Shown: one piece after another, positions 1-39,768 of the stretch | How the letters are laid out: each line of letters opens with the position of its first letter | How positions within the stretch are numbered: position 1 is the first letter of the stretch | From: a virus | DNA length: 39,768 bases | IMG/VR virus record: IMGVR_UViG_3300046011_005882 | Location: 1-39,768 of that record | Direction: 5' to 3' (one strand) | Program-made: the position numbers and the translations under genes | The notes under the pieces: model-generated | Told to the model about the DNA's origin: nothing | Seen by the model: the letters and a program-made list of their open reading frames with translations, nothing else | Databases searched by the model: none

Positions 1-1368
1 GAGCCGAATGACGTAGTAAGGCCGCGTGCTCACCAACGGGCTCGGGAGTGAGCCGGTCGCGTAGGTCCAGAGCAGTGCGCCCGTGTAGAGATTGTGCGTT
101 GCGCTCGCCGTCAGGATGTTGCCCGAAACGGACGAGATCGTGCCTTGCAGCCCATTGGTCGCGTTGCCGCTGTGGTTGCCGACAAAGGTGTTCTTCCACG
201 TCGAAATGACCTTCCACGACGGTCCGAAACTCGCGTAAGTCATGTTGTGCGAGAAGTCGGAGTCGGCAATGTCGTCCAAGAGGATTCCGCGGCCGGATTG
301 GATGATGTTGTTGCGGAACAGCAGGCCGTTGATGTCCCTGAACCATGCCGACGGACCTTTCGCGGAACCGAGATAACAGTTGTCGATGGAGATGTTCCAC
401 ATGTGGCGCGCCTCGATCAGCGGCCGGAATGTGTTGGTCTGGTTGCTCTCGTTGCCATGAACGATCAGGTTTTGCAGGCCGGAGTTGAGGAATCGTTTCT
501 CGGCCGGCGTGGTGCCGTCCCACATGGAAATGTTTTCCTGCCGGACATAGCCGCCGGTCGAATCGAACCGGATGGCCGTGATGTCCGCCCCGTTTTCCAA
601 CGCGACGCCGCCGGAGTAGCCGCCCTTGTAGAGGGTGGCATTGGTCACGATGGTGGCGGCTTCCGTGTAGATGCTAGGGCGCGCAGCGATAAGTTTGGTG
701 TTACGCTTTACGACGAGCGTTTCGCTGATGCGATAGAGTTCCGGGAAGAACACTTCAGCGCCGTTCAGCGTGCTGGCGTAGTTCACCGCTGCTTGCAGCT
801 TCGGTGAGTTCTCCGCGCCGTAACCGGCCCCGGCGGTCGGCCCCCACCAGCGCACGTCGAGCAGAGGGCTGTTGACCACGCGCTCGAAACAGAAGGTTGC
901 GCTCAGCGCCGACGGGAACCAAATGCCGTTGTCAAAGGTGATGCCGTTGGTGGTCACGATCCTGAAATCGCCGCCCTGCGAACCTAGGACCCGGAACGAC
1001 GAAAACAGGTCCGAGTTCAGCGGGTTCACGCTGTTGGTCATCGTCGCGATGTCTGGCACGCTGCGGACGCGGGCGCGGACCGAAGTCGCGGTGAGTCCAA
1101 CATTCAGGGCCATTCCGTAATCAACTCCAAACACCAGCTCGGGCTCGTCGGCGAGGTTGTAGTTCAGTCCGCCGCTGAACGTGAGGTTCACGGCGGTGCT
1201 GTTTGAAACTACCCCATTGTTTAGCGTCAACTTCACACCAGGAGCCAGCGCCCCAGCCCCAAGCACCCCAACATTGGTGGATACCGTGACAGCCTTGAAA
1301 GGCGTCTGGCCAAAAGCGGAAAAGGCGACCACGCAGGCCGCCAGCAGAAAGTTGCGAATCTTGCTCAT
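1..1368 (-). CDS. Tail-spike / pectate-lyase-like beta-helix protein with signal peptide (partial)
   Basis: The frame is open from an ATG at 1368 to the window edge, giving 456 codons with the C-terminus missing. The N-terminus (SKIRNFLLAACVVAFSAFGQ after Met) has a basic n-region, a hydrophobic core and a small-residue end, like a Sec signal peptide. From about residue 175 the text (VRWWGPTAGAGYGAENSPKL, then FFPELYRISETLVV) matches the start of a pectate-lyase-type right-handed beta-helix as seen in phage tail spikes. Further on come short Asn/Gly/Ile-rich rungs such as LLFRNNIIQSG. Such proteins usually bind or degrade surface polysaccharide. The start overlaps the stop of the upstream gene (ATGA). 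A signal peptide is odd for a virion protein, so a secreted polysaccharide-active moron is an alternative. No catalytic site can be assigned because the end is missing. Confidence 0.75.
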   Translation of the reverse strand, partial: MSKIRNFLLAACVVAFSAFGQTPFKAVTVSTNVGVLGAGALAPGVKLTLNNGVVSNSTAVNLTFSGGLNYNLADEPELVFGVDYGMALNVGLTATSVRARVRSVPDIATMTNSVNPLNSDLFSSFRVLGSQGGDFRIVTTNGITFDNGIWFPSALSATFCFERVVNSPLLDVRWWGPTAGAGYGAENSPKLQAAVNYASTLNGAEVFFPELYRISETLVVKRNTKLIAARPSIYTEAATIVTNATLYKGGYSGGVALENGADITAIRFDSTGGYVRQENISMWDGTTPAEKRFLNSGLQNLIVHGNESNQTNTFRPLIEARHMWNISIDNCYLGSAKGPSAWFRDINGLLFRNNIIQSGRGILLDDIADSDFSHNMTYASFGPSWKVISTWKNTFVGNHSGNATNGLQGTISSVSGNILTASATHNLYTGALLWTYATGSLPSPLVSTRPYYVIRL

Positions 1369-1601
1369 GTAACCTCGATGATCGAAATGGAGATGTTGTT
1401 TGGGTCCGCGTCGTCCACCACCAACTGGTAGGGCTTGCCGGAAGTTGACGTTACAGCCCCGGACAGCAGCGGTCCCAACGTCGCGGCGATGGATGTCTTG
1501 TTGGCCTGAATGCAGTCCATCGTGACCTTGCACGACCACTTGTCGCGGAATTTAAGCCCCCAGTCCTGGTTCTTGAACGGCCCTGAAGATTGTTCGCTCA
1601 T
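1365..1601 (-). CDS. Hypothetical phage protein, 78 aa
   Basis: I do not recognise this protein. The start is an ATG at 1601 (MSEQSSGPFKNQ); longer in-frame starts exist, but this one overlaps the upstream stop as ATGA, the pattern used across the block. It is soluble and mixed alpha/beta in appearance, with no cysteine cluster beyond two scattered Cys, no transmembrane segment and no signal peptide. It ends SIIEVT and its stop overlaps the start of the beta-helix protein, so the two are translationally coupled. Lying between a small membrane protein and a tail-spike-like gene, it could be a small virion or lysis-associated protein; this is position only. Confidence 0.6.
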   Translation of the reverse strand: MSEQSSGPFKNQDWGLKFRDKWSCKVTMDCIQANKTSIAATLGPLLSGAVTSTSGKPYQLVVDDADPNNISISIIEVT

Positions 1602-1864
1602 TTGTGTGTGTCTCCCAACAGCCCAAACGTCTTGGCGGCCTTGGCCCCAATCATCCCGCTTCCAACCGAAAGCCCCACCAGCCAGCCCCAAGCCTTGTTC
1701 AGGAATCCCTCATGCTTGTCCACCAAGTCCAGCTTCGGCTGGACAACCTTCTCAAGGATCGTGTTGGTCCGGACGTTCTCCGCCAGAATCCCGTTGAGAC
1801 ACGATTGCAGTGAGTCCAGCCGCCTCATCGCGGAGTCCAGTGCGTCTTTCTCAGGATTTCCCAT
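1598..1864 (-). CDS. Small membrane protein, possible holin-like or XhlA-like
   Basis: The 88-residue protein starts MGNPEKDALDSAMRRLDSL. The first 50 residues form a predicted amphipathic or coiled-coil helix. Residues 58-82 (WGWLVGLSVGSGMIGAKAAK) form one likely transmembrane segment, followed by a short polar tail ending THK. An N-terminal coiled coil with one C-terminal membrane helix is the layout of XhlA-type haemolysin/holin-accessory proteins and of some phage holins. Its place next to a tail-spike gene at the end of the structural block fits a lysis role. No endolysin is visible, so the assignment is tentative. The stop overlaps the next start by ATGA. Confidence 0.55.
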   Translation of the reverse strand: MGNPEKDALDSAMRRLDSLQSCLNGILAENVRTNTILEKVVQPKLDLVDKHEGFLNKAWGWLVGLSVGSGMIGAKAAKTFGLLGDTHK

Positions 1865-1876
1865 GGGTTTTCAGGG

Positions 1877-2215
1877 TTAGGCGTGGGTCAGCACCACCGA
1901 CCCGCTGGCCAGCTTCACTTTCGTAAAGTAGCCCACCAGCTCCGACCCGGCCGGGAAGGTGACCGTAGTCCACGGCCCGCCAAGGTTGTGGCCCTCCAGC
2001 GTCGTGAACTGGGTTCCAGTGATGAAGCGGATTCGACAGAACTTGCCGGAATGCTCGGTAGTCCCGGTGATGATGTGGAGTCCATGGAATCCTACCTGAC
2101 CGGATGGGACTAGCTCAGGAACCCCATTCAGCGCGGGGTTCACAGTGGTCCTGTCTACACGGGTTTCAACAACCGCTACTCCGGTTGATCCTAGATTTTC
2201 TATGTCGAGTGCCAT
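1877..2215 (-). CDS. Hypothetical small structural-region protein, 112 aa
   Basis: This protein starts MALDIENLGSTGVAVVETRV and is preceded by a strong ribosome binding site (GGAGG, about 8 bases upstream). It is predicted to be all-beta, rich in Gly, Thr and Val, with the pattern of a small virion or decoration-type protein (FPAGSELVGYFTKVKLASGS near the end). I know of no named family. A strong terminator lies just upstream at 2276-2312, so this gene probably has its own promoter; the sequence TTGCCTATAACGATAAAG at 2248-2265 (minus strand) is the best candidate and resembles the TTGCCTAT motif found elsewhere in the window. Confidence 0.6.
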   Translation of the reverse strand: MALDIENLGSTGVAVVETRVDRTTVNPALNGVPELVPSGQVGFHGLHIITGTTEHSGKFCRIRFITGTQFTTLEGHNLGGPWTTVTFPAGSELVGYFTKVKLASGSVVLTHA

Positions 2216-2275
2216 TGGGTTGAACCTCCGGCAGGAAGCCTCCTACGCTTTATCGTTATAGGCAAGCGGGGAGTT

Positions 2276-2312
2276 TCAAAACGAAAGGGCCGCCCAGTTG
2301 CCTGAGCGACCC
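2276..2312 (-). terminator. Rho-independent terminator after the HNH gene
   Basis: Reading the minus strand, an 11-bp stem (GGGTCGCTCAG paired with CTGGGCGGCCC, two wobbles) closes a GCAA tetraloop and is followed by TTTCGTTTTG. It sits between the HNH endonuclease stop and the next gene. Confidence 0.85.
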
Positions 2313-2353
2313 AATGCATGAAACAAACAAACAGAACGACCGGCCGAACGGGA

Positions 2354-3286
2354 TTACGTTGCCACGGCAGTTGTGGGTGTCAATGGGGAAGATTCGGGGA
2401 GCCTGTCCGACTTGGACTGGTTTTCGTATCCCCAAAGCGGCTGAAGGTTTGTGAAGTGCGTAGCCTTTCGCTGCTGCTCTGGGTCGGACAGCTTGAAGCT
2501 TGAAAGTGGAATGATGTGATCTATGTGCCAGCCGCGATAGCCGTAGTTGCTCCAGCTCATCCCGGGTTTGAACTGCTTTTCCAGGTGGGCCTTTAACTCT
2601 GGAATCGTGCAGCCAAGCATTGCCAGCGTCTTGGAGTGCTTGCGGACTCCTTGGGAGCGAATCGCATCCCCTAGTCGGCTTCGTATTGTGCAGGCTATCT
2701 TAAACTCAATGCAGTTTCGCCGTTTTTCCTGCATGTATTTTGCCCTCCTTTTTCTGATCTCCGGAACAATATCAGCCGGCAGTTCTGAAACCGTTTTCCT
2801 TTTTCTCTTCAGGCCGGCCAGCGCCATCGCCTTGTCCCTTATCCTCCCAGCGACTAGTCGCATCTCCTTGGAAATCTGTTTCTTGATGTGGTCAGGGATA
2901 GGCGGGTAAACGCAGAGCACCCAGTTCTTGTGGTGTTCCTTTTGGGCTATGCGGCGCCCCTTCTGCCTCCGGAGCCTTTCGTCGCGGGATATTGCACGGC
3001 TCGGCTTCTTGATGAGATTGCTCCCGGCAGACTTAGCCCTGTTCCTTCCGGCCGCGTGGGCCTTCTCAAGCCTGTCGGCCTCAACCTTTACCCGGAGCGC
3101 ATACTTCATCGCGAGTATGCAACCGGCGGCGTAGTAGATGAGGCCGTCTGGGGTTCGGAATTCGTCGGCCCCAATCACATCGCCATCCTCCTCAACCCGT
3201 CGCTTCACGTATTCCCAGTTTTTTTGAGACAGCATTAAGGCATACGCTTCTGGGTTTTCCTTGAGCTTTTCGTAGTCAGATTTCAT
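2354..3286 (-). CDS. HNH homing-type endonuclease
   Basis: The 310-residue protein is very basic through its middle (KRKRKTVSELPADIVPEIRK and flanking Lys/Arg-rich stretches). Near the C-terminus, at about 245-300, lies the HNH core: GWHIDHIIPLSSF (HxxD-H type), then HFTNLQPLWGYENQSKSD, where Asn and the final residues complete the betabeta-alpha-metal site. This is the usual layout of free-standing phage HNH endonucleases. The segment LGCTIPELKAHLEKQFKPGM just before it is typical of the same family. The gene sits alone between two strong terminators downstream of the capsid gene, which suggests a self-contained inserted cassette. Target specificity cannot be read from the sequence. Confidence 0.8.
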   Translation of the reverse strand: MKSDYEKLKENPEAYALMLSQKNWEYVKRRVEEDGDVIGADEFRTPDGLIYYAAGCILAMKYALRVKVEADRLEKAHAAGRNRAKSAGSNLIKKPSRAISRDERLRRQKGRRIAQKEHHKNWVLCVYPPIPDHIKKQISKEMRLVAGRIRDKAMALAGLKRKRKTVSELPADIVPEIRKRRAKYMQEKRRNCIEFKIACTIRSRLGDAIRSQGVRKHSKTLAMLGCTIPELKAHLEKQFKPGMSWSNYGYRGWHIDHIIPLSSFKLSDPEQQRKATHFTNLQPLWGYENQSKSDRLPESSPLTPTTAVAT

Positions 3287-3321
3287 CTGCGGATTATCGT
3301 CCGCTTATTCGGTATGCCTGT

Positions 3322-3357
3322 CAAAAACAAAAAGGCCCCCGGCTTGCGCCGAGGGCC
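3322..3357 (-). terminator. Rho-independent terminator after the capsid gene
   Basis: On the minus strand a 10-bp stem (GGCCCTCGGC with GCCGGGGGCC) carries a GCAA loop and is followed by TTTTTGTTTTTG. It ends the scaffold-capsid transcript before the HNH gene. A TTGACA box directly downstream may start HNH transcription, but I see no convincing -10 at normal spacing. Confidence 0.9.
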
Positions 3358-3381
3358 AAAACCTCAGTTTTGCTCAGGTTT

Positions 3382-5112
3382 TTAAGCGTCGTTGCTGGGA
3401 TCGTTACCCTTCACGTCCGAGTAGCTGGAGCCGGCCTTGAACTCCGCTTCCGGGGTCGTGAATGCAAAGTTCTCCAGGATCAGCGAAGCTGCTGGACATT
3501 TCGCGTGGCAAACCCATTTAAGCAGGTAATGCCGGATGGACCGCACAGGGTTATCCATGCGGCAGAAGTAATCGCCATTGATCTTGGCCAAGTCCTCAAT
3601 CCCACCGCTGGACAGATCGCGGTAGCGAGAGTCGATGACGCCCATCTCAATGGTGTCCCACGCCAGAATCCACAACCACCGGCCAGAATTGGACAGCGTG
3701 GCGGACTCGCGGGTGTGGGCATTAACGATGTCGTCGAAGGACTCATGGGAGACGACACGCAGCGTGACACCGGCCGGGTAATCCAGCTCGAAGTCAGTGA
3801 ACAGGAAGCCCAGAGGGGTCTTCTCGGCCTTCGGGAACGCCGGGAAGTTCGCTTGGACCCGCAGATCGCCGCCGTATTGGCTGCGGAGATAGGCGTAAAG
3901 AGCTTTGACGAACAACTGCCTGAAAGCAGAGTCAGTTACGATCTCGATGATCTTGCTCTGGAGGCCGTTGGACTTCCGGATACGATACATCGTGTAGATG
4001 TAGTCCTGAAGTTCGGGCCAGTTAATCATGTCGCCCTGGAGGTCCAGCACGCGACCGCACTCGGCCAACTGCTCATACACGCCCTGGGTGTAGGCGCGGC
4101 GCTCAACGCAGCGGCCTTCAATTCCCGGGAGGTAGATGTATTCCCCGAACACCTGGTCGGAGCCGGAGTTGATCTGCTCCAGATTCGGCCAGAGGGATTC
4201 GGTCTGGTTAGCGTCCTTCTTGCCGAACAGGAAGGAGTGGGTGAGCTTGTTCCGGAAGTCGGTGAGGACCTGCCGGTTGTATTCGCCCTCTTCCACGTTG
4301 TAGTATTCCCGGTAGAGCGGGTTGTTCTCCAGGAGATACTTGCGGAACTTCTGGGTGTGCTCGTCGTTGCAGATCGACCAGCGGCTGTTCTGGAGCCAGA
4401 TGAGGTAATCGCTGGTGGTGTTGAGGCGCGGCAGGTTGTTGCAGCGGGACTCGTAGGGCGAGCTGTTGTTGGCCAGCGTGATGGCGACGCCTGCGGTGGG
4501 GAACTCCAGCTTGCCGGACGCGAGGGCCGAACCGGTATTGCGGGACTTCACATACACGCGGACGTAATCGCCCTGAATCTTCGAGTATACGACGCGCCAG
4601 TTGGTGCGGGTAGCGAGGCCGGCGGTGGACTTGCCGGAGATCATGATTTCGTCACCCACGGCGAACCAGGCGACATCCGAGGGGATGGAGGTCTGGGACT
4701 GGAGGTCGAAGAACGCATCGGCGGTGGTGCCATTGACGCTCACGGAGCCGTTGGTGGCGGTCTTCACGGACCAGAACAGGTTGTTGATGATGCCCTTGCG
4801 GCGGACGCGCAGGAACGGTTCAACCTCGGTGATGCCGGAGTTGAGGCGCTTGTTCGCCTTCACTGCGGTCTGGTAGGACTCGACGTTGGCGATGATGAAG
4901 TTGTAGAGGGCATTCTCTTCAACCTGACACGCCTTGCCCATCATGTCGGCTTCCAGCAGGGTGCCGATGCCACGGAAGCGGCCACCGCCGTCCGTGAAGA
5001 TGGAGTCCAGTTGGGTATCCGAAACGGGGGCGACGTTGCACAGCGTCAGGCCACCGCACGAATCGTAATCGGTCCGCAGCAGCGGAGAGCACTTCTCGAA
5101 ATAATCAGCCAT
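3382..5112 (-). CDS. Major capsid protein
   Basis: The 576-residue protein starts MADYFEKCSPLLRTDYDSCG. It lies directly after a scaffold-like gene and the portal, the standard portal-scaffold-capsid order, and is followed by a strong terminator, as expected for the most abundant product. The sequence reads as a soluble mixed alpha/beta protein with no signal peptide or membrane helix. An inserted beta-rich stretch at about residues 110-215 (VGDEIMISGKSTAG and TAGVAITLANNSS) could be a surface domain. It is long for an HK97-fold capsid protein, which fits such an insertion. I infer the function from order, size and general resemblance to capsid proteins of large-portal podovirus-like phages, not from a short diagnostic motif. 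Confidence 0.8.
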   Translation of the reverse strand: MADYFEKCSPLLRTDYDSCGGLTLCNVAPVSDTQLDSIFTDGGGRFRGIGTLLEADMMGKACQVEENALYNFIIANVESYQTAVKANKRLNSGITEVEPFLRVRRKGIINNLFWSVKTATNGSVSVNGTTADAFFDLQSQTSIPSDVAWFAVGDEIMISGKSTAGLATRTNWRVVYSKIQGDYVRVYVKSRNTGSALASGKLEFPTAGVAITLANNSSPYESRCNNLPRLNTTSDYLIWLQNSRWSICNDEHTQKFRKYLLENNPLYREYYNVEEGEYNRQVLTDFRNKLTHSFLFGKKDANQTESLWPNLEQINSGSDQVFGEYIYLPGIEGRCVERRAYTQGVYEQLAECGRVLDLQGDMINWPELQDYIYTMYRIRKSNGLQSKIIEIVTDSAFRQLFVKALYAYLRSQYGGDLRVQANFPAFPKAEKTPLGFLFTDFELDYPAGVTLRVVSHESFDDIVNAHTRESATLSNSGRWLWILAWDTIEMGVIDSRYRDLSSGGIEDLAKINGDYFCRMDNPVRSIRHYLLKWVCHAKCPAASLILENFAFTTPEAEFKAGSSYSDVKGNDPSNDA

Positions 5113-5140
5113 AGTAGGTCCTTGTTACAGGACCCACTTT

Positions 5141-6547
5141 TCACCAGCCGAACTTCTTTGCGAAGCCGCCCTTGCCTTTTAGCGCCTCGGACTCTCCAGC
5201 GGACGGGGCTGGTGGGGGTGCGCCTGAGCCACCTACCCGGACGGAACGCTGCTCGTAGGGCTGCTGTGGCGGCTTATCCTCCTGTTTAGGGGTGGAGGAT
5301 TGGGAAGACTTTGGTGCCGTATTCTGGACATACCCACGGCGCTTGGCCAGTGCATCGGCCCGTTTTACCTCGGCGGCGTAGGTTTCCTTGGCCTCATAAG
5401 CCATCCGTTTGTTGACAAACTCGACGACCTCGTTCTCCCCGATATACCAGTGGCGGGCACGCTGGCGGTCGTCCATCTTGGAATAGGCGGAGATGGTGGC
5501 GAACCGCTTGCCGTCGCGCACTTGGTCGTCGGCATCCATGGAGGAAATCTGCTCCTCAAGACTGCTGACCAGCTCGCCAACGGCTTGGAACACTGGGTTG
5601 GAGGCATCGGCTGGATGGCCGGAGTAGAGCAAGGAAGCGCCTTGAGCCAGCGGGAACCAGCGATTGGCGGACTCCGTGAGAATCTCCGCGGCAATGGGGT
5701 CTTCATCGGCCAGCTTGCTCAGGTCCTTGAGCTTGGCGAATTCAGGGTCGATGGCGGCGGCAGCATTGCGACCAATTTCCACCAATGTCTTCTCGATCTT
5801 CGGGGCTGCGGATGCCTTGGCGGTGTCCTCCTGCTGCTTGCGCCGGACGGGCTCAAGCTCCTTACGGACACGCTCCTCGACGGATTTCTCGGCCTGCTCG
5901 CGGATAAGGGCTTCCTTGGCTTCCTCGAAATCCTCCTCGTCCACCTGCGGCTCGTTCTTCTCGTAGAAACGGGAATGGGAATCGTCATCCGGCTCGAACT
6001 CGCTGTCCGGGTTGCGCTTCTCCCACTCGGCTTGGTAGGCGCGTTCCTTCTCCTTGAAGTCCAGGAATGCCTTGGACGCCTCCTTGTAGTTGGGATTGAT
6101 CTCCTCCAGCTTCTTGAGCCGGGCGAACATCTTCTCGTCGGACTTGCTGAGCTGGGGCTTGGCGGCCTCGGGCTTCTCCGGGGCTGCCTTCTCGGATTGC
6201 TTTCGGATGGCCTCTACAAGGGGCTTCTGGGCCTCAGCAAGGGCATCCACCAAATCTTCCTTCGTCTCCTTCTTGGCCTTGCGCTTGACCACCTTCTCTT
6301 CCTCGGGTGGCTGTTCCTTCTTCTCGGCCTTGGGTGCCTCGGCTTTCTTTTCAGCCTTGGTCTCGACGGGCTTCTCGTCTTCCTTCTTCTCCTCGGGGGC
6401 GTTGTTCATCCGGCTGAACAGGGACCGTGCTGCGTTCACAGCTTTCCCGGCGGCCTCCTCGCGTGTCTCCCGGACCTTTGGTTTTTCCTCGGCGGGCGGG
6501 GTAATGGCGATCTTTGATTCGGCTGCGGCTTCGATAGGATCAGGCAT
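5141..6547 (-). CDS. Capsid scaffolding / head-assembly protein
   Basis: The 468-residue protein is dominated by charged residues. Residues 30-190 are Lys/Glu-rich low-complexity sequence (EKKEDEKPVETKAEKKAEAP) followed by predicted coiled coil. The C-terminus is a Pro/Gly/Gln-rich linker (PPPAPSAGESE) ending in a basic GKGGFAKKFGW tail. Acidic coiled-coil proteins with a short basic C-terminal tail between portal and capsid genes are typical phage scaffolds, which guide capsid assembly and leave or are cleaved afterwards. No protease domain is visible, so any maturation protease is encoded elsewhere or absent. The start overlaps the end of the upstream small gene by 8 bases. Confidence 0.75.
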   Translation of the reverse strand: MPDPIEAAAESKIAITPPAEEKPKVRETREEAAGKAVNAARSLFSRMNNAPEEKKEDEKPVETKAEKKAEAPKAEKKEQPPEEEKVVKRKAKKETKEDLVDALAEAQKPLVEAIRKQSEKAAPEKPEAAKPQLSKSDEKMFARLKKLEEINPNYKEASKAFLDFKEKERAYQAEWEKRNPDSEFEPDDDSHSRFYEKNEPQVDEEDFEEAKEALIREQAEKSVEERVRKELEPVRRKQQEDTAKASAAPKIEKTLVEIGRNAAAAIDPEFAKLKDLSKLADEDPIAAEILTESANRWFPLAQGASLLYSGHPADASNPVFQAVGELVSSLEEQISSMDADDQVRDGKRFATISAYSKMDDRQRARHWYIGENEVVEFVNKRMAYEAKETYAAEVKRADALAKRRGYVQNTAPKSSQSSTPKQEDKPPQQPYEQRSVRVGGSGAPPPAPSAGESEALKGKGGFAKKFGW

Positions 6548-6845
6548 ACGGCAATTCCAGCGTTACATGGCTCATGGGCGCGTCTTCTTGGCCCATTTCG
6601 TTGAGGACATCTAGGGCTATCTGATAGCGAGTTGCAAGGCTCAATTTACTTTGGGCACTCTGCGGAACCTCGCCGAAAACGAGCTTCGTGGACCATCTCA
6701 TGGACTCGTTTACGAACTCAGCTTCCAGCTCTGCTATCCTGCCCGCGAGGACTGCCCGGAACTTGAAGGCTGCGTCCTCCGCCAACCACATCTGGATGGG
6801 GTCGGTGGCGGACCTTGTAAGCTCCCGCTTCTTGACGGTTATCAT
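6540..6845 (-). CDS. Hypothetical protein between portal and scaffold, 101 aa
   Basis: This gene starts MITVKKRELTRSATDPIQMW, overlaps the portal stop by ATGA and overlaps the scaffold start by 8 bases. The protein is mainly helical with Trp residues spaced in amphipathic positions (FVNESMRWSTKLVFGEVPQS). I recognise no family. Coupling on both sides places it in the head-assembly operon; a small head or portal accessory role is possible. Confidence 0.6.
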   Translation of the reverse strand: MITVKKRELTRSATDPIQMWLAEDAAFKFRAVLAGRIAELEAEFVNESMRWSTKLVFGEVPQSAQSKLSLATRYQIALDVLNEMGQEDAPMSHVTLELPYA

Positions 6846-9307
6846 TGCATCGGGGCTTGCCCGGTAATCGTCTGGTCAATCCCCTTAAGCACCCCGGCAA
6901 TCTGGTCAATCTGCCCCTGCTGGGAAGCTGTGACGCCGGCAACCTGCGTGATGGCTTGCTGGTTGGCTTGCTGGTCCACCTGCATCTGCTGGGCAATCTG
7001 GGCAAGGGCCTGCTGGGTGGGCTGGACTTGCTGCATGATGCCCATGAGGGCCTGCTCAAGCTGGGCCTGCTTCTCAGCCAGAGGGACAGCCACAGCTTCC
7101 TGAATCTGCTGGCCGGCCTGTTGGAGGGCCTGACCCACCACCTGCTGGCTGACCTCGGCGGCGATCTGCTGCATTGCCTGCATAGCGGCTTGCTGCTGTT
7201 GGGCTTGGGCTTCCTGGGCCTGCTGCTGGTTCTCGGCGGCGTTCGGGTCCTTGAAGTTGCTCGGGAGGCGGAAGTCCACCGGGAGCTGGAACCATTGGGT
7301 GATGTCGTTGAACCGGTCGAACAGGAACTTCACGCCGACGGTCTGGACGATGGCTTGGTTGCTCAGCATCCGGTCGAAGAAGGTTGTCATCAGCTCAGCC
7401 ACCTTTGGCTCGTTGATGCGGCCGGACGGGTCCTTAAACATGCCGATGCCTTCAAGGATGAGGGCGGACTTGGGACCGCGGACACCAACCGAGTGGGTTC
7501 CGTCCTCTTCCAGCTCAAAGCCCATCTCCTTGAGAATCTTCGCCCCATCTTCAGTGAGGTCGGCTACTTCTGCCAGCACCTCGTCGGAATCGTAGGCCAG
7601 CATCGCCTCGTATAGCATCTTCGCCCGGGCTGCCATCGCCTCGTCGATATAGGAGCCGGTGAGCTGGAGGCGTTGGGAGGTGTTGTTTGAGATCGTGATG
7701 ACCTCCGTGGCGGACTGTTGATGGGAAGCTGAGGCTCCGATTTCCTGCGGGGAAAACCCGAGCGCCCGTTCCACCATCGACAGCAGGGCTGTCACGGCGT
7801 TCAGGACTTCCTGGGTTGACTGGGGCTGGAGCGGAAGGGGAGTGAGGGCCTCACCGACCCCGCCCTTGCCCATGTTGCGAAGCTCCCGGGCGTCGTAGGG
7901 GACGAACTGGATGCCACGCAGGGCGTTCTCCGCGTCGTTGCGGATGGTGTCGATGGTATCCTTGGAGAGGATGTCCTGATCGTAGGCGACGATGCGGGTC
8001 AGGTTCTTCTTCACCGACAGCAGGTATTGGGACAACAGGTTGCCCATGTGGTCCTGATACGGAAGCAGCTCAAGGCCGATACCAGTGACCCGGCCCCGAT
8101 TCCCGTCCGCGTCGTATTGGTAGACGTTGGCCGGGCAATAGGGGAACGGCTTGACGTGGATGACCTTGCAGCCGGCGTAGACGAAGCGATGCCACACCGG
8201 GCGGTCGTAGTCATACAGGCCCCAATCCTTCGGGATGATGCGGTGGAACATCACCGTCACGTCGATGGCGGAATCCTTGTCGGACGAGTAGTTGTAGCGG
8301 AAGGCTTCCTGGATTCGGTCGTTCTGAGGCCCGATCAGCTTGTCCGGGAACTTGGCCGCACAGGGGTAAAGCTCCTGATAGAGCTGGAAGAGCCCGGAGG
8401 AGCGCCACTTGGAGTTCGAGCCAATCTCGATCTTCTCTTTGTTCCAGTAGGCCGGCTCGGCATTGACATCTATCAGACGCTGGATGGTCCAGTATCCGGC
8501 ATAGCTGACACCCGAATCGGTGTTGAGGGTATGGAGCGGCTTGGTCAGGTCCCAGAAAGTCCGGCCCGGGTGGGGGATGGTGAACGGGATGCCCGACTTG
8601 GTTACCGTTTCTTTACCGTTAAAGACGTGCTTTTCCGAGAACCAGGAGTCCTCGGCGAAGTTCATGCACACGCCGTAGAGGAGGCTGTTGTGGATGGAAT
8701 CCCGCTCGTAGGCTTGGTAGCCCATGTCCTGCGTCATCCGGCGGATGCGGGAGGTGATGATGCGGGTTTGCAGCTTCCGCTTCATCGACAGCATCGTGGG
8801 CTCCAGCTTGTAGAGCGGGTCCACGTTGCGATCATTGAACAGCTTGGCCCACCGGGCTTTGTGGTAGGCCATCACCAACGGCACGTAGATGGTGAAGAAG
8901 GTGGGGAGATGGAGCTCGTAGGCTTGGGCCGCCTTGTCGCACCGCTTCCCGTCACAGCCAATCGGATTCCCGTTGGCGTCCGCCTTGCCGGTGAGCATGT
9001 GGTCCAGCCCCCAGTCCTTGGCGACGTTCAGCAGCTCCTCGGGGCCGACGTTCTTGCTGATGAGGCCCTTGACCAGCGTGTAGGGAATCTGGTCCTGACT
9101 GACATCGTAAGCCTTGTCGATGGCCCAGAACTCCCGGGACCGCTGGAGGGAGCGGAGAACCCCGTCGTCGATGCGGCTGACGTGGAGATCAATCAGCTCG
9201 GCCACCTTCGGGTGGGACTTCTTCAGGACATGGGTATCCTTTTGGAAGATGGTCTTGAGGGCCTCTTCTGAATAACCCTTCTTTTCAAGTTCTTTGAGAT
9301 CGAGCAT
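6842..9307 (-). CDS. Portal protein (head-tail connector)
   Basis: The 821-residue protein starts MLDLKELEKKGYSEEALK. Its length matches the large portals of N4-like and other podovirus-type phages. The central part has typical portal text: conserved aromatic and basic stretches (MAYHKARWAKLFNDR, RMTQDMGYQAYERDSIHNSL) and a helix-rich segment around residues 480-560 (EIGASASHQQSATEVITISN). From about residue 690 to 800 the protein is extremely Gln/Ala-rich, forming a long helix of the kind seen in portal C-terminal barrels. Portals form the dodecameric ring through which DNA enters the head. Its start overlaps the preceding small gene by 85 bases, which is unusually long for this genome, and the true start could be further in. 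No clear ribosome binding site is seen. Confidence 0.85.
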   Translation of the reverse strand: MLDLKELEKKGYSEEALKTIFQKDTHVLKKSHPKVAELIDLHVSRIDDGVLRSLQRSREFWAIDKAYDVSQDQIPYTLVKGLISKNVGPEELLNVAKDWGLDHMLTGKADANGNPIGCDGKRCDKAAQAYELHLPTFFTIYVPLVMAYHKARWAKLFNDRNVDPLYKLEPTMLSMKRKLQTRIITSRIRRMTQDMGYQAYERDSIHNSLLYGVCMNFAEDSWFSEKHVFNGKETVTKSGIPFTIPHPGRTFWDLTKPLHTLNTDSGVSYAGYWTIQRLIDVNAEPAYWNKEKIEIGSNSKWRSSGLFQLYQELYPCAAKFPDKLIGPQNDRIQEAFRYNYSSDKDSAIDVTVMFHRIIPKDWGLYDYDRPVWHRFVYAGCKVIHVKPFPYCPANVYQYDADGNRGRVTGIGLELLPYQDHMGNLLSQYLLSVKKNLTRIVAYDQDILSKDTIDTIRNDAENALRGIQFVPYDARELRNMGKGGVGEALTPLPLQPQSTQEVLNAVTALLSMVERALGFSPQEIGASASHQQSATEVITISNNTSQRLQLTGSYIDEAMAARAKMLYEAMLAYDSDEVLAEVADLTEDGAKILKEMGFELEEDGTHSVGVRGPKSALILEGIGMFKDPSGRINEPKVAELMTTFFDRMLSNQAIVQTVGVKFLFDRFNDITQWFQLPVDFRLPSNFKDPNAAENQQQAQEAQAQQQQAAMQAMQQIAAEVSQQVVGQALQQAGQQIQEAVAVPLAEKQAQLEQALMGIMQQVQPTQQALAQIAQQMQVDQQANQQAITQVAGVTASQQGQIDQIAGVLKGIDQTITGQAPMQ

Positions 9308-9576
9308 AGGGACAGCTTGCGGTTACGTGCGAGGTGGATTGCGTAGGCTTCCATTGCCTGCCGCGAGGCTCGCCCCTCGATACGGACAACAATGCGCGGG
9401 CGGATTATGACGCCCGGAACTGGTTCGATCAGGAACCCCGCTAATTCGTTGATGGCTGCAAGCGACCATACCAGCTTGTTCGCTACCCGTTTAGGGACCA
9501 ACTTGGATGCGTGGATGCCGATGGCAAGCGACCCATCCTTGGAGGTCTGGACCAGAATCTTATGATTCTTGGCCAT
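9223..9576 (-). CDS. Hypothetical basic protein, 117 aa
   Basis: This protein starts MAKNHKILVQTSKDGSLAIG and ends in a Lys/Arg/Ser-rich tail that lies in the overlap with the portal gene. The first 85 residues look like a compact alpha/beta domain (LVWSLAAINELAGFLIEPVP); the last 30 are basic and could bind nucleic acid. The 17-base overlap with the gene before it and the 85-base overlap with the portal suggest an operon. If the portal starts later, or if this stop arose by a frameshift, the tail may not be real. I do not recognise a family. Confidence 0.5.
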   Translation of the reverse strand: MAKNHKILVQTSKDGSLAIGIHASKLVPKRVANKLVWSLAAINELAGFLIEPVPGVIIRPRIVVRIEGRASRQAMEAYAIHLARNRKLSLCSISKNLKRRVIQKRPSRPSSKRIPMS

Positions 9577-9853
9577 CTTTCTCGGAATCCTCCTCCGATT
9601 CAGCTCCCTCCAACTCCATGGAAACCACGTCGAAATCCACGCTCTTGCCGTATTCGTCGTCCCGGATGCCGGTGACCTTCAGCATGATTTCGCCCTCGAT
9701 CTCGGTGCCGACCTTGGGTAAGTCCTTGCCGAATACCGCCGCCAGCGTCTTGTCGCGCAAGCACAGCTTCGGGTAGGTCTTCTTCTTTGAATTGTCCGTA
9801 GAAGGTTCCGGCATAGGAACCGTCTTTTCGTAAGATTCGCCTAAATCCTTCAT
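9560..9853 (-). CDS. Hypothetical acidic protein, first gene of the head operon
   Basis: I chose the ATG at 9853 (MKDLGESYEKTVPMPEP), because longer starts would run into the divergent terminase gene. The 97 residues contain one predicted small beta domain (KVGTEIEGEIMLKVTGIRDD) and a highly acidic tail (EGAESEEDSEKDGQES). It resembles small phage proteins encoded next to portals whose role is unknown. The 46-base gap to the terminase start is too small for two full non-overlapping promoters, so promoters must lie partly within the two genes. Confidence 0.55.
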   Translation of the reverse strand: MKDLGESYEKTVPMPEPSTDNSKKKTYPKLCLRDKTLAAVFGKDLPKVGTEIEGEIMLKVTGIRDDEYGKSVDFDVVSMELEGAESEEDSEKDGQES

Positions 9854-9899
9854 ATCTGGGGTGGAAGTTGCCCCTTGCATGTGGCAAAGTAAAGCACAG

Positions 9900-11357
9900 A
9901 TGGACGACACTTACGGGCTACCTCCGATGAACCAGAAGGGGGCGGATGTGCTGAACAATTACGACCGGTTCCTGCTGGTGGATGGGCCGCGCCGGGTCGG
10001 GAAGACCATCGCCGTGGCCGACAAGATCATCCGCCATGCCTGGGAAAATGACGGGGCGGTGGTGGGCATCATAGCCCGCACACTGCGTAACGGCGAACTG
10101 GGCGTGTGGGGCGACCTGGTGAACACAGGGAGTGGGCGTCTCTACGCTTGGAACAAGAGCGCCGGCCTGAAGATCACCAAGGAGCCCTCCATTTCGGCTA
10201 CGACCAAAATGAGCTATTTCCGGATCAGAAACTACTACGGCGGGGAAAGCGAGGTCCAGCTCCACTCCCTCGAACACGACCATGAGGTTGAGCAGAAGCT
10301 GAAGGGTGTGAAATTCTCGCTTGTGAATCTGGTGGAGGCCGACAACTTCAAGGACGAGAACGTATTCGCCACGCTTTCCCAGTGCTTGCGGTCGATGGTT
10401 GTGCCCCGGGAACGCCAGCAATTCCTGCTGGATACCAACCCGGCGATGGAGGGGAAGCGCCATTGGATTTACAAGCGGTTCATCGAGAACAAGATCAAGG
10501 ACCACGGGCGCATCCACTGGACGATTGAGGACAACTCCTTCCTGACGGCCGACGAGAAGCAGGAAATCCACGACACTTACGCGAACGACCAGAACAAGCT
10601 GGCCCGCTACTACTACGGGGAGTGGGTGGATTTCGTCACGGAGGGAACTACGTTCGAGGATGTGTATCGAGAGGAAACCCACATCGTCCCCACGCTCACG
10701 TCCGAACGGGACCGCATGGAATGGGAGCTGATTGACCCACCCCGGGAATCCCACGTATTCCACACGGGCTGGGACATCGGCAACCTCAACACCGCCTGGG
10801 TGATGGGGGTTCCACGGTCGGTGGACGGGGAGATTGCCTTCGACATCATCGACGAGCAGGTGTGGCTTCAGGAAACCAAGCGGGGGCTCAGCAACTTCAC
10901 GGAGGTAGTGCTGGAGAAGATGGGGTATTGGGAGGAACGGCGGGCAGCCTGCCACGGGAAAGCCCCGGTCCTCTGGCAGCATTGGTCGGACACGTCGTCC
11001 ATGAACCAGTCGATGACCATCAACGGCACGGAAGCCATGCTGATCGAGAAGTATTCCGAGGGGAAGATTCGGCTGCTGCCCGTCCGCAAGGGCCGCCACT
11101 CCGTTGCAGCCCGCCGGGACCTCCTCCATCGGCTCCTGTTCGAGCAGCGCATCTTTGTGGGGTCCAACTGCCAGCGCGTCCAGTCCATGCTGGAGCAGAT
11201 ACGGCCCGGAACTGGCACTAATGCGATTGACCCCCACTCGGAACACAAGCACATTTTCGACGCGCTGACCTACATGCTTTCCTGCGCTGTCCCGAGCGAG
11301 CTGAACAAGCGCGTCCCCGGAGCCAGCAAGCCCAAGCCGACGGTAATGATCCTGTGA
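9900..11357 (+). CDS. terL: Terminase large subunit (TerL)
   Basis: The packaging motor ATPase-nuclease. From the ATG at 9900 (485 aa; GTG at 9861 and ATG at 9879 are alternatives) the ATPase domain has Walker A at about 28-36 (DGPRRVGKT) and a Walker B-like strand LVNLVEAD at about 137-144. The C-terminal RNase H-like nuclease shows three acidic positions: HTGWDIGNLNTAW, LWQHWSDTSS and SEHKHIFDALTYM. This is the full two-domain order for TerL, and the length is normal. No small terminase is identifiable nearby. It is transcribed away from the portal block, which is unusual because TerL and portal are usually in one operon. Its stop overlaps the next GTG start. Confidence 0.92.
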   Translation: MDDTYGLPPMNQKGADVLNNYDRFLLVDGPRRVGKTIAVADKIIRHAWENDGAVVGIIARTLRNGELGVWGDLVNTGSGRLYAWNKSAGLKITKEPSISATTKMSYFRIRNYYGGESEVQLHSLEHDHEVEQKLKGVKFSLVNLVEADNFKDENVFATLSQCLRSMVVPRERQQFLLDTNPAMEGKRHWIYKRFIENKIKDHGRIHWTIEDNSFLTADEKQEIHDTYANDQNKLARYYYGEWVDFVTEGTTFEDVYREETHIVPTLTSERDRMEWELIDPPRESHVFHTGWDIGNLNTAWVMGVPRSVDGEIAFDIIDEQVWLQETKRGLSNFTEVVLEKMGYWEERRAACHGKAPVLWQHWSDTSSMNQSMTINGTEAMLIEKYSEGKIRLLPVRKGRHSVAARRDLLHRLLFEQRIFVGSNCQRVQSMLEQIRPGTGTNAIDPHSEHKHIFDALTYMLSCAVPSELNKRVPGASKPKPTVMIL

Positions 11358-12628
11358 GTGAATTCGCCATAACCACCGACCGCCAACTCTGGGTCATGGA
11401 GTGCCCGGAATGGGCCGTCCCCTTCTACGCCACCGGGGGCACCGTCGATGGGAAGCCCCATTGGGCCGTCCTGCTCACCGGAGCCGTCCCCATTAAGATT
11501 CGCAAGCTGGTCGGGGAGCTGGTCCGCGCCAACTCCATCTCCGGTAACGCCTCCATGCCCATCGTGGCTGACGAATGGTGGAAGGAGGTGGCCCATCCGG
11601 TCTACGGTATCACGCCGCGATACCACGAACGCTACGAGGGCATCAACAAGTCCGCCAAGGCCATCAAGTTCGACAAGCTGAAATGCAGCGAGGACGACGA
11701 GGTGAGTGATGAGGCGTTCGTCAAGGCCGCGTGGAAACGGTCCGCCATCGCCGACCTTGCCACCTTCAAGGCCGTCTGGATCGCCATTACGCAGGAGATG
11801 CCACGGTGGATGGTGGGGGACCTCAGGCACGTAGACTTCGGGTTCGGCCAGCTCCACGCCTTCCCGTATAGGGCAAATTGGAAGCAGATAGTGCTCAGCA
11901 GATTTCCCAACGCTCTCCGCCGCCTCCGCGACAAGGAGCTGAGGAAGTCCGCCGAGGAGACTGAGCTTCCGGCCCTCCTCCGCAACGTCGTCAACTGCGC
12001 CATCGAATCACAGGGGCCAGTGAGCAGCTTCCAGTGGACTCTGGAGGTCACTCCCAACCCGGAATGGTTTGCCTACACAAGGAATGTGGAGGCTGACCGC
12101 GCAAAACTCGTCAATCGTCATGGATACACAACGTCATGGGGCTCCATCATCACCCGCCTCTATCCGAAAATACTCTCGGTTTTCCACAGGTTTGTGGCGC
12201 AAACGGCTCTCCCGGCTGGCGCATTATCTAAGGGTGATGGGCCGGGTGGCAGTTACCTCCTTCCTTACACTGGGAACCGCCGAGGCACTCCGGTTGGGGT
12301 GGATTTATGTCAGGTCGATCCTGTCACTGCGGGCGGGGACGAACTTGTTGACGACCGAGGCAGGAGGGCTTTGGTGGTTAAGGCTAAGAACGTGCAATCG
12401 CTGCCCGTATTACAATTCAAGTCTAAAAACCTGCGGGACTCCAGGGGAGATATTTCCCGCATCGAATGGCAGGGAGGCGATGAGAATGGGCTGCTGGTGC
12501 AGGTGTCCCGAGTCGGCGAGGGACAGAAGGAAGACGTGTTGGTTACGGGACATGGGTGTGGAGGGAATGGGATGGGTAGAGTAGAAATAGAAACGCCACC
12601 AACTGATGGTGGCGCTCCGATTGGCTAG
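11354..12628 (+). CDS. Unknown protein coupled to terminase; 3' half overlaps a second frame
   Basis: It begins with GTG overlapping the TerL stop (GTGA) and is open for 424 codons. The first 240 residues read like a real soluble protein (MSEFAITTDRQLWVMECPEW, with Trp and charged residues well spaced). From about residue 260 the composition changes to Gly/Asp/Val-rich text, while the +1 frame over the same bases encodes a convincing cysteine-rich domain ending at 12584. A hairpin at 12594-12614 falls inside the last codons of this long frame but directly after the stop of the other frame. I therefore suspect the true product is the N-terminal part, possibly joined to the other frame by a frameshift. 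No function is assigned. Confidence 0.5.
   Translation: MSEFAITTDRQLWVMECPEWAVPFYATGGTVDGKPHWAVLLTGAVPIKIRKLVGELVRANSISGNASMPIVADEWWKEVAHPVYGITPRYHERYEGINKSAKAIKFDKLKCSEDDEVSDEAFVKAAWKRSAIADLATFKAVWIAITQEMPRWMVGDLRHVDFGFGQLHAFPYRANWKQIVLSRFPNALRRLRDKELRKSAEETELPALLRNVVNCAIESQGPVSSFQWTLEVTPNPEWFAYTRNVEADRAKLVNRHGYTTSWGSIITRLYPKILSVFHRFVAQTALPAGALSKGDGPGGSYLLPYTGNRRGTPVGVDLCQVDPVTAGGDELVDDRGRRALVVKAKNVQSLPVLQFKSKNLRDSRGDISRIEWQGGDENGLLVQVSRVGEGQKEDVLVTGHGCGGNGMGRVEIETPPTDGGAPIG
12069..12584 (+). CDS. Cysteine-rich putative zinc-binding phage protein (start uncertain)
   Basis: This frame is +1 to the overlapping long frame. Its last 85 residues contain TCNRCPYYNSSLKTCGTPG and, 24 residues on, MGCWCRCPESARDRRKTCW: a set of eight Cys in CxxC-type pairs. 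This matches a recurring small phage protein pattern (R-x3-C-x2-CP-Y-N then C-x2-CP), probably binding zinc. Before it is a basic and hydrophobic helix region (RKRLSRLAHYLRVMGR). Possible starts are ATG at 12069, 12120 or 12237; none has a strong ribosome binding site. The alternative is that it is the C-terminus of the upstream protein, reached by a +1 frameshift. A hairpin follows its stop within 10 bases. Confidence 0.55.
   Translation: MPTQGMWRLTAQNSSIVMDTQRHGAPSSPASIRKYSRFSTGLWRKRLSRLAHYLRVMGRVAVTSFLTLGTAEALRLGWIYVRSILSLRAGTNLLTTEAGGLWWLRLRTCNRCPYYNSSLKTCGTPGEIFPASNGREAMRMGCWCRCPESARDRRKTCWLRDMGVEGMGWVE
12594..12614 (+). terminator. Hairpin between convergent gene blocks
   Basis: CGCCACC and GGTGGCG form a perfect 7-bp stem with a 7-base loop, followed 17 bases later by TTTTTT. 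It lies between the plus-strand terminase block and the minus-strand GIY-YIG gene. The distance to the T run makes it a weak rho-independent terminator. Confidence 0.4.
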
Positions 12629-12662
12629 CATTTTTTGCCGCCCTTTTTCGTTCCCTTGCCCT

Positions 12663-13373
12663 TCAAGAAGTAATCACCTCCTTCAGTTGGTTGTTTGCGT
12701 ATGAAAATTTCCCGATCTTGATCCAGTATGATACCGTTTTTCGGTTTACGCAAAAATTCGCAGCGGCCTGATTTATGCTTTCAAAAATCAACCCGGTCGC
12801 AGATTCAAAAACAGGACGCCTGTGGTGTTTCCCTATTTGGTGCCGAAACTGACTGGACATCATCCGAATTTTAGCAGCCTTTCCTATTTTTCCTTTGTGT
12901 TCTTCGGACAGCGGCCTGCCGGTGTTTGCGGCGAGAAGTTTTTCACGATTATGCTTCGACATTGGCTTGCCGAGCCTTGCGACCGACATCTTCTTGCGGG
13001 CCTCAGCGGACGGAACCCTCCCGAGCATGGATGCTCTCATTTTTTCCCTGGTCTCTGCTGACGCGTTCAAAATTCCATCACCACCGTCGCTTGAATTTGT
13101 CAATCTACATCCAGTTTTGCGAAAGTGATTTATCCAAAACCGCTCACGCTCTTTCCAGTTTTCAGGAGTCGCTGTCTCAACATGAAGAATAACTGGGCGC
13201 TTATTTGCAGCAAGAATTGACCGGACCCATCGCGCCTTGTGGTGCTGCTCGAATTTTGAGTCGTAGATATGACCCCTAAGACGCTCCTCCAGCGACTTGC
13301 TCGTAAACCCAACATACCTCACATCCAGAGTATCTGGATCATGCAGTGTGTAGATTTTGTAGGGCTCAGCCAT
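12663..13373 (-). CDS. GIY-YIG homing endonuclease with NUMOD repeats
   Basis: The first 95 residues form a GIY-YIG nuclease domain: KIYTLHDPDTLDVRYVGFTS carries the Y...YVG version of the motif, RLRGHIYDSK supplies the catalytic-helix Arg, and EERERFWINHFRK-type text follows with the Glu/Trp region (WKERERFWINHF). Then TNSSDGGDGI and three NUMOD3-like repeats (SAETREKMRASMLGR, SAEARKKMSVARLGK, SEEHKGKIGKAAKIR) form the DNA-contacting linker, and FESINQAAANFCVNRKTVSY is a C-terminal NUMOD1-type helix-turn-helix. This is the standard modular build of mobile phage homing endonucleases. It abuts the RusA locus, so RusA is a plausible homing site. Target site unknown. Confidence 0.9.
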   Translation of the reverse strand: MAEPYKIYTLHDPDTLDVRYVGFTSKSLEERLRGHIYDSKFEQHHKARWVRSILAANKRPVILHVETATPENWKERERFWINHFRKTGCRLTNSSDGGDGILNASAETREKMRASMLGRVPSAEARKKMSVARLGKPMSKHNREKLLAANTGRPLSEEHKGKIGKAAKIRMMSSQFRHQIGKHHRRPVFESATGLIFESINQAAANFCVNRKTVSYWIKIGKFSYANNQLKEVITS

Positions 13374-13374
13374 A

Positions 13375-13748
13375 TCACTCCAGCTTCCAAATCCGGATTA
13401 TGGTTTCTTCGGGCTCCGGGCTTTTGATTTTTGTCTGGAAGACTGCGCCTTCGGAGAAAGCCTCTTTGTCGTCAAGTATTGCTCCAGCGTAAACGCAAGC
13501 GTCTTCAAGAGCTTTGGTTCCGCCGTAAAGGTTTGCCCTTGGGTCGATGAGTCTTCGGCGGCGGCTTTCAATGCTGATAAAACAGCGCGCTGCGTGGCCT
13601 CTCTCTCCTTCTTTCGCTGCCACCTGTTCTGTGCAAGTAGGACGTTCAGGCTCGGAACTTTCCTGTCCACACGCAAGACTATCCACGGGTCCCCCTCCGG
13701 GACTTTTGGCAGTGGTGGGTGAACCCATTTTTCGTTTTTGGTAGTCAT
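13375..13748 (-). CDS. RusA-type Holliday junction resolvase, split between two frames
   Basis: RusA cuts Holliday junctions and branched DNA in phage replication. The N-terminal part reads in one frame from ATG 13748: VLRVDRKVPSLNVLLAQNRW then RKKEREATQRAVLSALKAAA, matching the RusA N-terminal pattern (PSLN, then a basic helix). The C-terminal part reads in the -1 frame: RRRRLIDPRANLYGGTKALE then YAGAILDDKE, matching the conserved RusA end with its catalytic Asp residues (DP.ANL and LDD). The two halves meet near 13540-13580, close to a GCCGCCGCC run. Neither frame alone is a whole RusA. A sequencing indel, a real inactivating mutation or a programmed -1 shift could explain this. The C-terminal frame is open from ATG 13785. 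Confidence 0.65.
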
Positions 13749-13769
13749 CGAACCAGTTCTTAATTTGCT

Positions 13770-14090
13770 TCACGGCGTATTCCATTTCCCCAACTCACAC
13801 AGCAGCCCCAGCTCCCGGGCTTCCTTGGGATTCTCGCCGATCCAGTTGTGACATGGGCGGCAGACGGATGCCCAATGCTCACTCATGCAGAGCAGTCGGC
13901 CAATCCGTCCTCGCTTGTGGTGGATGTCGGTCGCTTTCTTCTTGCACCTTTCGCAGCGCGGCCTGGCGTGCAAGAACTGCTTCCGCAGCGTAGCGTATTC
14001 GCGAAGACGAGCATGGCGGACCTTGCTGATCGACGGGATGCGCGGACGGGGCTTGCGGGCTAGGCATTTGGGGTTCTGGTTGATTGCCAT
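13770..14090 (-). CDS. HNH endonuclease, small phage type
   Basis: The ATG at 14090 (MAINQNPKCLARKPRPRIPS) overlaps the MazG stop by one base. At 106 residues it is a compact HNH protein: RCERCKKKATDIHHKRGR gives CxxC and the DIHH metal site, and EHWASVCRPCHNWIGENPKE gives the second CxxC and the final H-N. Small HNH proteins of this kind occur beside terminase and replication genes, where some stimulate DNA packaging nicking; others are homing enzymes. All four zinc cysteines and the catalytic His pair are present, so it should be active. The gene before is a MazG-like hydrolase; the gene after is RusA. Confidence 0.85.
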   Translation of the reverse strand: MAINQNPKCLARKPRPRIPSISKVRHARLREYATLRKQFLHARPRCERCKKKATDIHHKRGRIGRLLCMSEHWASVCRPCHNWIGENPKEARELGLLCELGKWNTP

Positions 14091-14620
14091 CAGATGATGC
14101 CGGTGAAGTCGGGAGCCTTGTAGGTGGGCGGCTTGACCACCTTGTTCGTGTAGGCGCCCCGGACAACCCAACGCCCGTTCACCTTGTCAACGATGTGGCC
14201 GCCACTGTCAACCCCGCCCGGATACGTTTTCAGCGCATCCTCCTCGGTCCAGAGCTTCGTCTCGTTGGAGTCGCAGATGCGCTCAAGGATTTGGGCGAGG
14301 CTGAATCCCCGCTGGCCGCAGATCAGCTCCAACGTAAACCAAGCCTTGTTCACATGGGAAGGCCCACCTGCGTTCTCAAGGCCGACCAACGTGAAGGCGA
14401 TGTCGCCGATGGCGTCCACCTCGTCCTTGAGCGTCCCGTAGAGCTGGGCCTCCAGTAGCTCATCCCACTCCTCTCGGACGTATTGGAACTGCTGGGTGGG
14501 GAATTTCGGGTCTTGCAAGGGCTGTCCCATCGCCAGTTGCCAGTCGCGGATGCGGGCCTTCAGGGAGTCGTAGGTGACGGCAGCTAGGGCTGCCTTGTAG
14601 TCGGGGGAATCTTCGCTCAT
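14090..14620 (-). CDS. MazG-like nucleotide pyrophosphohydrolase
   Basis: The 176-residue protein has an all-alpha MazG-type core at about residues 40-95: QYVREEWDELLEAQLYG gives the ExxE metal-binding pair and LKDEVDAIGDIAFTLVG gives the matching ExxD pair. MazG-family enzymes hydrolyse NTPs to NMPs plus pyrophosphate; phage versions may clean the nucleotide pool or lower alarmone levels. The C-terminal 70 residues (EDALKTYPGGVDSGGHIV then WVVRGAYTNKVVKP) are common in phage relatives and may be a lid or a separate small domain. The start overlaps the methyltransferase stop by ATGA and the stop overlaps the HNH start. Substrate is not predictable here. Confidence 0.75.
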   Translation of the reverse strand: MSEDSPDYKAALAAVTYDSLKARIRDWQLAMGQPLQDPKFPTQQFQYVREEWDELLEAQLYGTLKDEVDAIGDIAFTLVGLENAGGPSHVNKAWFTLELICGQRGFSLAQILERICDSNETKLWTEEDALKTYPGGVDSGGHIVDKVNGRWVVRGAYTNKVVKPPTYKAPDFTGII

Positions 14621-15894
14621 TGAATCGTATTCTGTTGGTTCATCTGCTCAATTTTCATGAAGGCCGTCACGAACTCGGCTGCGACTTGCGGGACGATGGC
14701 GTTGCCTGCTCCCTTAAGGAGCGCAGGGCGGATGCTCCCGCGTCGTGCCAGCTTGTAGGAAAGCCCATCAGCCAGAGGGAAAAGTGCGGGTTCAGTTGGT
14801 ATCCTGCGGTGCTTTCCGTCGCGGCAGAGGAGCCATCGGGAGTCAGACCAGAAGGAGTGAACGCAGTCGCTTGCATCGACAGGTCGGTTATCGTTGCCGT
14901 ATCGCGCCCCATGTTGAGCTTCCGCTGCATGTGCGCCTCCGCAGTGCCACCGGGCTGATTGGCCGTCGGCGTAGCCCATCCAGCCATGCACACCTGCTGG
15001 CTCAGCGGAATCCCCGTGTCCTGTGGTCTCGGTGGCAATGATCCCCTCGCTCCGTCCGTTGCTGTCGGGGAGACCCATCCCGCTGGAAGTATCTTCGACT
15101 CCGCGTAACTCTCCCGGTTTCCATTGCCGGCCGTCATCGCCTGAACAAGGTCCTGCTCCGTCACCATTGAGCTTGTTGGAGATGGCCATCCCGCTAAGCT
15201 CGCCTGCGCCGTCAGCGTGTCCGCCACTCCCCTGCCGTGCCTCATTCCTGATGATTCCGAATCCTCGGCTCTTGGCGTCGCCCATCCAGCCAACTGCGCC
15301 ACCCTCGGAAGCTGATCCAGCCGCGATCTGGTTGATCCGTCCGGATTCGTGCCCGTCTCGCTCATCCCTGCTGTGTCCTTCCAGTCGCGGGCGGAGGCTG
15401 TTGGCCACCCAGTAAAGTCTTTGTCGGATGTGCGGCGCCCCGACGCTGTGTGCGCCCAATACGGTCGCCCCGCAGGCGTAACCTTCTGGCTCCAGGTCTG
15501 CCGATACTCCATCGAGCCAACCGTGAGCAATCGCGCTTGCAACCTGCTCCCCAAATACCTGCTGAGGTCGGCACTCGCGGATGAGATTAAAGAAGGCTGG
15601 CCACAGGTGGCGTTCGTCGAGCTGTCCGAGTCCTTTCCCAGCTGCGCTGAAGGGCTGACATGGACAACTTCCGGTCCAAATAGGTCTACTTGAGGGCCAT
15701 TGTGCCAGTTGTAGCGCGAGCGGCCAACCTGCGATTCCGCAGAAGAAATGACATTGGACATAGCTTTTCAGTTCATCCGGTTTGACATCCACGATTGATC
15801 GCTCGTCCACATCGCCCGGCGGGATGAGCCCGCCCTTGATAAGTTGCCTGAGCCAGTTTGCAGCAGATTTGTCGATTTCATTGTAGTAGTTCAT
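14617..15894 (-). CDS. C5 cytosine DNA methyltransferase
   Basis: It transfers methyl from S-adenosylmethionine to cytosine C5 in DNA, most likely to shield phage DNA from host restriction. Motif I is FFCGIAGWPLALQLA (about 50-64), motif IV SCPCQPFSAAGKG with the catalytic Cys (about 76-88), motif VI FGEQVAS (EQV in place of ENV), motif VIII PHIRQRLYWVA (about 154-164), and the C-terminal motif X is KGAGNAIVPQVAAEFVTAF. Between residues 165 and 360 the target-recognition region is Gly/Asp/Ser-rich with weak conservation. No cognate restriction enzyme is visible, so it is an orphan. A second long frame is nested inside it (14667-15761). The stop overlaps the MazG start. Confidence 0.9.
   Translation of the reverse strand: MNYYNEIDKSAANWLRQLIKGGLIPPGDVDERSIVDVKPDELKSYVQCHFFCGIAGWPLALQLAQWPSSRPIWTGSCPCQPFSAAGKGLGQLDERHLWPAFFNLIRECRPQQVFGEQVASAIAHGWLDGVSADLEPEGYACGATVLGAHSVGAPHIRQRLYWVANSLRPRLEGHSRDERDGHESGRINQIAAGSASEGGAVGWMGDAKSRGFGIIRNEARQGSGGHADGAGELSGMAISNKLNGDGAGPCSGDDGRQWKPGELRGVEDTSSGMGLPDSNGRSEGIIATETTGHGDSAEPAGVHGWMGYADGQSARWHCGGAHAAEAQHGARYGNDNRPVDASDCVHSFWSDSRWLLCRDGKHRRIPTEPALFPLADGLSYKLARRGSIRPALLKGAGNAIVPQVAAEFVTAFMKIEQMNQQNTIQ
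14667..15761 (-). CDS. Nested +1-frame protein in the methyltransferase gene, GWPTP-repeat family
   Basis: A 364-codon frame with its own ATG at 15761 lies wholly inside the methyltransferase gene. Its text is not random: GPQVDLFGPEVVHVSPS, SSASADLSRYLGSRLQARLL, YRQTWSQKVTPAGRPYWAHT, then repeated units GWPTASARDWKD, GWATPRAEDS, GWPSPTSS, GWVSPTATDG and GWATPTANQPGG, and a LNPHFSLWLMGFPTSW end. From memory this series (tryptophan-pro repeats, then LNP..SRWLMGYP.EW) is a family widespread in phages and often labelled methyltransferase-like, although it has no methyltransferase motif. Both frames therefore look coding over about 1.1 kb. Its function is unknown. Confidence 0.6.
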   Translation of the reverse strand: MSNVISSAESQVGRSRYNWHNGPQVDLFGPEVVHVSPSAQLGKDSDSSTNATCGQPSLISSASADLSRYLGSRLQARLLTVGSMEYRQTWSQKVTPAGRPYWAHTASGRRTSDKDFTGWPTASARDWKDTAGMSETGTNPDGSTRSRLDQLPRVAQLAGWATPRAEDSESSGMRHGRGVADTLTAQASLAGWPSPTSSMVTEQDLVQAMTAGNGNRESYAESKILPAGWVSPTATDGARGSLPPRPQDTGIPLSQQVCMAGWATPTANQPGGTAEAHMQRKLNMGRDTATITDLSMQATAFTPSGLTPDGSSAATESTAGYQLNPHFSLWLMGFPTSWHDAGASALRSLREQATPSSRKSQPSS

Positions 15895-16190
15895 TTTCCG
15901 CCAATTTGTTTAGCAATCATCGGGGCCACATCCGTCCACAGCCAATCCTTGCAAGCCTCGCGGGCCACACGGATGTGGCGGCATTCCGATTTCTTGCCGG
16001 CCCGTCGCTCCACACCCACCACGAACGCAAACCGCTCACAGTCGCACTGGCCAGCCCACGAAGCCTCTTCGAGGTCAACGAAGTGGGACTTGCCCGGTCT
16101 TGACTTGCTGCCCACCCGGAACCGGAAGTATTCGCCGTCCAGACGCTCCACCTTCCAGTCGTTGGGGGAGGTTGATTCCTGGTCGCTCAT
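15891..16190 (-). CDS. SWIM zinc-finger protein, small
   Basis: From the ATG at 16190 the protein is 99 residues. It carries a SWIM motif (CxC-xn-CxH): Cys49 and Cys51 in GQCDCERFAF and Cys70 and His72 in KKSECRHIR, on an alpha/beta background that begins YFRFRVGSKS. SWIM domains bind DNA or protein partners in recombination and repair factors and in transposase-like proteins. Here the domain is nearly the whole protein, between the helicase and the methyltransferase, so a DNA-binding or accessory role in replication or modification is likely. The stop overlaps the methyltransferase start (ATGA). Confidence 0.75.
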   Translation of the reverse strand: MSDQESTSPNDWKVERLDGEYFRFRVGSKSRPGKSHFVDLEEASWAGQCDCERFAFVVGVERRAGKKSECRHIRVAREACKDWLWTDVAPMIAKQIGGK

Positions 16191-16212
16191 TGTCAATGGG
16201 GAATTTACGGGG

Positions 16213-17565
16213 TTAGAGGATGGGGGATTCGGGGTCGAAGCGGGTGAGCCATGGACGGAACTTGAATTTCAGGTCAATCCCGGCAATGCCGCCGCGCTGC
16301 TTGGCCACCAGCATGTTGATGGACACGGGGCTGAGGCGATCCCGCTTGTCGTCCTCCTCCTTCTCGCTCGGGTCGTAGAGCATCCCCACAAAGTCCGCAT
16401 CCTGCTCAATGCTTCCGCTTTCACGGAGGTCGCTCAGGCGGGGCTTGCGCTTCTTCTCCTTGTCGAACTCCCGGTTCAACTGGGCCAGCACGATGATGGG
16501 GATTTTCAACTCCTTGGCGAGCAGCTTGATGGAGCGGCTGATGTGGTCCACTTGTTCGCGGCGGTCCTTTCCCTTGTGGGATTCGACGAGTTGCAGGTAG
16601 TCGATGCCGAGGACCTGAATCTTCTTCGACACCACCCACCGCCGAGCCTTGGCGGCAATGGCGGCCACCGAGGAGTTTGGCCGGTCTGAGATGGAGAACT
16701 TCATGGCCTTCATCCGTCGGGCCGCACCAGCCATCTGCTTGCCCTGCTCATCGGACGGATGGTTCTGCTGGTGGAACGCGGTCACGTCGATCTCGGACTC
16801 AACGGACAGCATCCGGTCGCCCAGTTCAGCCGCGTCCATCTCCAGCTCGATCAGCCCGACGCTCGCACCGCTGGTCCGGCAGACGCTCATCAGCAAGCTC
16901 ACCAGAACGGCTGTCTTGCCCGTTCCCGGGCGGCCGGCAATCACGTAGTAGCGGCTCGGCTTGAGCCCGCCCTTGGTGATGCCGTCGAAATTGCTCCAGC
17001 CAGTCCGCAAGGCATCCACATTCCCACGGATGCGCTCGTTGATGGCCGCGAAGGAGGCGATGGCCACCGACTTGCCGTCGTGGTCCTCAGCTTCCGAGGA
17101 AACTCGGAAGGCCCCGATGGCCATGACGTTCTGCTCAAACCCGCTGACCAGCTCCTCAACCCCGCCCTCGCACTGGCTGGCGGAAGCGATGGTGGTGGTG
17201 CATGTCGCGATGACGCACCGAAGGACGTGTTTCTCCCGAAGGATGTCGATGTAGTAGGACAGGTTGGCCGCGCTGGGAACCCGGTTGGGGATTTCGGATA
17301 GCCGCGCCATCCCGCCGCACATATCCAGCGTCCCGTCTGCCTTGAGCTTCTGGTGGAGGGTGATGATGTCCACCGGCTGGCGGGCCTCATACATCGACAG
17401 CAGCGCCGAGTAGATGTCGCGGTTGCGGATGTCGTAGAAACAATCCGGGCCAGCCTTCAGGGATTCAAGGCACTTGCCGATGGATTCGTTCGGGGACAGC
17501 AAGCAGCAGGCTAGGATTCCCTCCTCCGCCTCGATGGAGTGGGGCGGGATTGTTGGGTCCTTCAC
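16213..17565 (-). CDS. dnaB: Replicative DNA helicase, DnaB family
   Basis: This is a hexameric 5'-3' helicase that unwinds DNA at the fork. Residues 1-125 are the DnaB N-terminal helical domain (PPHSIEAEEGILACCLLSPN, NRVPSAANLSYYIDILREK). The RecA-like motor follows: Walker A AGRPGTGKT at about 210-218, Walker B GIDYLQL at about 320-326, the H3 Gln in VLAQLNRE, and the arginine-finger loop RLSDLRESGSIEQDAD at 376-391. The end WLTRFDPES is typical. At 450 residues it is full length. It overlaps the initiator gene by ATGA, which gives an initiator-helicase pair like lambda O-P or P22 18-12. Because the phage has its own DnaB, it needs no helicase borrowing. Confidence 0.95.
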   Translation of the reverse strand: MKDPTIPPHSIEAEEGILACCLLSPNESIGKCLESLKAGPDCFYDIRNRDIYSALLSMYEARQPVDIITLHQKLKADGTLDMCGGMARLSEIPNRVPSAANLSYYIDILREKHVLRCVIATCTTTIASASQCEGGVEELVSGFEQNVMAIGAFRVSSEAEDHDGKSVAIASFAAINERIRGNVDALRTGWSNFDGITKGGLKPSRYYVIAGRPGTGKTAVLVSLLMSVCRTSGASVGLIELEMDAAELGDRMLSVESEIDVTAFHQQNHPSDEQGKQMAGAARRMKAMKFSISDRPNSSVAAIAAKARRWVVSKKIQVLGIDYLQLVESHKGKDRREQVDHISRSIKLLAKELKIPIIVLAQLNREFDKEKKRKPRLSDLRESGSIEQDADFVGMLYDPSEKEEDDKRDRLSPVSINMLVAKQRGGIAGIDLKFKFRPWLTRFDPESPIL

Positions 17566-18686
17566 TTACCACCCCCGTTGTCCATCATCAGTTCGGCCAG
17601 CTTGTCCCGGAGCTGGTTGTATTCCCGGGATTCCTCCTGGGTGGGTTGACGGCCGCTGTCCAGAACCCGCTCCATGTCCGCCGGGTGGGTTGCCAGCTTG
17701 GATCGAATCTCGTCGATCAGCTTCTGGTGGGGGTGGAAGGGTTTGGGCTGAGCCGATGCTGAATCCTGTTTTTTGGAAGGCCCCCAAGAGTAAGCCCGGT
17801 CGATCTCCCCGTTCCAGTTTCTCAGCAGCGTGATGATGTCCTTGCGGATATACTGATAGCCCGATGCGTAGTAGGATTCCAGCGCCACCATGTCCTCCTC
17901 GGAGGTTCCCAAGGAGAGAACCTTCCGAAGCTGTGAAAGCTCCCCATCCTGCCAAGCCGTTTTAGGCCGGCGACCCATCATCTTGCACACCCGCAGCCGC
18001 AACGCTTCCAGTTTCGACGGGGGGGCCGGCGGAACGTGGGGGGCTTCGCCTTGGGAAGGAGCAGCTTTTAGGGAAGCAACTTGGCTATCCCGCTCGGCTT
18101 TCAGGTCTTCCTCGTCCGGGACAAGATACCTTCCAGCCAAGATTCCCGGTTGGTCATTTTCACCTGATGTCTTTAGTAGAGGTCTAAGGACGTTACAGTT
18201 AGTAAGGAACTGCTCATTTTGAGCACATCCCATTTGCTCAATTTGAGCAGATGGCAGTTGCTCATTTTGACCATGCTCAATTTGGGCAGATGGGATCAAT
18301 TTCCCGCCGCCATCAAGGCCACAAAACTCCCCGGACTGGACCTTCAACCACATCGACCACCTGACCGAATAGTGCTTTCGGCGGCTTGCCTTTCCCTCGG
18401 GCTGCTTGGAGATGAGCAGGTTGTTGTCCTCCAGCAGCCCGATGATGCGGCGGATGGTTGACCTGCTCAGCCAATCGAACTCTCCCTCAAGCTCGTCCAG
18501 CGTGAAGTAGACCCACTTGTAGCCATCATCGTCCAGCGATCCGATTTTGGACCGCCCGTTGGATGGGCACGTCCACCACACGAATCGCTGAAGGATTATG
18601 GCGCAATCGGACCCGAAAATCTTGGCCGCAGCCCGCTCGCACTGAAGCGGCTGCTGCATTGTGAATGGAAGGGGATTGCCGTTCAT
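17562..18686 (-). CDS. Replication initiator, lambda O-like winged-helix protein
   Basis: The N-terminus (about 10-115) is a winged-helix domain: LQCERAAAKIFGSDCAIILQ, then WVYFTLDELEGEFDWLSRST and IRRIIGLLEDNNLLISKQPE, the same pattern as replication proteins that read origin repeats. The middle (140-165) is encoded by 15-bp repeats that give SAQIEHGQNEQLPSAQIEQ, so this part of the protein is a by-product of DNA iterons. The C-terminal half is a DnaD-like or helicase-loader region (about 230-310) with a charged tail. Directly downstream is DnaB. The layout copies lambda O, whose origin lies in its own gene. An alternative name is DnaD-like loader. The stop overlaps dnaB. Confidence 0.75.
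   Translation of the reverse strand: MNGNPLPFTMQQPLQCERAAAKIFGSDCAIILQRFVWWTCPSNGRSKIGSLDDDGYKWVYFTLDELEGEFDWLSRSTIRRIIGLLEDNNLLISKQPEGKASRRKHYSVRWSMWLKVQSGEFCGLDGGGKLIPSAQIEHGQNEQLPSAQIEQMGCAQNEQFLTNCNVLRPLLKTSGENDQPGILAGRYLVPDEEDLKAERDSQVASLKAAPSQGEAPHVPPAPPSKLEALRLRVCKMMGRRPKTAWQDGELSQLRKVLSLGTSEEDMVALESYYASGYQYIRKDIITLLRNWNGEIDRAYSWGPSKKQDSASAQPKPFHPHQKLIDEIRSKLATHPADMERVLDSGRQPTQEESREYNQLRDKLAELMMDNGGGK
18211..18288. repeat. Iterons inside the initiator gene: candidate replication origin
   Basis: Four 15-bp near-palindromes TGCTCA(A/T)TTTGxxCA begin at 18211, 18235, 18259 and 18274. The first two are TGCTCATTTTGAGCA and TGCTCAATTTGAGCA; the third and fourth differ by one or two bases in the right half. 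The steps are 24, 24 and 15 bases. Repeats of this type inside an initiator gene are the pattern of lambda-type origins. An AT-rich unwinding region is not clearly visible next to them. Confidence 0.7.
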
Positions 18687-18696
18687 TGGTCACAGA

Positions 18697-18774
18697 AACA
18701 AAAAGAGCCATCCCGTGCGTGGTGAAGATTGAGATGCCGCCCAAAGAGATAAAGCAGCACGCGCACGGAATGGC
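18697..18774 (-). terminator. Long-loop hairpin with T tract upstream of the initiator
   Basis: On the minus strand GCCATTCCGTGCGCGTG pairs with CACGCACGGGATGGC (about 15 bp, small bulge, 36-base loop) and is followed by TCTTTTTGTTTC. The stem spans 18707-18774. It fits a terminator or attenuator that ends the small-gene operon or controls read-through into the initiator. The large loop makes attenuation or protein binding possible. Confidence 0.55.
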
Positions 18775-18866
18775 CCAAAATGGTTCATTTCTCTTCTGTT
18801 TTCACATCGCCAGGGTCTTCACTCCCTCGCAACGCCCCCACAACTACCCCGACCGCCCGGGCCGGG
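18775..18866. other. Short leader segment with no gene
   Basis: The interval between the hairpin and the next minus-strand stop holds no convincing frame on either strand. I see no further repeat or site in it. Confidence 0.5.
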
Positions 18867-19133
18867 TCAACTGGATTTGCTCAACTCCTCCAGAAACTCG
18901 TCGCAGTTGTTGGCTGCGGCTGCAAGCTCCTGCCAATAACGGTCGCGGCAGTCGGGTTGCATGACCCACGGGTCTGGCCGGCCGATCTTGTCGGCCACCC
19001 TCCACCACTTACTGGACGGCCCGTTGGTGTGCATCCCGGTGACTTTCTGGCCGGGCTGGAAGTTGTCCACGCCGTAGCCAAGCTCGATCACCCCGTCTGG
19101 CTTTCCCCAGACTTTTGCGTAGGTGGCCTTCAC
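18867..19133 (-). CDS. Hypothetical protein, 88 aa
   Basis: This gene uses a GTG start at 19133 that overlaps the upstream stop (GTGA). The protein MKATYAKVWGKPDGVIELGY begins with a small beta-rich part (FQPGQKVTGMHTNGPSSKWW) and ends in a helix with an acidic end (AANNCDEFLEELSKSS). I recognise no family. It is the last of a chain of coupled tiny genes and is followed by a long hairpin with a T tract. Confidence 0.6.
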   Translation of the reverse strand: MKATYAKVWGKPDGVIELGYGVDNFQPGQKVTGMHTNGPSSKWWRVADKIGRPDPWVMQPDCRDRYWQELAAAANNCDEFLEELSKSS

Positions 19134-19369
19134 TTCCCCATCCTCCTCCGCTCGATCTCATCCTGTAAATCCCGCTCCAGCCCGTCAGCCCGCAGCCGAT
19201 ACAGCTCCGCCTTCATGGCCAGCACAGCCTCGTAGGTGGTGGATTCCGGGTCCCTGCACCAGTCGCCCACCTCAAGCCCGATTGAGCCCAGCATGGACGC
19301 TTGACTGGCGCATTCAAGCAGCCGGTGGTAGTGGGACTTGCTGATCTTTACGGTCTTTTCCTTCTTCAT
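19130..19369 (-). CDS. Hypothetical helical protein, 79 aa
   Basis: The ATG at 19369 (MKKEKTVKISKSHYHRLLEC) has a good ribosome binding site (AGGAAGGA, 6-8 bases upstream); a longer start lies inside the previous gene. The sequence is nearly all helix, with a Lys-rich N-terminus and a charged C-terminal helix (YRLRADGLERDLQDEIERRR). It may be a small DNA-binding or coiled-coil regulator. No family is recognised. Confidence 0.6.
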   Translation of the reverse strand: MKKEKTVKISKSHYHRLLECASQASMLGSIGLEVGDWCRDPESTTYEAVLAMKAELYRLRADGLERDLQDEIERRRMGK

Positions 19370-19523
19370 GGTTTTCCTTCCTCTCCGAATCCTCCATCGT
19401 TCCAATCAAGTCATCACACGGCTTCCCACACCAAGAGCAGCGGTAGAACAGGGTGGTCTTCCCTTCAACCCTACATTCCTGGCCGCAGCAGCTTGAGGCG
19501 GTTTTCAATCCCACGGCCTCCAC
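19314..19523 (-). CDS. Small putative zinc-ribbon protein, 69 aa
   Basis: A GTG start at 19523 is preceded by GAGGAGG at good spacing. The protein has CCGQECRVEGKTTLFYRCSW then CGKPCDD: two Cys clusters 14 residues apart, as in small zinc-ribbon proteins. The last 25 residues are charged, and 56 bases overlap the next gene in another frame. The long overlap lowers confidence in the tail, not in the Cys domain. Confidence 0.5.
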   Translation of the reverse strand: MEAVGLKTASSCCGQECRVEGKTTLFYRCSWCGKPCDDLIGTMEDSERKENHEEGKDRKDQQVPLPPAA

Positions 19524-19660
19524 CCCACGTCCTCCTCATCACCACGGGGCTTCCGGGAAGGGCCTTCCTCGGGCTCTGGCGGGTCCTCCACGGGCTCGGG
19601 AGGCAGATTGGCTACCAACTTACCGGAAACGACCTTGAAGGCCCTCAGATCGGCCGTCAT
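19505..19660 (-). CDS. Hypothetical Pro/Glu-rich small protein, 51 aa
   Basis: The ATG at 19660 overlaps the stop of the preceding small membrane protein (ATGA). It encodes MTADLRAFKVVSGKLVANLP followed by a Pro/Glu-rich stretch and ends DVGWRPWD. It is short and disordered in appearance. Support is the tight coupling on both sides and consistent spacing; no function is assigned. Confidence 0.45.
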   Translation of the reverse strand: MTADLRAFKVVSGKLVANLPPEPVEDPPEPEEGPSRKPRGDEEDVGWRPWD

Positions 19661-19788
19661 AGGATCAGCTTGGCGAGGGTGAAGGCCCCGAAGACGGCCA
19701 ATCCAAACATCAGGGCGCTCAGGGCCAGCAGCAAGAGCAGCCCCCAGTTGGGGCCGGAAGGGCCGGCGGGTTGAGGGTCGTAGGTCAT
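19657..19788 (-). CDS. Small single-pass membrane protein, 43 aa
   Basis: The ATG at 19788 follows a near-perfect ribosome binding site (GAGGAGG, 5 bases upstream). It encodes a short polar N-terminus (MTYDPQPAGPSGPN) and one hydrophobic helix from residue 15 to the end (LLLLLALSALMFGLAVFGAF). It could be a small holin, an inhibitor of superinfection or another membrane peptide. It is coupled to both neighbours by ATGA overlaps. Confidence 0.6.
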   Translation of the reverse strand: MTYDPQPAGPSGPNWGLLLLLALSALMFGLAVFGAFTLAKLIL

Positions 19789-20018
19789 GGAATCCTCCTC
19801 AGTGATCCGGCGCGAACAAGGGACGCTCCGAGTTCACCGGGCTTGGGGTCCGGATAGGCCACCGTATCCCGGATTGGACGATACCCAACGCTGGGAGCCG
19901 CATTCCGCATCGCATTCCAGTGGGTTGTTGGCCAGCCAGATGCCAATGCGTGGATGGAAGGGTATAGGCCCGGCGCTCCGTGTTGGGCGGCCCGGTTGAG
20001 GTGGTCTTGGGAGGTCAT
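19785..20018 (-). CDS. Hypothetical protein, 77 aa
   Basis: The start is an ATG at 20018 with AAGGA six bases upstream (MTSQDHLNRAAQHGAPGLYP). The sequence contains a compact HWNAMRNAAPSVGYRP stretch and ends LVRAGSLRRIP. There is no recognised family, signal peptide or membrane helix. Its stop overlaps the next start by ATGA. Confidence 0.5.
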   Translation of the reverse strand: MTSQDHLNRAAQHGAPGLYPSIHALASGWPTTHWNAMRNAAPSVGYRPIRDTVAYPDPKPGELGASLVRAGSLRRIP

Positions 20019-20034
20019 CTGGATTCCTTGTCGC

Positions 20035-20313
20035 TCATTGAACCTCCGCCTTGATGGTTTCGAGAATCGCTTCCCGGTAGGCGATGGCGTCCCGCTTGAG
20101 CAGGAAGAACTCGGTGTAGGAGAAATCGTCGCCCCGGAAAGTAAGCTCAACCTCCCAGCCAATGAGCCAATTACGGCTTACCATCAGATATTCAAGGTTT
20201 CCAACCTCAACCACATCCCCGTTGGGCAGGCGCATGTAGGGAGCGCCCCAGTCATCAGGTTCAGATTTGGGGAGATTGAACTTTGATGGGCCTCTGTATG
20301 ATTGATTATTCAT
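20035..20313 (-). CDS. Hypothetical protein, 92 aa, first gene of the leftward small-gene operon
   Basis: I chose the ATG at 20313 (MNNQSYRGPSKFNLPKSEPD). The frame is also open to a TTG at 20358, but that TTG is part of the repeated TTGCCTATTGACA motif, so it is more likely a control element than a start. The protein has a central beta-rich part (VVEVGNLEYLMVSRNWLIGW) and a C-terminal helix (LKRDAIAYREAILETIKAEV). No family is recognised. It is the first gene of the minus-strand run that leads to the initiator and helicase. Confidence 0.6.
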   Translation of the reverse strand: MNNQSYRGPSKFNLPKSEPDDWGAPYMRLPNGDVVEVGNLEYLMVSRNWLIGWEVELTFRGDDFSYTEFFLLKRDAIAYREAILETIKAEVQ

Positions 20314-20345
20314 TGCCCGGGTAGGGTTGGCGGGAGGGGCGGGGT

Positions 20346-20358
20346 TGTCAATAGGCAA
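20346..20358 (-). promoter_or_regulatory. TTGCCTATTGACA motif, copy A
   Basis: Exact 13-base motif, 32 bases upstream of the ATG at 20313 on the minus strand. It is one of four exact copies in the window, three of them on the plus strand (27702, 31565, 37685). A sigma-70 -10 box at 17 bases is not evident. Confidence 0.55.
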
Positions 20359-21111
20359 ATCTCACGCCTGTTGCAAACGCATAGCCAATCCCTCCAAGGA
20401 ACAACCCAGCCCCCACAGGACAGCCCAGCTAGGCAGGAATTGCCCGTAAAGAGAGGCTTTCCCACAGGATAGGCAAGGAGAGGCTATCCAGCAGCCTCGT
20501 AGAGGGCAGGAAGGGCTGCCGAGGCTATGGGGAAGATGGGGGAATGCCGCCTAGACCAGCCTATGGGGAACGTGGGGCGATTGCGGGGCTTTGGGGAATG
20601 GGACAATCCGGCCAGTCAATCCCGGGTAGCTGATGAATACATTGCCTCCCAAGAAATGGAAAGCCCAGCCGGTAGCTGGCAAATCAACCTCGGGCGATGG
20701 TCGTCTTAACCTACCCTGGCCTCCTGTCGCGGGCCGTTGATCCCTTTGGCAAGCTCAGCCTGCCCGTTTTAATCGGCGAGTGGGTTGTTCCCCCATTCCG
20801 ATCCATCCCTTCACCCGTGGGCCGCCTGAAGCGATTCCCAGAGGCTACGCGGCCAACCTATTCCCGGTCGGCAGGGAGAGTGAAAAGCCAGCCGTTTGGG
20901 AAATCCAGCCAAAAAAACCCAAAGCCAAATTGGGAAATGGGCTGAGACGGTTACGCAGGAACCTATTTGATACCACCCGCACCCAGGGGCCGCCCAAGAG
21001 GTCCTGCCCCCGGCATCTGACCGCTCCCGAATTGCCACGGAAAGTCTCCTTCTGTAAGTGCTTGCGGCGCAAGGCGGGCGGGTTTGTTGTCGTGTTCTAC
21101 GGGATTTCACA

Positions 21112-21129
21112 TTTCTGTCCGGACAGAAA
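21112..21129. promoter_or_regulatory. Perfect 18-bp palindrome, candidate operator
   Basis: TTTCTGTCCGGACAGAAA is identical on both strands. It lies about 130 bases upstream of the first rightward gene and 3 bases from a tandem repeat. Palindromes of this size are typical of dimeric repressor operators. Confidence 0.55.
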
Positions 21130-21131
21130 GG

Positions 21132-21158
21132 ATTGAACGAATTGAACGAATTGAACGG
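21132..21158. repeat. Three tandem 9-bp repeats (ATTGAACGA)
   Basis: ATTGAACGA, ATTGAACGA and ATTGAACGG follow each other without gaps, 3 bases after the palindrome. It could be a protein binding array or a replication or partition-like site; it may also be a slippage product. Confidence 0.6.
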
Positions 21159-21257
21159 AGGGATTGGAGCGTCGCGAACGCGGCGCAACCGTCACGGCAT
21201 TTCCTAGCTGTCATCCCCGAAAGGGACCGGACGAAAAACCAAAAACGAAGGAAACCA

Positions 21258-21545
21258 ATGAATCTCCCCCGCTCACTCGCTTGTTGGTCAGTTGACGAAG
21301 TAGCCGAATGCCTCCCCGTAACCTCCGCAACTTACACCGAACTTTGGGAAGCCCTTGAATCTGCCCACAAAGCTGGCACGGCGAAGCCTTGCGGCGGCGA
21401 CGGTAGCGACGGGACAATGGAAGAGCCGGAAGCATCCTCCGGCGAATACGGTAGCGACTTGGCTTCCGCTTGGCCTTCCCTGTCGGATGCGGCGAAGTTG
21501 GACATATGCAATGCGGCGAAGTTGGCCGCCGGCGGAATCTGCTAA
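21258..21545 (+). CDS. Hypothetical protein, 95 aa, first rightward gene
   Basis: The ATG at 21258 has AAGGA seven bases upstream, so I prefer it to longer in-frame starts. The protein MNLPRSLACWSVDEVAECLP is small, mostly helical, acidic in the middle (MEEPEASSGEYGSDLASAWP), and ends in an Ala-rich helix with Cys (ICNAAKLAAGGIC). I recognise no family. It is the first product of the rightward accessory block and lies close to the putative operator, so it is probably early-expressed. Confidence 0.55.
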   Translation: MNLPRSLACWSVDEVAECLPVTSATYTELWEALESAHKAGTAKPCGGDGSDGTMEEPEASSGEYGSDLASAWPSLSDAAKLDICNAAKLAAGGIC

Positions 21546-21661
21546 CCTCCCCCCGCCCTAGCTTCTGGCCAGCCGGCCGGTGGTTATGGCGGGGGCGGAA
21601 TTCCGACCCCATACCTGCCAACTTCCCAAGCTCGCCAACTAAACGCCAAACCTCCCAACCT

Positions 21662-21988
21662 ATGCCAATCCTGATCAGCAAAACATTCGAGATTGTGACG
21701 GACGAATCGGCCAGCTATGGCGAAGCCGCGGAGCGCGGATTCGTTTTTGAAGAACGGGAATTCACCTTCCGGGAGCTTGTCCGGGAAATGGCAGGGTTTA
21801 CGGAATGTAGCTGCCGGCCAGCTTCCGGAGATACTTGGGAGTGGCTCTCAAGCTATCCCGAACAAGACTTCCGGACTGGCGCTTACGAATCCGAATCAAT
21901 CCATTTTTGCCGCTCAAATCCGCCCCGCCTCGCGAAGTATTGGCGCAAGGCGATGGCGGCGGCCGGCATTCTCAAAGCTAACCGTTGA
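21662..21988 (+). CDS. Conserved phage protein of unknown function, 108 aa
   Basis: From the ATG at 21662 the text (MPILISKTFEIVTDESASYG, EAAERGFVFEEREFTFRELV, ESIHFCRSNPPRLAKYWRKA) matches a small phage protein family known to me only as hypothetical: an E-S-A..GD-AERGF start, an FRELV helix and an IHF..N..R..KYWRKA end. It is alpha/beta, with no membrane helix. The role is unknown; such genes sit in accessory early regions of temperate phages. No clear ribosome binding site precedes it. Confidence 0.65.
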   Translation: MPILISKTFEIVTDESASYGEAAERGFVFEEREFTFRELVREMAGFTECSCRPASGDTWEWLSSYPEQDFRTGAYESESIHFCRSNPPRLAKYWRKAMAAAGILKANR

Positions 21989-21992
21989 TCCC

Positions 21993-22091
21993 ATGCGCCC
22001 CCTTCTTTCCTTCCTTGTCGCCTTCCTGGTCTTCGCCCTAGTGGCGAGCCTGTTAGCCTACTCCATCGCCCTCATTTTCCTGCCCCTGTAA
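21993..22091 (+). CDS. Tiny membrane protein, 32 aa
   Basis: It starts 4 bases after the previous stop (ATG 21993) and is almost wholly one hydrophobic helix: MRPLLSFLVAFLVFALVASL, then LAYSIALIFLPL. It could be a membrane-active peptide or a chance hydrophobic frame. Its tight spacing between two genes and the uniform hydrophobicity favour a real product. Confidence 0.5.
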   Translation: MRPLLSFLVAFLVFALVASLLAYSIALIFLPL

Positions 22092-22110
22092 CCTCCAATC
22101 CATCAAAGCA

Positions 22111-22974
22111 ATGAAAACAGTCTTCACTTCCGCAGAACTCCCCCACGTTTGGGCTCACAAGTCCGCCCCGCATGGCCGATGCCCCGGCAACCTCTCCTTC
22201 AACGGGCCGGCCATCTCTAGCTATTCAACGGAGATTGCCCGCCATGGCGACCATAAGGGCAAGCCGTTTGTTGTCTTCAATTCCACGGGCTACTCCGTCA
22301 CCACGGCCAAGGCGCAAGGCGAAGTTCGCCGGGCAATTCCCGCCGGCCTTCCTGTCTTCGCGATTGAAGGGCTCCGCCGCGGGGTTTACTTGGCGGACGT
22401 GAAGCCGGGCGAATTATTTGATCATGCGGTAAAGATGGCCGCGATGGCTTCCGCAAAGGCCGCCAAGGCCCGTTCTGGGCGGGAAGGATACCTTGCCATG
22501 CAATCCGACTGGCTACGCAAGGCCGGGGAAATCTCCGCTTTCTTCGGGCTCCGTCGCAAGGTGGATGAAAAGACGGTTGCCCGGCTGGCCGCGGCGGAGA
22601 CTCGCGCCAAGGCCAAGGCGGCCAAGCTGGCCCGGGAACGGGAGGTTGCCCGGCTTGTCCGTGACGAAGAGGAAATCGCGGCTTGGCTGGCCGGGGATGC
22701 TACCGTGCGGCCTTCCTACCATTGGCCCGTAATGCTCCGGGCGGAGGGATTGGAGCTTGTGACAACCAAGGGCGCCCGGGTCCCCTTGGCCGATGCGGAA
22801 CGGACCTTCCGCTTTGCCTCCGCGCTCCGTTCCCGGGGCTGGCATCGGAACGGGGAAAACCACACTGTCGGCGGCTACCAGTTGGATGCCGTGAACGACG
22901 CGGGAATTGTCGCCGGTTGCCATCGCATTGCATGGCCGGAAATTGAACGGTTCGCCAAGGCAATGGCTTGGTAA
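22111..22974 (+). CDS. Conserved phage hypothetical protein, 287 aa
   Basis: The sequence starts MKTVFTSAELPHVWAHKSAP. The N-terminal 100 residues (GRCPGNLSFNGPAISSYSTE, IARHGDHKGKPFVVFNSTGY, SVTTAKAQGEVRRAIP) match a family of phage early proteins recognisable by WAH..G.C.GN.SF.G..IYSYST.IAR. The centre (about 140-205) is a long Ala/Lys/Arg-rich helix (ETRAKAKAAKLAREREVARL). The C-terminus (LRAEGLELVTTKGARVPLAD, RSRGWHRNGENHTVGGYQLD) is a separate alpha/beta part. I know of no assigned function; conserved His, Cys and Asn at the front suggest a metal or nucleotide site. Confidence 0.7.
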   Translation: MKTVFTSAELPHVWAHKSAPHGRCPGNLSFNGPAISSYSTEIARHGDHKGKPFVVFNSTGYSVTTAKAQGEVRRAIPAGLPVFAIEGLRRGVYLADVKPGELFDHAVKMAAMASAKAAKARSGREGYLAMQSDWLRKAGEISAFFGLRRKVDEKTVARLAAAETRAKAKAAKLAREREVARLVRDEEEIAAWLAGDATVRPSYHWPVMLRAEGLELVTTKGARVPLADAERTFRFASALRSRGWHRNGENHTVGGYQLDAVNDAGIVAGCHRIAWPEIERFAKAMAW

Positions 22975-23047
22975 TCCCGCCCCGCGTTGCCTTCCGGCTT
23001 AGGTCGGCGGGCAAGGCGGGCCGGAATGCCCAAAGAAAAGGAAACCA
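22975..23047 (+). other. GC-rich intergenic spacer with inverted repeats
   Basis: After the stop, CCCGCCCCGC and later GGCGGGCAAGGCGGGCC form several GC-rich complementary runs. A similar opening recurs at 25676 (CCCCGCCCCGCCGGTTGG). It may be a weak terminator or an RNA processing site. A ribosome binding site (AAAGGAAACC) for the next gene closes the segment. Confidence 0.35.
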
Positions 23048-23413
23048 ATGAAAACCACCCCACTAAACGAAATCCTGAAGCAAATCACGCCGTTGCCTTG
23101 GGTTGCGGATTCCATCGGCATATGGCCGGTGGACACATCCCGCGGCTGGACCGTCGCAGATTGCTCTCATGCGGCGCTTGACCCAGAATATCAAGTCAGA
23201 CCTGAGCAGTCGGCAAACGCCGCATACCTAACCCACGCCGCCAACGTCCTGCCGGGGCTGGTTGAGGCTTTGCGGGAGTGTCGCGAAATGCTGGCCGTGG
23301 CAATGAACGCGGAGGAAAATCCGTTTGGAATCCACCACAACCAAGCCACCGACGCGATTTCCCTGGCTGAAATCACACTCGCCACCGCAACCAACGTCCC
23401 AACAAATTCCTAA
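23048..23413 (+). CDS. Phage hypothetical protein, 121 aa
   Basis: It starts MKTTPLNEILKQITPLPWVA with AAAGGAAACC just upstream. The centre NAAYLTHAANVLPGLVEALR is the common phage motif ANAAYL.HA.N.LP.LVEAL; the front (PLPWVADSIGIWPVDT) is the matching LPW motif. The family is widespread in phages with no known function. A distant relative lies at 26211 in this window (LPWSVHE, AAANAEYIVKVVNLAPEMVE), so the two are probably old duplicates. Confidence 0.7.
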   Translation: MKTTPLNEILKQITPLPWVADSIGIWPVDTSRGWTVADCSHAALDPEYQVRPEQSANAAYLTHAANVLPGLVEALRECREMLAVAMNAEENPFGIHHNQATDAISLAEITLATATNVPTNS

Positions 23414-23422
23414 GGCTATCCG

Positions 23423-23632
23423 ATGAGCACAACCTACACCACCGACCGCGACCGCAACGGAAACCGGATTGTCCGGGTAACTATCCCCGGCGCCCGCCCC
23501 TTCACTATCCAAACGAACGGCGACCTGCCCGAAACCCACCGTAATGGCATCTGCCCCGCGACGGCCGGGGAGGTTGCGGAATACGTCCGCCAGTTCGGGA
23601 CGGTCCGCCAGCGAGAACTTTTGGGCCTGTGA
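23423..23632 (+). CDS. Hypothetical protein, 69 aa
   Basis: This starts MSTTYTTDRDRNGNRIVRVT, a short beta-rich domain (VRVTIPGARPFTIQTNGDLP), then a helix with VAEYVRQFGTVRQRELL. It is typical of small accessory phage proteins; no function is known. It follows an AATTCCTAAG element and lacks a clear ribosome binding site. Confidence 0.55.
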   Translation: MSTTYTTDRDRNGNRIVRVTIPGARPFTIQTNGDLPETHRNGICPATAGEVAEYVRQFGTVRQRELLGL

Positions 23633-23652
23633 ATTTCCTAAGGGTCAACGCA

Positions 23653-23805
23653 ATGAATACGAAAATTGAACGCAACAAGGCTGGTCGATGCTGGCGTTGG
23701 TCTGTCACCGACAACGCGGGCAACCTACTGGCCGGCGGCTACTGCCGGACCAAGCGGGATGCCCGGAATGATTCCGCAATCTGGATTTCCAGCCGTAACC
23801 CCTAA
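23653..23805 (+). CDS. Small basic hypothetical protein, 50 aa
   Basis: An ATG at 23653, 13 bases after an AATTTCCTA element, encodes MNTKIERNKAGRCWRWSVTD, continuing NAGNLLAGGYCRTKRDARND and ending ISSRNP. The sequence looks like a compact beta-hairpin/helix fold with two Cys and many Arg/Lys. Homologues of this size occur in other phages; the function is unknown. Confidence 0.55.
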   Translation: MNTKIERNKAGRCWRWSVTDNAGNLLAGGYCRTKRDARNDSAIWISSRNP

Positions 23806-23820
23806 CCCCCATTGCTCCCC

Positions 23821-24369
23821 ATGAAACTATCCGAAGCCTCCCCATTCCTACGCGGCTACATAGAAGCCGCCCTCTTTACCACCGACGCCTATCCGCCCTC
23901 TGGATGCGATTACGCCGAATGCGGGCGGGCCGCTGAGTTGGCGCCGGAACTCCCCGCTTGGTGGATTCTGGAAGCGGACGTTGCTTGCCGTGGATTCCAG
24001 GAAGCCAACGCTGAATTGCTGGCCAAGGCCGGCGACGAAGAGCAAAACGGGCGGGACTTCTGGTATTCCCGGAACGGCCACGGCGTAGGCTTCTGGGACC
24101 GGGGATATCCGGACGAAATCGGGGATGCTTTGCAGGACGCCGCGAAGGTTTTCAGCGACCACTACCTTTCCCCCGAAGATTTCGGGCAGGTGAGCGACGA
24201 GTGGCTTCAGGATAACGGGCGGTCCGTTGCCCGCAATCCGGAGACGGGCCGCTGGTATTTCGAGACGGCTGATTCTGAGGTTGAGCAATGGGCATCCGAA
24301 GAGGAATTCGAGAGCCGGGAAGAGGCCGCCAAGGCGTGCAAAGAGGACTTTGAGATGGAAGCCAAGTAA
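23821..24369 (+). CDS. Conserved phage protein (FLRGYIEAAL family), 182 aa
   Basis: I chose the ATG at 23821 (MKLSEASPFLRGYIEAALFT). The signature FLRGYIEAALFT, then WYSRNGHGVGFWDRGYPDEI and ALQDAAKVFSDHYL, is that of a small phage family found in many accessory regions (N-terminal FLRGYIEAALW..., central DFWLTRNGHGAGFWDRG). Its last 40 residues are acidic. The function is unknown; the conserved His/Asp/Asn around GHG suggest a site of activity or binding. The gene lies in the early accessory array and is preceded by a short spacer without a strong ribosome binding site. Confidence 0.75.
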   Translation: MKLSEASPFLRGYIEAALFTTDAYPPSGCDYAECGRAAELAPELPAWWILEADVACRGFQEANAELLAKAGDEEQNGRDFWYSRNGHGVGFWDRGYPDEIGDALQDAAKVFSDHYLSPEDFGQVSDEWLQDNGRSVARNPETGRWYFETADSEVEQWASEEEFESREEAAKACKEDFEMEAK

Positions 24370-24404
24370 TTTCCTAGACTACAAACGAACAAGCTACAAA
24401 ACCG

Positions 24405-24857
24405 ATGAAAACTGTCACACTAAACGAAGATCAGCGGCTATACGTAATCCCATGCGGCGACGGCTATTCCTGCCTTGGGTTTGACGTGTGCGAGAAGCGG
24501 ACGGTTGCCCTTGCCCGGGAGCTTGCTGCCCTTGGCGAGTCAATCCCGCAACCGGAGCCAGTCGGGACGCTGGCCCGTTACCAGCAATACCGCGAGCTTG
24601 TGGACAAGGCATTTGAGCACAACCGGGCAACCGGCTGGCGCTCCGAATCGGAACTGACTCCGGAGCTGGTCGGATACGAGGGCAAGCGGGTGGAAGTCCG
24701 CCACCGCTATGGCGCCGACAAGGCGGTTGAGGTTGTCCGGTTCATTGTCGGGAAATCTATGGGATGGATTCCCGTCCATCTTGAAATCAAAACCAAGCGG
24801 TCAACCGGCGGTGGCGCCGTGTGCCTTGGTGAAATCCTCAGCGTCCGCGCCGTGTGA
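24405..24857 (+). CDS. Conserved phage hypothetical protein, 150 aa
   Basis: It starts MKTVTLNEDQRLYVIPCGDG and continues YSCLGFDVCEKRTVALAREL, the signature of a phage family (RLYVIPCGGGYSCLGFDV). The C-terminal half (LVGYEGKRVEVRHRYGADKA, EVVRFIVGKSMGWIPVHLEI) is a small beta-rich domain that ends with GEILSVRAV. No function is known. The gene is preceded by AATTTCCTAG 28 bases upstream. Confidence 0.7.
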   Translation: MKTVTLNEDQRLYVIPCGDGYSCLGFDVCEKRTVALARELAALGESIPQPEPVGTLARYQQYRELVDKAFEHNRATGWRSESELTPELVGYEGKRVEVRHRYGADKAVEVVRFIVGKSMGWIPVHLEIKTKRSTGGGAVCLGEILSVRAV

Positions 24858-24879
24858 CAATTTCCTAGAGGACACTGCA

Positions 24880-25236
24880 ATGAAAAAGCAAACCGACTCC
24901 CTCCCCACCCTCCTCGCCAACCACCGCAACAAGCTCGCCCGGTTTTACGATAACGGCGGGCCGGATAACGGCGGATCATTCGACCAGTTCACGGCGGTCT
25001 ACCTCCGCCCCTTGCGCCATGAGGAAACCGGGGAACCTTTGGCTTGGGAATATGCGGCCATGAGTTCCAATCCGTTCCATCCGCAAGGCTTCGGCCAGCA
25101 TGGCGCCACCCGGAGCGGTCCGTGCGACTTCCCGCCTTGCCGCCTTGGCAAGCGCAATCACCTTGGCAAGCGCATCCGGTTCGAGGACTTGCCGCCCGAT
25201 TGCCAACGGCTGGTTGTTCATGATTTGATTTCCTAA
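24880..25236 (+). CDS. Conserved phage hypothetical protein, 118 aa
   Basis: The ATG at 24880 follows AATTTCCTAG by 11 bases (MKKQTDSLPTLLANHRNKLA). The central part NGGSFDQFTAVYLRPLRHEE and YAAMSSNPFHPQGFGQHGAT is the signature of a phage family (DRYTV.F... Y.GMS..PFHPQG.GQH). The end RIRFEDLPPDCQRLVVHDLI matches the same family. The function is not known. No transmembrane helix or signal peptide is present. Confidence 0.7.
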   Translation: MKKQTDSLPTLLANHRNKLARFYDNGGPDNGGSFDQFTAVYLRPLRHEETGEPLAWEYAAMSSNPFHPQGFGQHGATRSGPCDFPPCRLGKRNHLGKRIRFEDLPPDCQRLVVHDLIS

Positions 25237-25249
25237 CCCATAACCACCC

Positions 25250-25474
25250 ATGAGAACCGCCAAACAAATCACCACCGAAGCAGTTGAAACGCTGGGGCGC
25301 CTAGCACTTGAGGCCGCAGCATCGAGCCACCACGGGCTGGCCGGATTCCTTAACAAGCAAAGCAGTCACACCCACTACGGGGCACCCTGCCGCGATCACG
25401 CCAAACCAACCGCCGAGGAATCCGAATGGCATCCCGAACTGAAGTTGGCCGCATCCATGGAGGCGCTCGCATGA
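25250..25474 (+). CDS. Hypothetical protein, 74 aa
   Basis: It starts MRTAKQITTEAVETLGRLAL. The N-terminus is helical and Ala-rich; the middle has several His (ASSHHGLAGFLNKQSSHTHY). I recognise no family. The stop overlaps the next ATG (ATGA), which supports the frame. Confidence 0.5.
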   Translation: MRTAKQITTEAVETLGRLALEAAASSHHGLAGFLNKQSSHTHYGAPCRDHAKPTAEESEWHPELKLAASMEALA

Positions 25475-25671
25475 AACCCATCGGCAAAGGCAGCGACACC
25501 GCCGACGACTGGGGGTTTACTTTCAGCCTGTTGCTCGGCCACTTGGAAAGCCTTCGGGACCACGAACTGGAACGCAGCGAAGACAAACCACGGACCAGCC
25601 CGGTTCGCAAACGGGCCGAAAGGCTTAGCGATATTGTGGACGAACTCAGCGCAATGGACCTTGTAGAATAG
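25471..25671 (+). CDS. Hypothetical helical protein, 66 aa
   Basis: The ATG at 25471 (MKPIGKGSDTADDWGFTFSL) overlaps the upstream stop. The rest is charged helix (LLGHLESLRDHELERSEDKP, then RAERLSDIVDELSAMDLVE). No family is recognised. A hairpin follows its stop. Confidence 0.5.
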   Translation: MKPIGKGSDTADDWGFTFSLLLGHLESLRDHELERSEDKPRTSPVRKRAERLSDIVDELSAMDLVE

Positions 25672-25683
25672 CAACCCCGCCCC

Positions 25684-25702
25684 GCCGGTTGGCTTAACCG
25701 GC
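25684..25702. terminator. GC-rich intergenic hairpin
   Basis: GCCGGTT and AACCGGC form a perfect 7-bp stem with a 5-base loop between the 25671 stop and the 25758 start. No T run follows, so it is more likely a processing or attenuator hairpin than a full terminator. Confidence 0.35.
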
Positions 25703-25757
25703 TCTTGCGGCCCGCCCTCAGCAATCCCGTTGAGGCCGGGCGACAGGAAACAAAGCT

Positions 25758-26198
25758 ATGCCACGCAATTCTGGAATCATTGACACCCGCGACCTTCAGG
25801 AACGGCTTGAAGAACTGGAGGCCAAGCGGGACGCCATCGACGAAGCCATTGAGCAACGGGACGAGACGGAGGCAGACGAGACGGCCAGTCCGGAAGCATT
25901 CGAGAAGGCGGTTGAAGAACTCGAAAAGCTGGAGGCCGACTTTGACGAGGACGAACAGAAGGAACTCGCGGAACTGGAATCCCTCAGCGAGGAAATCAGC
26001 GAATGGAAAGACGGGGCGACGATGATCCCGGAAAGCGAGTTCGTGGAATACTGCCAGGAACTTCTTGAAGACATCGGCGACCTGCCGAAAGACTTGCCCG
26101 GCTACATCGCCATTGATTGGGAAAAGACGGCCGACAACCTCCGCGCCGATTACTCCGAAGTGGAATACCAGGGCACTACCTACCTTGTCCGCTACTAA
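25758..26198 (+). CDS. Conserved acidic phage protein, 146 aa
   Basis: The first 90 residues are an acidic coiled coil (RDLQERLEELEAKRDAIDEA, EELEKLEADFDEDEQKELAE). The last 55 (IPESEFVEYCQELLEDIGDL, PKDLPGYIAIDWEKTADNLR, ADYSEVEYQGTTYLVR) match a well-spread phage family with IP..EF..Y..EL..DIGD.P..LP.YI.IDWE.TA.N...DYT. No function is known. The net charge is strongly negative, so DNA mimicry (anti-restriction type) is conceivable, but not shown. Confidence 0.7.
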   Translation: MPRNSGIIDTRDLQERLEELEAKRDAIDEAIEQRDETEADETASPEAFEKAVEELEKLEADFDEDEQKELAELESLSEEISEWKDGATMIPESEFVEYCQELLEDIGDLPKDLPGYIAIDWEKTADNLRADYSEVEYQGTTYLVRY

Positions 26199-26210
26199 CC
26201 TACCAAGCCA

Positions 26211-26570
26211 ATGAACAACCCCAAAGCAATCCAGTCCACCAATCTCCACGCCGCCACAACCCACGCCAAGGCCAAGGCGGATGCGTATGGGGAGCTGCCG
26301 GCCCATAGCCCACTCCCTTGGTCCGTCCACGAAAGCCGCTTTGTGGCCGACAAGGACGGGGCGCCCGTGGTGAACATGGGGAACCCAAACAAGCTGGTCG
26401 CGGCGGCCAATGCGGAGTATATCGTGAAGGTGGTAAACCTTGCGCCGGAGATGGTTGAGGCGCTTGAGTTGTTCCTGAAATGGATAGATGAAACGGAGAA
26501 CGAAATGCCTTCCGATGAGACAATAGCGAAAGCAAGGCGTGTCCTCCTGAAGGCGAAAGGCTCCCTGTGA
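26211..26570 (+). CDS. Phage hypothetical protein, 119 aa
   Basis: It starts MNNPKAIQSTNLHAATTHAK. HSPLPWSVHESRFVADKDGA and NPNKLVAAANAEYIVKVVNL, APEMVEALELFLKW follow the phage pattern LPW...I.d..G..v and NAEYIV...N..PE.VEAL. This is the same family as the protein at 23048. It ends in a charged helix. No function is known. The stop overlaps the next GTG start. Confidence 0.65.
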   Translation: MNNPKAIQSTNLHAATTHAKAKADAYGELPAHSPLPWSVHESRFVADKDGAPVVNMGNPNKLVAAANAEYIVKVVNLAPEMVEALELFLKWIDETENEMPSDETIAKARRVLLKAKGSL

Positions 26571-26908
26571 ACCCCGCCCTCCTGGAACTTGCCAACGCCG
26601 CCAAAGCCTGTGCGGCCAAGGGGCTTATCCGCCACACTGCCCCGTCTTCTCACTCAGCACCACGGGGCAAGCGTTCCCACCGCAACGGGGCTCCCCTATC
26701 GCCGGCCCGGATGAAGGAAGTCACCCCGGAAATCCTTAGGCGACTGGAGGCTGGGGAGGAATACGTCCGGATCATCCAGGATATGGGGGTAACGGCCCGC
26801 ACCATTACGCTGGTCAAGCGGGCCAATGGTCTGCCTGTCCGCGGAGATGTGAGGGACGGGAAGGTTTTCCGCGGGATCGATTGGGCCGGGCGGGAAAAAT
26901 GGGCATAG
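26567..26908 (+). CDS. Putative helix-turn-helix protein, 113 aa
   Basis: A GTG start at 26567 overlaps the upstream stop (GTGA). After a basic N-terminal 45 residues (SAPRGKRSHRNGAPLSPARM), residues 55-95 read VTPEILRRLEAGEEYVRIIQ and DMGVTARTITLVKRANGLPV, a helix-turn-helix of the kind seen in small phage regulators and homing-type HTH proteins. The end FRGIDWAGREKWA is a small separate motif. It may be a regulator; no operator is linked. Confidence 0.55.
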   Translation: MNPALLELANAAKACAAKGLIRHTAPSSHSAPRGKRSHRNGAPLSPARMKEVTPEILRRLEAGEEYVRIIQDMGVTARTITLVKRANGLPVRGDVRDGKVFRGIDWAGREKWA

Positions 26909-26931
26909 GGAACTCCAACCAAAAGTAGCCA

Positions 26932-27096
26932 ATGGAATACAAGCAAGGCGATACGAGGGACGACGGGCATCGGTTCCTCTCCTACGAGAAGCGCGGGGAA
27001 AGGTTCCGGGAGAAATGGGCCAGCCCGGAACGGTATGCGGTGGCCATCCAGTTTATGCGGAACTATCGGAAGAACTACAGGAAAGGAAACAAGTGA
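26932..27096 (+). CDS. Small basic hypothetical protein, 54 aa
   Basis: An ATG at 26932 encodes MEYKQGDTRDDGHRFLSYEK, continuing RGERFREKWASPERYAVAIQ and ending in a basic RNYRKNYRKGNK tail. The GDTRDDGHRFLSY...W.SPE start resembles the N-terminal module that precedes HNH domains in some phage endonucleases, so this may be a stand-alone remnant of one. The stop overlaps the next GTG start. Confidence 0.5.
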   Translation: MEYKQGDTRDDGHRFLSYEKRGERFREKWASPERYAVAIQFMRNYRKNYRKGNK

Positions 27097-27359
27097 CCAA
27101 CCCAACCAAATGGGCGCCTACGCCCAACTACGAGTCCGCCATCACCGCCTTCGGCTGGCACATGGGCATGAGCCTTGCCCTGGCCATCCAGTCGGGCCGG
27201 ACCACCCACCCGGACAGGCAGATTGATCGCCTCCGGAAGCTGGGATTCCAGTTTGCAGCCAGCGACGCCAAGCGATACGGGGTCTACCCCCTGTTCCAGC
27301 AAGGCGCCAAGGAAGCAACGAAGTCAGTCCTCCACAACGAACCAAAGGAAATCCAATGA
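27093..27359 (+). CDS. Hypothetical protein, 88 aa
   Basis: GTG at 27093 overlaps the upstream stop. The protein (MTNPTKWAPTPNYESAITAF, GWHMGMSLALAIQSGRTTHP) ends in a charged helix with KSVLHNEPKEIQ. It is of the small accessory phage type with no assigned function. Its stop overlaps the next ATG. Confidence 0.55.
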   Translation: MTNPTKWAPTPNYESAITAFGWHMGMSLALAIQSGRTTHPDRQIDRLRKLGFQFAASDAKRYGVYPLFQQGAKEATKSVLHNEPKEIQ

Positions 27360-27526
27360 AAGTCAGAATTGAAGCCGGCCACCTCGGTAAGTCCCTGCCC
27401 GCCGGCCATCCGGAAATGGGATCGCCAATGAGTATCTACAAGGCTGCCGCGGCTTGGGCACGCGCCAACCCCGACCCGGCCAGCGCCTATTCGCGGAGAC
27501 GGAAGAACAAGGGAGGGGGCAAGTGA
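27356..27526 (+). CDS. Small hypothetical protein, 56 aa
   Basis: The ATG at 27356 overlaps the previous stop (ATGA) and the stop overlaps the next GTG. It encodes MKVRIEAGHLGKSLPAGHPE and a basic SAYSRRRKNKGGGK tail. No family is recognised; tight coupling is the support. Confidence 0.5.
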   Translation: MKVRIEAGHLGKSLPAGHPEMGSPMSIYKAAAAWARANPDPASAYSRRRKNKGGGK

Positions 27527-27759
27527 ACCCCACCCACTACCGAATCTACCTGCCCGGCAAGGGGGAGATGCGGACCATCGCCTCGGGCAGTGTGGCGGTT
27601 GAGGAGTTCATCCAACTGAGGCGCCTGTGGCGGCAGGGGAAGATTGTCGGTGAGCCGCAGATGACGTGCCCGGGAGTCCAGTTCCCCCATGAAAAGGAAA
27701 GTTGCCTATTGACAGGAGAATCCAAAACAGCAACCATTTTGGCGAAATCAAAACCATGA
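27523..27759 (+). CDS. Hypothetical protein, 78 aa
   Basis: GTG at 27523 overlaps the upstream stop (MNPTHYRIYLPGKGEMRTIA). A short beta-rich part is followed by a basic helix (EEFIQLRRLWRQGKIVGEPQ) and a Cys-containing end. Its 3' end contains the TTGCCTATTGACA motif and overlaps the next ATG. No function is known. Confidence 0.5.
   Translation: MNPTHYRIYLPGKGEMRTIASGSVAVEEFIQLRRLWRQGKIVGEPQMTCPGVQFPHEKESCLLTGESKTATILAKSKP
27702..27714 (+). promoter_or_regulatory. TTGCCTATTGACA motif, copy B
   Basis: Exact copy, 41 bases upstream of the ATG at 27756 and inside the end of the preceding gene. Confidence 0.5.
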
Positions 27760-28061
27760 AATCACACATCGTCCGATTCTGCATTTCAATCCCAATCACG
27801 GCCTATTCTTGCGCCCTTTCCGGGGTTGCCATATCCACCCTGTGGGGTTGGTTTGTTGCCGGGAAGTTCGGTCTTCCTGCGCTTTCAACTCTTGAAGCAA
27901 TTGGGGTCTATCTCGTCTTCAGCTACATGGCCTACCAGTCCCCCAAGGGAAGCGACATGGATGAAGACCCGGACAAGGTGCTGGTAAGCGCGGCCATCAT
28001 GGGCGCCATCCGGCCGGTGTTTGCGATTGCGCTTGGGGCCATCGTTAAATCGTTGATGTAA
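27756..28061 (+). CDS. Membrane protein, 101 aa, about three helices
   Basis: The ATG at 27756 overlaps the previous stop. Hydrophobic segments are at about 8-33 (FCISIPITAYSCALSGVAIS), 46-62 (LEAIGVYLVFSYMAY) and 80-98 (AIMGAIRPVFAIALGAIVKS), separated by short polar loops with an acidic GSDMDEDPDK turn. It resembles small multi-pass membrane proteins of prophages; holin or superinfection exclusion are possible. It is followed by a 488-base gene-free interval. Confidence 0.6.
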   Translation: MKSHIVRFCISIPITAYSCALSGVAISTLWGWFVAGKFGLPALSTLEAIGVYLVFSYMAYQSPKGSDMDEDPDKVLVSAAIMGAIRPVFAIALGAIVKSLM

Positions 28062-28085
28062 AACCAGCTTGCAATTCTGAATCTC

Positions 28086-28430
28086 ATGAACAAAACATCT
28101 TCACGTCACGGGAGCGAAAGCTCCACTGGAGTAGATTCCAGCAAGGACTGGTCGATTCAACAGGGGTCTGGCGATGCGCCTACAAGCCTTCAGCCCTCAT
28201 CCCACTGCCGAATCTCCACCTGTCCCTGTTCGGGTAATTCGGAATCTACCTTGGGATGGGGGTTCTTTTTCTACGTGGCAAACGTCCCGGGGTGGCTCCC
28301 GGTTCTGACGGTGGTAGCTAGCAGGACCACAACGGTAGGGCGAAGCCCACGGACCGTGCGGAGGGCAGGCAACTGCGTAACTCGTGGACTTCGGGCTCTG
28401 GATCGCCTCACGGTTTTGAGGCAAGCCAAC
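28086..28430 (+). ncRNA. Candidate large structured RNA in a 488-bp gene-free interval
   Basis: The interval 28062-28549 holds one frame of 155 codons (28086-28553), rich in Ser/Arg/Thr with no family text, so I treat the DNA as non-coding. Perfect hairpins follow each other: GGAGC-GAAA-GCTCC (28110-28123), CTGGA-GTAGAT-TCCAG, GGCG-ATG-CGCC, an 11-bp long-range stem of CCCTCATCCCA (28194) with TGGGATGGGGG (28252) that encloses CCGAAT/ATTCGG, CCGGG/CCCGG, GGTTCTG/CAGGACC, ACGGT/ACCGT around GGGC-GAA-GCCC, and GCCTCA/TGAGGC. The end of the long stem (CTACCTTGGGATGGGGGTTC) resembles the end of the RNA-like element near 38810. Strand is inferred from neighbours. Class unknown. Confidence 0.5.
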
Positions 28431-28549
28431 GCTCCCTATCAATCCCTTGCTTTGCTGCGGGGGATGGAGGGGGCGTTCGGGATGGACCGCTCTTCGGTTT
28501 TGAATGAGGCTGGGAAGAACAAGGAATCCGGGGAAGCGAAGGGAACCCT

Positions 28550-28924
28550 ATGAGCCAGCCAACCTTCCCCTCCATAGACCAATCCCCGGCGGGCCTTGAC
28601 TGGGGGTTCGGCCCGTCCTCGATGAAGCTGTTCCGCATCCGGTTCAACCAATGGGCCAAGCGGACTGGCAATGATGCTCCCTGCGGCTTCCGGGCTGGCC
28701 CGAATAAGGCCACCGCCTTGCGCCGGAAACGGCCCGCCAAGCGATTGGGAGACGCTCCGGGACTCTCGGTAGCGGAGGCTGCCAAATTGGCTGGTATGCT
28801 GCCGGCCACATTGAGCAAGGATGTGGGGAGGGGGAAGATCAAGGCCACCCGGCTGGGCCATCGGACAGTCCGGATTGATGAGGAGGAGTTGACGAGATAC
28901 CTGAAATCGAAAGGAACCAAGTGA
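28550..28924 (+). CDS. Excisionase-like helix-turn-helix protein, 124 aa
   Basis: The last 60 residues hold a MerR/excisionase-type winged HTH: GLSVAEAAKLAGMLPATLSK, DVGRGKIKATRLGHRTVRID and EEELTRYLKSK. The first 60 are basic (FRIRFNQWAKRTGNDAPCGF, ATALRRKRPAKRLGD) and could contact DNA. It directly precedes and overlaps the integrase gene (GTGA), the usual place for a recombination directionality factor. A plain regulator is the alternative. Confidence 0.7.
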   Translation: MSQPTFPSIDQSPAGLDWGFGPSSMKLFRIRFNQWAKRTGNDAPCGFRAGPNKATALRRKRPAKRLGDAPGLSVAEAAKLAGMLPATLSKDVGRGKIKATRLGHRTVRIDEEELTRYLKSKGTK

Positions 28925-29952
28925 CCATGGACAACCCCATCCAACCCCTCGCCATCGAAGGCCGGTGGGAGGTGGTGATGCCCTCGCAGGAGCCCGCCAA
29001 GCTCAAGCGGGGAGTCTACGAGCTGCCCCCGGCCCACGTCGTCATCGGCTGGTATCTGGCCGAGAAGAAGGGGGCTTGGACGGAATCCACCATCAGCCGC
29101 ACCATCGCAGCCCTCAAGATTTTCGAGCGGTGGCTGAATGGGCGGCAGTTGAGCCGGCAGACGATGGTGGACTACCGGGATTACCTCGCAGCCTACAGGA
29201 ACGGTGGAGTCACGCAGATCGAATGGTCCATCTGCCGGTCATTCATTGGCTGGCTGGTGAGGAACCGGTGGGTGGAGCCGAACGTCATCGAGTCCATCTC
29301 CCCGCCGCCCCCGAAGCGCCCACCTTCGAGGCCCCCCATCCGCGACCACCACTACCAGAAGCTCATGAAAACCAAGGGGGTCCATCCGATGGTCCGCTGG
29401 CTGGTCACGGTCATGTGGCACACGGGCATGGCCTTGGTGGATGCCCAGGAGCTGCGGTGGGACGAGGTGGACCTTGAGCGGATGGTGATTTCCAAGGTGA
29501 GACGGAAGACCAAGGCGTTCACCCGCCCCTGCATCATCCCCGTGGACCCGTCGGGAGTTCTTGCCTCGGAGCTTATCCGCTTGAACGACAAGAGCCTGCT
29601 TGATCAGGAAAGGGTCAGGAAGTTCCATCCCGAATACAACCGCAGCGAATATGTGGAGCCCGACGCGGCCCGAATGCGGGAGCACTCCCGATGGGGCAAT
29701 GCTTGGACGACCGCCCGGGAACTCGCGGGAATCAGTCCCGAATACTCCCCCCATTGCTTCCGGAGGGGGTTTGTGACCAAGCTGGTCGAGGGCGGGGTGA
29801 ACCCGTTGATTGGGTGCGCCATCACCGGCCACAGCAACCCCTCCACTTTCCTGGCCTACGCCACGATGGACCCGGAACGGGTTCGCGAGGAGATGGATAG
29901 GGCACTCCAGGAATCGGCAATGAAGGCGATGAGGAAAGGAAACAACCAATGA
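28921..29952 (+). CDS. int: Tyrosine recombinase (phage integrase) lacking the first catalytic arginine
   Basis: It integrates or excises the phage genome at att sites. Starts with GTG at 28921 (or ATG 28927). The N-terminal SAM-like arm domain spans about 30-130 (TIAALKIFERWLNGRQLSRQ) and the catalytic domain 135-343. Box II is clear: SPHCFRRGF (His278, Arg281), ITGHSNPST (His304) and the nucleophile Tyr313 in FLAYATMD. A Lys-rich beta2-beta3 turn is at SKVRRKTKAF. The usual box I motif TGLRxxE is TGMALVDAQELRW here, with Ala at the arginine position (about 171). This is known in IntDOT-type recombinases. The gene overlaps the excisionase-like gene. Confidence 0.85.
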   Translation: MTMDNPIQPLAIEGRWEVVMPSQEPAKLKRGVYELPPAHVVIGWYLAEKKGAWTESTISRTIAALKIFERWLNGRQLSRQTMVDYRDYLAAYRNGGVTQIEWSICRSFIGWLVRNRWVEPNVIESISPPPPKRPPSRPPIRDHHYQKLMKTKGVHPMVRWLVTVMWHTGMALVDAQELRWDEVDLERMVISKVRRKTKAFTRPCIIPVDPSGVLASELIRLNDKSLLDQERVRKFHPEYNRSEYVEPDAARMREHSRWGNAWTTARELAGISPEYSPHCFRRGFVTKLVEGGVNPLIGCAITGHSNPSTFLAYATMDPERVREEMDRALQESAMKAMRKGNNQ

Positions 29953-30143
29953 GCACCATACCCACCGAAGGTTCCGGCAAGGGCGACACACTCCGCCGGG
30001 TCAACCGCTACCACTACGGCTCCAACTACGACGAGATCGACTGGGGCTCCACCAAGCTGCCCCGGAAACGGAAGCGCAACAAGTTCGACTGGCCGACTGT
30101 GCTGGGGAAGATTCCGGAGATTTTCAAGAGGAGCCTAGAGTGA
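29949..30143 (+). CDS. Small basic hypothetical protein, 64 aa
   Basis: The ATG at 29949 overlaps the integrase stop. The sequence (MSTIPTEGSGKGDTLRRVNR, YHYGSNYDEIDWGSTKLPRK, then a Lys/Arg-rich and hydrophobic tail) has no family I know. Its stop overlaps the next GTG start. Confidence 0.5.
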   Translation: MSTIPTEGSGKGDTLRRVNRYHYGSNYDEIDWGSTKLPRKRKRNKFDWPTVLGKIPEIFKRSLE

Positions 30144-30907
30144 CTATCGCCATCACCATCGGGGCCTACCGGCTGCCCCAGTTTGTGGAGCTGTGCGTGG
30201 TCCAATGCCGGAAGGTCTTCGGGCAGGATGTCCCCATCCTCGTCTCGGACGATGCTTCCTTGGAATCCCCGCAGATCAAGGCCGTCGCGGACCGTCATGG
30301 CGCGGCTTACACATGCCCGCCAAGGCGTCGATCCCATACGTCCGGGGATTGGCAGGCGTTTATCAACGGCGCGGTCATGGCGGGGCAGGTAGGGGCCGAT
30401 GTGGTGGTGAAGCTCAGCCAACGCTTCATCCCCTTGGCCGGCTTCAAGGAGCTGATCCTTGACCCGTTCGCTGATGAGTCGGTGAAGGTGGTGGTCCCGG
30501 GGCAGCCCAAGCTCCACACATTCGCCCGCTCGTCCGCCCGGTTCTTCAGCAAGTTCACCATCCTCAGCGACTGTGTGGCTTGGCGGACGGATAGTCTCAG
30601 CGCGGACAGGCTGATGGAAATCTACCGGGACCGGGTTGCCAAGGCGGAGAAGCCGAGCGACCAGTTTTGCGAGGTGGTCTGGGGCCATATCTGCAACGAC
30701 CTCCTCCCCAATAACCACCGGGCGGTTGAGGAGCTGGCCAACCCGCAGATCGGGAAGGCCAAGAAATATCTCAGGAAAGCGCAGACGCCAGCCCATGAGT
30801 ATGGGTCATTGGCAGCCGCCCACGGGATTGCCGGGGATTTCCCGGTGGCCGAGTGGATTCACATGGAGGGTCGGGACACGTATCTGGGACTACCAACGAA
30901 AGTGTAA
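30140..30907 (+). CDS. Glycosyltransferase-like protein (GT-A fold), 255 aa
   Basis: A GTG at 30140 overlaps the upstream stop. The N-terminal 50 residues (MTIAITIGAYRLPQFVELCV, VPILVSDDASLESPQIKAVA) follow the nucleotide-sugar Rossmann pattern of family-2-like glycosyltransferases: beta1, helix, then beta2 with the SDDAS acidic pair. VGADVVVKLSQRFIP may be the second beta-alpha unit carrying a metal site. Length fits a single domain. A phage enzyme of this kind may glycosylate DNA, virion or host surface; the sequence does not tell which. I am fairly sure of the fold, not of the substrate. Confidence 0.6.
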   Translation: MTIAITIGAYRLPQFVELCVVQCRKVFGQDVPILVSDDASLESPQIKAVADRHGAAYTCPPRRRSHTSGDWQAFINGAVMAGQVGADVVVKLSQRFIPLAGFKELILDPFADESVKVVVPGQPKLHTFARSSARFFSKFTILSDCVAWRTDSLSADRLMEIYRDRVAKAEKPSDQFCEVVWGHICNDLLPNNHRAVEELANPQIGKAKKYLRKAQTPAHEYGSLAAAHGIAGDFPVAEWIHMEGRDTYLGLPTKV

Positions 30908-30910
30908 ACT

Positions 30911-31264
30911 ATGAGCGACACACCAACACCGATAACTGACTCATGCTCCGGGTCTGCCGACAGATTCGGAAGTCGCGACGTAGTGCCAGCCAAAATCGCC
31001 CGTCAACTCGAACGCGAGCTGGCCGCCCTCGACGCCCAACGAGTGCGGGCGGAAATGAAAGCCATGCACGCCGACGACATGTTTGGTGGCGCGTTGGCGC
31101 TACTGCTGAAGCACGGTGTCGCCATCGGGTCGCAGGAGTTGATTGCTGCGGCCGACATGGTTCGGGCGGAACGCGACAGCCTTGAGCTGGAACTGGCCGT
31201 TGCCAACGAGCGCATCCGCCGGCTGGAGGCGGCGGGGGGGTGCGATGGAGTGTGCGCTGCGTGA
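30911..31264 (+). CDS. Hypothetical phage protein, 117 aa
   Basis: It starts MSDTPTPITDSCSGSADRFG; the MSDTPTP.TD start and VVPAKIARQLERELAALDAQ are common in accessory phage proteins. The rest is helical with a long terminal coiled coil (ERDSLELELAVANERIRRLE) and ends with Cys. The function is unknown. The following small gene overlaps by 20 bases. Confidence 0.6.
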   Translation: MSDTPTPITDSCSGSADRFGSRDVVPAKIARQLERELAALDAQRVRAEMKAMHADDMFGGALALLLKHGVAIGSQELIAAADMVRAERDSLELELAVANERIRRLEAAGGCDGVCAA

Positions 31265-31331
31265 ATGGGACCCATCCATCGACCGCGAGTTCCGGATGGC
31301 GTGGATTGAGGCCAGAGGGGGCAAGCTGTGA
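31245..31331 (+). CDS. Tiny hypothetical protein, 28 aa
   Basis: The ATG at 31245 encodes MECALREWDPSIDREFRMAW and IEARGGKL. It overlaps both neighbours and its stop overlaps the next GTG. It is supported by context only. Confidence 0.35.
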   Translation: MECALREWDPSIDREFRMAWIEARGGKL

Positions 31332-31594
31332 GCAGCGACGAGCAACCCGAGAAGTTGGACCCCGAGGAACTCAAGGCCACCCTGGAGCTGGTCCGCCTTC
31401 AGGCCATCACCATCACCGAGAGCTGCAATGAGCAGTGCGAGCGGGCGGGGTTGCTTCCGCTCCTTGACGAGCAGCAGCAGGTCTGCGGGGCAGCCATCTT
31501 CGCCCACCTGCTGTGTGTGATGGGGATCACCGCGGAGGACATCAAGGAAACCCTTGAGAGTGAATTGCCTATTGACAAGAAGAGGAAAAAGTAG
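31328..31594 (+). CDS. Hypothetical helical protein, 88 aa
   Basis: A GTG start at 31328 overlaps the upstream stop. The text (MSSDEQPEKLDPEELKATLE, CERAGLLPLLDEQQQVCGAA) is helical with several Cys and a final basic tail (LPIDKKRKK) that contains the TTGCCTATTGACA motif at the DNA level. No family is recognised. Confidence 0.5.
   Translation: MSSDEQPEKLDPEELKATLELVRLQAITITESCNEQCERAGLLPLLDEQQQVCGAAIFAHLLCVMGITAEDIKETLESELPIDKKRKK
31565..31577 (+). promoter_or_regulatory. TTGCCTATTGACA motif, copy C
   Basis: Exact copy inside the end of the upstream gene, 52 bases before the ATG at 31630. It reads Leu-Pro-Ile-Asp in the upstream frame and is out of frame with the next gene, so it is a nucleic-acid signal and not a conserved peptide. 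Confidence 0.5.
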
Positions 31595-31629
31595 AGAGTC
31601 GAAACCGTAGCTAGAAACCAAATCAAACA

Positions 31630-32223
31630 ATGAAACAATACACCCACCTGTCCGCTGAGGAGAAACTGCAACTGACCAATGAGGAATACGCCGATGCCGT
31701 CCGCATGGAGGCGGTGGATCGCGGAGTTGCGCTTCCCATACGTCTGTCCGAAGCCCTCCGCAATTCGGAATACCGCGGCTTCCAGCTCCCCGCAGAATAC
31801 CTGACTGTCTGGCGCATCGTTTCCTCAGGGGAATACAGCCGCAGCGAATCGGACTTTGCATACCTATCCGAGGAGCGGGCCATGTCTGCCCTTGACGGAA
31901 TGGTTTGCCTGAAGTCTTCCGGCTATGGTGCAAACGCAAAGCTGACGGTAAGCGAAGGCGAGCCACGCCTCCAGAAGGAGTTCATCCTCAGGAACTCCGC
32001 CGAGAACCGGGCGGCCAAGTTCATCGAGTTCACGCAGGACACTTCCGACTTCGACAAGATCGAGGAGGAGTGCCGGGAAGATTGGTCCACCGTCCGCCAG
32101 TCCGCCTACAACAAGCGTGTGAACCTTGAGAGGAAGGCGGAGTATCTCCGGCTCGCTGCCAACAACGAGGAGATTGCGAAGGCTTTCTGGGCCAAGGCAG
32201 AGCGTTCCGTGTGGCCCGAATAA
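31630..32223 (+). CDS. Hypothetical phage protein, 197 aa
   Basis: It starts MKQYTHLSAEEKLQLTNEEY. The N-terminus is helical; the middle (about 50-110: QLPAEYLTVWRIVSSGEYSR, EERAMSALDGMVCLKSSGYG) is alpha/beta; the C-terminus is a long charged helix (IEEECREDWSTVRQSAYNKR, AEYLRLAANNEEIAKAFWAK). It lies between the integrase group and the clamp gene. I recognise no family. No signal peptide is seen. The motif TTGCCTATTGACA is 52 bases upstream of the start. Confidence 0.6.
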   Translation: MKQYTHLSAEEKLQLTNEEYADAVRMEAVDRGVALPIRLSEALRNSEYRGFQLPAEYLTVWRIVSSGEYSRSESDFAYLSEERAMSALDGMVCLKSSGYGANAKLTVSEGEPRLQKEFILRNSAENRAAKFIEFTQDTSDFDKIEEECREDWSTVRQSAYNKRVNLERKAEYLRLAANNEEIAKAFWAKAERSVWPE

Positions 32224-32252
32224 TCATCATAAACAACAAACCGTAAACCACA

Positions 32253-32459
32253 ATGATCAACACATCCACAAACCAGCCATACCTCACCGTCCGCGACCTC
32301 ATCGAGCGCCTAAGCCAGCCCCACATTGACCCGTTGGCGAAGGTCTGCTGGCTCAACAACAAGGCCGAGCCGCTGTTCCCGGGCGACATAAAGCAGGTCC
32401 ACCTCGCCACCCCCGGCGGGAACAGCCAAATCCGGTGCGCCCTCTTCCTCATCGACTAA
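32253..32459 (+). CDS. Hypothetical protein, 68 aa, coupled to the clamp gene
   Basis: It starts MINTSTNQPYLTVRDLIERL, a short alpha/beta domain with KVCWLNNKAEPLFPGDIKQV. Its stop TAA overlaps the next ATG by one base. The 30-base spacer upstream is A-rich and holds no clear ribosome binding site. Function unknown. Confidence 0.55.
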   Translation: MINTSTNQPYLTVRDLIERLSQPHIDPLAKVCWLNNKAEPLFPGDIKQVHLATPGGNSQIRCALFLID

Positions 32460-33505
32460 TGAAGACCACCATCAACTCCCGGCTGCTGGAGAAGGGGCTC
32501 AGCTTCGTCAGCCGCATCATCACCCGCCAATCCATCGGGGCCATCCAGTTGGTCGATGGGGTAGTTATGGCAACGTCCGCGAAGGGCGAGGCTTGGTTCA
32601 AGGTCGGGGACTTCCTTGGCTCAACCTGCATCAAACAGGCCCCGCTTGAATCAGCCCTCGCGGCCGGCGGGGAGGAGATCGTCATCGACGCAGGCGAATC
32701 CTCCGCCCTCATCAAGAGCGGCTCCCTGAAGATCAAGGCTCCCACGTTGGACTCCGCGGAGCTGGTCAAATGGGCGGACGTTAAGAACTCCCCAATCTCA
32801 CTCCCCCATATGTTCGTGGAGGCGGTTGGGTTTGGTGCCCTGATGAGCCACCCGGATGAGAACAGCGACTTCGACCACATCAACATCCAGTCCCACAATG
32901 GCAATTTGGTGGCGTTCGGGACGGACCGGATGAACTTCTCCGTCCAATTGACGGAGCTTCCTTGGGGTCGGGAAGACCTCTTCATCCCAACCTCCGTCCT
33001 CCCGTTGCTCAAGGCGATGGAGGGCGATGTGGTGGTGGACTCGGATGGGGACAAGCTGCGGGTCACCTCACCTGATTGCGGCTTCACCATCCCCCTGTTC
33101 CACGACCGCCGCTCGATGAGCTACTCGAAGCTCCTTGCGCTCAAGCAGCCCATTGCCGGGATTGCCAACCGCGAGGAACTCCTTGGCCTTCTTCGGGCCT
33201 ACATGGGCATCCACGCTCCCTCCGGGAAGGGTATGAGCCTGAGCTGCGATGTGGAGCTGAAGGTCATGGGTGAGGCCCTGCATCTACTCGGGGAAGGCGA
33301 GAGCTTCGACGGGTCCGCCACGCTCAAGGAGTCAGTGGACGGGGCGACCATCATGGCCAATGCTATCCCGCTCATTGCCGCCCTCGCTGCGTTCGATTGT
33401 GACGAGGTGGCGGTAGGATTCAGTGATCCAAAATCCCCCATCTCGATTGAGGCGGCTGTCCCGGATGGGCGGCTGGCGATGATGGCACCAATGAGGAGAC
33501 AGTAG
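32459..33505 (+). CDS. DNA polymerase sliding clamp, DnaN-like
   Basis: The ATG at 32459 follows the upstream stop. At 348 residues the protein has DnaN-like text in order: an N-terminal helix after a short strand (LLEKGLSFVSRIITRQSIGA), repeated beta-alpha blocks (IDAGESSALIKSGSLKIKAP, HINIQSHNGNLVAFGTDRMN), and the signature C-terminus VGFSDPKSPISIEAAVPDGR then LAMMAPMRRQ, which matches the clamp end that binds partners. A clamp encircles DNA and tethers the polymerase. Phage-encoded clamps are uncommon. The next gene starts directly after the stop with GTG. Confidence 0.75.
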   Translation: MKTTINSRLLEKGLSFVSRIITRQSIGAIQLVDGVVMATSAKGEAWFKVGDFLGSTCIKQAPLESALAAGGEEIVIDAGESSALIKSGSLKIKAPTLDSAELVKWADVKNSPISLPHMFVEAVGFGALMSHPDENSDFDHINIQSHNGNLVAFGTDRMNFSVQLTELPWGREDLFIPTSVLPLLKAMEGDVVVDSDGDKLRVTSPDCGFTIPLFHDRRSMSYSKLLALKQPIAGIANREELLGLLRAYMGIHAPSGKGMSLSCDVELKVMGEALHLLGEGESFDGSATLKESVDGATIMANAIPLIAALAAFDCDEVAVGFSDPKSPISIEAAVPDGRLAMMAPMRRQ

Positions 33506-33733
33506 GTGACCATCGCCCACCCAATCCCAGCCGGAACCACCGTGGACTTCAAGGTGACCGGTAAGCGAGCCCTGCAACGGGGCGTGGTGTCCAAGGCGTT
33601 CCTATTGGGGACGAAGACCTGGAACTACGCGGTCCGCGTGGGCGACCGGGATTGGGCGGTGATTGGGGCAGCGATTGTGAATGAGGAGGGACGGCCCGCC
33701 CCACGCGAGGATGGGTGGGATGAGTTTCCCTAA
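33506..33733 (+). CDS. Hypothetical protein, 75 aa
   Basis: A GTG at 33506 follows the clamp stop without a gap. The text (MTIAHPIPAGTTVDFKVTGK, RALQRGVVSKAFLLGTKTWN) suggests a small SH3-like barrel, then acidic residues (APREDGWDEFP). Such small barrels are common phage accessory proteins. No function is known. Confidence 0.5.
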   Translation: MTIAHPIPAGTTVDFKVTGKRALQRGVVSKAFLLGTKTWNYAVRVGDRDWAVIGAAIVNEEGRPAPREDGWDEFP

Positions 33734-33775
33734 AAGCCTTGCAAATCAACACCACCGGCTGGCATAAGAATCCTG

Positions 33776-34510
33776 ATGGCGACAATCACCCGACGCTGGA
33801 AGCGAGTCCTCGCCTTCGGCTGCAACCACGGAGAACTGGCCGACCCCATCGCGGTGGACAAGCTGGTTGAGTTCAAGAAGAAGTGGAAGCCGGACATCAC
33901 CATCCACCTCGGGGACAACTTCGACTCAGCCGCCTTCCGCTCCGGAGCGAAGGGCACCCCTGATGAGGGTGAGCCAATCTTACAGGACCTTGAGGCTGGC
34001 TTCAGGTTCCTTGATCGACTGGAGCCGGACTACCTGACCCTCGGCAACCACGAAGCCAGGTTCTGGGACCATCTCCGCCACCACAACGCCATCGTCCAGA
34101 TGTGTGCGGAGGAAGTGGTTCGCAGGATTGAAACCAAGTGCGCCCTGCTGAAGATCAAGGTCACTCCCTACGACGTTGAGAAGAACTGGGTCAAGCTCGG
34201 TGGCTACCACTTCGGCCACGGCTTCGCGTTCGGTGCCAACTACCTCCAGAATACGGCGAAGGTGATGCGGAGGGCAGTGGTTGCCCACGCCCACGTCGCC
34301 GGGCAGATCGGTTCCCCGTCCATTGATGGCAGCCATGTGATTGGCGTTGGGACCCTGTGCAACCATCCGGCAATGGGCTATGCCCGCCGCCGGTTCAACA
34401 CGCTGGCCTGGTCGGCTGGCTGGTGTTATGGGGAGGTGTGCGATGATGATGCCCGCCTCCACCTCTTCGAGCAGCCCCGTTGGTCAACCGAATGGAGATT
34501 CCCAATTTGA
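33776..34510 (+). CDS. Metallophosphoesterase (calcineurin-like), 244 aa
   Basis: The conserved blocks are in order: AFGCNHGE (15-20, where DxH is replaced), IHLGDNFD (44-50), TLGNHEAR (89-95), GYHFGHGF (about 172) and VVAHAHVAG (about 201-206). These bind two metal ions. Such enzymes cleave phosphomono- or diesters in DNA, nucleotides or proteins. Phage relatives include DNA-processing and ligase-associated types; the substrate cannot be told here. The front residues lacking the first DxH Asp may alter activity. It follows the clamp. Confidence 0.8.
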   Translation: MATITRRWKRVLAFGCNHGELADPIAVDKLVEFKKKWKPDITIHLGDNFDSAAFRSGAKGTPDEGEPILQDLEAGFRFLDRLEPDYLTLGNHEARFWDHLRHHNAIVQMCAEEVVRRIETKCALLKIKVTPYDVEKNWVKLGGYHFGHGFAFGANYLQNTAKVMRRAVVAHAHVAGQIGSPSIDGSHVIGVGTLCNHPAMGYARRRFNTLAWSAGWCYGEVCDDDARLHLFEQPRWSTEWRFPI

Positions 34511-34767
34511 ACCCGAAAGCCATTTCAACAAAGGACCTCCTGCTGAGGATTCATAAGGAGATTAAGCAGTCCTCAACCGATGAGGTTCCAGAGGGCTGGC
34601 TGACCTCGAACGAGATCGCCCGTGAGATGGAAAAGGCAATCTCCACGACCTCCCACTTCCTTGCCGATGCGGTCCGCGCTGGCAAGATGGAGTCGCGCAG
34701 ATTCCGCATTAGGACCCTTGGCAAGGTCGCCTCAATCCCCCACTACCGCCCAATCAGAAAGGGCTGA
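34492..34767 (+). CDS. Putative winged helix-turn-helix regulator, 91 aa
   Basis: The ATG at 34492 overlaps the phosphoesterase end by 19 bases; a TTG at 34480 is a weaker start. The centre (TDEVPEGWLTSNEIAREMEK, AISTTSHFLADAVRAGKMES, RRFRIRTLG) is a helix-turn-helix with a basic wing, like small transcription factors. It may regulate the rightward operon. No operator is linked. Confidence 0.55.
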   Translation: MEIPNLNPKAISTKDLLLRIHKEIKQSSTDEVPEGWLTSNEIAREMEKAISTTSHFLADAVRAGKMESRRFRIRTLGKVASIPHYRPIRKG

Positions 34768-34770
34768 CCA

Positions 34771-34968
34771 ATGAACAACAAGGAAAGGCTTGCCATCGAG
34801 CGGTGGCTGGGTGGAGTGTCGGCCAATGGGCTTGCCCACCAACGACTTGCCGCGACCCACTTACTGCGTCTGCTTGAGCGAGTGCCTGCCGATGAGGGAG
34901 GACAGCCTGGAGTGCTCGACGGCCAACCCGTATCTGGACGAGACGACGGGGACATCAGCGAATCCTGA
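34771..34968 (+). CDS. Hypothetical protein, 65 aa (or overlapping Cys-rich frame)
   Basis: The ATG at 34771 follows the previous stop by 3 bases (MNNKERLAIERWLGGVSANG, then LAHQRLAATHLLRLLERVPA). An overlapping frame (34790-35011, internal ATG) reads PTYCVCLSECLPMREDSLEC with four Cys and could instead be the real gene. Which one is used cannot be decided by eye. The minus-strand block converges on it. Confidence 0.4.
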   Translation: MNNKERLAIERWLGGVSANGLAHQRLAATHLLRLLERVPADEGGQPGVLDGQPVSGRDDGDISES

Positions 34969-35007
34969 GGAGGTGGCTAGCTGGGTTTTCGATCCACCCG
35001 ACTGCGA

Positions 35008-35268
35008 CTAGTCCTCATCTTCAGCGTCCCACTCGTCCTGCTTCTCCAGCCGGGATTGTTCTCGCTGCTTGTCCACCCATTCCATCGCGGACCCTAGCTG
35101 GGCGAAGTAGTTGCCGGAACCAACGGTGAATGACTCAGTGGACCCGTTGTTCTCCCGGGTAGCAATGATGCGGACGGAGCCGAAGTGTTCCCCCAGCTTG
35201 GCGGCCACAGCGGTCATCATCGCCATCAACTGGTTGCGCTCGTTGTCGTCTTGTTGGTCGGCAGTCAT
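35008..35268 (-). CDS. Conserved phage hypothetical protein, 86 aa
   Basis: It starts MTADQQDDNERNQLMAMMTA. The core VRIIATRENNGSTESFTVGS and GNYFAQLGSAMEWVDKQREQ matches a common phage pattern (IAT...G.T....SGSGNYYARLG..ReWl..q). It is a small alpha/beta protein of unknown function and has no membrane helix. It is the last gene of the minus-strand block, and its stop is close to the end of the plus-strand genes. Confidence 0.65.
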   Translation of the reverse strand: MTADQQDDNERNQLMAMMTAVAAKLGEHFGSVRIIATRENNGSTESFTVGSGNYFAQLGSAMEWVDKQREQSRLEKQDEWDAEDED

Positions 35269-35462
35269 CGGAATAGTCCTTTCAGGAAGTCTGGCATTGA
35301 GCTATTCGCCCCATGAATGGGCTCGGCCCCGTCCTCACGCCCTTGACGATAGGCGCTTTCAAGGAGCCGCTCCAGCGAATCCCAGTGGAGGGTGAGCTTC
35401 CTCCCCACCATGGAGGGGTTGTTGCGCTCCACAGATTCGAGGTAGTCCTGGAAGGTTTTCAT
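35265..35462 (-). CDS. Hypothetical protein, 65 aa
   Basis: It starts MKTFQDYLESVERNNPSMVG and overlaps both neighbours by 1-4 bases. It is helical, with a basic middle (KLTLHWDSLERLLESAYRQG) and a hydrophobic end. No family is recognised. Confidence 0.55.
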   Translation of the reverse strand: MKTFQDYLESVERNNPSMVGRKLTLHWDSLERLLESAYRQGREDGAEPIHGANSSMPDFLKGLFR

Positions 35463-35887
35463 TATGGCTTTTGGATGATAGTGATGTCCGGAACCAACTC
35501 CTCAAGGATTTTGGAATACTTTTTCCAGTCGCCACCACCAAGTCCGCAACCCATCTTGTAAGGCGCATAGATGGGGGCCGATTGTAGTGTGTCGCAAAAT
35601 CCAAGGGCTGTCCGGACGGCAGGCAGGCAAGTATTTGGGCCGGGGTATGTCTGTCCAAACACATGGAGTATCTGAACAGCCCCGGCCAGCTCACTAAGCA
35701 GGCTTGTCCCAAGCAATGATTCAGGATTGTGGCGGCGGGACTCACACAGGGACAAGTAGCCGAAGAATGCGGAAGGGAATTGGCGCCTCAGAGCACCGGC
35801 AAGCCCGCCGGTTGCACCGATGCAGTTCACTTGATGAAGGATTATGCCGCGCTTCACCTTTAGAATGTCTCCGATGATGATTTTCAT
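35462..35887 (-). CDS. Macro-domain protein (ADP-ribose binding/processing)
   Basis: The 141-residue protein is almost exactly one macro domain: MKIIIGDILKVKRGIILHQV, then NCIGATGGLAGALRRQFPSA, the Asn-containing loop that binds the distal ribose, and YAPYKMGCGLGGGDWKKYSK, the G-rich loop around the pyrophosphate. The domain binds ADP-ribose, and some members remove ADP-ribose from proteins or hydrolyse ADP-ribose-1''-phosphate. In a phage it could reverse host ADP-ribosylation or counter ADP-ribose-type signals of defence systems. It is coupled to the dNMP kinase gene upstream. Confidence 0.8.
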   Translation of the reverse strand: MKIIIGDILKVKRGIILHQVNCIGATGGLAGALRRQFPSAFFGYLSLCESRRHNPESLLGTSLLSELAGAVQILHVFGQTYPGPNTCLPAVRTALGFCDTLQSAPIYAPYKMGCGLGGGDWKKYSKILEELVPDITIIQKP

Positions 35888-36516
35888 AGGCTTTCCGCAC
35901 TTACAATCCCACCCACCTTTCCGGACGCCACCAACGCAATGGCCCGGTTCAACCTGTCGATGGAATCGTCATTTTTCAGGATCGTGTCGATTGCGCCGGC
36001 CTCATGGAGTTCCTCCACCCACCGTCGTTCCTGGTCCGTGTGAGGCTTGCCACCGGGTCGGACCACCTCAACCAGCACACCACCGCGGTCCCGCCATTCA
36101 CGCGCCTCCTGAGCCCGGCAGAGGCGACTGTTGACGCATCTGGATGGCAGGGTTGAGAAGAACAGCCGGTTCACCTCATCGTAGCGGTAAATCCCGTAGT
36201 CCTCCAGCAGGGCTCGAAGGTTCGGCTTCACCTCATCGTCCTGCGTGAACGGGTCCACCCCGCACAGCTTCACCAAGCTCCACCCGTAGGCGATCTCGGA
36301 GATGCGGAGCTGGTTGCGGCCGGTGTCCAATAGCCAGTCCCGGAAGAAGCGGAAGGTTGTCGGCCCCGCATCCCTCACCAACCCCTTGATGATGTCCCCG
36401 AAGGCCCTCCGTTCGTAGCCCAAGGATACGAGGTGGTCTGCGGCGGTATCCTTCCCTGAGCGGGAGTAGCCGGTGAGGGCAATCAGCGGGATTTCTTTGG
36501 CTTCTGTTTTTCCCAT
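35884..36516 (-). CDS. Deoxynucleoside monophosphate kinase
   Basis: The start MGKTEAKEIPLIALTGYSRS places the P-loop at residues 16-24 (GYSRSGKDT), followed by LVSLGYERRAFGDIIKGLVR, which matches phage dNMP kinases (T4 gp1-like) and dephospho-CoA-kinase-fold enzymes. The middle has DVNRLFFSTLPSRCV-type text, and the C-terminus a lid-like RWVEELHEAGAIDTILKNDD. It would phosphorylate dNMPs, perhaps including modified ones, to feed synthesis. It is 210 residues, a normal length. Its stop overlaps the macro-domain start. Confidence 0.75.
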   Translation of the reverse strand: MGKTEAKEIPLIALTGYSRSGKDTAADHLVSLGYERRAFGDIIKGLVRDAGPTTFRFFRDWLLDTGRNQLRISEIAYGWSLVKLCGVDPFTQDDEVKPNLRALLEDYGIYRYDEVNRLFFSTLPSRCVNSRLCRAQEAREWRDRGGVLVEVVRPGGKPHTDQERRWVEELHEAGAIDTILKNDDSIDRLNRAIALVASGKVGGIVSAESL

Positions 36517-36665
36517 AGCAGTTGGTTCAGTTTGCGGTAGACGGAGAGCTTGAATCGTTCGGGACTTCCGTAGTCACCCTTGGCTTCCCGCATGAGTTGG
36601 TCGTAGTCGTCAGGGTTGATGGGTTTTCCAGCGTCAACGGAGGCGATGGCTTCCGCAGCGGTCAC
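36483..36665 (-). CDS. Hypothetical protein, 60 aa
   Basis: A GTG start at 36665 overlaps the upstream stop (GTGA). The text (MTAAEAIASVDAGKPINPDD, YDQLMREAKGDYGSPERFKL) is helical and ends with a Lys-rich tail. It overlaps the kinase start by 34 bases, and no family is recognised. Confidence 0.5.
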   Translation of the reverse strand: MTAAEAIASVDAGKPINPDDYDQLMREAKGDYGSPERFKLSVYRKLNQLLWEKQKPKKSR

Positions 36666-37027
36666 AGGTTCGTGTGGGCCGCGATGGGATTACACAGGGT
36701 TGAGGCTGCCCACGCGGAAGATGGGGCTGTGAGGGAGGCCCAAAAAAGTCGATGGCGAATCACGGTCCGCCATTGCTTGACCTGAAGCGGGGGCATCATC
36801 CCGTTCTTGTCAGGCTTACGGTTCCTCACCATCCACTCACTGCCCGCCTCGGCGAGGATGTCCAGATCGGCAGGCAGGAACTTCATCGACCCGTGGTTGA
36901 CAACCTCCTCCAGCTCCACGGGGTTGATGGGGGTTTCGTGGGCGATGGTTTCTGGACGTGGAGTTCCAGCCCGGATGTGGGCGAGGAGGGATTCTACGGC
37001 CCCTATGGTTTCGGGGTTGAATGTCAT
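36662..37027 (-). CDS. Hypothetical protein, 121 aa
   Basis: I chose the ATG at 37027, which overlaps the upstream stop (ATGA). The protein (MTFNPETIGAVESLLAHIRA, ETPINPVELEEVVNHGSMKF, LPADLDILAEAGSEWMVRNR) is helical and ends in a separate short domain (VKQWRTVIRHRLFWASLTAP). No family is recognised. It is part of the minus-strand block that reads toward the macro-domain gene. Confidence 0.5.
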   Translation of the reverse strand: MTFNPETIGAVESLLAHIRAGTPRPETIAHETPINPVELEEVVNHGSMKFLPADLDILAEAGSEWMVRNRKPDKNGMMPPLQVKQWRTVIRHRLFWASLTAPSSAWAASTLCNPIAAHTNL

Positions 37028-37377
37028 TCCCCATCCTCCCACTTGCCGAGTGTGCGAAGGAAAGCCTCGCAATGCTGGGCCGCTGTGGCATTCAGGATTG
37101 CCCAGCAGTCGCCCTCTTGCGCCATCCAGTAGTCCCCGGCGAGCGGGCACAGCTTCAGGACATCAAGCCCGAGGGTTTGGATGAACAGGATTCTTTGGGT
37201 TGGTTCCATCGCCTCCCGCATTTCCGCACAGGCGTTGAGGTCGTTGGGGTAGTCGGGCGGAGTGTCGTAGACCTGATTGATTTCCGGATGGCACCAGTGG
37301 GGATCGCCGTGGTCTTGGGTTTTATACATCCACCCACACAGCTTCGCGATTTCGATTCTTTGTTTGTCAGCTTTCAT
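37024..37377 (-). CDS. Conserved phage hypothetical protein, 117 aa
   Basis: The ATG at 37377 overlaps the upstream stop. The text RIEIAKLCGWMYKTQDHGDP, HWCHPEINQVYDTPPDYPND and LNACAEMREAM fits a widespread phage pattern (IAEACGW....W..P......PDYLNDLNA..E.E..). The C-terminus has LGLDVLKLCPLAGDYWMAQE then LRTLGKWEDGE. The function is unknown. It has no signal peptide. Confidence 0.65.
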   Translation of the reverse strand: MKADKQRIEIAKLCGWMYKTQDHGDPHWCHPEINQVYDTPPDYPNDLNACAEMREAMEPTQRILFIQTLGLDVLKLCPLAGDYWMAQEGDCWAILNATAAQHCEAFLRTLGKWEDGE

Positions 37378-37646
37378 TTCCCAAGGGCCTTTCTGATTTG
37401 TCGCACCCGCTCCCGGCTCAGCTTGTATTTCTTGGCAAGGTCCACATCCCTCAGCGACCAGTCCCACCCCTCCCGCCTGTTGTTCTTGGATAGGCCGGGA
37501 TGGGCACGATACATCAACGGGTTGGGTTGCTGGAGGGCCTTCCGCCATCTCCATACGGTGGTGGGGCTGCATCCCAGTTTGCGGGCAAGGACGGAATCCT
37601 GGAGCTTCCAGTCCACCTTGCTCATGTAGTTGCGACCGAACTTCAT
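37374..37646 (-). CDS. Protein with two helix-turn-helix repeats, 90 aa
   Basis: The ATG at 37646 (MKFGRNYMSKVDWKLQDSVL) is used because a longer start has no good site. Two HTH segments lie in tandem: DSVLARKLGCSPTTVWRWRK (about 17-36) and VDLAKKYKLSRERVRQIRKA (about 68-87), the second with a sigma-like VRQIRK end. A double HTH of this size is likely a regulator or a transposase-like DNA-binding module. It heads the minus-strand block and diverges from the single-strand binding-like gene with the TTGCCTATTGACA motif between them, so it may control that region. Confidence 0.65.
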   Translation of the reverse strand: MKFGRNYMSKVDWKLQDSVLARKLGCSPTTVWRWRKALQQPNPLMYRAHPGLSKNNRREGWDWSLRDVDLAKKYKLSRERVRQIRKALGK

Positions 37647-37684
37647 CGGCGGAAAAACTGCGTCCGATCCCAAGGAATGTCAAG

Positions 37685-37697
37685 TTGCCTATTGACA
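37685..37697 (+). promoter_or_regulatory. TTGCCTATTGACA motif, copy D
   Basis: Exact copy in the divergent region between the double-HTH gene and the single-strand binding-like gene, 57 bases upstream of the ATG at 37755. Confidence 0.55.
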
Positions 37698-37754
37698 ACT
37701 TCCGTCATCCGACCCAACCTCACGTCGTCAACAACGGTTCAATTCAAAATCACA

Positions 37755-38369
37755 ATGACTACCACAAACCCATTCATCCCCGGAGCCGGGGCAAATTCAG
37801 GCCCCTCGGTCGAGCCTGGCGTCCACCCCGCAGTCTGTGTCGGACTGTTCGACATCGGCACCCACATCGACGAGAAGTTTGGCAAGACCAAGCGCAAATA
37901 CGTCCTCCAGTTTGAACTCCCCGACCAGCCCCCCGTCAAGCGGGACGGCCAGCCGGACGAGCCCCGCTGCCTGAGCAAGACGTTCACCGCCTCCATGCAC
38001 CCGAAGGGTATGCTGCGTCCCTCCATCGAGAGCTGGTTTGGAAAGTCGTTCCCGTCCGACGAGGTGGCCAACGCCTTCGACGTGAGCAAGCTGGTGGGCC
38101 GGCCCTGTCAGGTTAATGTCCTCCATGAGGACAGCAACGGGAAGACCTACGCCAACATCACCGCGATCCTGCCCGCCCCTAAGGGCCAGCAGATTGTCGC
38201 CAAGTCCATCCCCACAACCTTCACCGTCGCCCAGCTTGAGTCCCCCGAGGACTTGAAGGTGGCCGAGCTGCCTGAGTGGCTGGAGAAGAAGGTTGTCGCG
38301 AGCGAGGAATACAAGAAGCTCGTCGCCGCAGGTTCCACGTCCCAGACCGAACCGGACGACTGGGCCTAG
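37755..38369 (+). CDS. Putative single-stranded DNA-binding protein, 204 aa
   Basis: From the ATG at 37755 (MTTTNPFIPGAGANSGPSVE) the text follows a phage replication-region family: KRKYVLQFELPDQPPVKRDG, LSKTFTASMHPKGMLRPSIE, SWFGKSFPSDEVANAFDVSK and LVGRPCQVNVLHEDSNGKTY, then ANITAILPAPKGQ. This LSK..T.S.H.K..L......WFGR.F...E...FD...LLG..C...V.H...G...YANI pattern belongs to single-strand binding-like proteins of phages. An OB-fold is expected. The C-terminus is acidic (TEPDDWA), as in many SSBs. Exact function inferred from family and neighbours, not proven. Confidence 0.65.
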   Translation: MTTTNPFIPGAGANSGPSVEPGVHPAVCVGLFDIGTHIDEKFGKTKRKYVLQFELPDQPPVKRDGQPDEPRCLSKTFTASMHPKGMLRPSIESWFGKSFPSDEVANAFDVSKLVGRPCQVNVLHEDSNGKTYANITAILPAPKGQQIVAKSIPTTFTVAQLESPEDLKVAELPEWLEKKVVASEEYKKLVAAGSTSQTEPDDWA

Positions 38370-38383
38370 TCCACAATCCCGCT

Positions 38384-38406
38384 GACAGGCCGGGTAAGGA
38401 CCTGTC
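38384..38406. terminator. Hairpin after the single-strand binding-like gene
   Basis: GACAGG and CCTGTC form a 6-bp stem with an 11-base loop, 15 bases after the gene's stop. No T run follows. It may be a weak terminator or the first element of the structured region. Confidence 0.4.
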
Positions 38407-38409
38407 TCT

Positions 38410-38554
38410 CAAGTTCAGCGCATCCAGAAATGGGTCGTGGCTAGACGGAAGATACTTCTCAACTGGATTCCATCCGATTCGCGAGTCGGAATCACTTGTG
38501 TCAACACAAGCTGGATGAAGGTGATGTCGAAATGCTTCCAGTGCGCTGAACTTG
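38410..38554. ncRNA. Candidate multi-branch RNA closed by a perfect 13-bp stem
   Basis: CAAGTTCAGCGCA (38410-38422) pairs perfectly with TGCGCTGAACTTG (38542-38554), with about 119 bases between. Inside are CTTGTG-TCAA-CACAAG (38495-38510), TCCAG/CTGGA extending the closing stem (38423 with 38511), GATTCC/GGAATC (38466 with 38488) and GAAG-ATA-CTTC. No frame on either strand is convincing. The strand is unknown. It may be a separate RNA or part of the transcript that holds the element at 38641. Confidence 0.5.
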
Positions 38555-38640
38555 GGGTTGTTCAATGAGGGGCGGGAGATGCACTTACTAGTTAGTCATC
38601 AAAAGCAGCGACCTGACTCAATCCCATCCAATTAACGCCA

Positions 38641-38815
38641 ATGAAAACAAGCGAGAACAGAGATCATCGGACTGATCACCGATTCGGGTGCGACCCCCGG
38701 CGCTTGTGGTGCGGGCTAAACGCCTGACATTGGCCCAATTTGTCCTCCCCGTGTGGGGCGGATACCCTCAGGAAGCGGTGTTTCTGGACAGTTACTACGT
38801 GGAATGGGGGTTTTA
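38641..38815 (+). ncRNA. HEARO/omega-RNA-like element without an adjacent IscB gene
   Basis: ACAAGCG (38647-38653) pairs with CGCTTGT (38701-38707), closing a GGGTGCGACCC hairpin (38686-38696) and an ATCGG/CCGAT or GATCA/TGATC hairpin. Then come GCGGGCTAAACGCC, TGACATT, CCCC-GTGT-GGGG, GCGGATACC (38758-38766), GTCC/GGAC and GGAATGGGGGTTTTAC. The order of a closing stem around TGCGACC, GGCTxA...GACATT, GCGGATRCC and a terminal G run matches, from memory, HEARO RNAs, the guide RNAs of IscB-type nucleases. No IscB-like gene follows; the next gene is a 58-aa protein. Boundaries are approximate. Confidence 0.6.
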
Positions 38816-38836
38816 CTTTTGACTGACAAACTACAA

Positions 38837-39013
38837 ATGGAAGACCAAATCAAAATCGGCGACCGGGTGGAGAAGTTCACCGGGGATTACCAACTCACGG
38901 GCGAGGTTCGCTCCGTATTCACCACCAAGGCGGGGAAGACCCGGTATGTGGTGGAGCATGATCCGGGATTCCTCCACATCTACGGGCCAACCAACATCCG
39001 CAAAATCAACTGA
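38837..39013 (+). CDS. Small SH3-like phage protein, 58 aa
   Basis: I chose the ATG at 38837 (MEDQIKIGDRVEKFTGDYQL). The text TGEVRSVFTTKAGKTRYVVE and HDPGFLHIYGPTNIRKI is a small all-beta barrel found in many phages (GD.V.K.TGDY.F.G.V...F....G..RYVVE...G.LHI). The function is unknown. Its stop is 3 bases before the exonuclease start. Confidence 0.65.
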   Translation: MEDQIKIGDRVEKFTGDYQLTGEVRSVFTTKAGKTRYVVEHDPGFLHIYGPTNIRKIN

Positions 39014-39016
39014 CCT

Positions 39017-39664
39017 ATGGAATCAGCAAACTCAGACTACGCCGTCTTCGACATCGAAACCTCCCCGCTCCCCGAGGAGCAACTGGCCGCCTCCATGCCG
39101 GAGTTCAAGGCCGCCGCGAACCTCAAGGACCCCGAGAAGATCAAGGCATCCATCGAGGAGAAGAAGGAAGCCTACATCCGCGACGCAGCCCTATCCCCAC
39201 TGACCGGCCGCATCCTGGCAGTCGGGGTTCGCAAGCCCACCGGGGACCTCCTGATTGCCCACGGGGAAGATGAGGCGGACATCCTGAAGAAGGTGGTTAC
39301 CCAGCTCCGGCTATACATCCAGCAGCAGATTCCGATTGCCGGGTTCAACATCAAGTTCGACCTTCAATTCATACGGTTCAGGTGCGCCGTCCACTCGATC
39401 CACTGCCAGAATCTGATAAGCAGATGGAAGGGGAGGGCATTCTGGAATGAAAACTTCATCGACTTGATGGACGAGGTGACAATGGGTAGGGAGAAGTCTG
39501 GAAACGGACTCGACGCAGTATGCAAGGCTTTGGGCATAAAGGGTAAAACTGGAAGCGGGGCATATTTTGCCCAGCTTTACAAAGATGCCCCAGAGTCCGC
39601 GCTCGACTATCTCCGGAATGACATCAGGGCGACAGCATCTGTTTACGAAAGACTGATGACTTGA
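39017..39664 (+). CDS. 3'-5' exonuclease, DnaQ-like (RNase H fold)
   Basis: The protein starts MESANSDYAVFDIETSPLPE. It has exonuclease motif I (VFDIETSP, Asp12 and Glu14), motif II (IAGFNIKFDLQFIRF, with N..FD, about 110-124) and motif III (YLRNDIRATASVYERL, with Y...D, near 195-205). These acidic residues bind two metals. At 215 residues it is one domain without a polymerase, so it is either a proofreading subunit, a partner of a split DNA polymerase, or a nuclease of replication. It follows the small barrel protein; a polymerase gene may lie beyond the window. Confidence 0.85.
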   Translation: MESANSDYAVFDIETSPLPEEQLAASMPEFKAAANLKDPEKIKASIEEKKEAYIRDAALSPLTGRILAVGVRKPTGDLLIAHGEDEADILKKVVTQLRLYIQQQIPIAGFNIKFDLQFIRFRCAVHSIHCQNLISRWKGRAFWNENFIDLMDEVTMGREKSGNGLDAVCKALGIKGKTGSGAYFAQLYKDAPESALDYLRNDIRATASVYERLMT

Positions 39665-39665
39665 C

Positions 39666-39682
39666 AGCCAAGCCGCTTGGCT
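39666..39682. terminator. Hairpin after the exonuclease gene
   Basis: AGCCAAG-CCG-CTTGGCT is a perfect 7-bp stem directly after the stop codon. The tail ATTTACTC is only weakly T-rich, so it may attenuate and not end transcription. Confidence 0.4.
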
Positions 39683-39691
39683 ATTTACTCA

Positions 39692-39768
39692 ATGAATGAC
39701 GAAGCAAGAAAATACCTCTCAGAAATTGGGAAAAGGGGTGGTCTTTCAAAATCTCCAGCAAAGTCCTT
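39692..39768 (+). CDS. Partial gene cut by the window edge
   Basis: An ATG at 39692 opens a frame to the window end: MNDEARKYLSEIGKRGGLSK, then SPAKS. The E-I-G-K-R-G-G-x-S-K-S start is that of small KGG-type or phage helix proteins. The function is unknown; the rest is outside the window. Confidence 0.5.
   Translation, partial: MNDEARKYLSEIGKRGGLSKSPAKS

Follow-up and report, generated by a model that had tools for sequence, protein, structure and literature searches.

Two overlapping reading frames in a phage genome probably encode one two-subunit C5 cytosine methyltransferase

The multispecific C5 methyltransferases of the Bacillus phages SPR, phi3T and rho11 are single chains with tandem recognition modules of about 40 residues. 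A nested C5 methyltransferase composed of two polypeptides is already known in M.EcoHK31I from E. coli, in which the small ORF lies within the large one in another frame. Motifs I-VIII and X of M.EcoHK31I are on one polypeptide and motif IX is on the other, and its predicted recognition domain is on the large chain (PMC3404938). The small subunit of M.AquI carries motifs IX and X, and the small domain of M.HhaI, like that of M.HaeIII, contains the variable region together with motif IX (PMC3404938).

The window analysed here is a stretch of 39,768 nucleotides from a virus (positions 1 to 39,768 of the IMG/VR record IMGVR_UViG_3300046011_005882). Reading of its ORFs revealed two overlapping frames, both on the minus strand, within one stretch of about 1.3 kb. 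A preliminary description of this DNA had reported, at 14667-15761 and with the strand unstated, a C5 methyltransferase gene and inside it a 364-codon +1 frame with its own ATG; both frames are present, and the nested ORF (beta) is offset from the outer ORF (alpha) by 133 nt, which corresponds to the +1 frame. The best explanation, to which we assign a probability of about 0.86, is that the two overlapping frames specify the subunits of a single C5 cytosine methyltransferase, which would be a variant of the M.EcoHK31I type. The features of the locus, in positions of the window, are the following.

14617 to 15894, minus strand: outer ORF (alpha), ATG start, 425 aa; predicted large domain of a C5 cytosine methyltransferase, with motifs I, IV, VI, VIII and X but no IX
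14667 to 15761, minus strand: nested ORF (beta), ATG start, 364 aa; predicted recognition modules and motif-IX-like segment
15724 to 15753, minus strand: alpha motif I, CHFFCGIAGW
15634 to 15672, minus strand: alpha motif IV with the catalytic Pro-Cys-Gln, GSCPCQPFSAAGK
15541 to 15558, minus strand: alpha motif VI, GEQV
15403 to 15429, minus strand: alpha motif VIII, IRQRLYWVA
14857 to 15402, minus strand: alpha linker from motif VIII to the conserved pre-X segment; poorly conserved, opposite the beta modules
14671 to 14712, minus strand: alpha motif X, GAGNAIVPQVAAEF
15768 to 15788, minus strand: remnant of the canonical beta start of the family, ATG TCA AAC CGG ATG AAC TGA; six-codon frame ATGTCAAACCGGATGAACTGA
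15408 to 15761, minus strand: beta N-terminal region, aa 1-118, ...GSxxYxxTWxxxxTPxGRxxxxxxASxRRTS...; overlaps alpha motifs I-VIII
15285 to 15407, minus strand: beta module 1, WPTASARDWKDTAGM...AQLAG
15189 to 15284, minus strand: beta module 2, WATPRAEDSESSG...
15078 to 15188, minus strand: beta module 3, WPSPTSSMVTEQD...
14979 to 15077, minus strand: beta module 4, WVSPTATDGARGS...
14860 to 14978 (end approximate), minus strand: beta module 5, WATPTANQPGG...
14748 to 14795, minus strand: beta motif-IX equivalent, LNPHFSLWLMGFPTSW; in-frame counterpart in the single-chain actinophage enzyme L266, followed there by motif X on one chain

Alpha matches the Pfam family DNA_methylase (PF00145, 6e-15) and phrog_363 (1e-76). 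The motifs that had been named beforehand (I, IV, VI, VIII and X) were all located in it, in the order of C5 methyltransferases, with PCQ in motif IV. PCQ and GEQV are near-invariant among 118 alpha sequences, motif VI being GEQV and not ENV. In a PDB profile search alpha matches M.HhaI (6e-19) over residues 73-172 only, and the match ends at motif VIII. The earlier motif reading, correct in what it listed, had missed that motif IX is absent from the outer ORF and is supplied by the nested one; by sequence comparison, none was located in alpha and the motif was found only in beta. Alpha does not combine a recognition domain and motif IX on the same chain: its stretch from motif VIII to the pre-X segment is little conserved and shows the constraint of the other frame, and the linker in the module region is glycine-rich, with 62% polar or Gly residues. 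On the basis of the M.EcoHK31I split, and of the comparison with the small domains of M.HhaI and M.HaeIII, alpha is predicted to serve as the large domain, with beta as the small domain that recognises DNA.

Compared by description, the locus resembles M.EcoHK31I in having motifs I-VIII and X on alpha and IX on beta. The gene for the small chain is likewise nested in another frame, here in +1 in 453 of the 454 loci with both profiles in an enlarged set that includes near-duplicate contigs; the exception, L265, is a single-chain fusion. In contrast, recognition is assigned to the large chain of M.EcoHK31I, whereas here the modules are in the beta frame and form shuffled arrays; moreover, M.EcoHK31I is from E. 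coli, whereas the setting of alpha and beta is a phage or prophage. M.AquI shares the split chain and a recognition region partly on the second subunit, but it has motifs IX and X on the small subunit, while X is on alpha here. Tandem modules are shared with the SPR, phi3T and rho11 enzymes, which are single chains and not separate overlapping frames. In the PHROG collection alpha corresponds to phrog_363 and beta to phrog_1008 and phrog_31772, all labelled 'DNA methyltransferase', with the overlap and the division of one enzyme unrecorded.

The preliminary description had left two options, a large nested gene or a frame kept open just by methyltransferase codon bias. The latter is favoured by the fact that no family model in Pfam or NCBIfam covers the nested protein and by a GC content of about 60%, which lowers stop density. 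Against it, a null model was built by shuffling synonymous codons of the outer ORF, using distinct sequences only (213 distinct homologous loci). In the window alone the nested frame has 0 stops against 4.6 expected, and 0 of 200 permutations left it open. Throughout the 213 loci, 3 stops were observed against 700.7 expected, and the frame is open in 210 loci against about 9.5 expected, while the same null on the other four frames, used as controls, gave observed/expected ratios of 1.00-1.11. Stop codons appearing freely in the nested frame of related phages, which had been proposed as evidence against a gene, were thus not found. In the reverse test, with beta-synonymous permutation of the module array, 2 alpha-frame stops were observed against 886.4 expected. 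In loci that had not been used to train it, a beta profile scored about 285 bits, compared with about 90 bits in permuted copies of those loci. Both frames are under selection: neither the openness nor the constraint of one can be accounted for by the other, as in an overprinted pair.

Constraint was also measured by codon position. In a +1 overlap, alpha codon position 3 coincides with beta position 2, and alpha position 1 with the beta wobble position. The main set comprised 71 epsilon15-like sequences (2400 pairs, not independent of each other). Among these, the ratio of alpha position 3 to position 1 rates is 6.1 in both alpha-only flanks, before and after the overlap, 2.8 across the overlap with motifs I-VIII, 0.49 in the variable middle, which is the periodicity of the nested frame, and 1.07 over the motif-IX stretch. 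The third-position substitution rate of alpha is 0.156 in the motif I-VIII overlap versus 0.355 and 0.378 in the single-frame flanks, a suppression of alpha synonymous sites of about 2.3-fold. Amino-acid identity in the variable middle is 0.45 for alpha and 0.66 for beta. A K1-like set changes in the same direction, more weakly, and the window's own relatives reach a middle ratio of only 0.97, these sets being saturated and their modules misaligned. Since the broad set and the window's relatives are too saturated or misaligned in the middle, the flip was measured within epsilon15-like phages and within module clusters. In all 15 module clusters measured, the beta wobble position is the fastest site and beta identity is well above alpha identity, and the excess of beta over alpha identity holds overall also with pairs picked by alpha identity. 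Because the periodicity flips and beta identity exceeds alpha identity, the beta frame is constrained in the variable middle and alpha is merely kept open there.

Constraint equal to that expected from the methyltransferase alone, the second finding that had been named as damaging to a nested gene, was therefore not obtained, given the profile scores, the suppressed third positions and the nested-frame periodicity. The nested frame also occurs in the epsilon15 and N15 loci, and Shine-Dalgarno sites with an ATG precede it in 203 loci against 29 expected. The codon-bias artefact, which retains next to no probability, was rejected by the stop, constraint and start-site tests, and the nested frame is a real gene. 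The first of the two options thus stands on evolutionary evidence, from which translation of beta is predicted.

The only relevant database matches of beta are to phrog_1008 (5e-26) and phrog_31772 (3e-20), both labelled 'DNA methyltransferase', and no catalytic methyltransferase motifs were found in it. This agrees with the earlier remark that the second protein is often called methyltransferase-like without any motif of that family. Searches of beta gave no relevant Pfam or NCBIfam match, nothing from PADLOC and no PDB profile match at E up to 10. The Trp-Pro-Thr-Pro-type repeats noted before correspond to five modules with Trp-x-Thr/Ser-Pro/Ala starts (at 15407, 15284, 15188, 15077 and 14978), and the LNP...LWLMGFP..W ending to LNPHFSLWLMGFPTSW at 14748-14795. 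The C-terminal consensus of the family is LNPxHSRWLMGxPxEW, and the LNPxxxxWLMGxPxxW segment aligns with the motif-IX position of single-chain relatives. The N-terminal region is a possible alpha-docking part.

A census of the modules, in which 328 of 392 distinct betas could be split, gave 1134 modules. There are 1-6 modules per beta, typically 32-40 residues long, with a few longer merged ones. Module 1 of the window is of a type also present in epsilon15, RcMrWorf and Cy-LDV1. Among the clusters represented by five or more loci, 19 of 20 were found at two or more array positions, and clusters often have as many neighbour contexts as loci; single linkage over-merges the largest cluster, and cluster 1 is an N-terminal segment and no module. 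Beta thus has tandem exchangeable modules like those of multispecific C5 methyltransferases. The modules resemble an exchangeable recognition array, which suggests a role in specificity.

A different role for beta, for example as a counter-restriction or regulatory protein that merely shares the locus, is unlikely. Such a role gains some ground from the fact that the proposed function relies on homology to recognition and motif-IX segments, and that no relative is known for the N-terminal region of 118 residues. However, alpha lacks motif IX and has a poorly conserved linker in place of a recognition domain, the same modules and an LxPxFxxWMMG segment occur in frame in single-chain C5 methyltransferases, and no beta without an overlapping alpha was found among the genome-derived loci (bacterial and prophage) fetched with the beta profile.

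The single-chain relatives are from actinophages. Hamulus gp68 and prophiGD91-2 gp27 have LLPTP modules and a motif-IX segment homologous to those of beta, but these belong to one continuous frame that also holds motifs I-VIII and X, with part of the beta match kept in +1. In gp27, from a Mycobacterium phage, a single frame contains motifs I-VIII, LLPTP modules, LAPAFSEWMMGWPAGWVT and motif X (GNGVVPQQ). Alignment of beta with the LAPAFSEWMMGWPAGW segment of gp27 by hhalign gave E = 9e-7, over 20 columns, and the assignment rests on context. Along gp27 the beta profile match starts in the nested frame (82-195, E = 5e-13) and continues in the alpha frame (202-339, E = 4e-7), and gp27 thus reads as a frame-switch fusion of beta modules to alpha. 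In the single-chain actinophage methyltransferases L266 (1761-2951) and L265 (1596-3305), a partial beta profile match is still in +1 and marks the frame-switch point. The pairs gp76/gp75 of the Mycobacterium phage Jaykayelowell and gp38/gp39 of the Gordonia phage Camerico have a short overlap, with motifs IX and X on the second gene, and look AquI-like; beta modules match Jaykayelowell gp75 with E = 2.8e-8.

The natural single chain in L266, which arose through a frame switch within its modules, might suggest that ribosomes slip from the alpha to the beta frame after motif VIII by a programmed frameshift, yielding one fused chain with no independent beta start. This is very improbable, because the beta frame is constrained upstream of such a shift, across alpha motifs I-VIII, and beta has its own Shine-Dalgarno site and ATG ahead of motif I.

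An internal start of beta within the proposed two-subunit locus is indicated by several signals. The beta ATG lies exactly 11 codons ahead of alpha QCHFF in 224 of 326 loci, a start-region ATG is present in 270 of the 326 (119.3 expected), and Shine-Dalgarno-like tetramers occur upstream of beta in 203 (28.8 expected). The start consensus is GACGAAAGGAGTATTGAAG-ATG-TCA, and the ribosome-binding site is spelled by the codons of alpha DERSIEDV, with the unusual Arg codon AGG and Ser codon AGT. These initiation signals are present in most members of the family, and the canonical start is lost in the window copy. In its lineage the canonical ATG (15788-15786) meets a TGA (15770-15768) after six codons, the present beta ATG at 15761 lies 6 nt after that TGA, and the Shine-Dalgarno site, which reads CGATCAATCGTGG, is lost or degraded. 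In the genome record, the match to the beta profile runs from 15788 through the TGA. In this lineage beta probably starts at the downstream ATG, with stop-restart initiation as the likeliest route. Since the canonical start runs into a stop and the Shine-Dalgarno site is lost, expression of beta is less certain for the window copy than for the family.

The overlapping pair is widely distributed. In ten annotated phage loci (EBPR podovirus 2, Cy-LDV1, epsilon15, N15, K1ind2, PhiXhv-5, Riah, phiKX1, Tunturi_1 and RcMrWorf) the same frame is open in all ten, with the same N- and C-terminal signatures; both frames are annotated in 2 of these records, and one or neither in the rest. All 250 scorable sequences, comprising the window and phage, IMG/VR and bacterial-genome loci, have both ORFs, always in +1; L250, which scored neither profile, corresponds to the window, retrieved as a fragment. 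In an unbiased set of loci fetched by methyltransferase alignment alone, beta is present in 79 of 79. In five of 459 loci at least one of the two profiles was not matched; these comprise two fragments and three distant relatives (L253, L261 and L264) in which beta is below the profile threshold yet visible on reading. Because the nested +1 frame of L261 (1833-2576, Bacteroides phage BF1-TP2) has LLPTP and SILESMMGFVIGHTEL without a beta profile match, the beta family appears wider than the profile shows. The nested +1 form was also found in Paenibacillus, Lacticaseibacillus, human-gut, Synechococcus, Stenotrophomonas, Vibrio and Bacteroides phages. Same-strand overlaps of about 0.8-1.1 kb occur in phages or prophages of Proteobacteria, Firmicutes, Actinobacteria, Cyanobacteria, Bacteroidetes, Planctomycetes and Verrucomicrobia. 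No near match to window DNA 14000-38500 was found among phage records.

Some loci depart from this layout in detail. In Komagataeibacter phage phiKX1 (L008, 1713-3352), the pre-X segment and motif X of alpha are set apart by an insert of well over 100 residues; it begins about at the end of beta, which is thus undisturbed. In two E. coli prophages (L459, 194-1392, and L460, 139-1844), an MT-A70 adenine methyltransferase gene overlaps the alpha start by 4 nt. The RefSeq annotation of both has alpha alone, and in L459 the MT-A70 gene and alpha are marked as pseudogenes. Only alpha is annotated in an intact E. coli prophage locus of RefSeq. A tblastn search of plasmids with epsilon15 beta gave 15 records, most of them annotated as a single DNA cytosine methyltransferase. 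One Paenibacillus record carries a curator remark on the nested gene, 'Not called by any program'. No description of the overlap in phages was found in the open literature, the part of the literature that was searched, and the P. larvae phage paper has no passage on it. By the same literature, the breadth of the phage family, the shuffled recognition modules in the nested frame, the start signals within alpha codons and the fusion intermediates are new.

According to the proposed mechanism, one mRNA would give two polypeptides, beta being made from its own internal start. Alpha would fold as the large domain, its motifs I-VIII supplying the S-adenosylmethionine binding site and the catalytic Pro-Cys-Gln, with a polar linker leading on to motif X. 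Beta would be the small domain, with its N-terminal region, 1-6 exchangeable modules (about 32-40 residues) and motif IX, which would help to organise this domain. The modules would form or carry the target-recognition region, so that the array chooses the site, and alpha and beta would associate into an active methyltransferase. From the sequences we infer that beta is translated, binds alpha and sets specificity through its modules. The enzyme may shield phage DNA from host restriction or alter gene expression, resistance to restriction being the probable benefit to the phage. Co-translation from one segment could plausibly keep the two halves in matched amounts, which would favour retention of the overlap. 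A more far-reaching idea, to which we give even odds, is that nested beta is a combinatorial reader built of cassettes of about 35 codons, each with its own target and shuffled between phages with both frames kept open, from which a frame switch gives rise to single-chain enzymes. If so, one recombination event would change the methylation specificity and leave the catalytic domain untouched.

Elsewhere in the window, matches were found to an integrase (28921-29952, plus strand), a sliding-clamp-like processivity factor (32435-33505, plus strand), a DnaQ-like exonuclease (39017-39664, plus strand) and endonuclease VII (2354-3286, minus strand). Because of these matches, the window appears to be a temperate phage with part of its own replisome. 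A RusA-like resolvase is seemingly split over two overlapping minus-strand frames, 13375-13785, with weak RusA PHROG matches, and 13398-13748, with the RusA N-terminal part recognised by eye; this may be a frameshift, a sequencing error or another overlap.

A long same-strand overlap kept across the phages of many bacterial phyla is unusual, and this one has an evident sense if the two frames are two domains of one enzyme. Beta is often missing from annotation, and databases usually list one gene of the pair. Cloning an annotated 'DNA cytosine methyltransferase' of this family therefore means expressing alpha; wild-type DNA carries beta inside and so may work, whereas codon-optimised synthetic alpha genes would destroy beta and look dead. 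The split enzyme thus bears on how phages alter DNA modification.

Follow-up and report, generated by a model that had tools for sequence, protein, structure and literature searches.

The window analysed here is IMG/VR virus record IMGVR_UViG_3300046011_005882 over its full length of 39,768 bases. On its + strand, an element at 28062-28549 lies between a membrane-protein gene of phrog_2169, which ends at 28061, and an excisionase-like gene (xis), which it abuts directly from upstream and on the same strand; a tyrosine integrase gene (int) completes the neighbourhood (Table 1). A weak ArdA-like gene is found 2.3 kb upstream of the element, and the window contains no tRNA or tmRNA. Searches of 50,697 phage records reveal no close relative of the integrase, and the best-ranked records for DnaB reach at most ~34% identity. 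A second IMG/VR record of the same phage, contig 3300046009_006871 (L027), matches window 6216-20814 at 100% identity.

This neighbourhood also occurs in L003 and L004, two near-identical IMG/VR phage contigs that are counted as one allele because they are identical across the element. Identity between the window and L003 is 54-80% in 60-base bins of the element, compared with ~95% at the DNA level for xis and int, and the divergence shifts near 28059 and near 28530. L003 lacks the membrane-protein gene, its own upstream gene stopping directly before the element. These borders, together with the differing upstream gene of L003, suggest that the element behaves as an exchangeable module, and this behaviour makes a diverged homologue available for comparison. 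The phrog_2169 gene (window 27716-28058) is missing from L004 as well, and the C-terminus of the small gene preceding it differs past the junction. Integrase, excisionase and DnaB searches of viral contigs lead only to L003/L004, and an integrase search of 84,980 genomes gives no further allele of the element. The same two contigs are the only carriers of the element recovered with DNA patterns built on its best-conserved blocks (four run on viral contigs, one on genomes); those of the other pattern matches that were inspected resemble coding sequence or lack the structure. A fifth pattern, over the stem of helix f, has zero matches in viral contigs, L003 included, and BLAST of the element against phages and plasmids returns nothing real. 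All statistical tests are calculated on one pairwise alignment (window/L003) of two distinct alleles, fewer than the depth that R-scape calls for.

The original prediction had placed a phage structured RNA at this locus, describing a hairpin-dense stretch with at least eight perfect hairpins and an 11-bp long-range stem. The individual structures are present: nine perfect hairpins of at least 4 bp lie within 28062-28549, and the 11-bp stem is exact (CCCTCATCCCA at 28194-28204 with TGGGATGGGGG at 28252-28262, then TTCTTTTTC). Their density is unexceptional, the nine hairpins of at least 4 bp comparing with 7.7 ± 2.2 in dinucleotide shuffles, 108 of 300 of which reach nine. Stems of at least 5 bp number four in the element versus 2.2 in shuffles, and 30 of 161 same-size windows of the phage reach that number. 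The single-sequence folding energy of the element is also unremarkable (z -1.4 and -1.3 for the + and - strands, respectively). As hairpin number and folding energy are both ordinary, hairpin density alone would not justify an RNA call, and the structured-RNA claim draws its support instead from compensatory changes in the sole available homologue.

One line of this support is RNAalifold folding of the aligned window and L003 sequences, tested against column shuffles in which conservation and gaps are preserved. Region 28062-28275 gives z values of -6.4 (0/60 shuffles) and -6.0 (0/100) on the + strand and of -3.7 and -3.3 on the - strand. In 18 control stretches from the same phages the values lie between -1.4 and +1.6, except for a single + strand value of -3.5 and a single - strand value of -3.2; the former comes from window 23594-23809, which we interpret as two small genes. 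The element has six stems that form in both sequences and show two or more double changes, against 1.6 in shuffles (1/500) and 0-2 in control regions (n = 6). A search for helices of at least 7 bp that show four or more double changes yields two in the element, PX1 and PX2 (Table 1), and none in the control regions; of 3,000 shuffles, 3 contain two such helices and none contains a nested pair. The named structure formed by a, PX1, PX2, f, h and j encompasses 41 pairs with 98.8% paired cells and 13 double changes (0/500 shuffles), and its pairing falls to 37-52% when the partner is slid by 1-3 columns. Because this structure was picked from the same two sequences, the RNAalifold z values and the search for helices with at least four double changes are the fairer tests. 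The covariation expected of a structured RNA in homologues is present in the form of compensatory changes between two alleles, and the data support a + strand structure that appears to have been kept between them in this way. We consider it quite unlikely that the element is functionless, a mosaic filler, rich in G+C, in which hairpins arise by chance and the covariation is an accident of two sequences: the ordinary hairpin density and folding energy and the number of alleles, two only, would agree with such a filler, but all comparative tests point in the same direction, which is not the case for most control stretches.

Table 1. Positions of the genes, the open frame and the predicted RNA features in the window, with the corresponding forms in L003.
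Feature	Position	Strand	Description
Whole divergent module	28062..28549	+	Homologous to L003:9139-9631 with ~70% identity; xis-int neighbourhood ~95% identical
155-codon open frame	28086..28553	+	Open in L003 too (L003:9163-9633); judged non-coding or without amino-acid constraint
Core of structured RNA (model R1)	28105..28275	+	Compensatory changes; column-shuffle z ~-6
Hairpin a	28111..28124	+	GGAGC/GCUCC, GAAA loop; L003 GGAAGC/GCUUCC; 1 double change
Hairpin b	28126..28141	+	CUGGAG/UUCCAG; L003 CUGGGU/GCCCAG; 2 double changes
PX1, 8 bp	28132..28139 with 28241..28248	+	UAGAUUCC with GGAAUCUA; L003 UGACGCCC with GGGCGUCA; 5 consecutive double changes in L003
PX2, 8 bp	28159..28166 with 28223..28230	+	AACAGGGG with UCCCUGUU; L003 GGCAAAGA with UCUUUGCC; nested in PX1; 4 double changes, counted after shifting one gap by one base
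Helix f (11-bp stem)	28194..28204 with 28252..28262	+	5' arm in PX2 apical loop; followed by U-rich tract UUCUUUUUC
Hairpin h	28218..28235	+	ACCU/GGGU; L003 GUCC/GGAC; 2 double changes, 1 single; loop holds PX2 3' arm
Hairpin in identical block	28281..28309	+	CGUCCCGGGGUGGCUCCCGGUUCUGACG; perfect, CCGGG/CCCGG, inside 34-base identical block
Hairpin j	28311..28330	+	GUGGU/ACCAC; L003 GUAGC/GCUAC; 2 double changes
Helix k	28332..28357	+	ACGGU/ACCGU; L003 UCGGC/GCCGA; encloses hairpin in both; 5-base indel, hand-aligned
Hairpin l	28365..28376	+	GCAG-GCAA-CUGC; L003 GAGCC-GCAA-GGCUU; stem differs, GCAA tetraloop kept; hand-aligned
Long hairpin o	28428..28477	+	AACGCUCCCU/AGGGGGCGUU; comparable hairpin in L003, hand-aligned
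Excisionase-like gene (xis)	28550..28924	+	HTH_17; phrog_66; directly 3' of element
Tyrosine integrase (int)	28921..29952	+	Phage_integrase; phrog_1

The predicted architecture includes a long two-part stem in the core, formed by PX1 and PX2, whose apical loop would pair just 3' of the stem through helix f. Since helix f crosses both PX1 and PX2, the arrangement is a pseudoknot; helix f is nearly invariant, so that its own covariation support is slight. In ordinary nested folding, f beats PX1/PX2 in the window (-66 vs -48 kcal/mol) and in L003 (-65 vs -61 kcal/mol). Both coexistence of f and PX1/PX2 as a pseudoknot and their exclusion as a switch are possible. A second competition involves hairpin b and the 5' arm of PX1, which are mutually exclusive over 28136-28139. 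A28130, U28137 and A28243 are all different in L003, a triple co-change that would be expected if b and PX1 both form at different times. Downstream of the core, a second hairpin domain (28276-28520) that may reach the xis ribosome-binding region is less certain: the 3' half of the element is weakly supported, as its + strand RNAalifold z is -2.1, with the exceptions of hairpin j and the hand-aligned helices. In the window, the xis ribosome-binding region can form a 12-bp helix with 28259-28270 (29/1,000 shuffles); the same pairing is not special in L003, which makes it a weak detail, and sequestration of the xis ribosome site was dropped as a candidate on this account.

The 155-codon frame matches no Pfam or PHROG family, consistent with the earlier description of the stretch as gene-free, and its ATG is preceded by no Shine-Dalgarno sequence. 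In both phages it is in phase with the stop codon that ends the upstream gene, and its own stop overlaps the xis start as ATGA, a TGA/ATG overlap that also occurs in neighbouring gene pairs. Joint openness of the frame in the two phages is reached in 0 of 20,000 column shuffles in that frame and in 3 of 20,000 in any frame, a rarity for which the RNA reading gives no account, and the two translations align with a BLASTP E value of 6e-27 at 42% identity. These properties would suit a fast-evolving protein gene in the xis operon, with the RNA structure as its by-product. However, substitutions are spread evenly over codon positions 1, 2 and 3 (30/116, 32/114 and 38/114, or 26, 28 and 33%), whereas xis shows 4/1/14 and int 12/5/43, and frame-shifting indels cause 136 of the 480 aligned columns to be read in different frames by the two phages. 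G+C content by codon position is likewise flat (0.54, 0.58 and 0.63, against ~0.6, 0.43 and 0.77 in genes). Both alleles have a codon score of -0.14, where 16 of 18 gene models score +0.08 to +0.52 and the other two ~-0.02, and changed codons have a mean BLOSUM value of 0.30, compared with 4.0-4.3 in xis and int. Absence of codon and third-position bias, together with the frame-shifting indels, indicates that the frame is not a conserved protein; with no protein match, no codon-position bias and atypical codon usage, a conserved product of this frame appears very unlikely, and we give the fast-evolving gene very little credence. An unconstrained translated leader is a possible reading of a frame that is open in both phages.

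The two phages agree in every base of a 34-base block (28278-28311), amid surroundings of 60-77% identity. This block could be the crossover core if the element acted as DNA, either as a single-stranded + strand structure or by providing attP-type recombination sites for the integrase and excisionase. Proximity to xis and int would accord with such a role, and the doubt between RNA and DNA has a precedent in the STAXI pseudoknot motif found near integrases (PMC2864571). We nevertheless regard a DNA element as unlikely, in view of the preference of the RNAalifold tests for the + over the - strand, of the 20-base core of the block, which occurs just twice in 84,980 genomes and neither time with similar flanks, and of the fact that repeated arm-type sites are not seen. 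The element has a 19-base hairpin core in common with L036:2090-2580 (- strand), a gene-poor and hairpin-rich region by a RepA-like ATPase gene. L036 was rejected as a relative, as the two share nothing beyond these 19 bases and the phage contig is unrelated; the resemblance is probably due to chance.

Comparison with Rfam (4,227 families) gives no match at gathering score, and none at E values up to 5 in the window. Matches in L003 are all sub-threshold and biologically implausible; a hammerhead (CUGAUGA) was rejected there because its Rfam score is sub-threshold only. The original prediction had also proposed kinship with an element near 38.7 kb or membership of another large phage RNA class, and neither proposal is supported. 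Likeness to the 38.7-kb element amounts to 22 of 31 bases at one terminus (pairwise E ~0.05), and the covariance model of core 28105-28275 finds nothing there, so that this relationship was dropped; as for the second proposal, no match is seen to any known class of large phage RNA, and the Rfam scan yields no family.

The int-alpA RNA is a structured RNA candidate that neighbours phage genes for an integrase or an excisionase-type regulator. The element resembles int-alpA and Lacto-int in adjoining genes of this kind, but hosts and sequences differ and the window has no Rfam match at E up to 5. STAXI, which is described in the same work that lists the Lacto-int motif (PMC2864571, Weinberg et al. 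2010), consists of two or three tandem copies of a short pseudoknot, in which UUCG loops are frequent, and occurs close to genes for integrases, antirestriction and other DNA-handling functions. Here too a pseudoknot, f crossing PX1 and PX2, is predicted beside xis-int, with the ArdA-like gene upstream; in contrast to STAXI it is long and present as a single copy, with one match to model R1 in each phage and none to any Rfam model. ROOL and GOLLD RNAs, which are sited near tRNA islands (PMC12286853), are similarly large, pseudoknotted and phage-borne, of about the same size class, but the window holds no tRNA and no match to their Rfam models. Pseudoknotted scaffolds are also known from mobile elements in the guide RNAs of TnpB and IscB (reRNA and omegaRNA), the TnpB reRNA having two pseudoknots (PMC11061315); the TnpB-type nuclease domain PF07282 is absent from the three phage records, with positive control genomes, and again no Rfam model matches. 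Nor do the three records encode a reverse transcriptase of PF00078, as would be found with retrons, DGRs or group II introns (control genomes positive); RT-less introns would escape this search, but no Rfam intron model matches.

Taken on its structure, which is much better supported than its function, the element 28062-28549 is probably a new regulatory RNA. Its simplest reading, in which we place about even confidence, is that of a structured, pseudoknotted + strand RNA acting in cis as a leader for xis-int. It would precede xis-int, as their leader, within a longer transcript, and consensus scans show no promoter inside it. The competition of hairpin b with PX1 for 28136-28139 and the U-rich tract after f suggest that the RNA may take two exclusive folds, which would alter either the passage of RNA polymerase or the access of ribosomes to xis. 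Choice between the folds would tie excision and integration to some signal, which might be a small molecule, a protein or the translation of upstream sequence. Against this reading stand the unremarkable single-sequence energy, the weak 3' half, the number of alleles and the fact that the scans show no strict terminator either. More speculatively, the element may represent a new class of pseudoknotted phage RNA, a two-fold switch that decides xis-int expression and is exchanged between phages as a module, a proposal we make tentatively.

As the main rival, and a less likely one, the same structure could be assigned to an RNA acting in trans, either a ~200-nt small RNA ending in the U-rich tract at 28262-28270 or the whole 490 nt, to which xis would be merely the next gene. 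The structure is strongest in the 5' part, which closes with the 11-bp stem and UUCUUUUUC, and the module moves between phages as one piece, as might be expected of such an RNA; the large phage RNAs ROOL and GOLLD, whose function is unassigned (PMC12286853), provide a parallel. On the other hand, L003 has a weaker U-rich tract following helix f (UUCUUUCCUUC), and consensus scans find neither a promoter nor a strict terminator, stem f being absent from the strict terminator list because of its long loop; an Rfam class match is lacking as well. Should the cis-acting leader be correct, a long pseudoknot would gate excision and integration at the RNA level in this phage group, creating a control point for the lysogeny decision unlike the usual control by repressor and promoter. 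Even without a leader role, the element would constitute a structured RNA family missing from Rfam, in a phage lineage without close sequenced relatives.

Two further observations were made in these phages. A second gene-free element, at window 38407-38556 and L003:18366-18456, keeps its outer stem (AGTTCAGCGCA ... TGCGCTGAACTT) while its interior has been replaced, that of L003 being wholly different and shorter, so that a conserved stem encloses an exchanged inside. In window 23400-25240, a motif resembling AATTTCCTAG/AATTTCCTAAG recurs a short distance 5' of the start codon in several small genes in a row (those at 23634, 24369, 24859 and 25229 among them) and is also present in L003; this recurring motif is possibly a shared ribosome-binding or regulatory leader.
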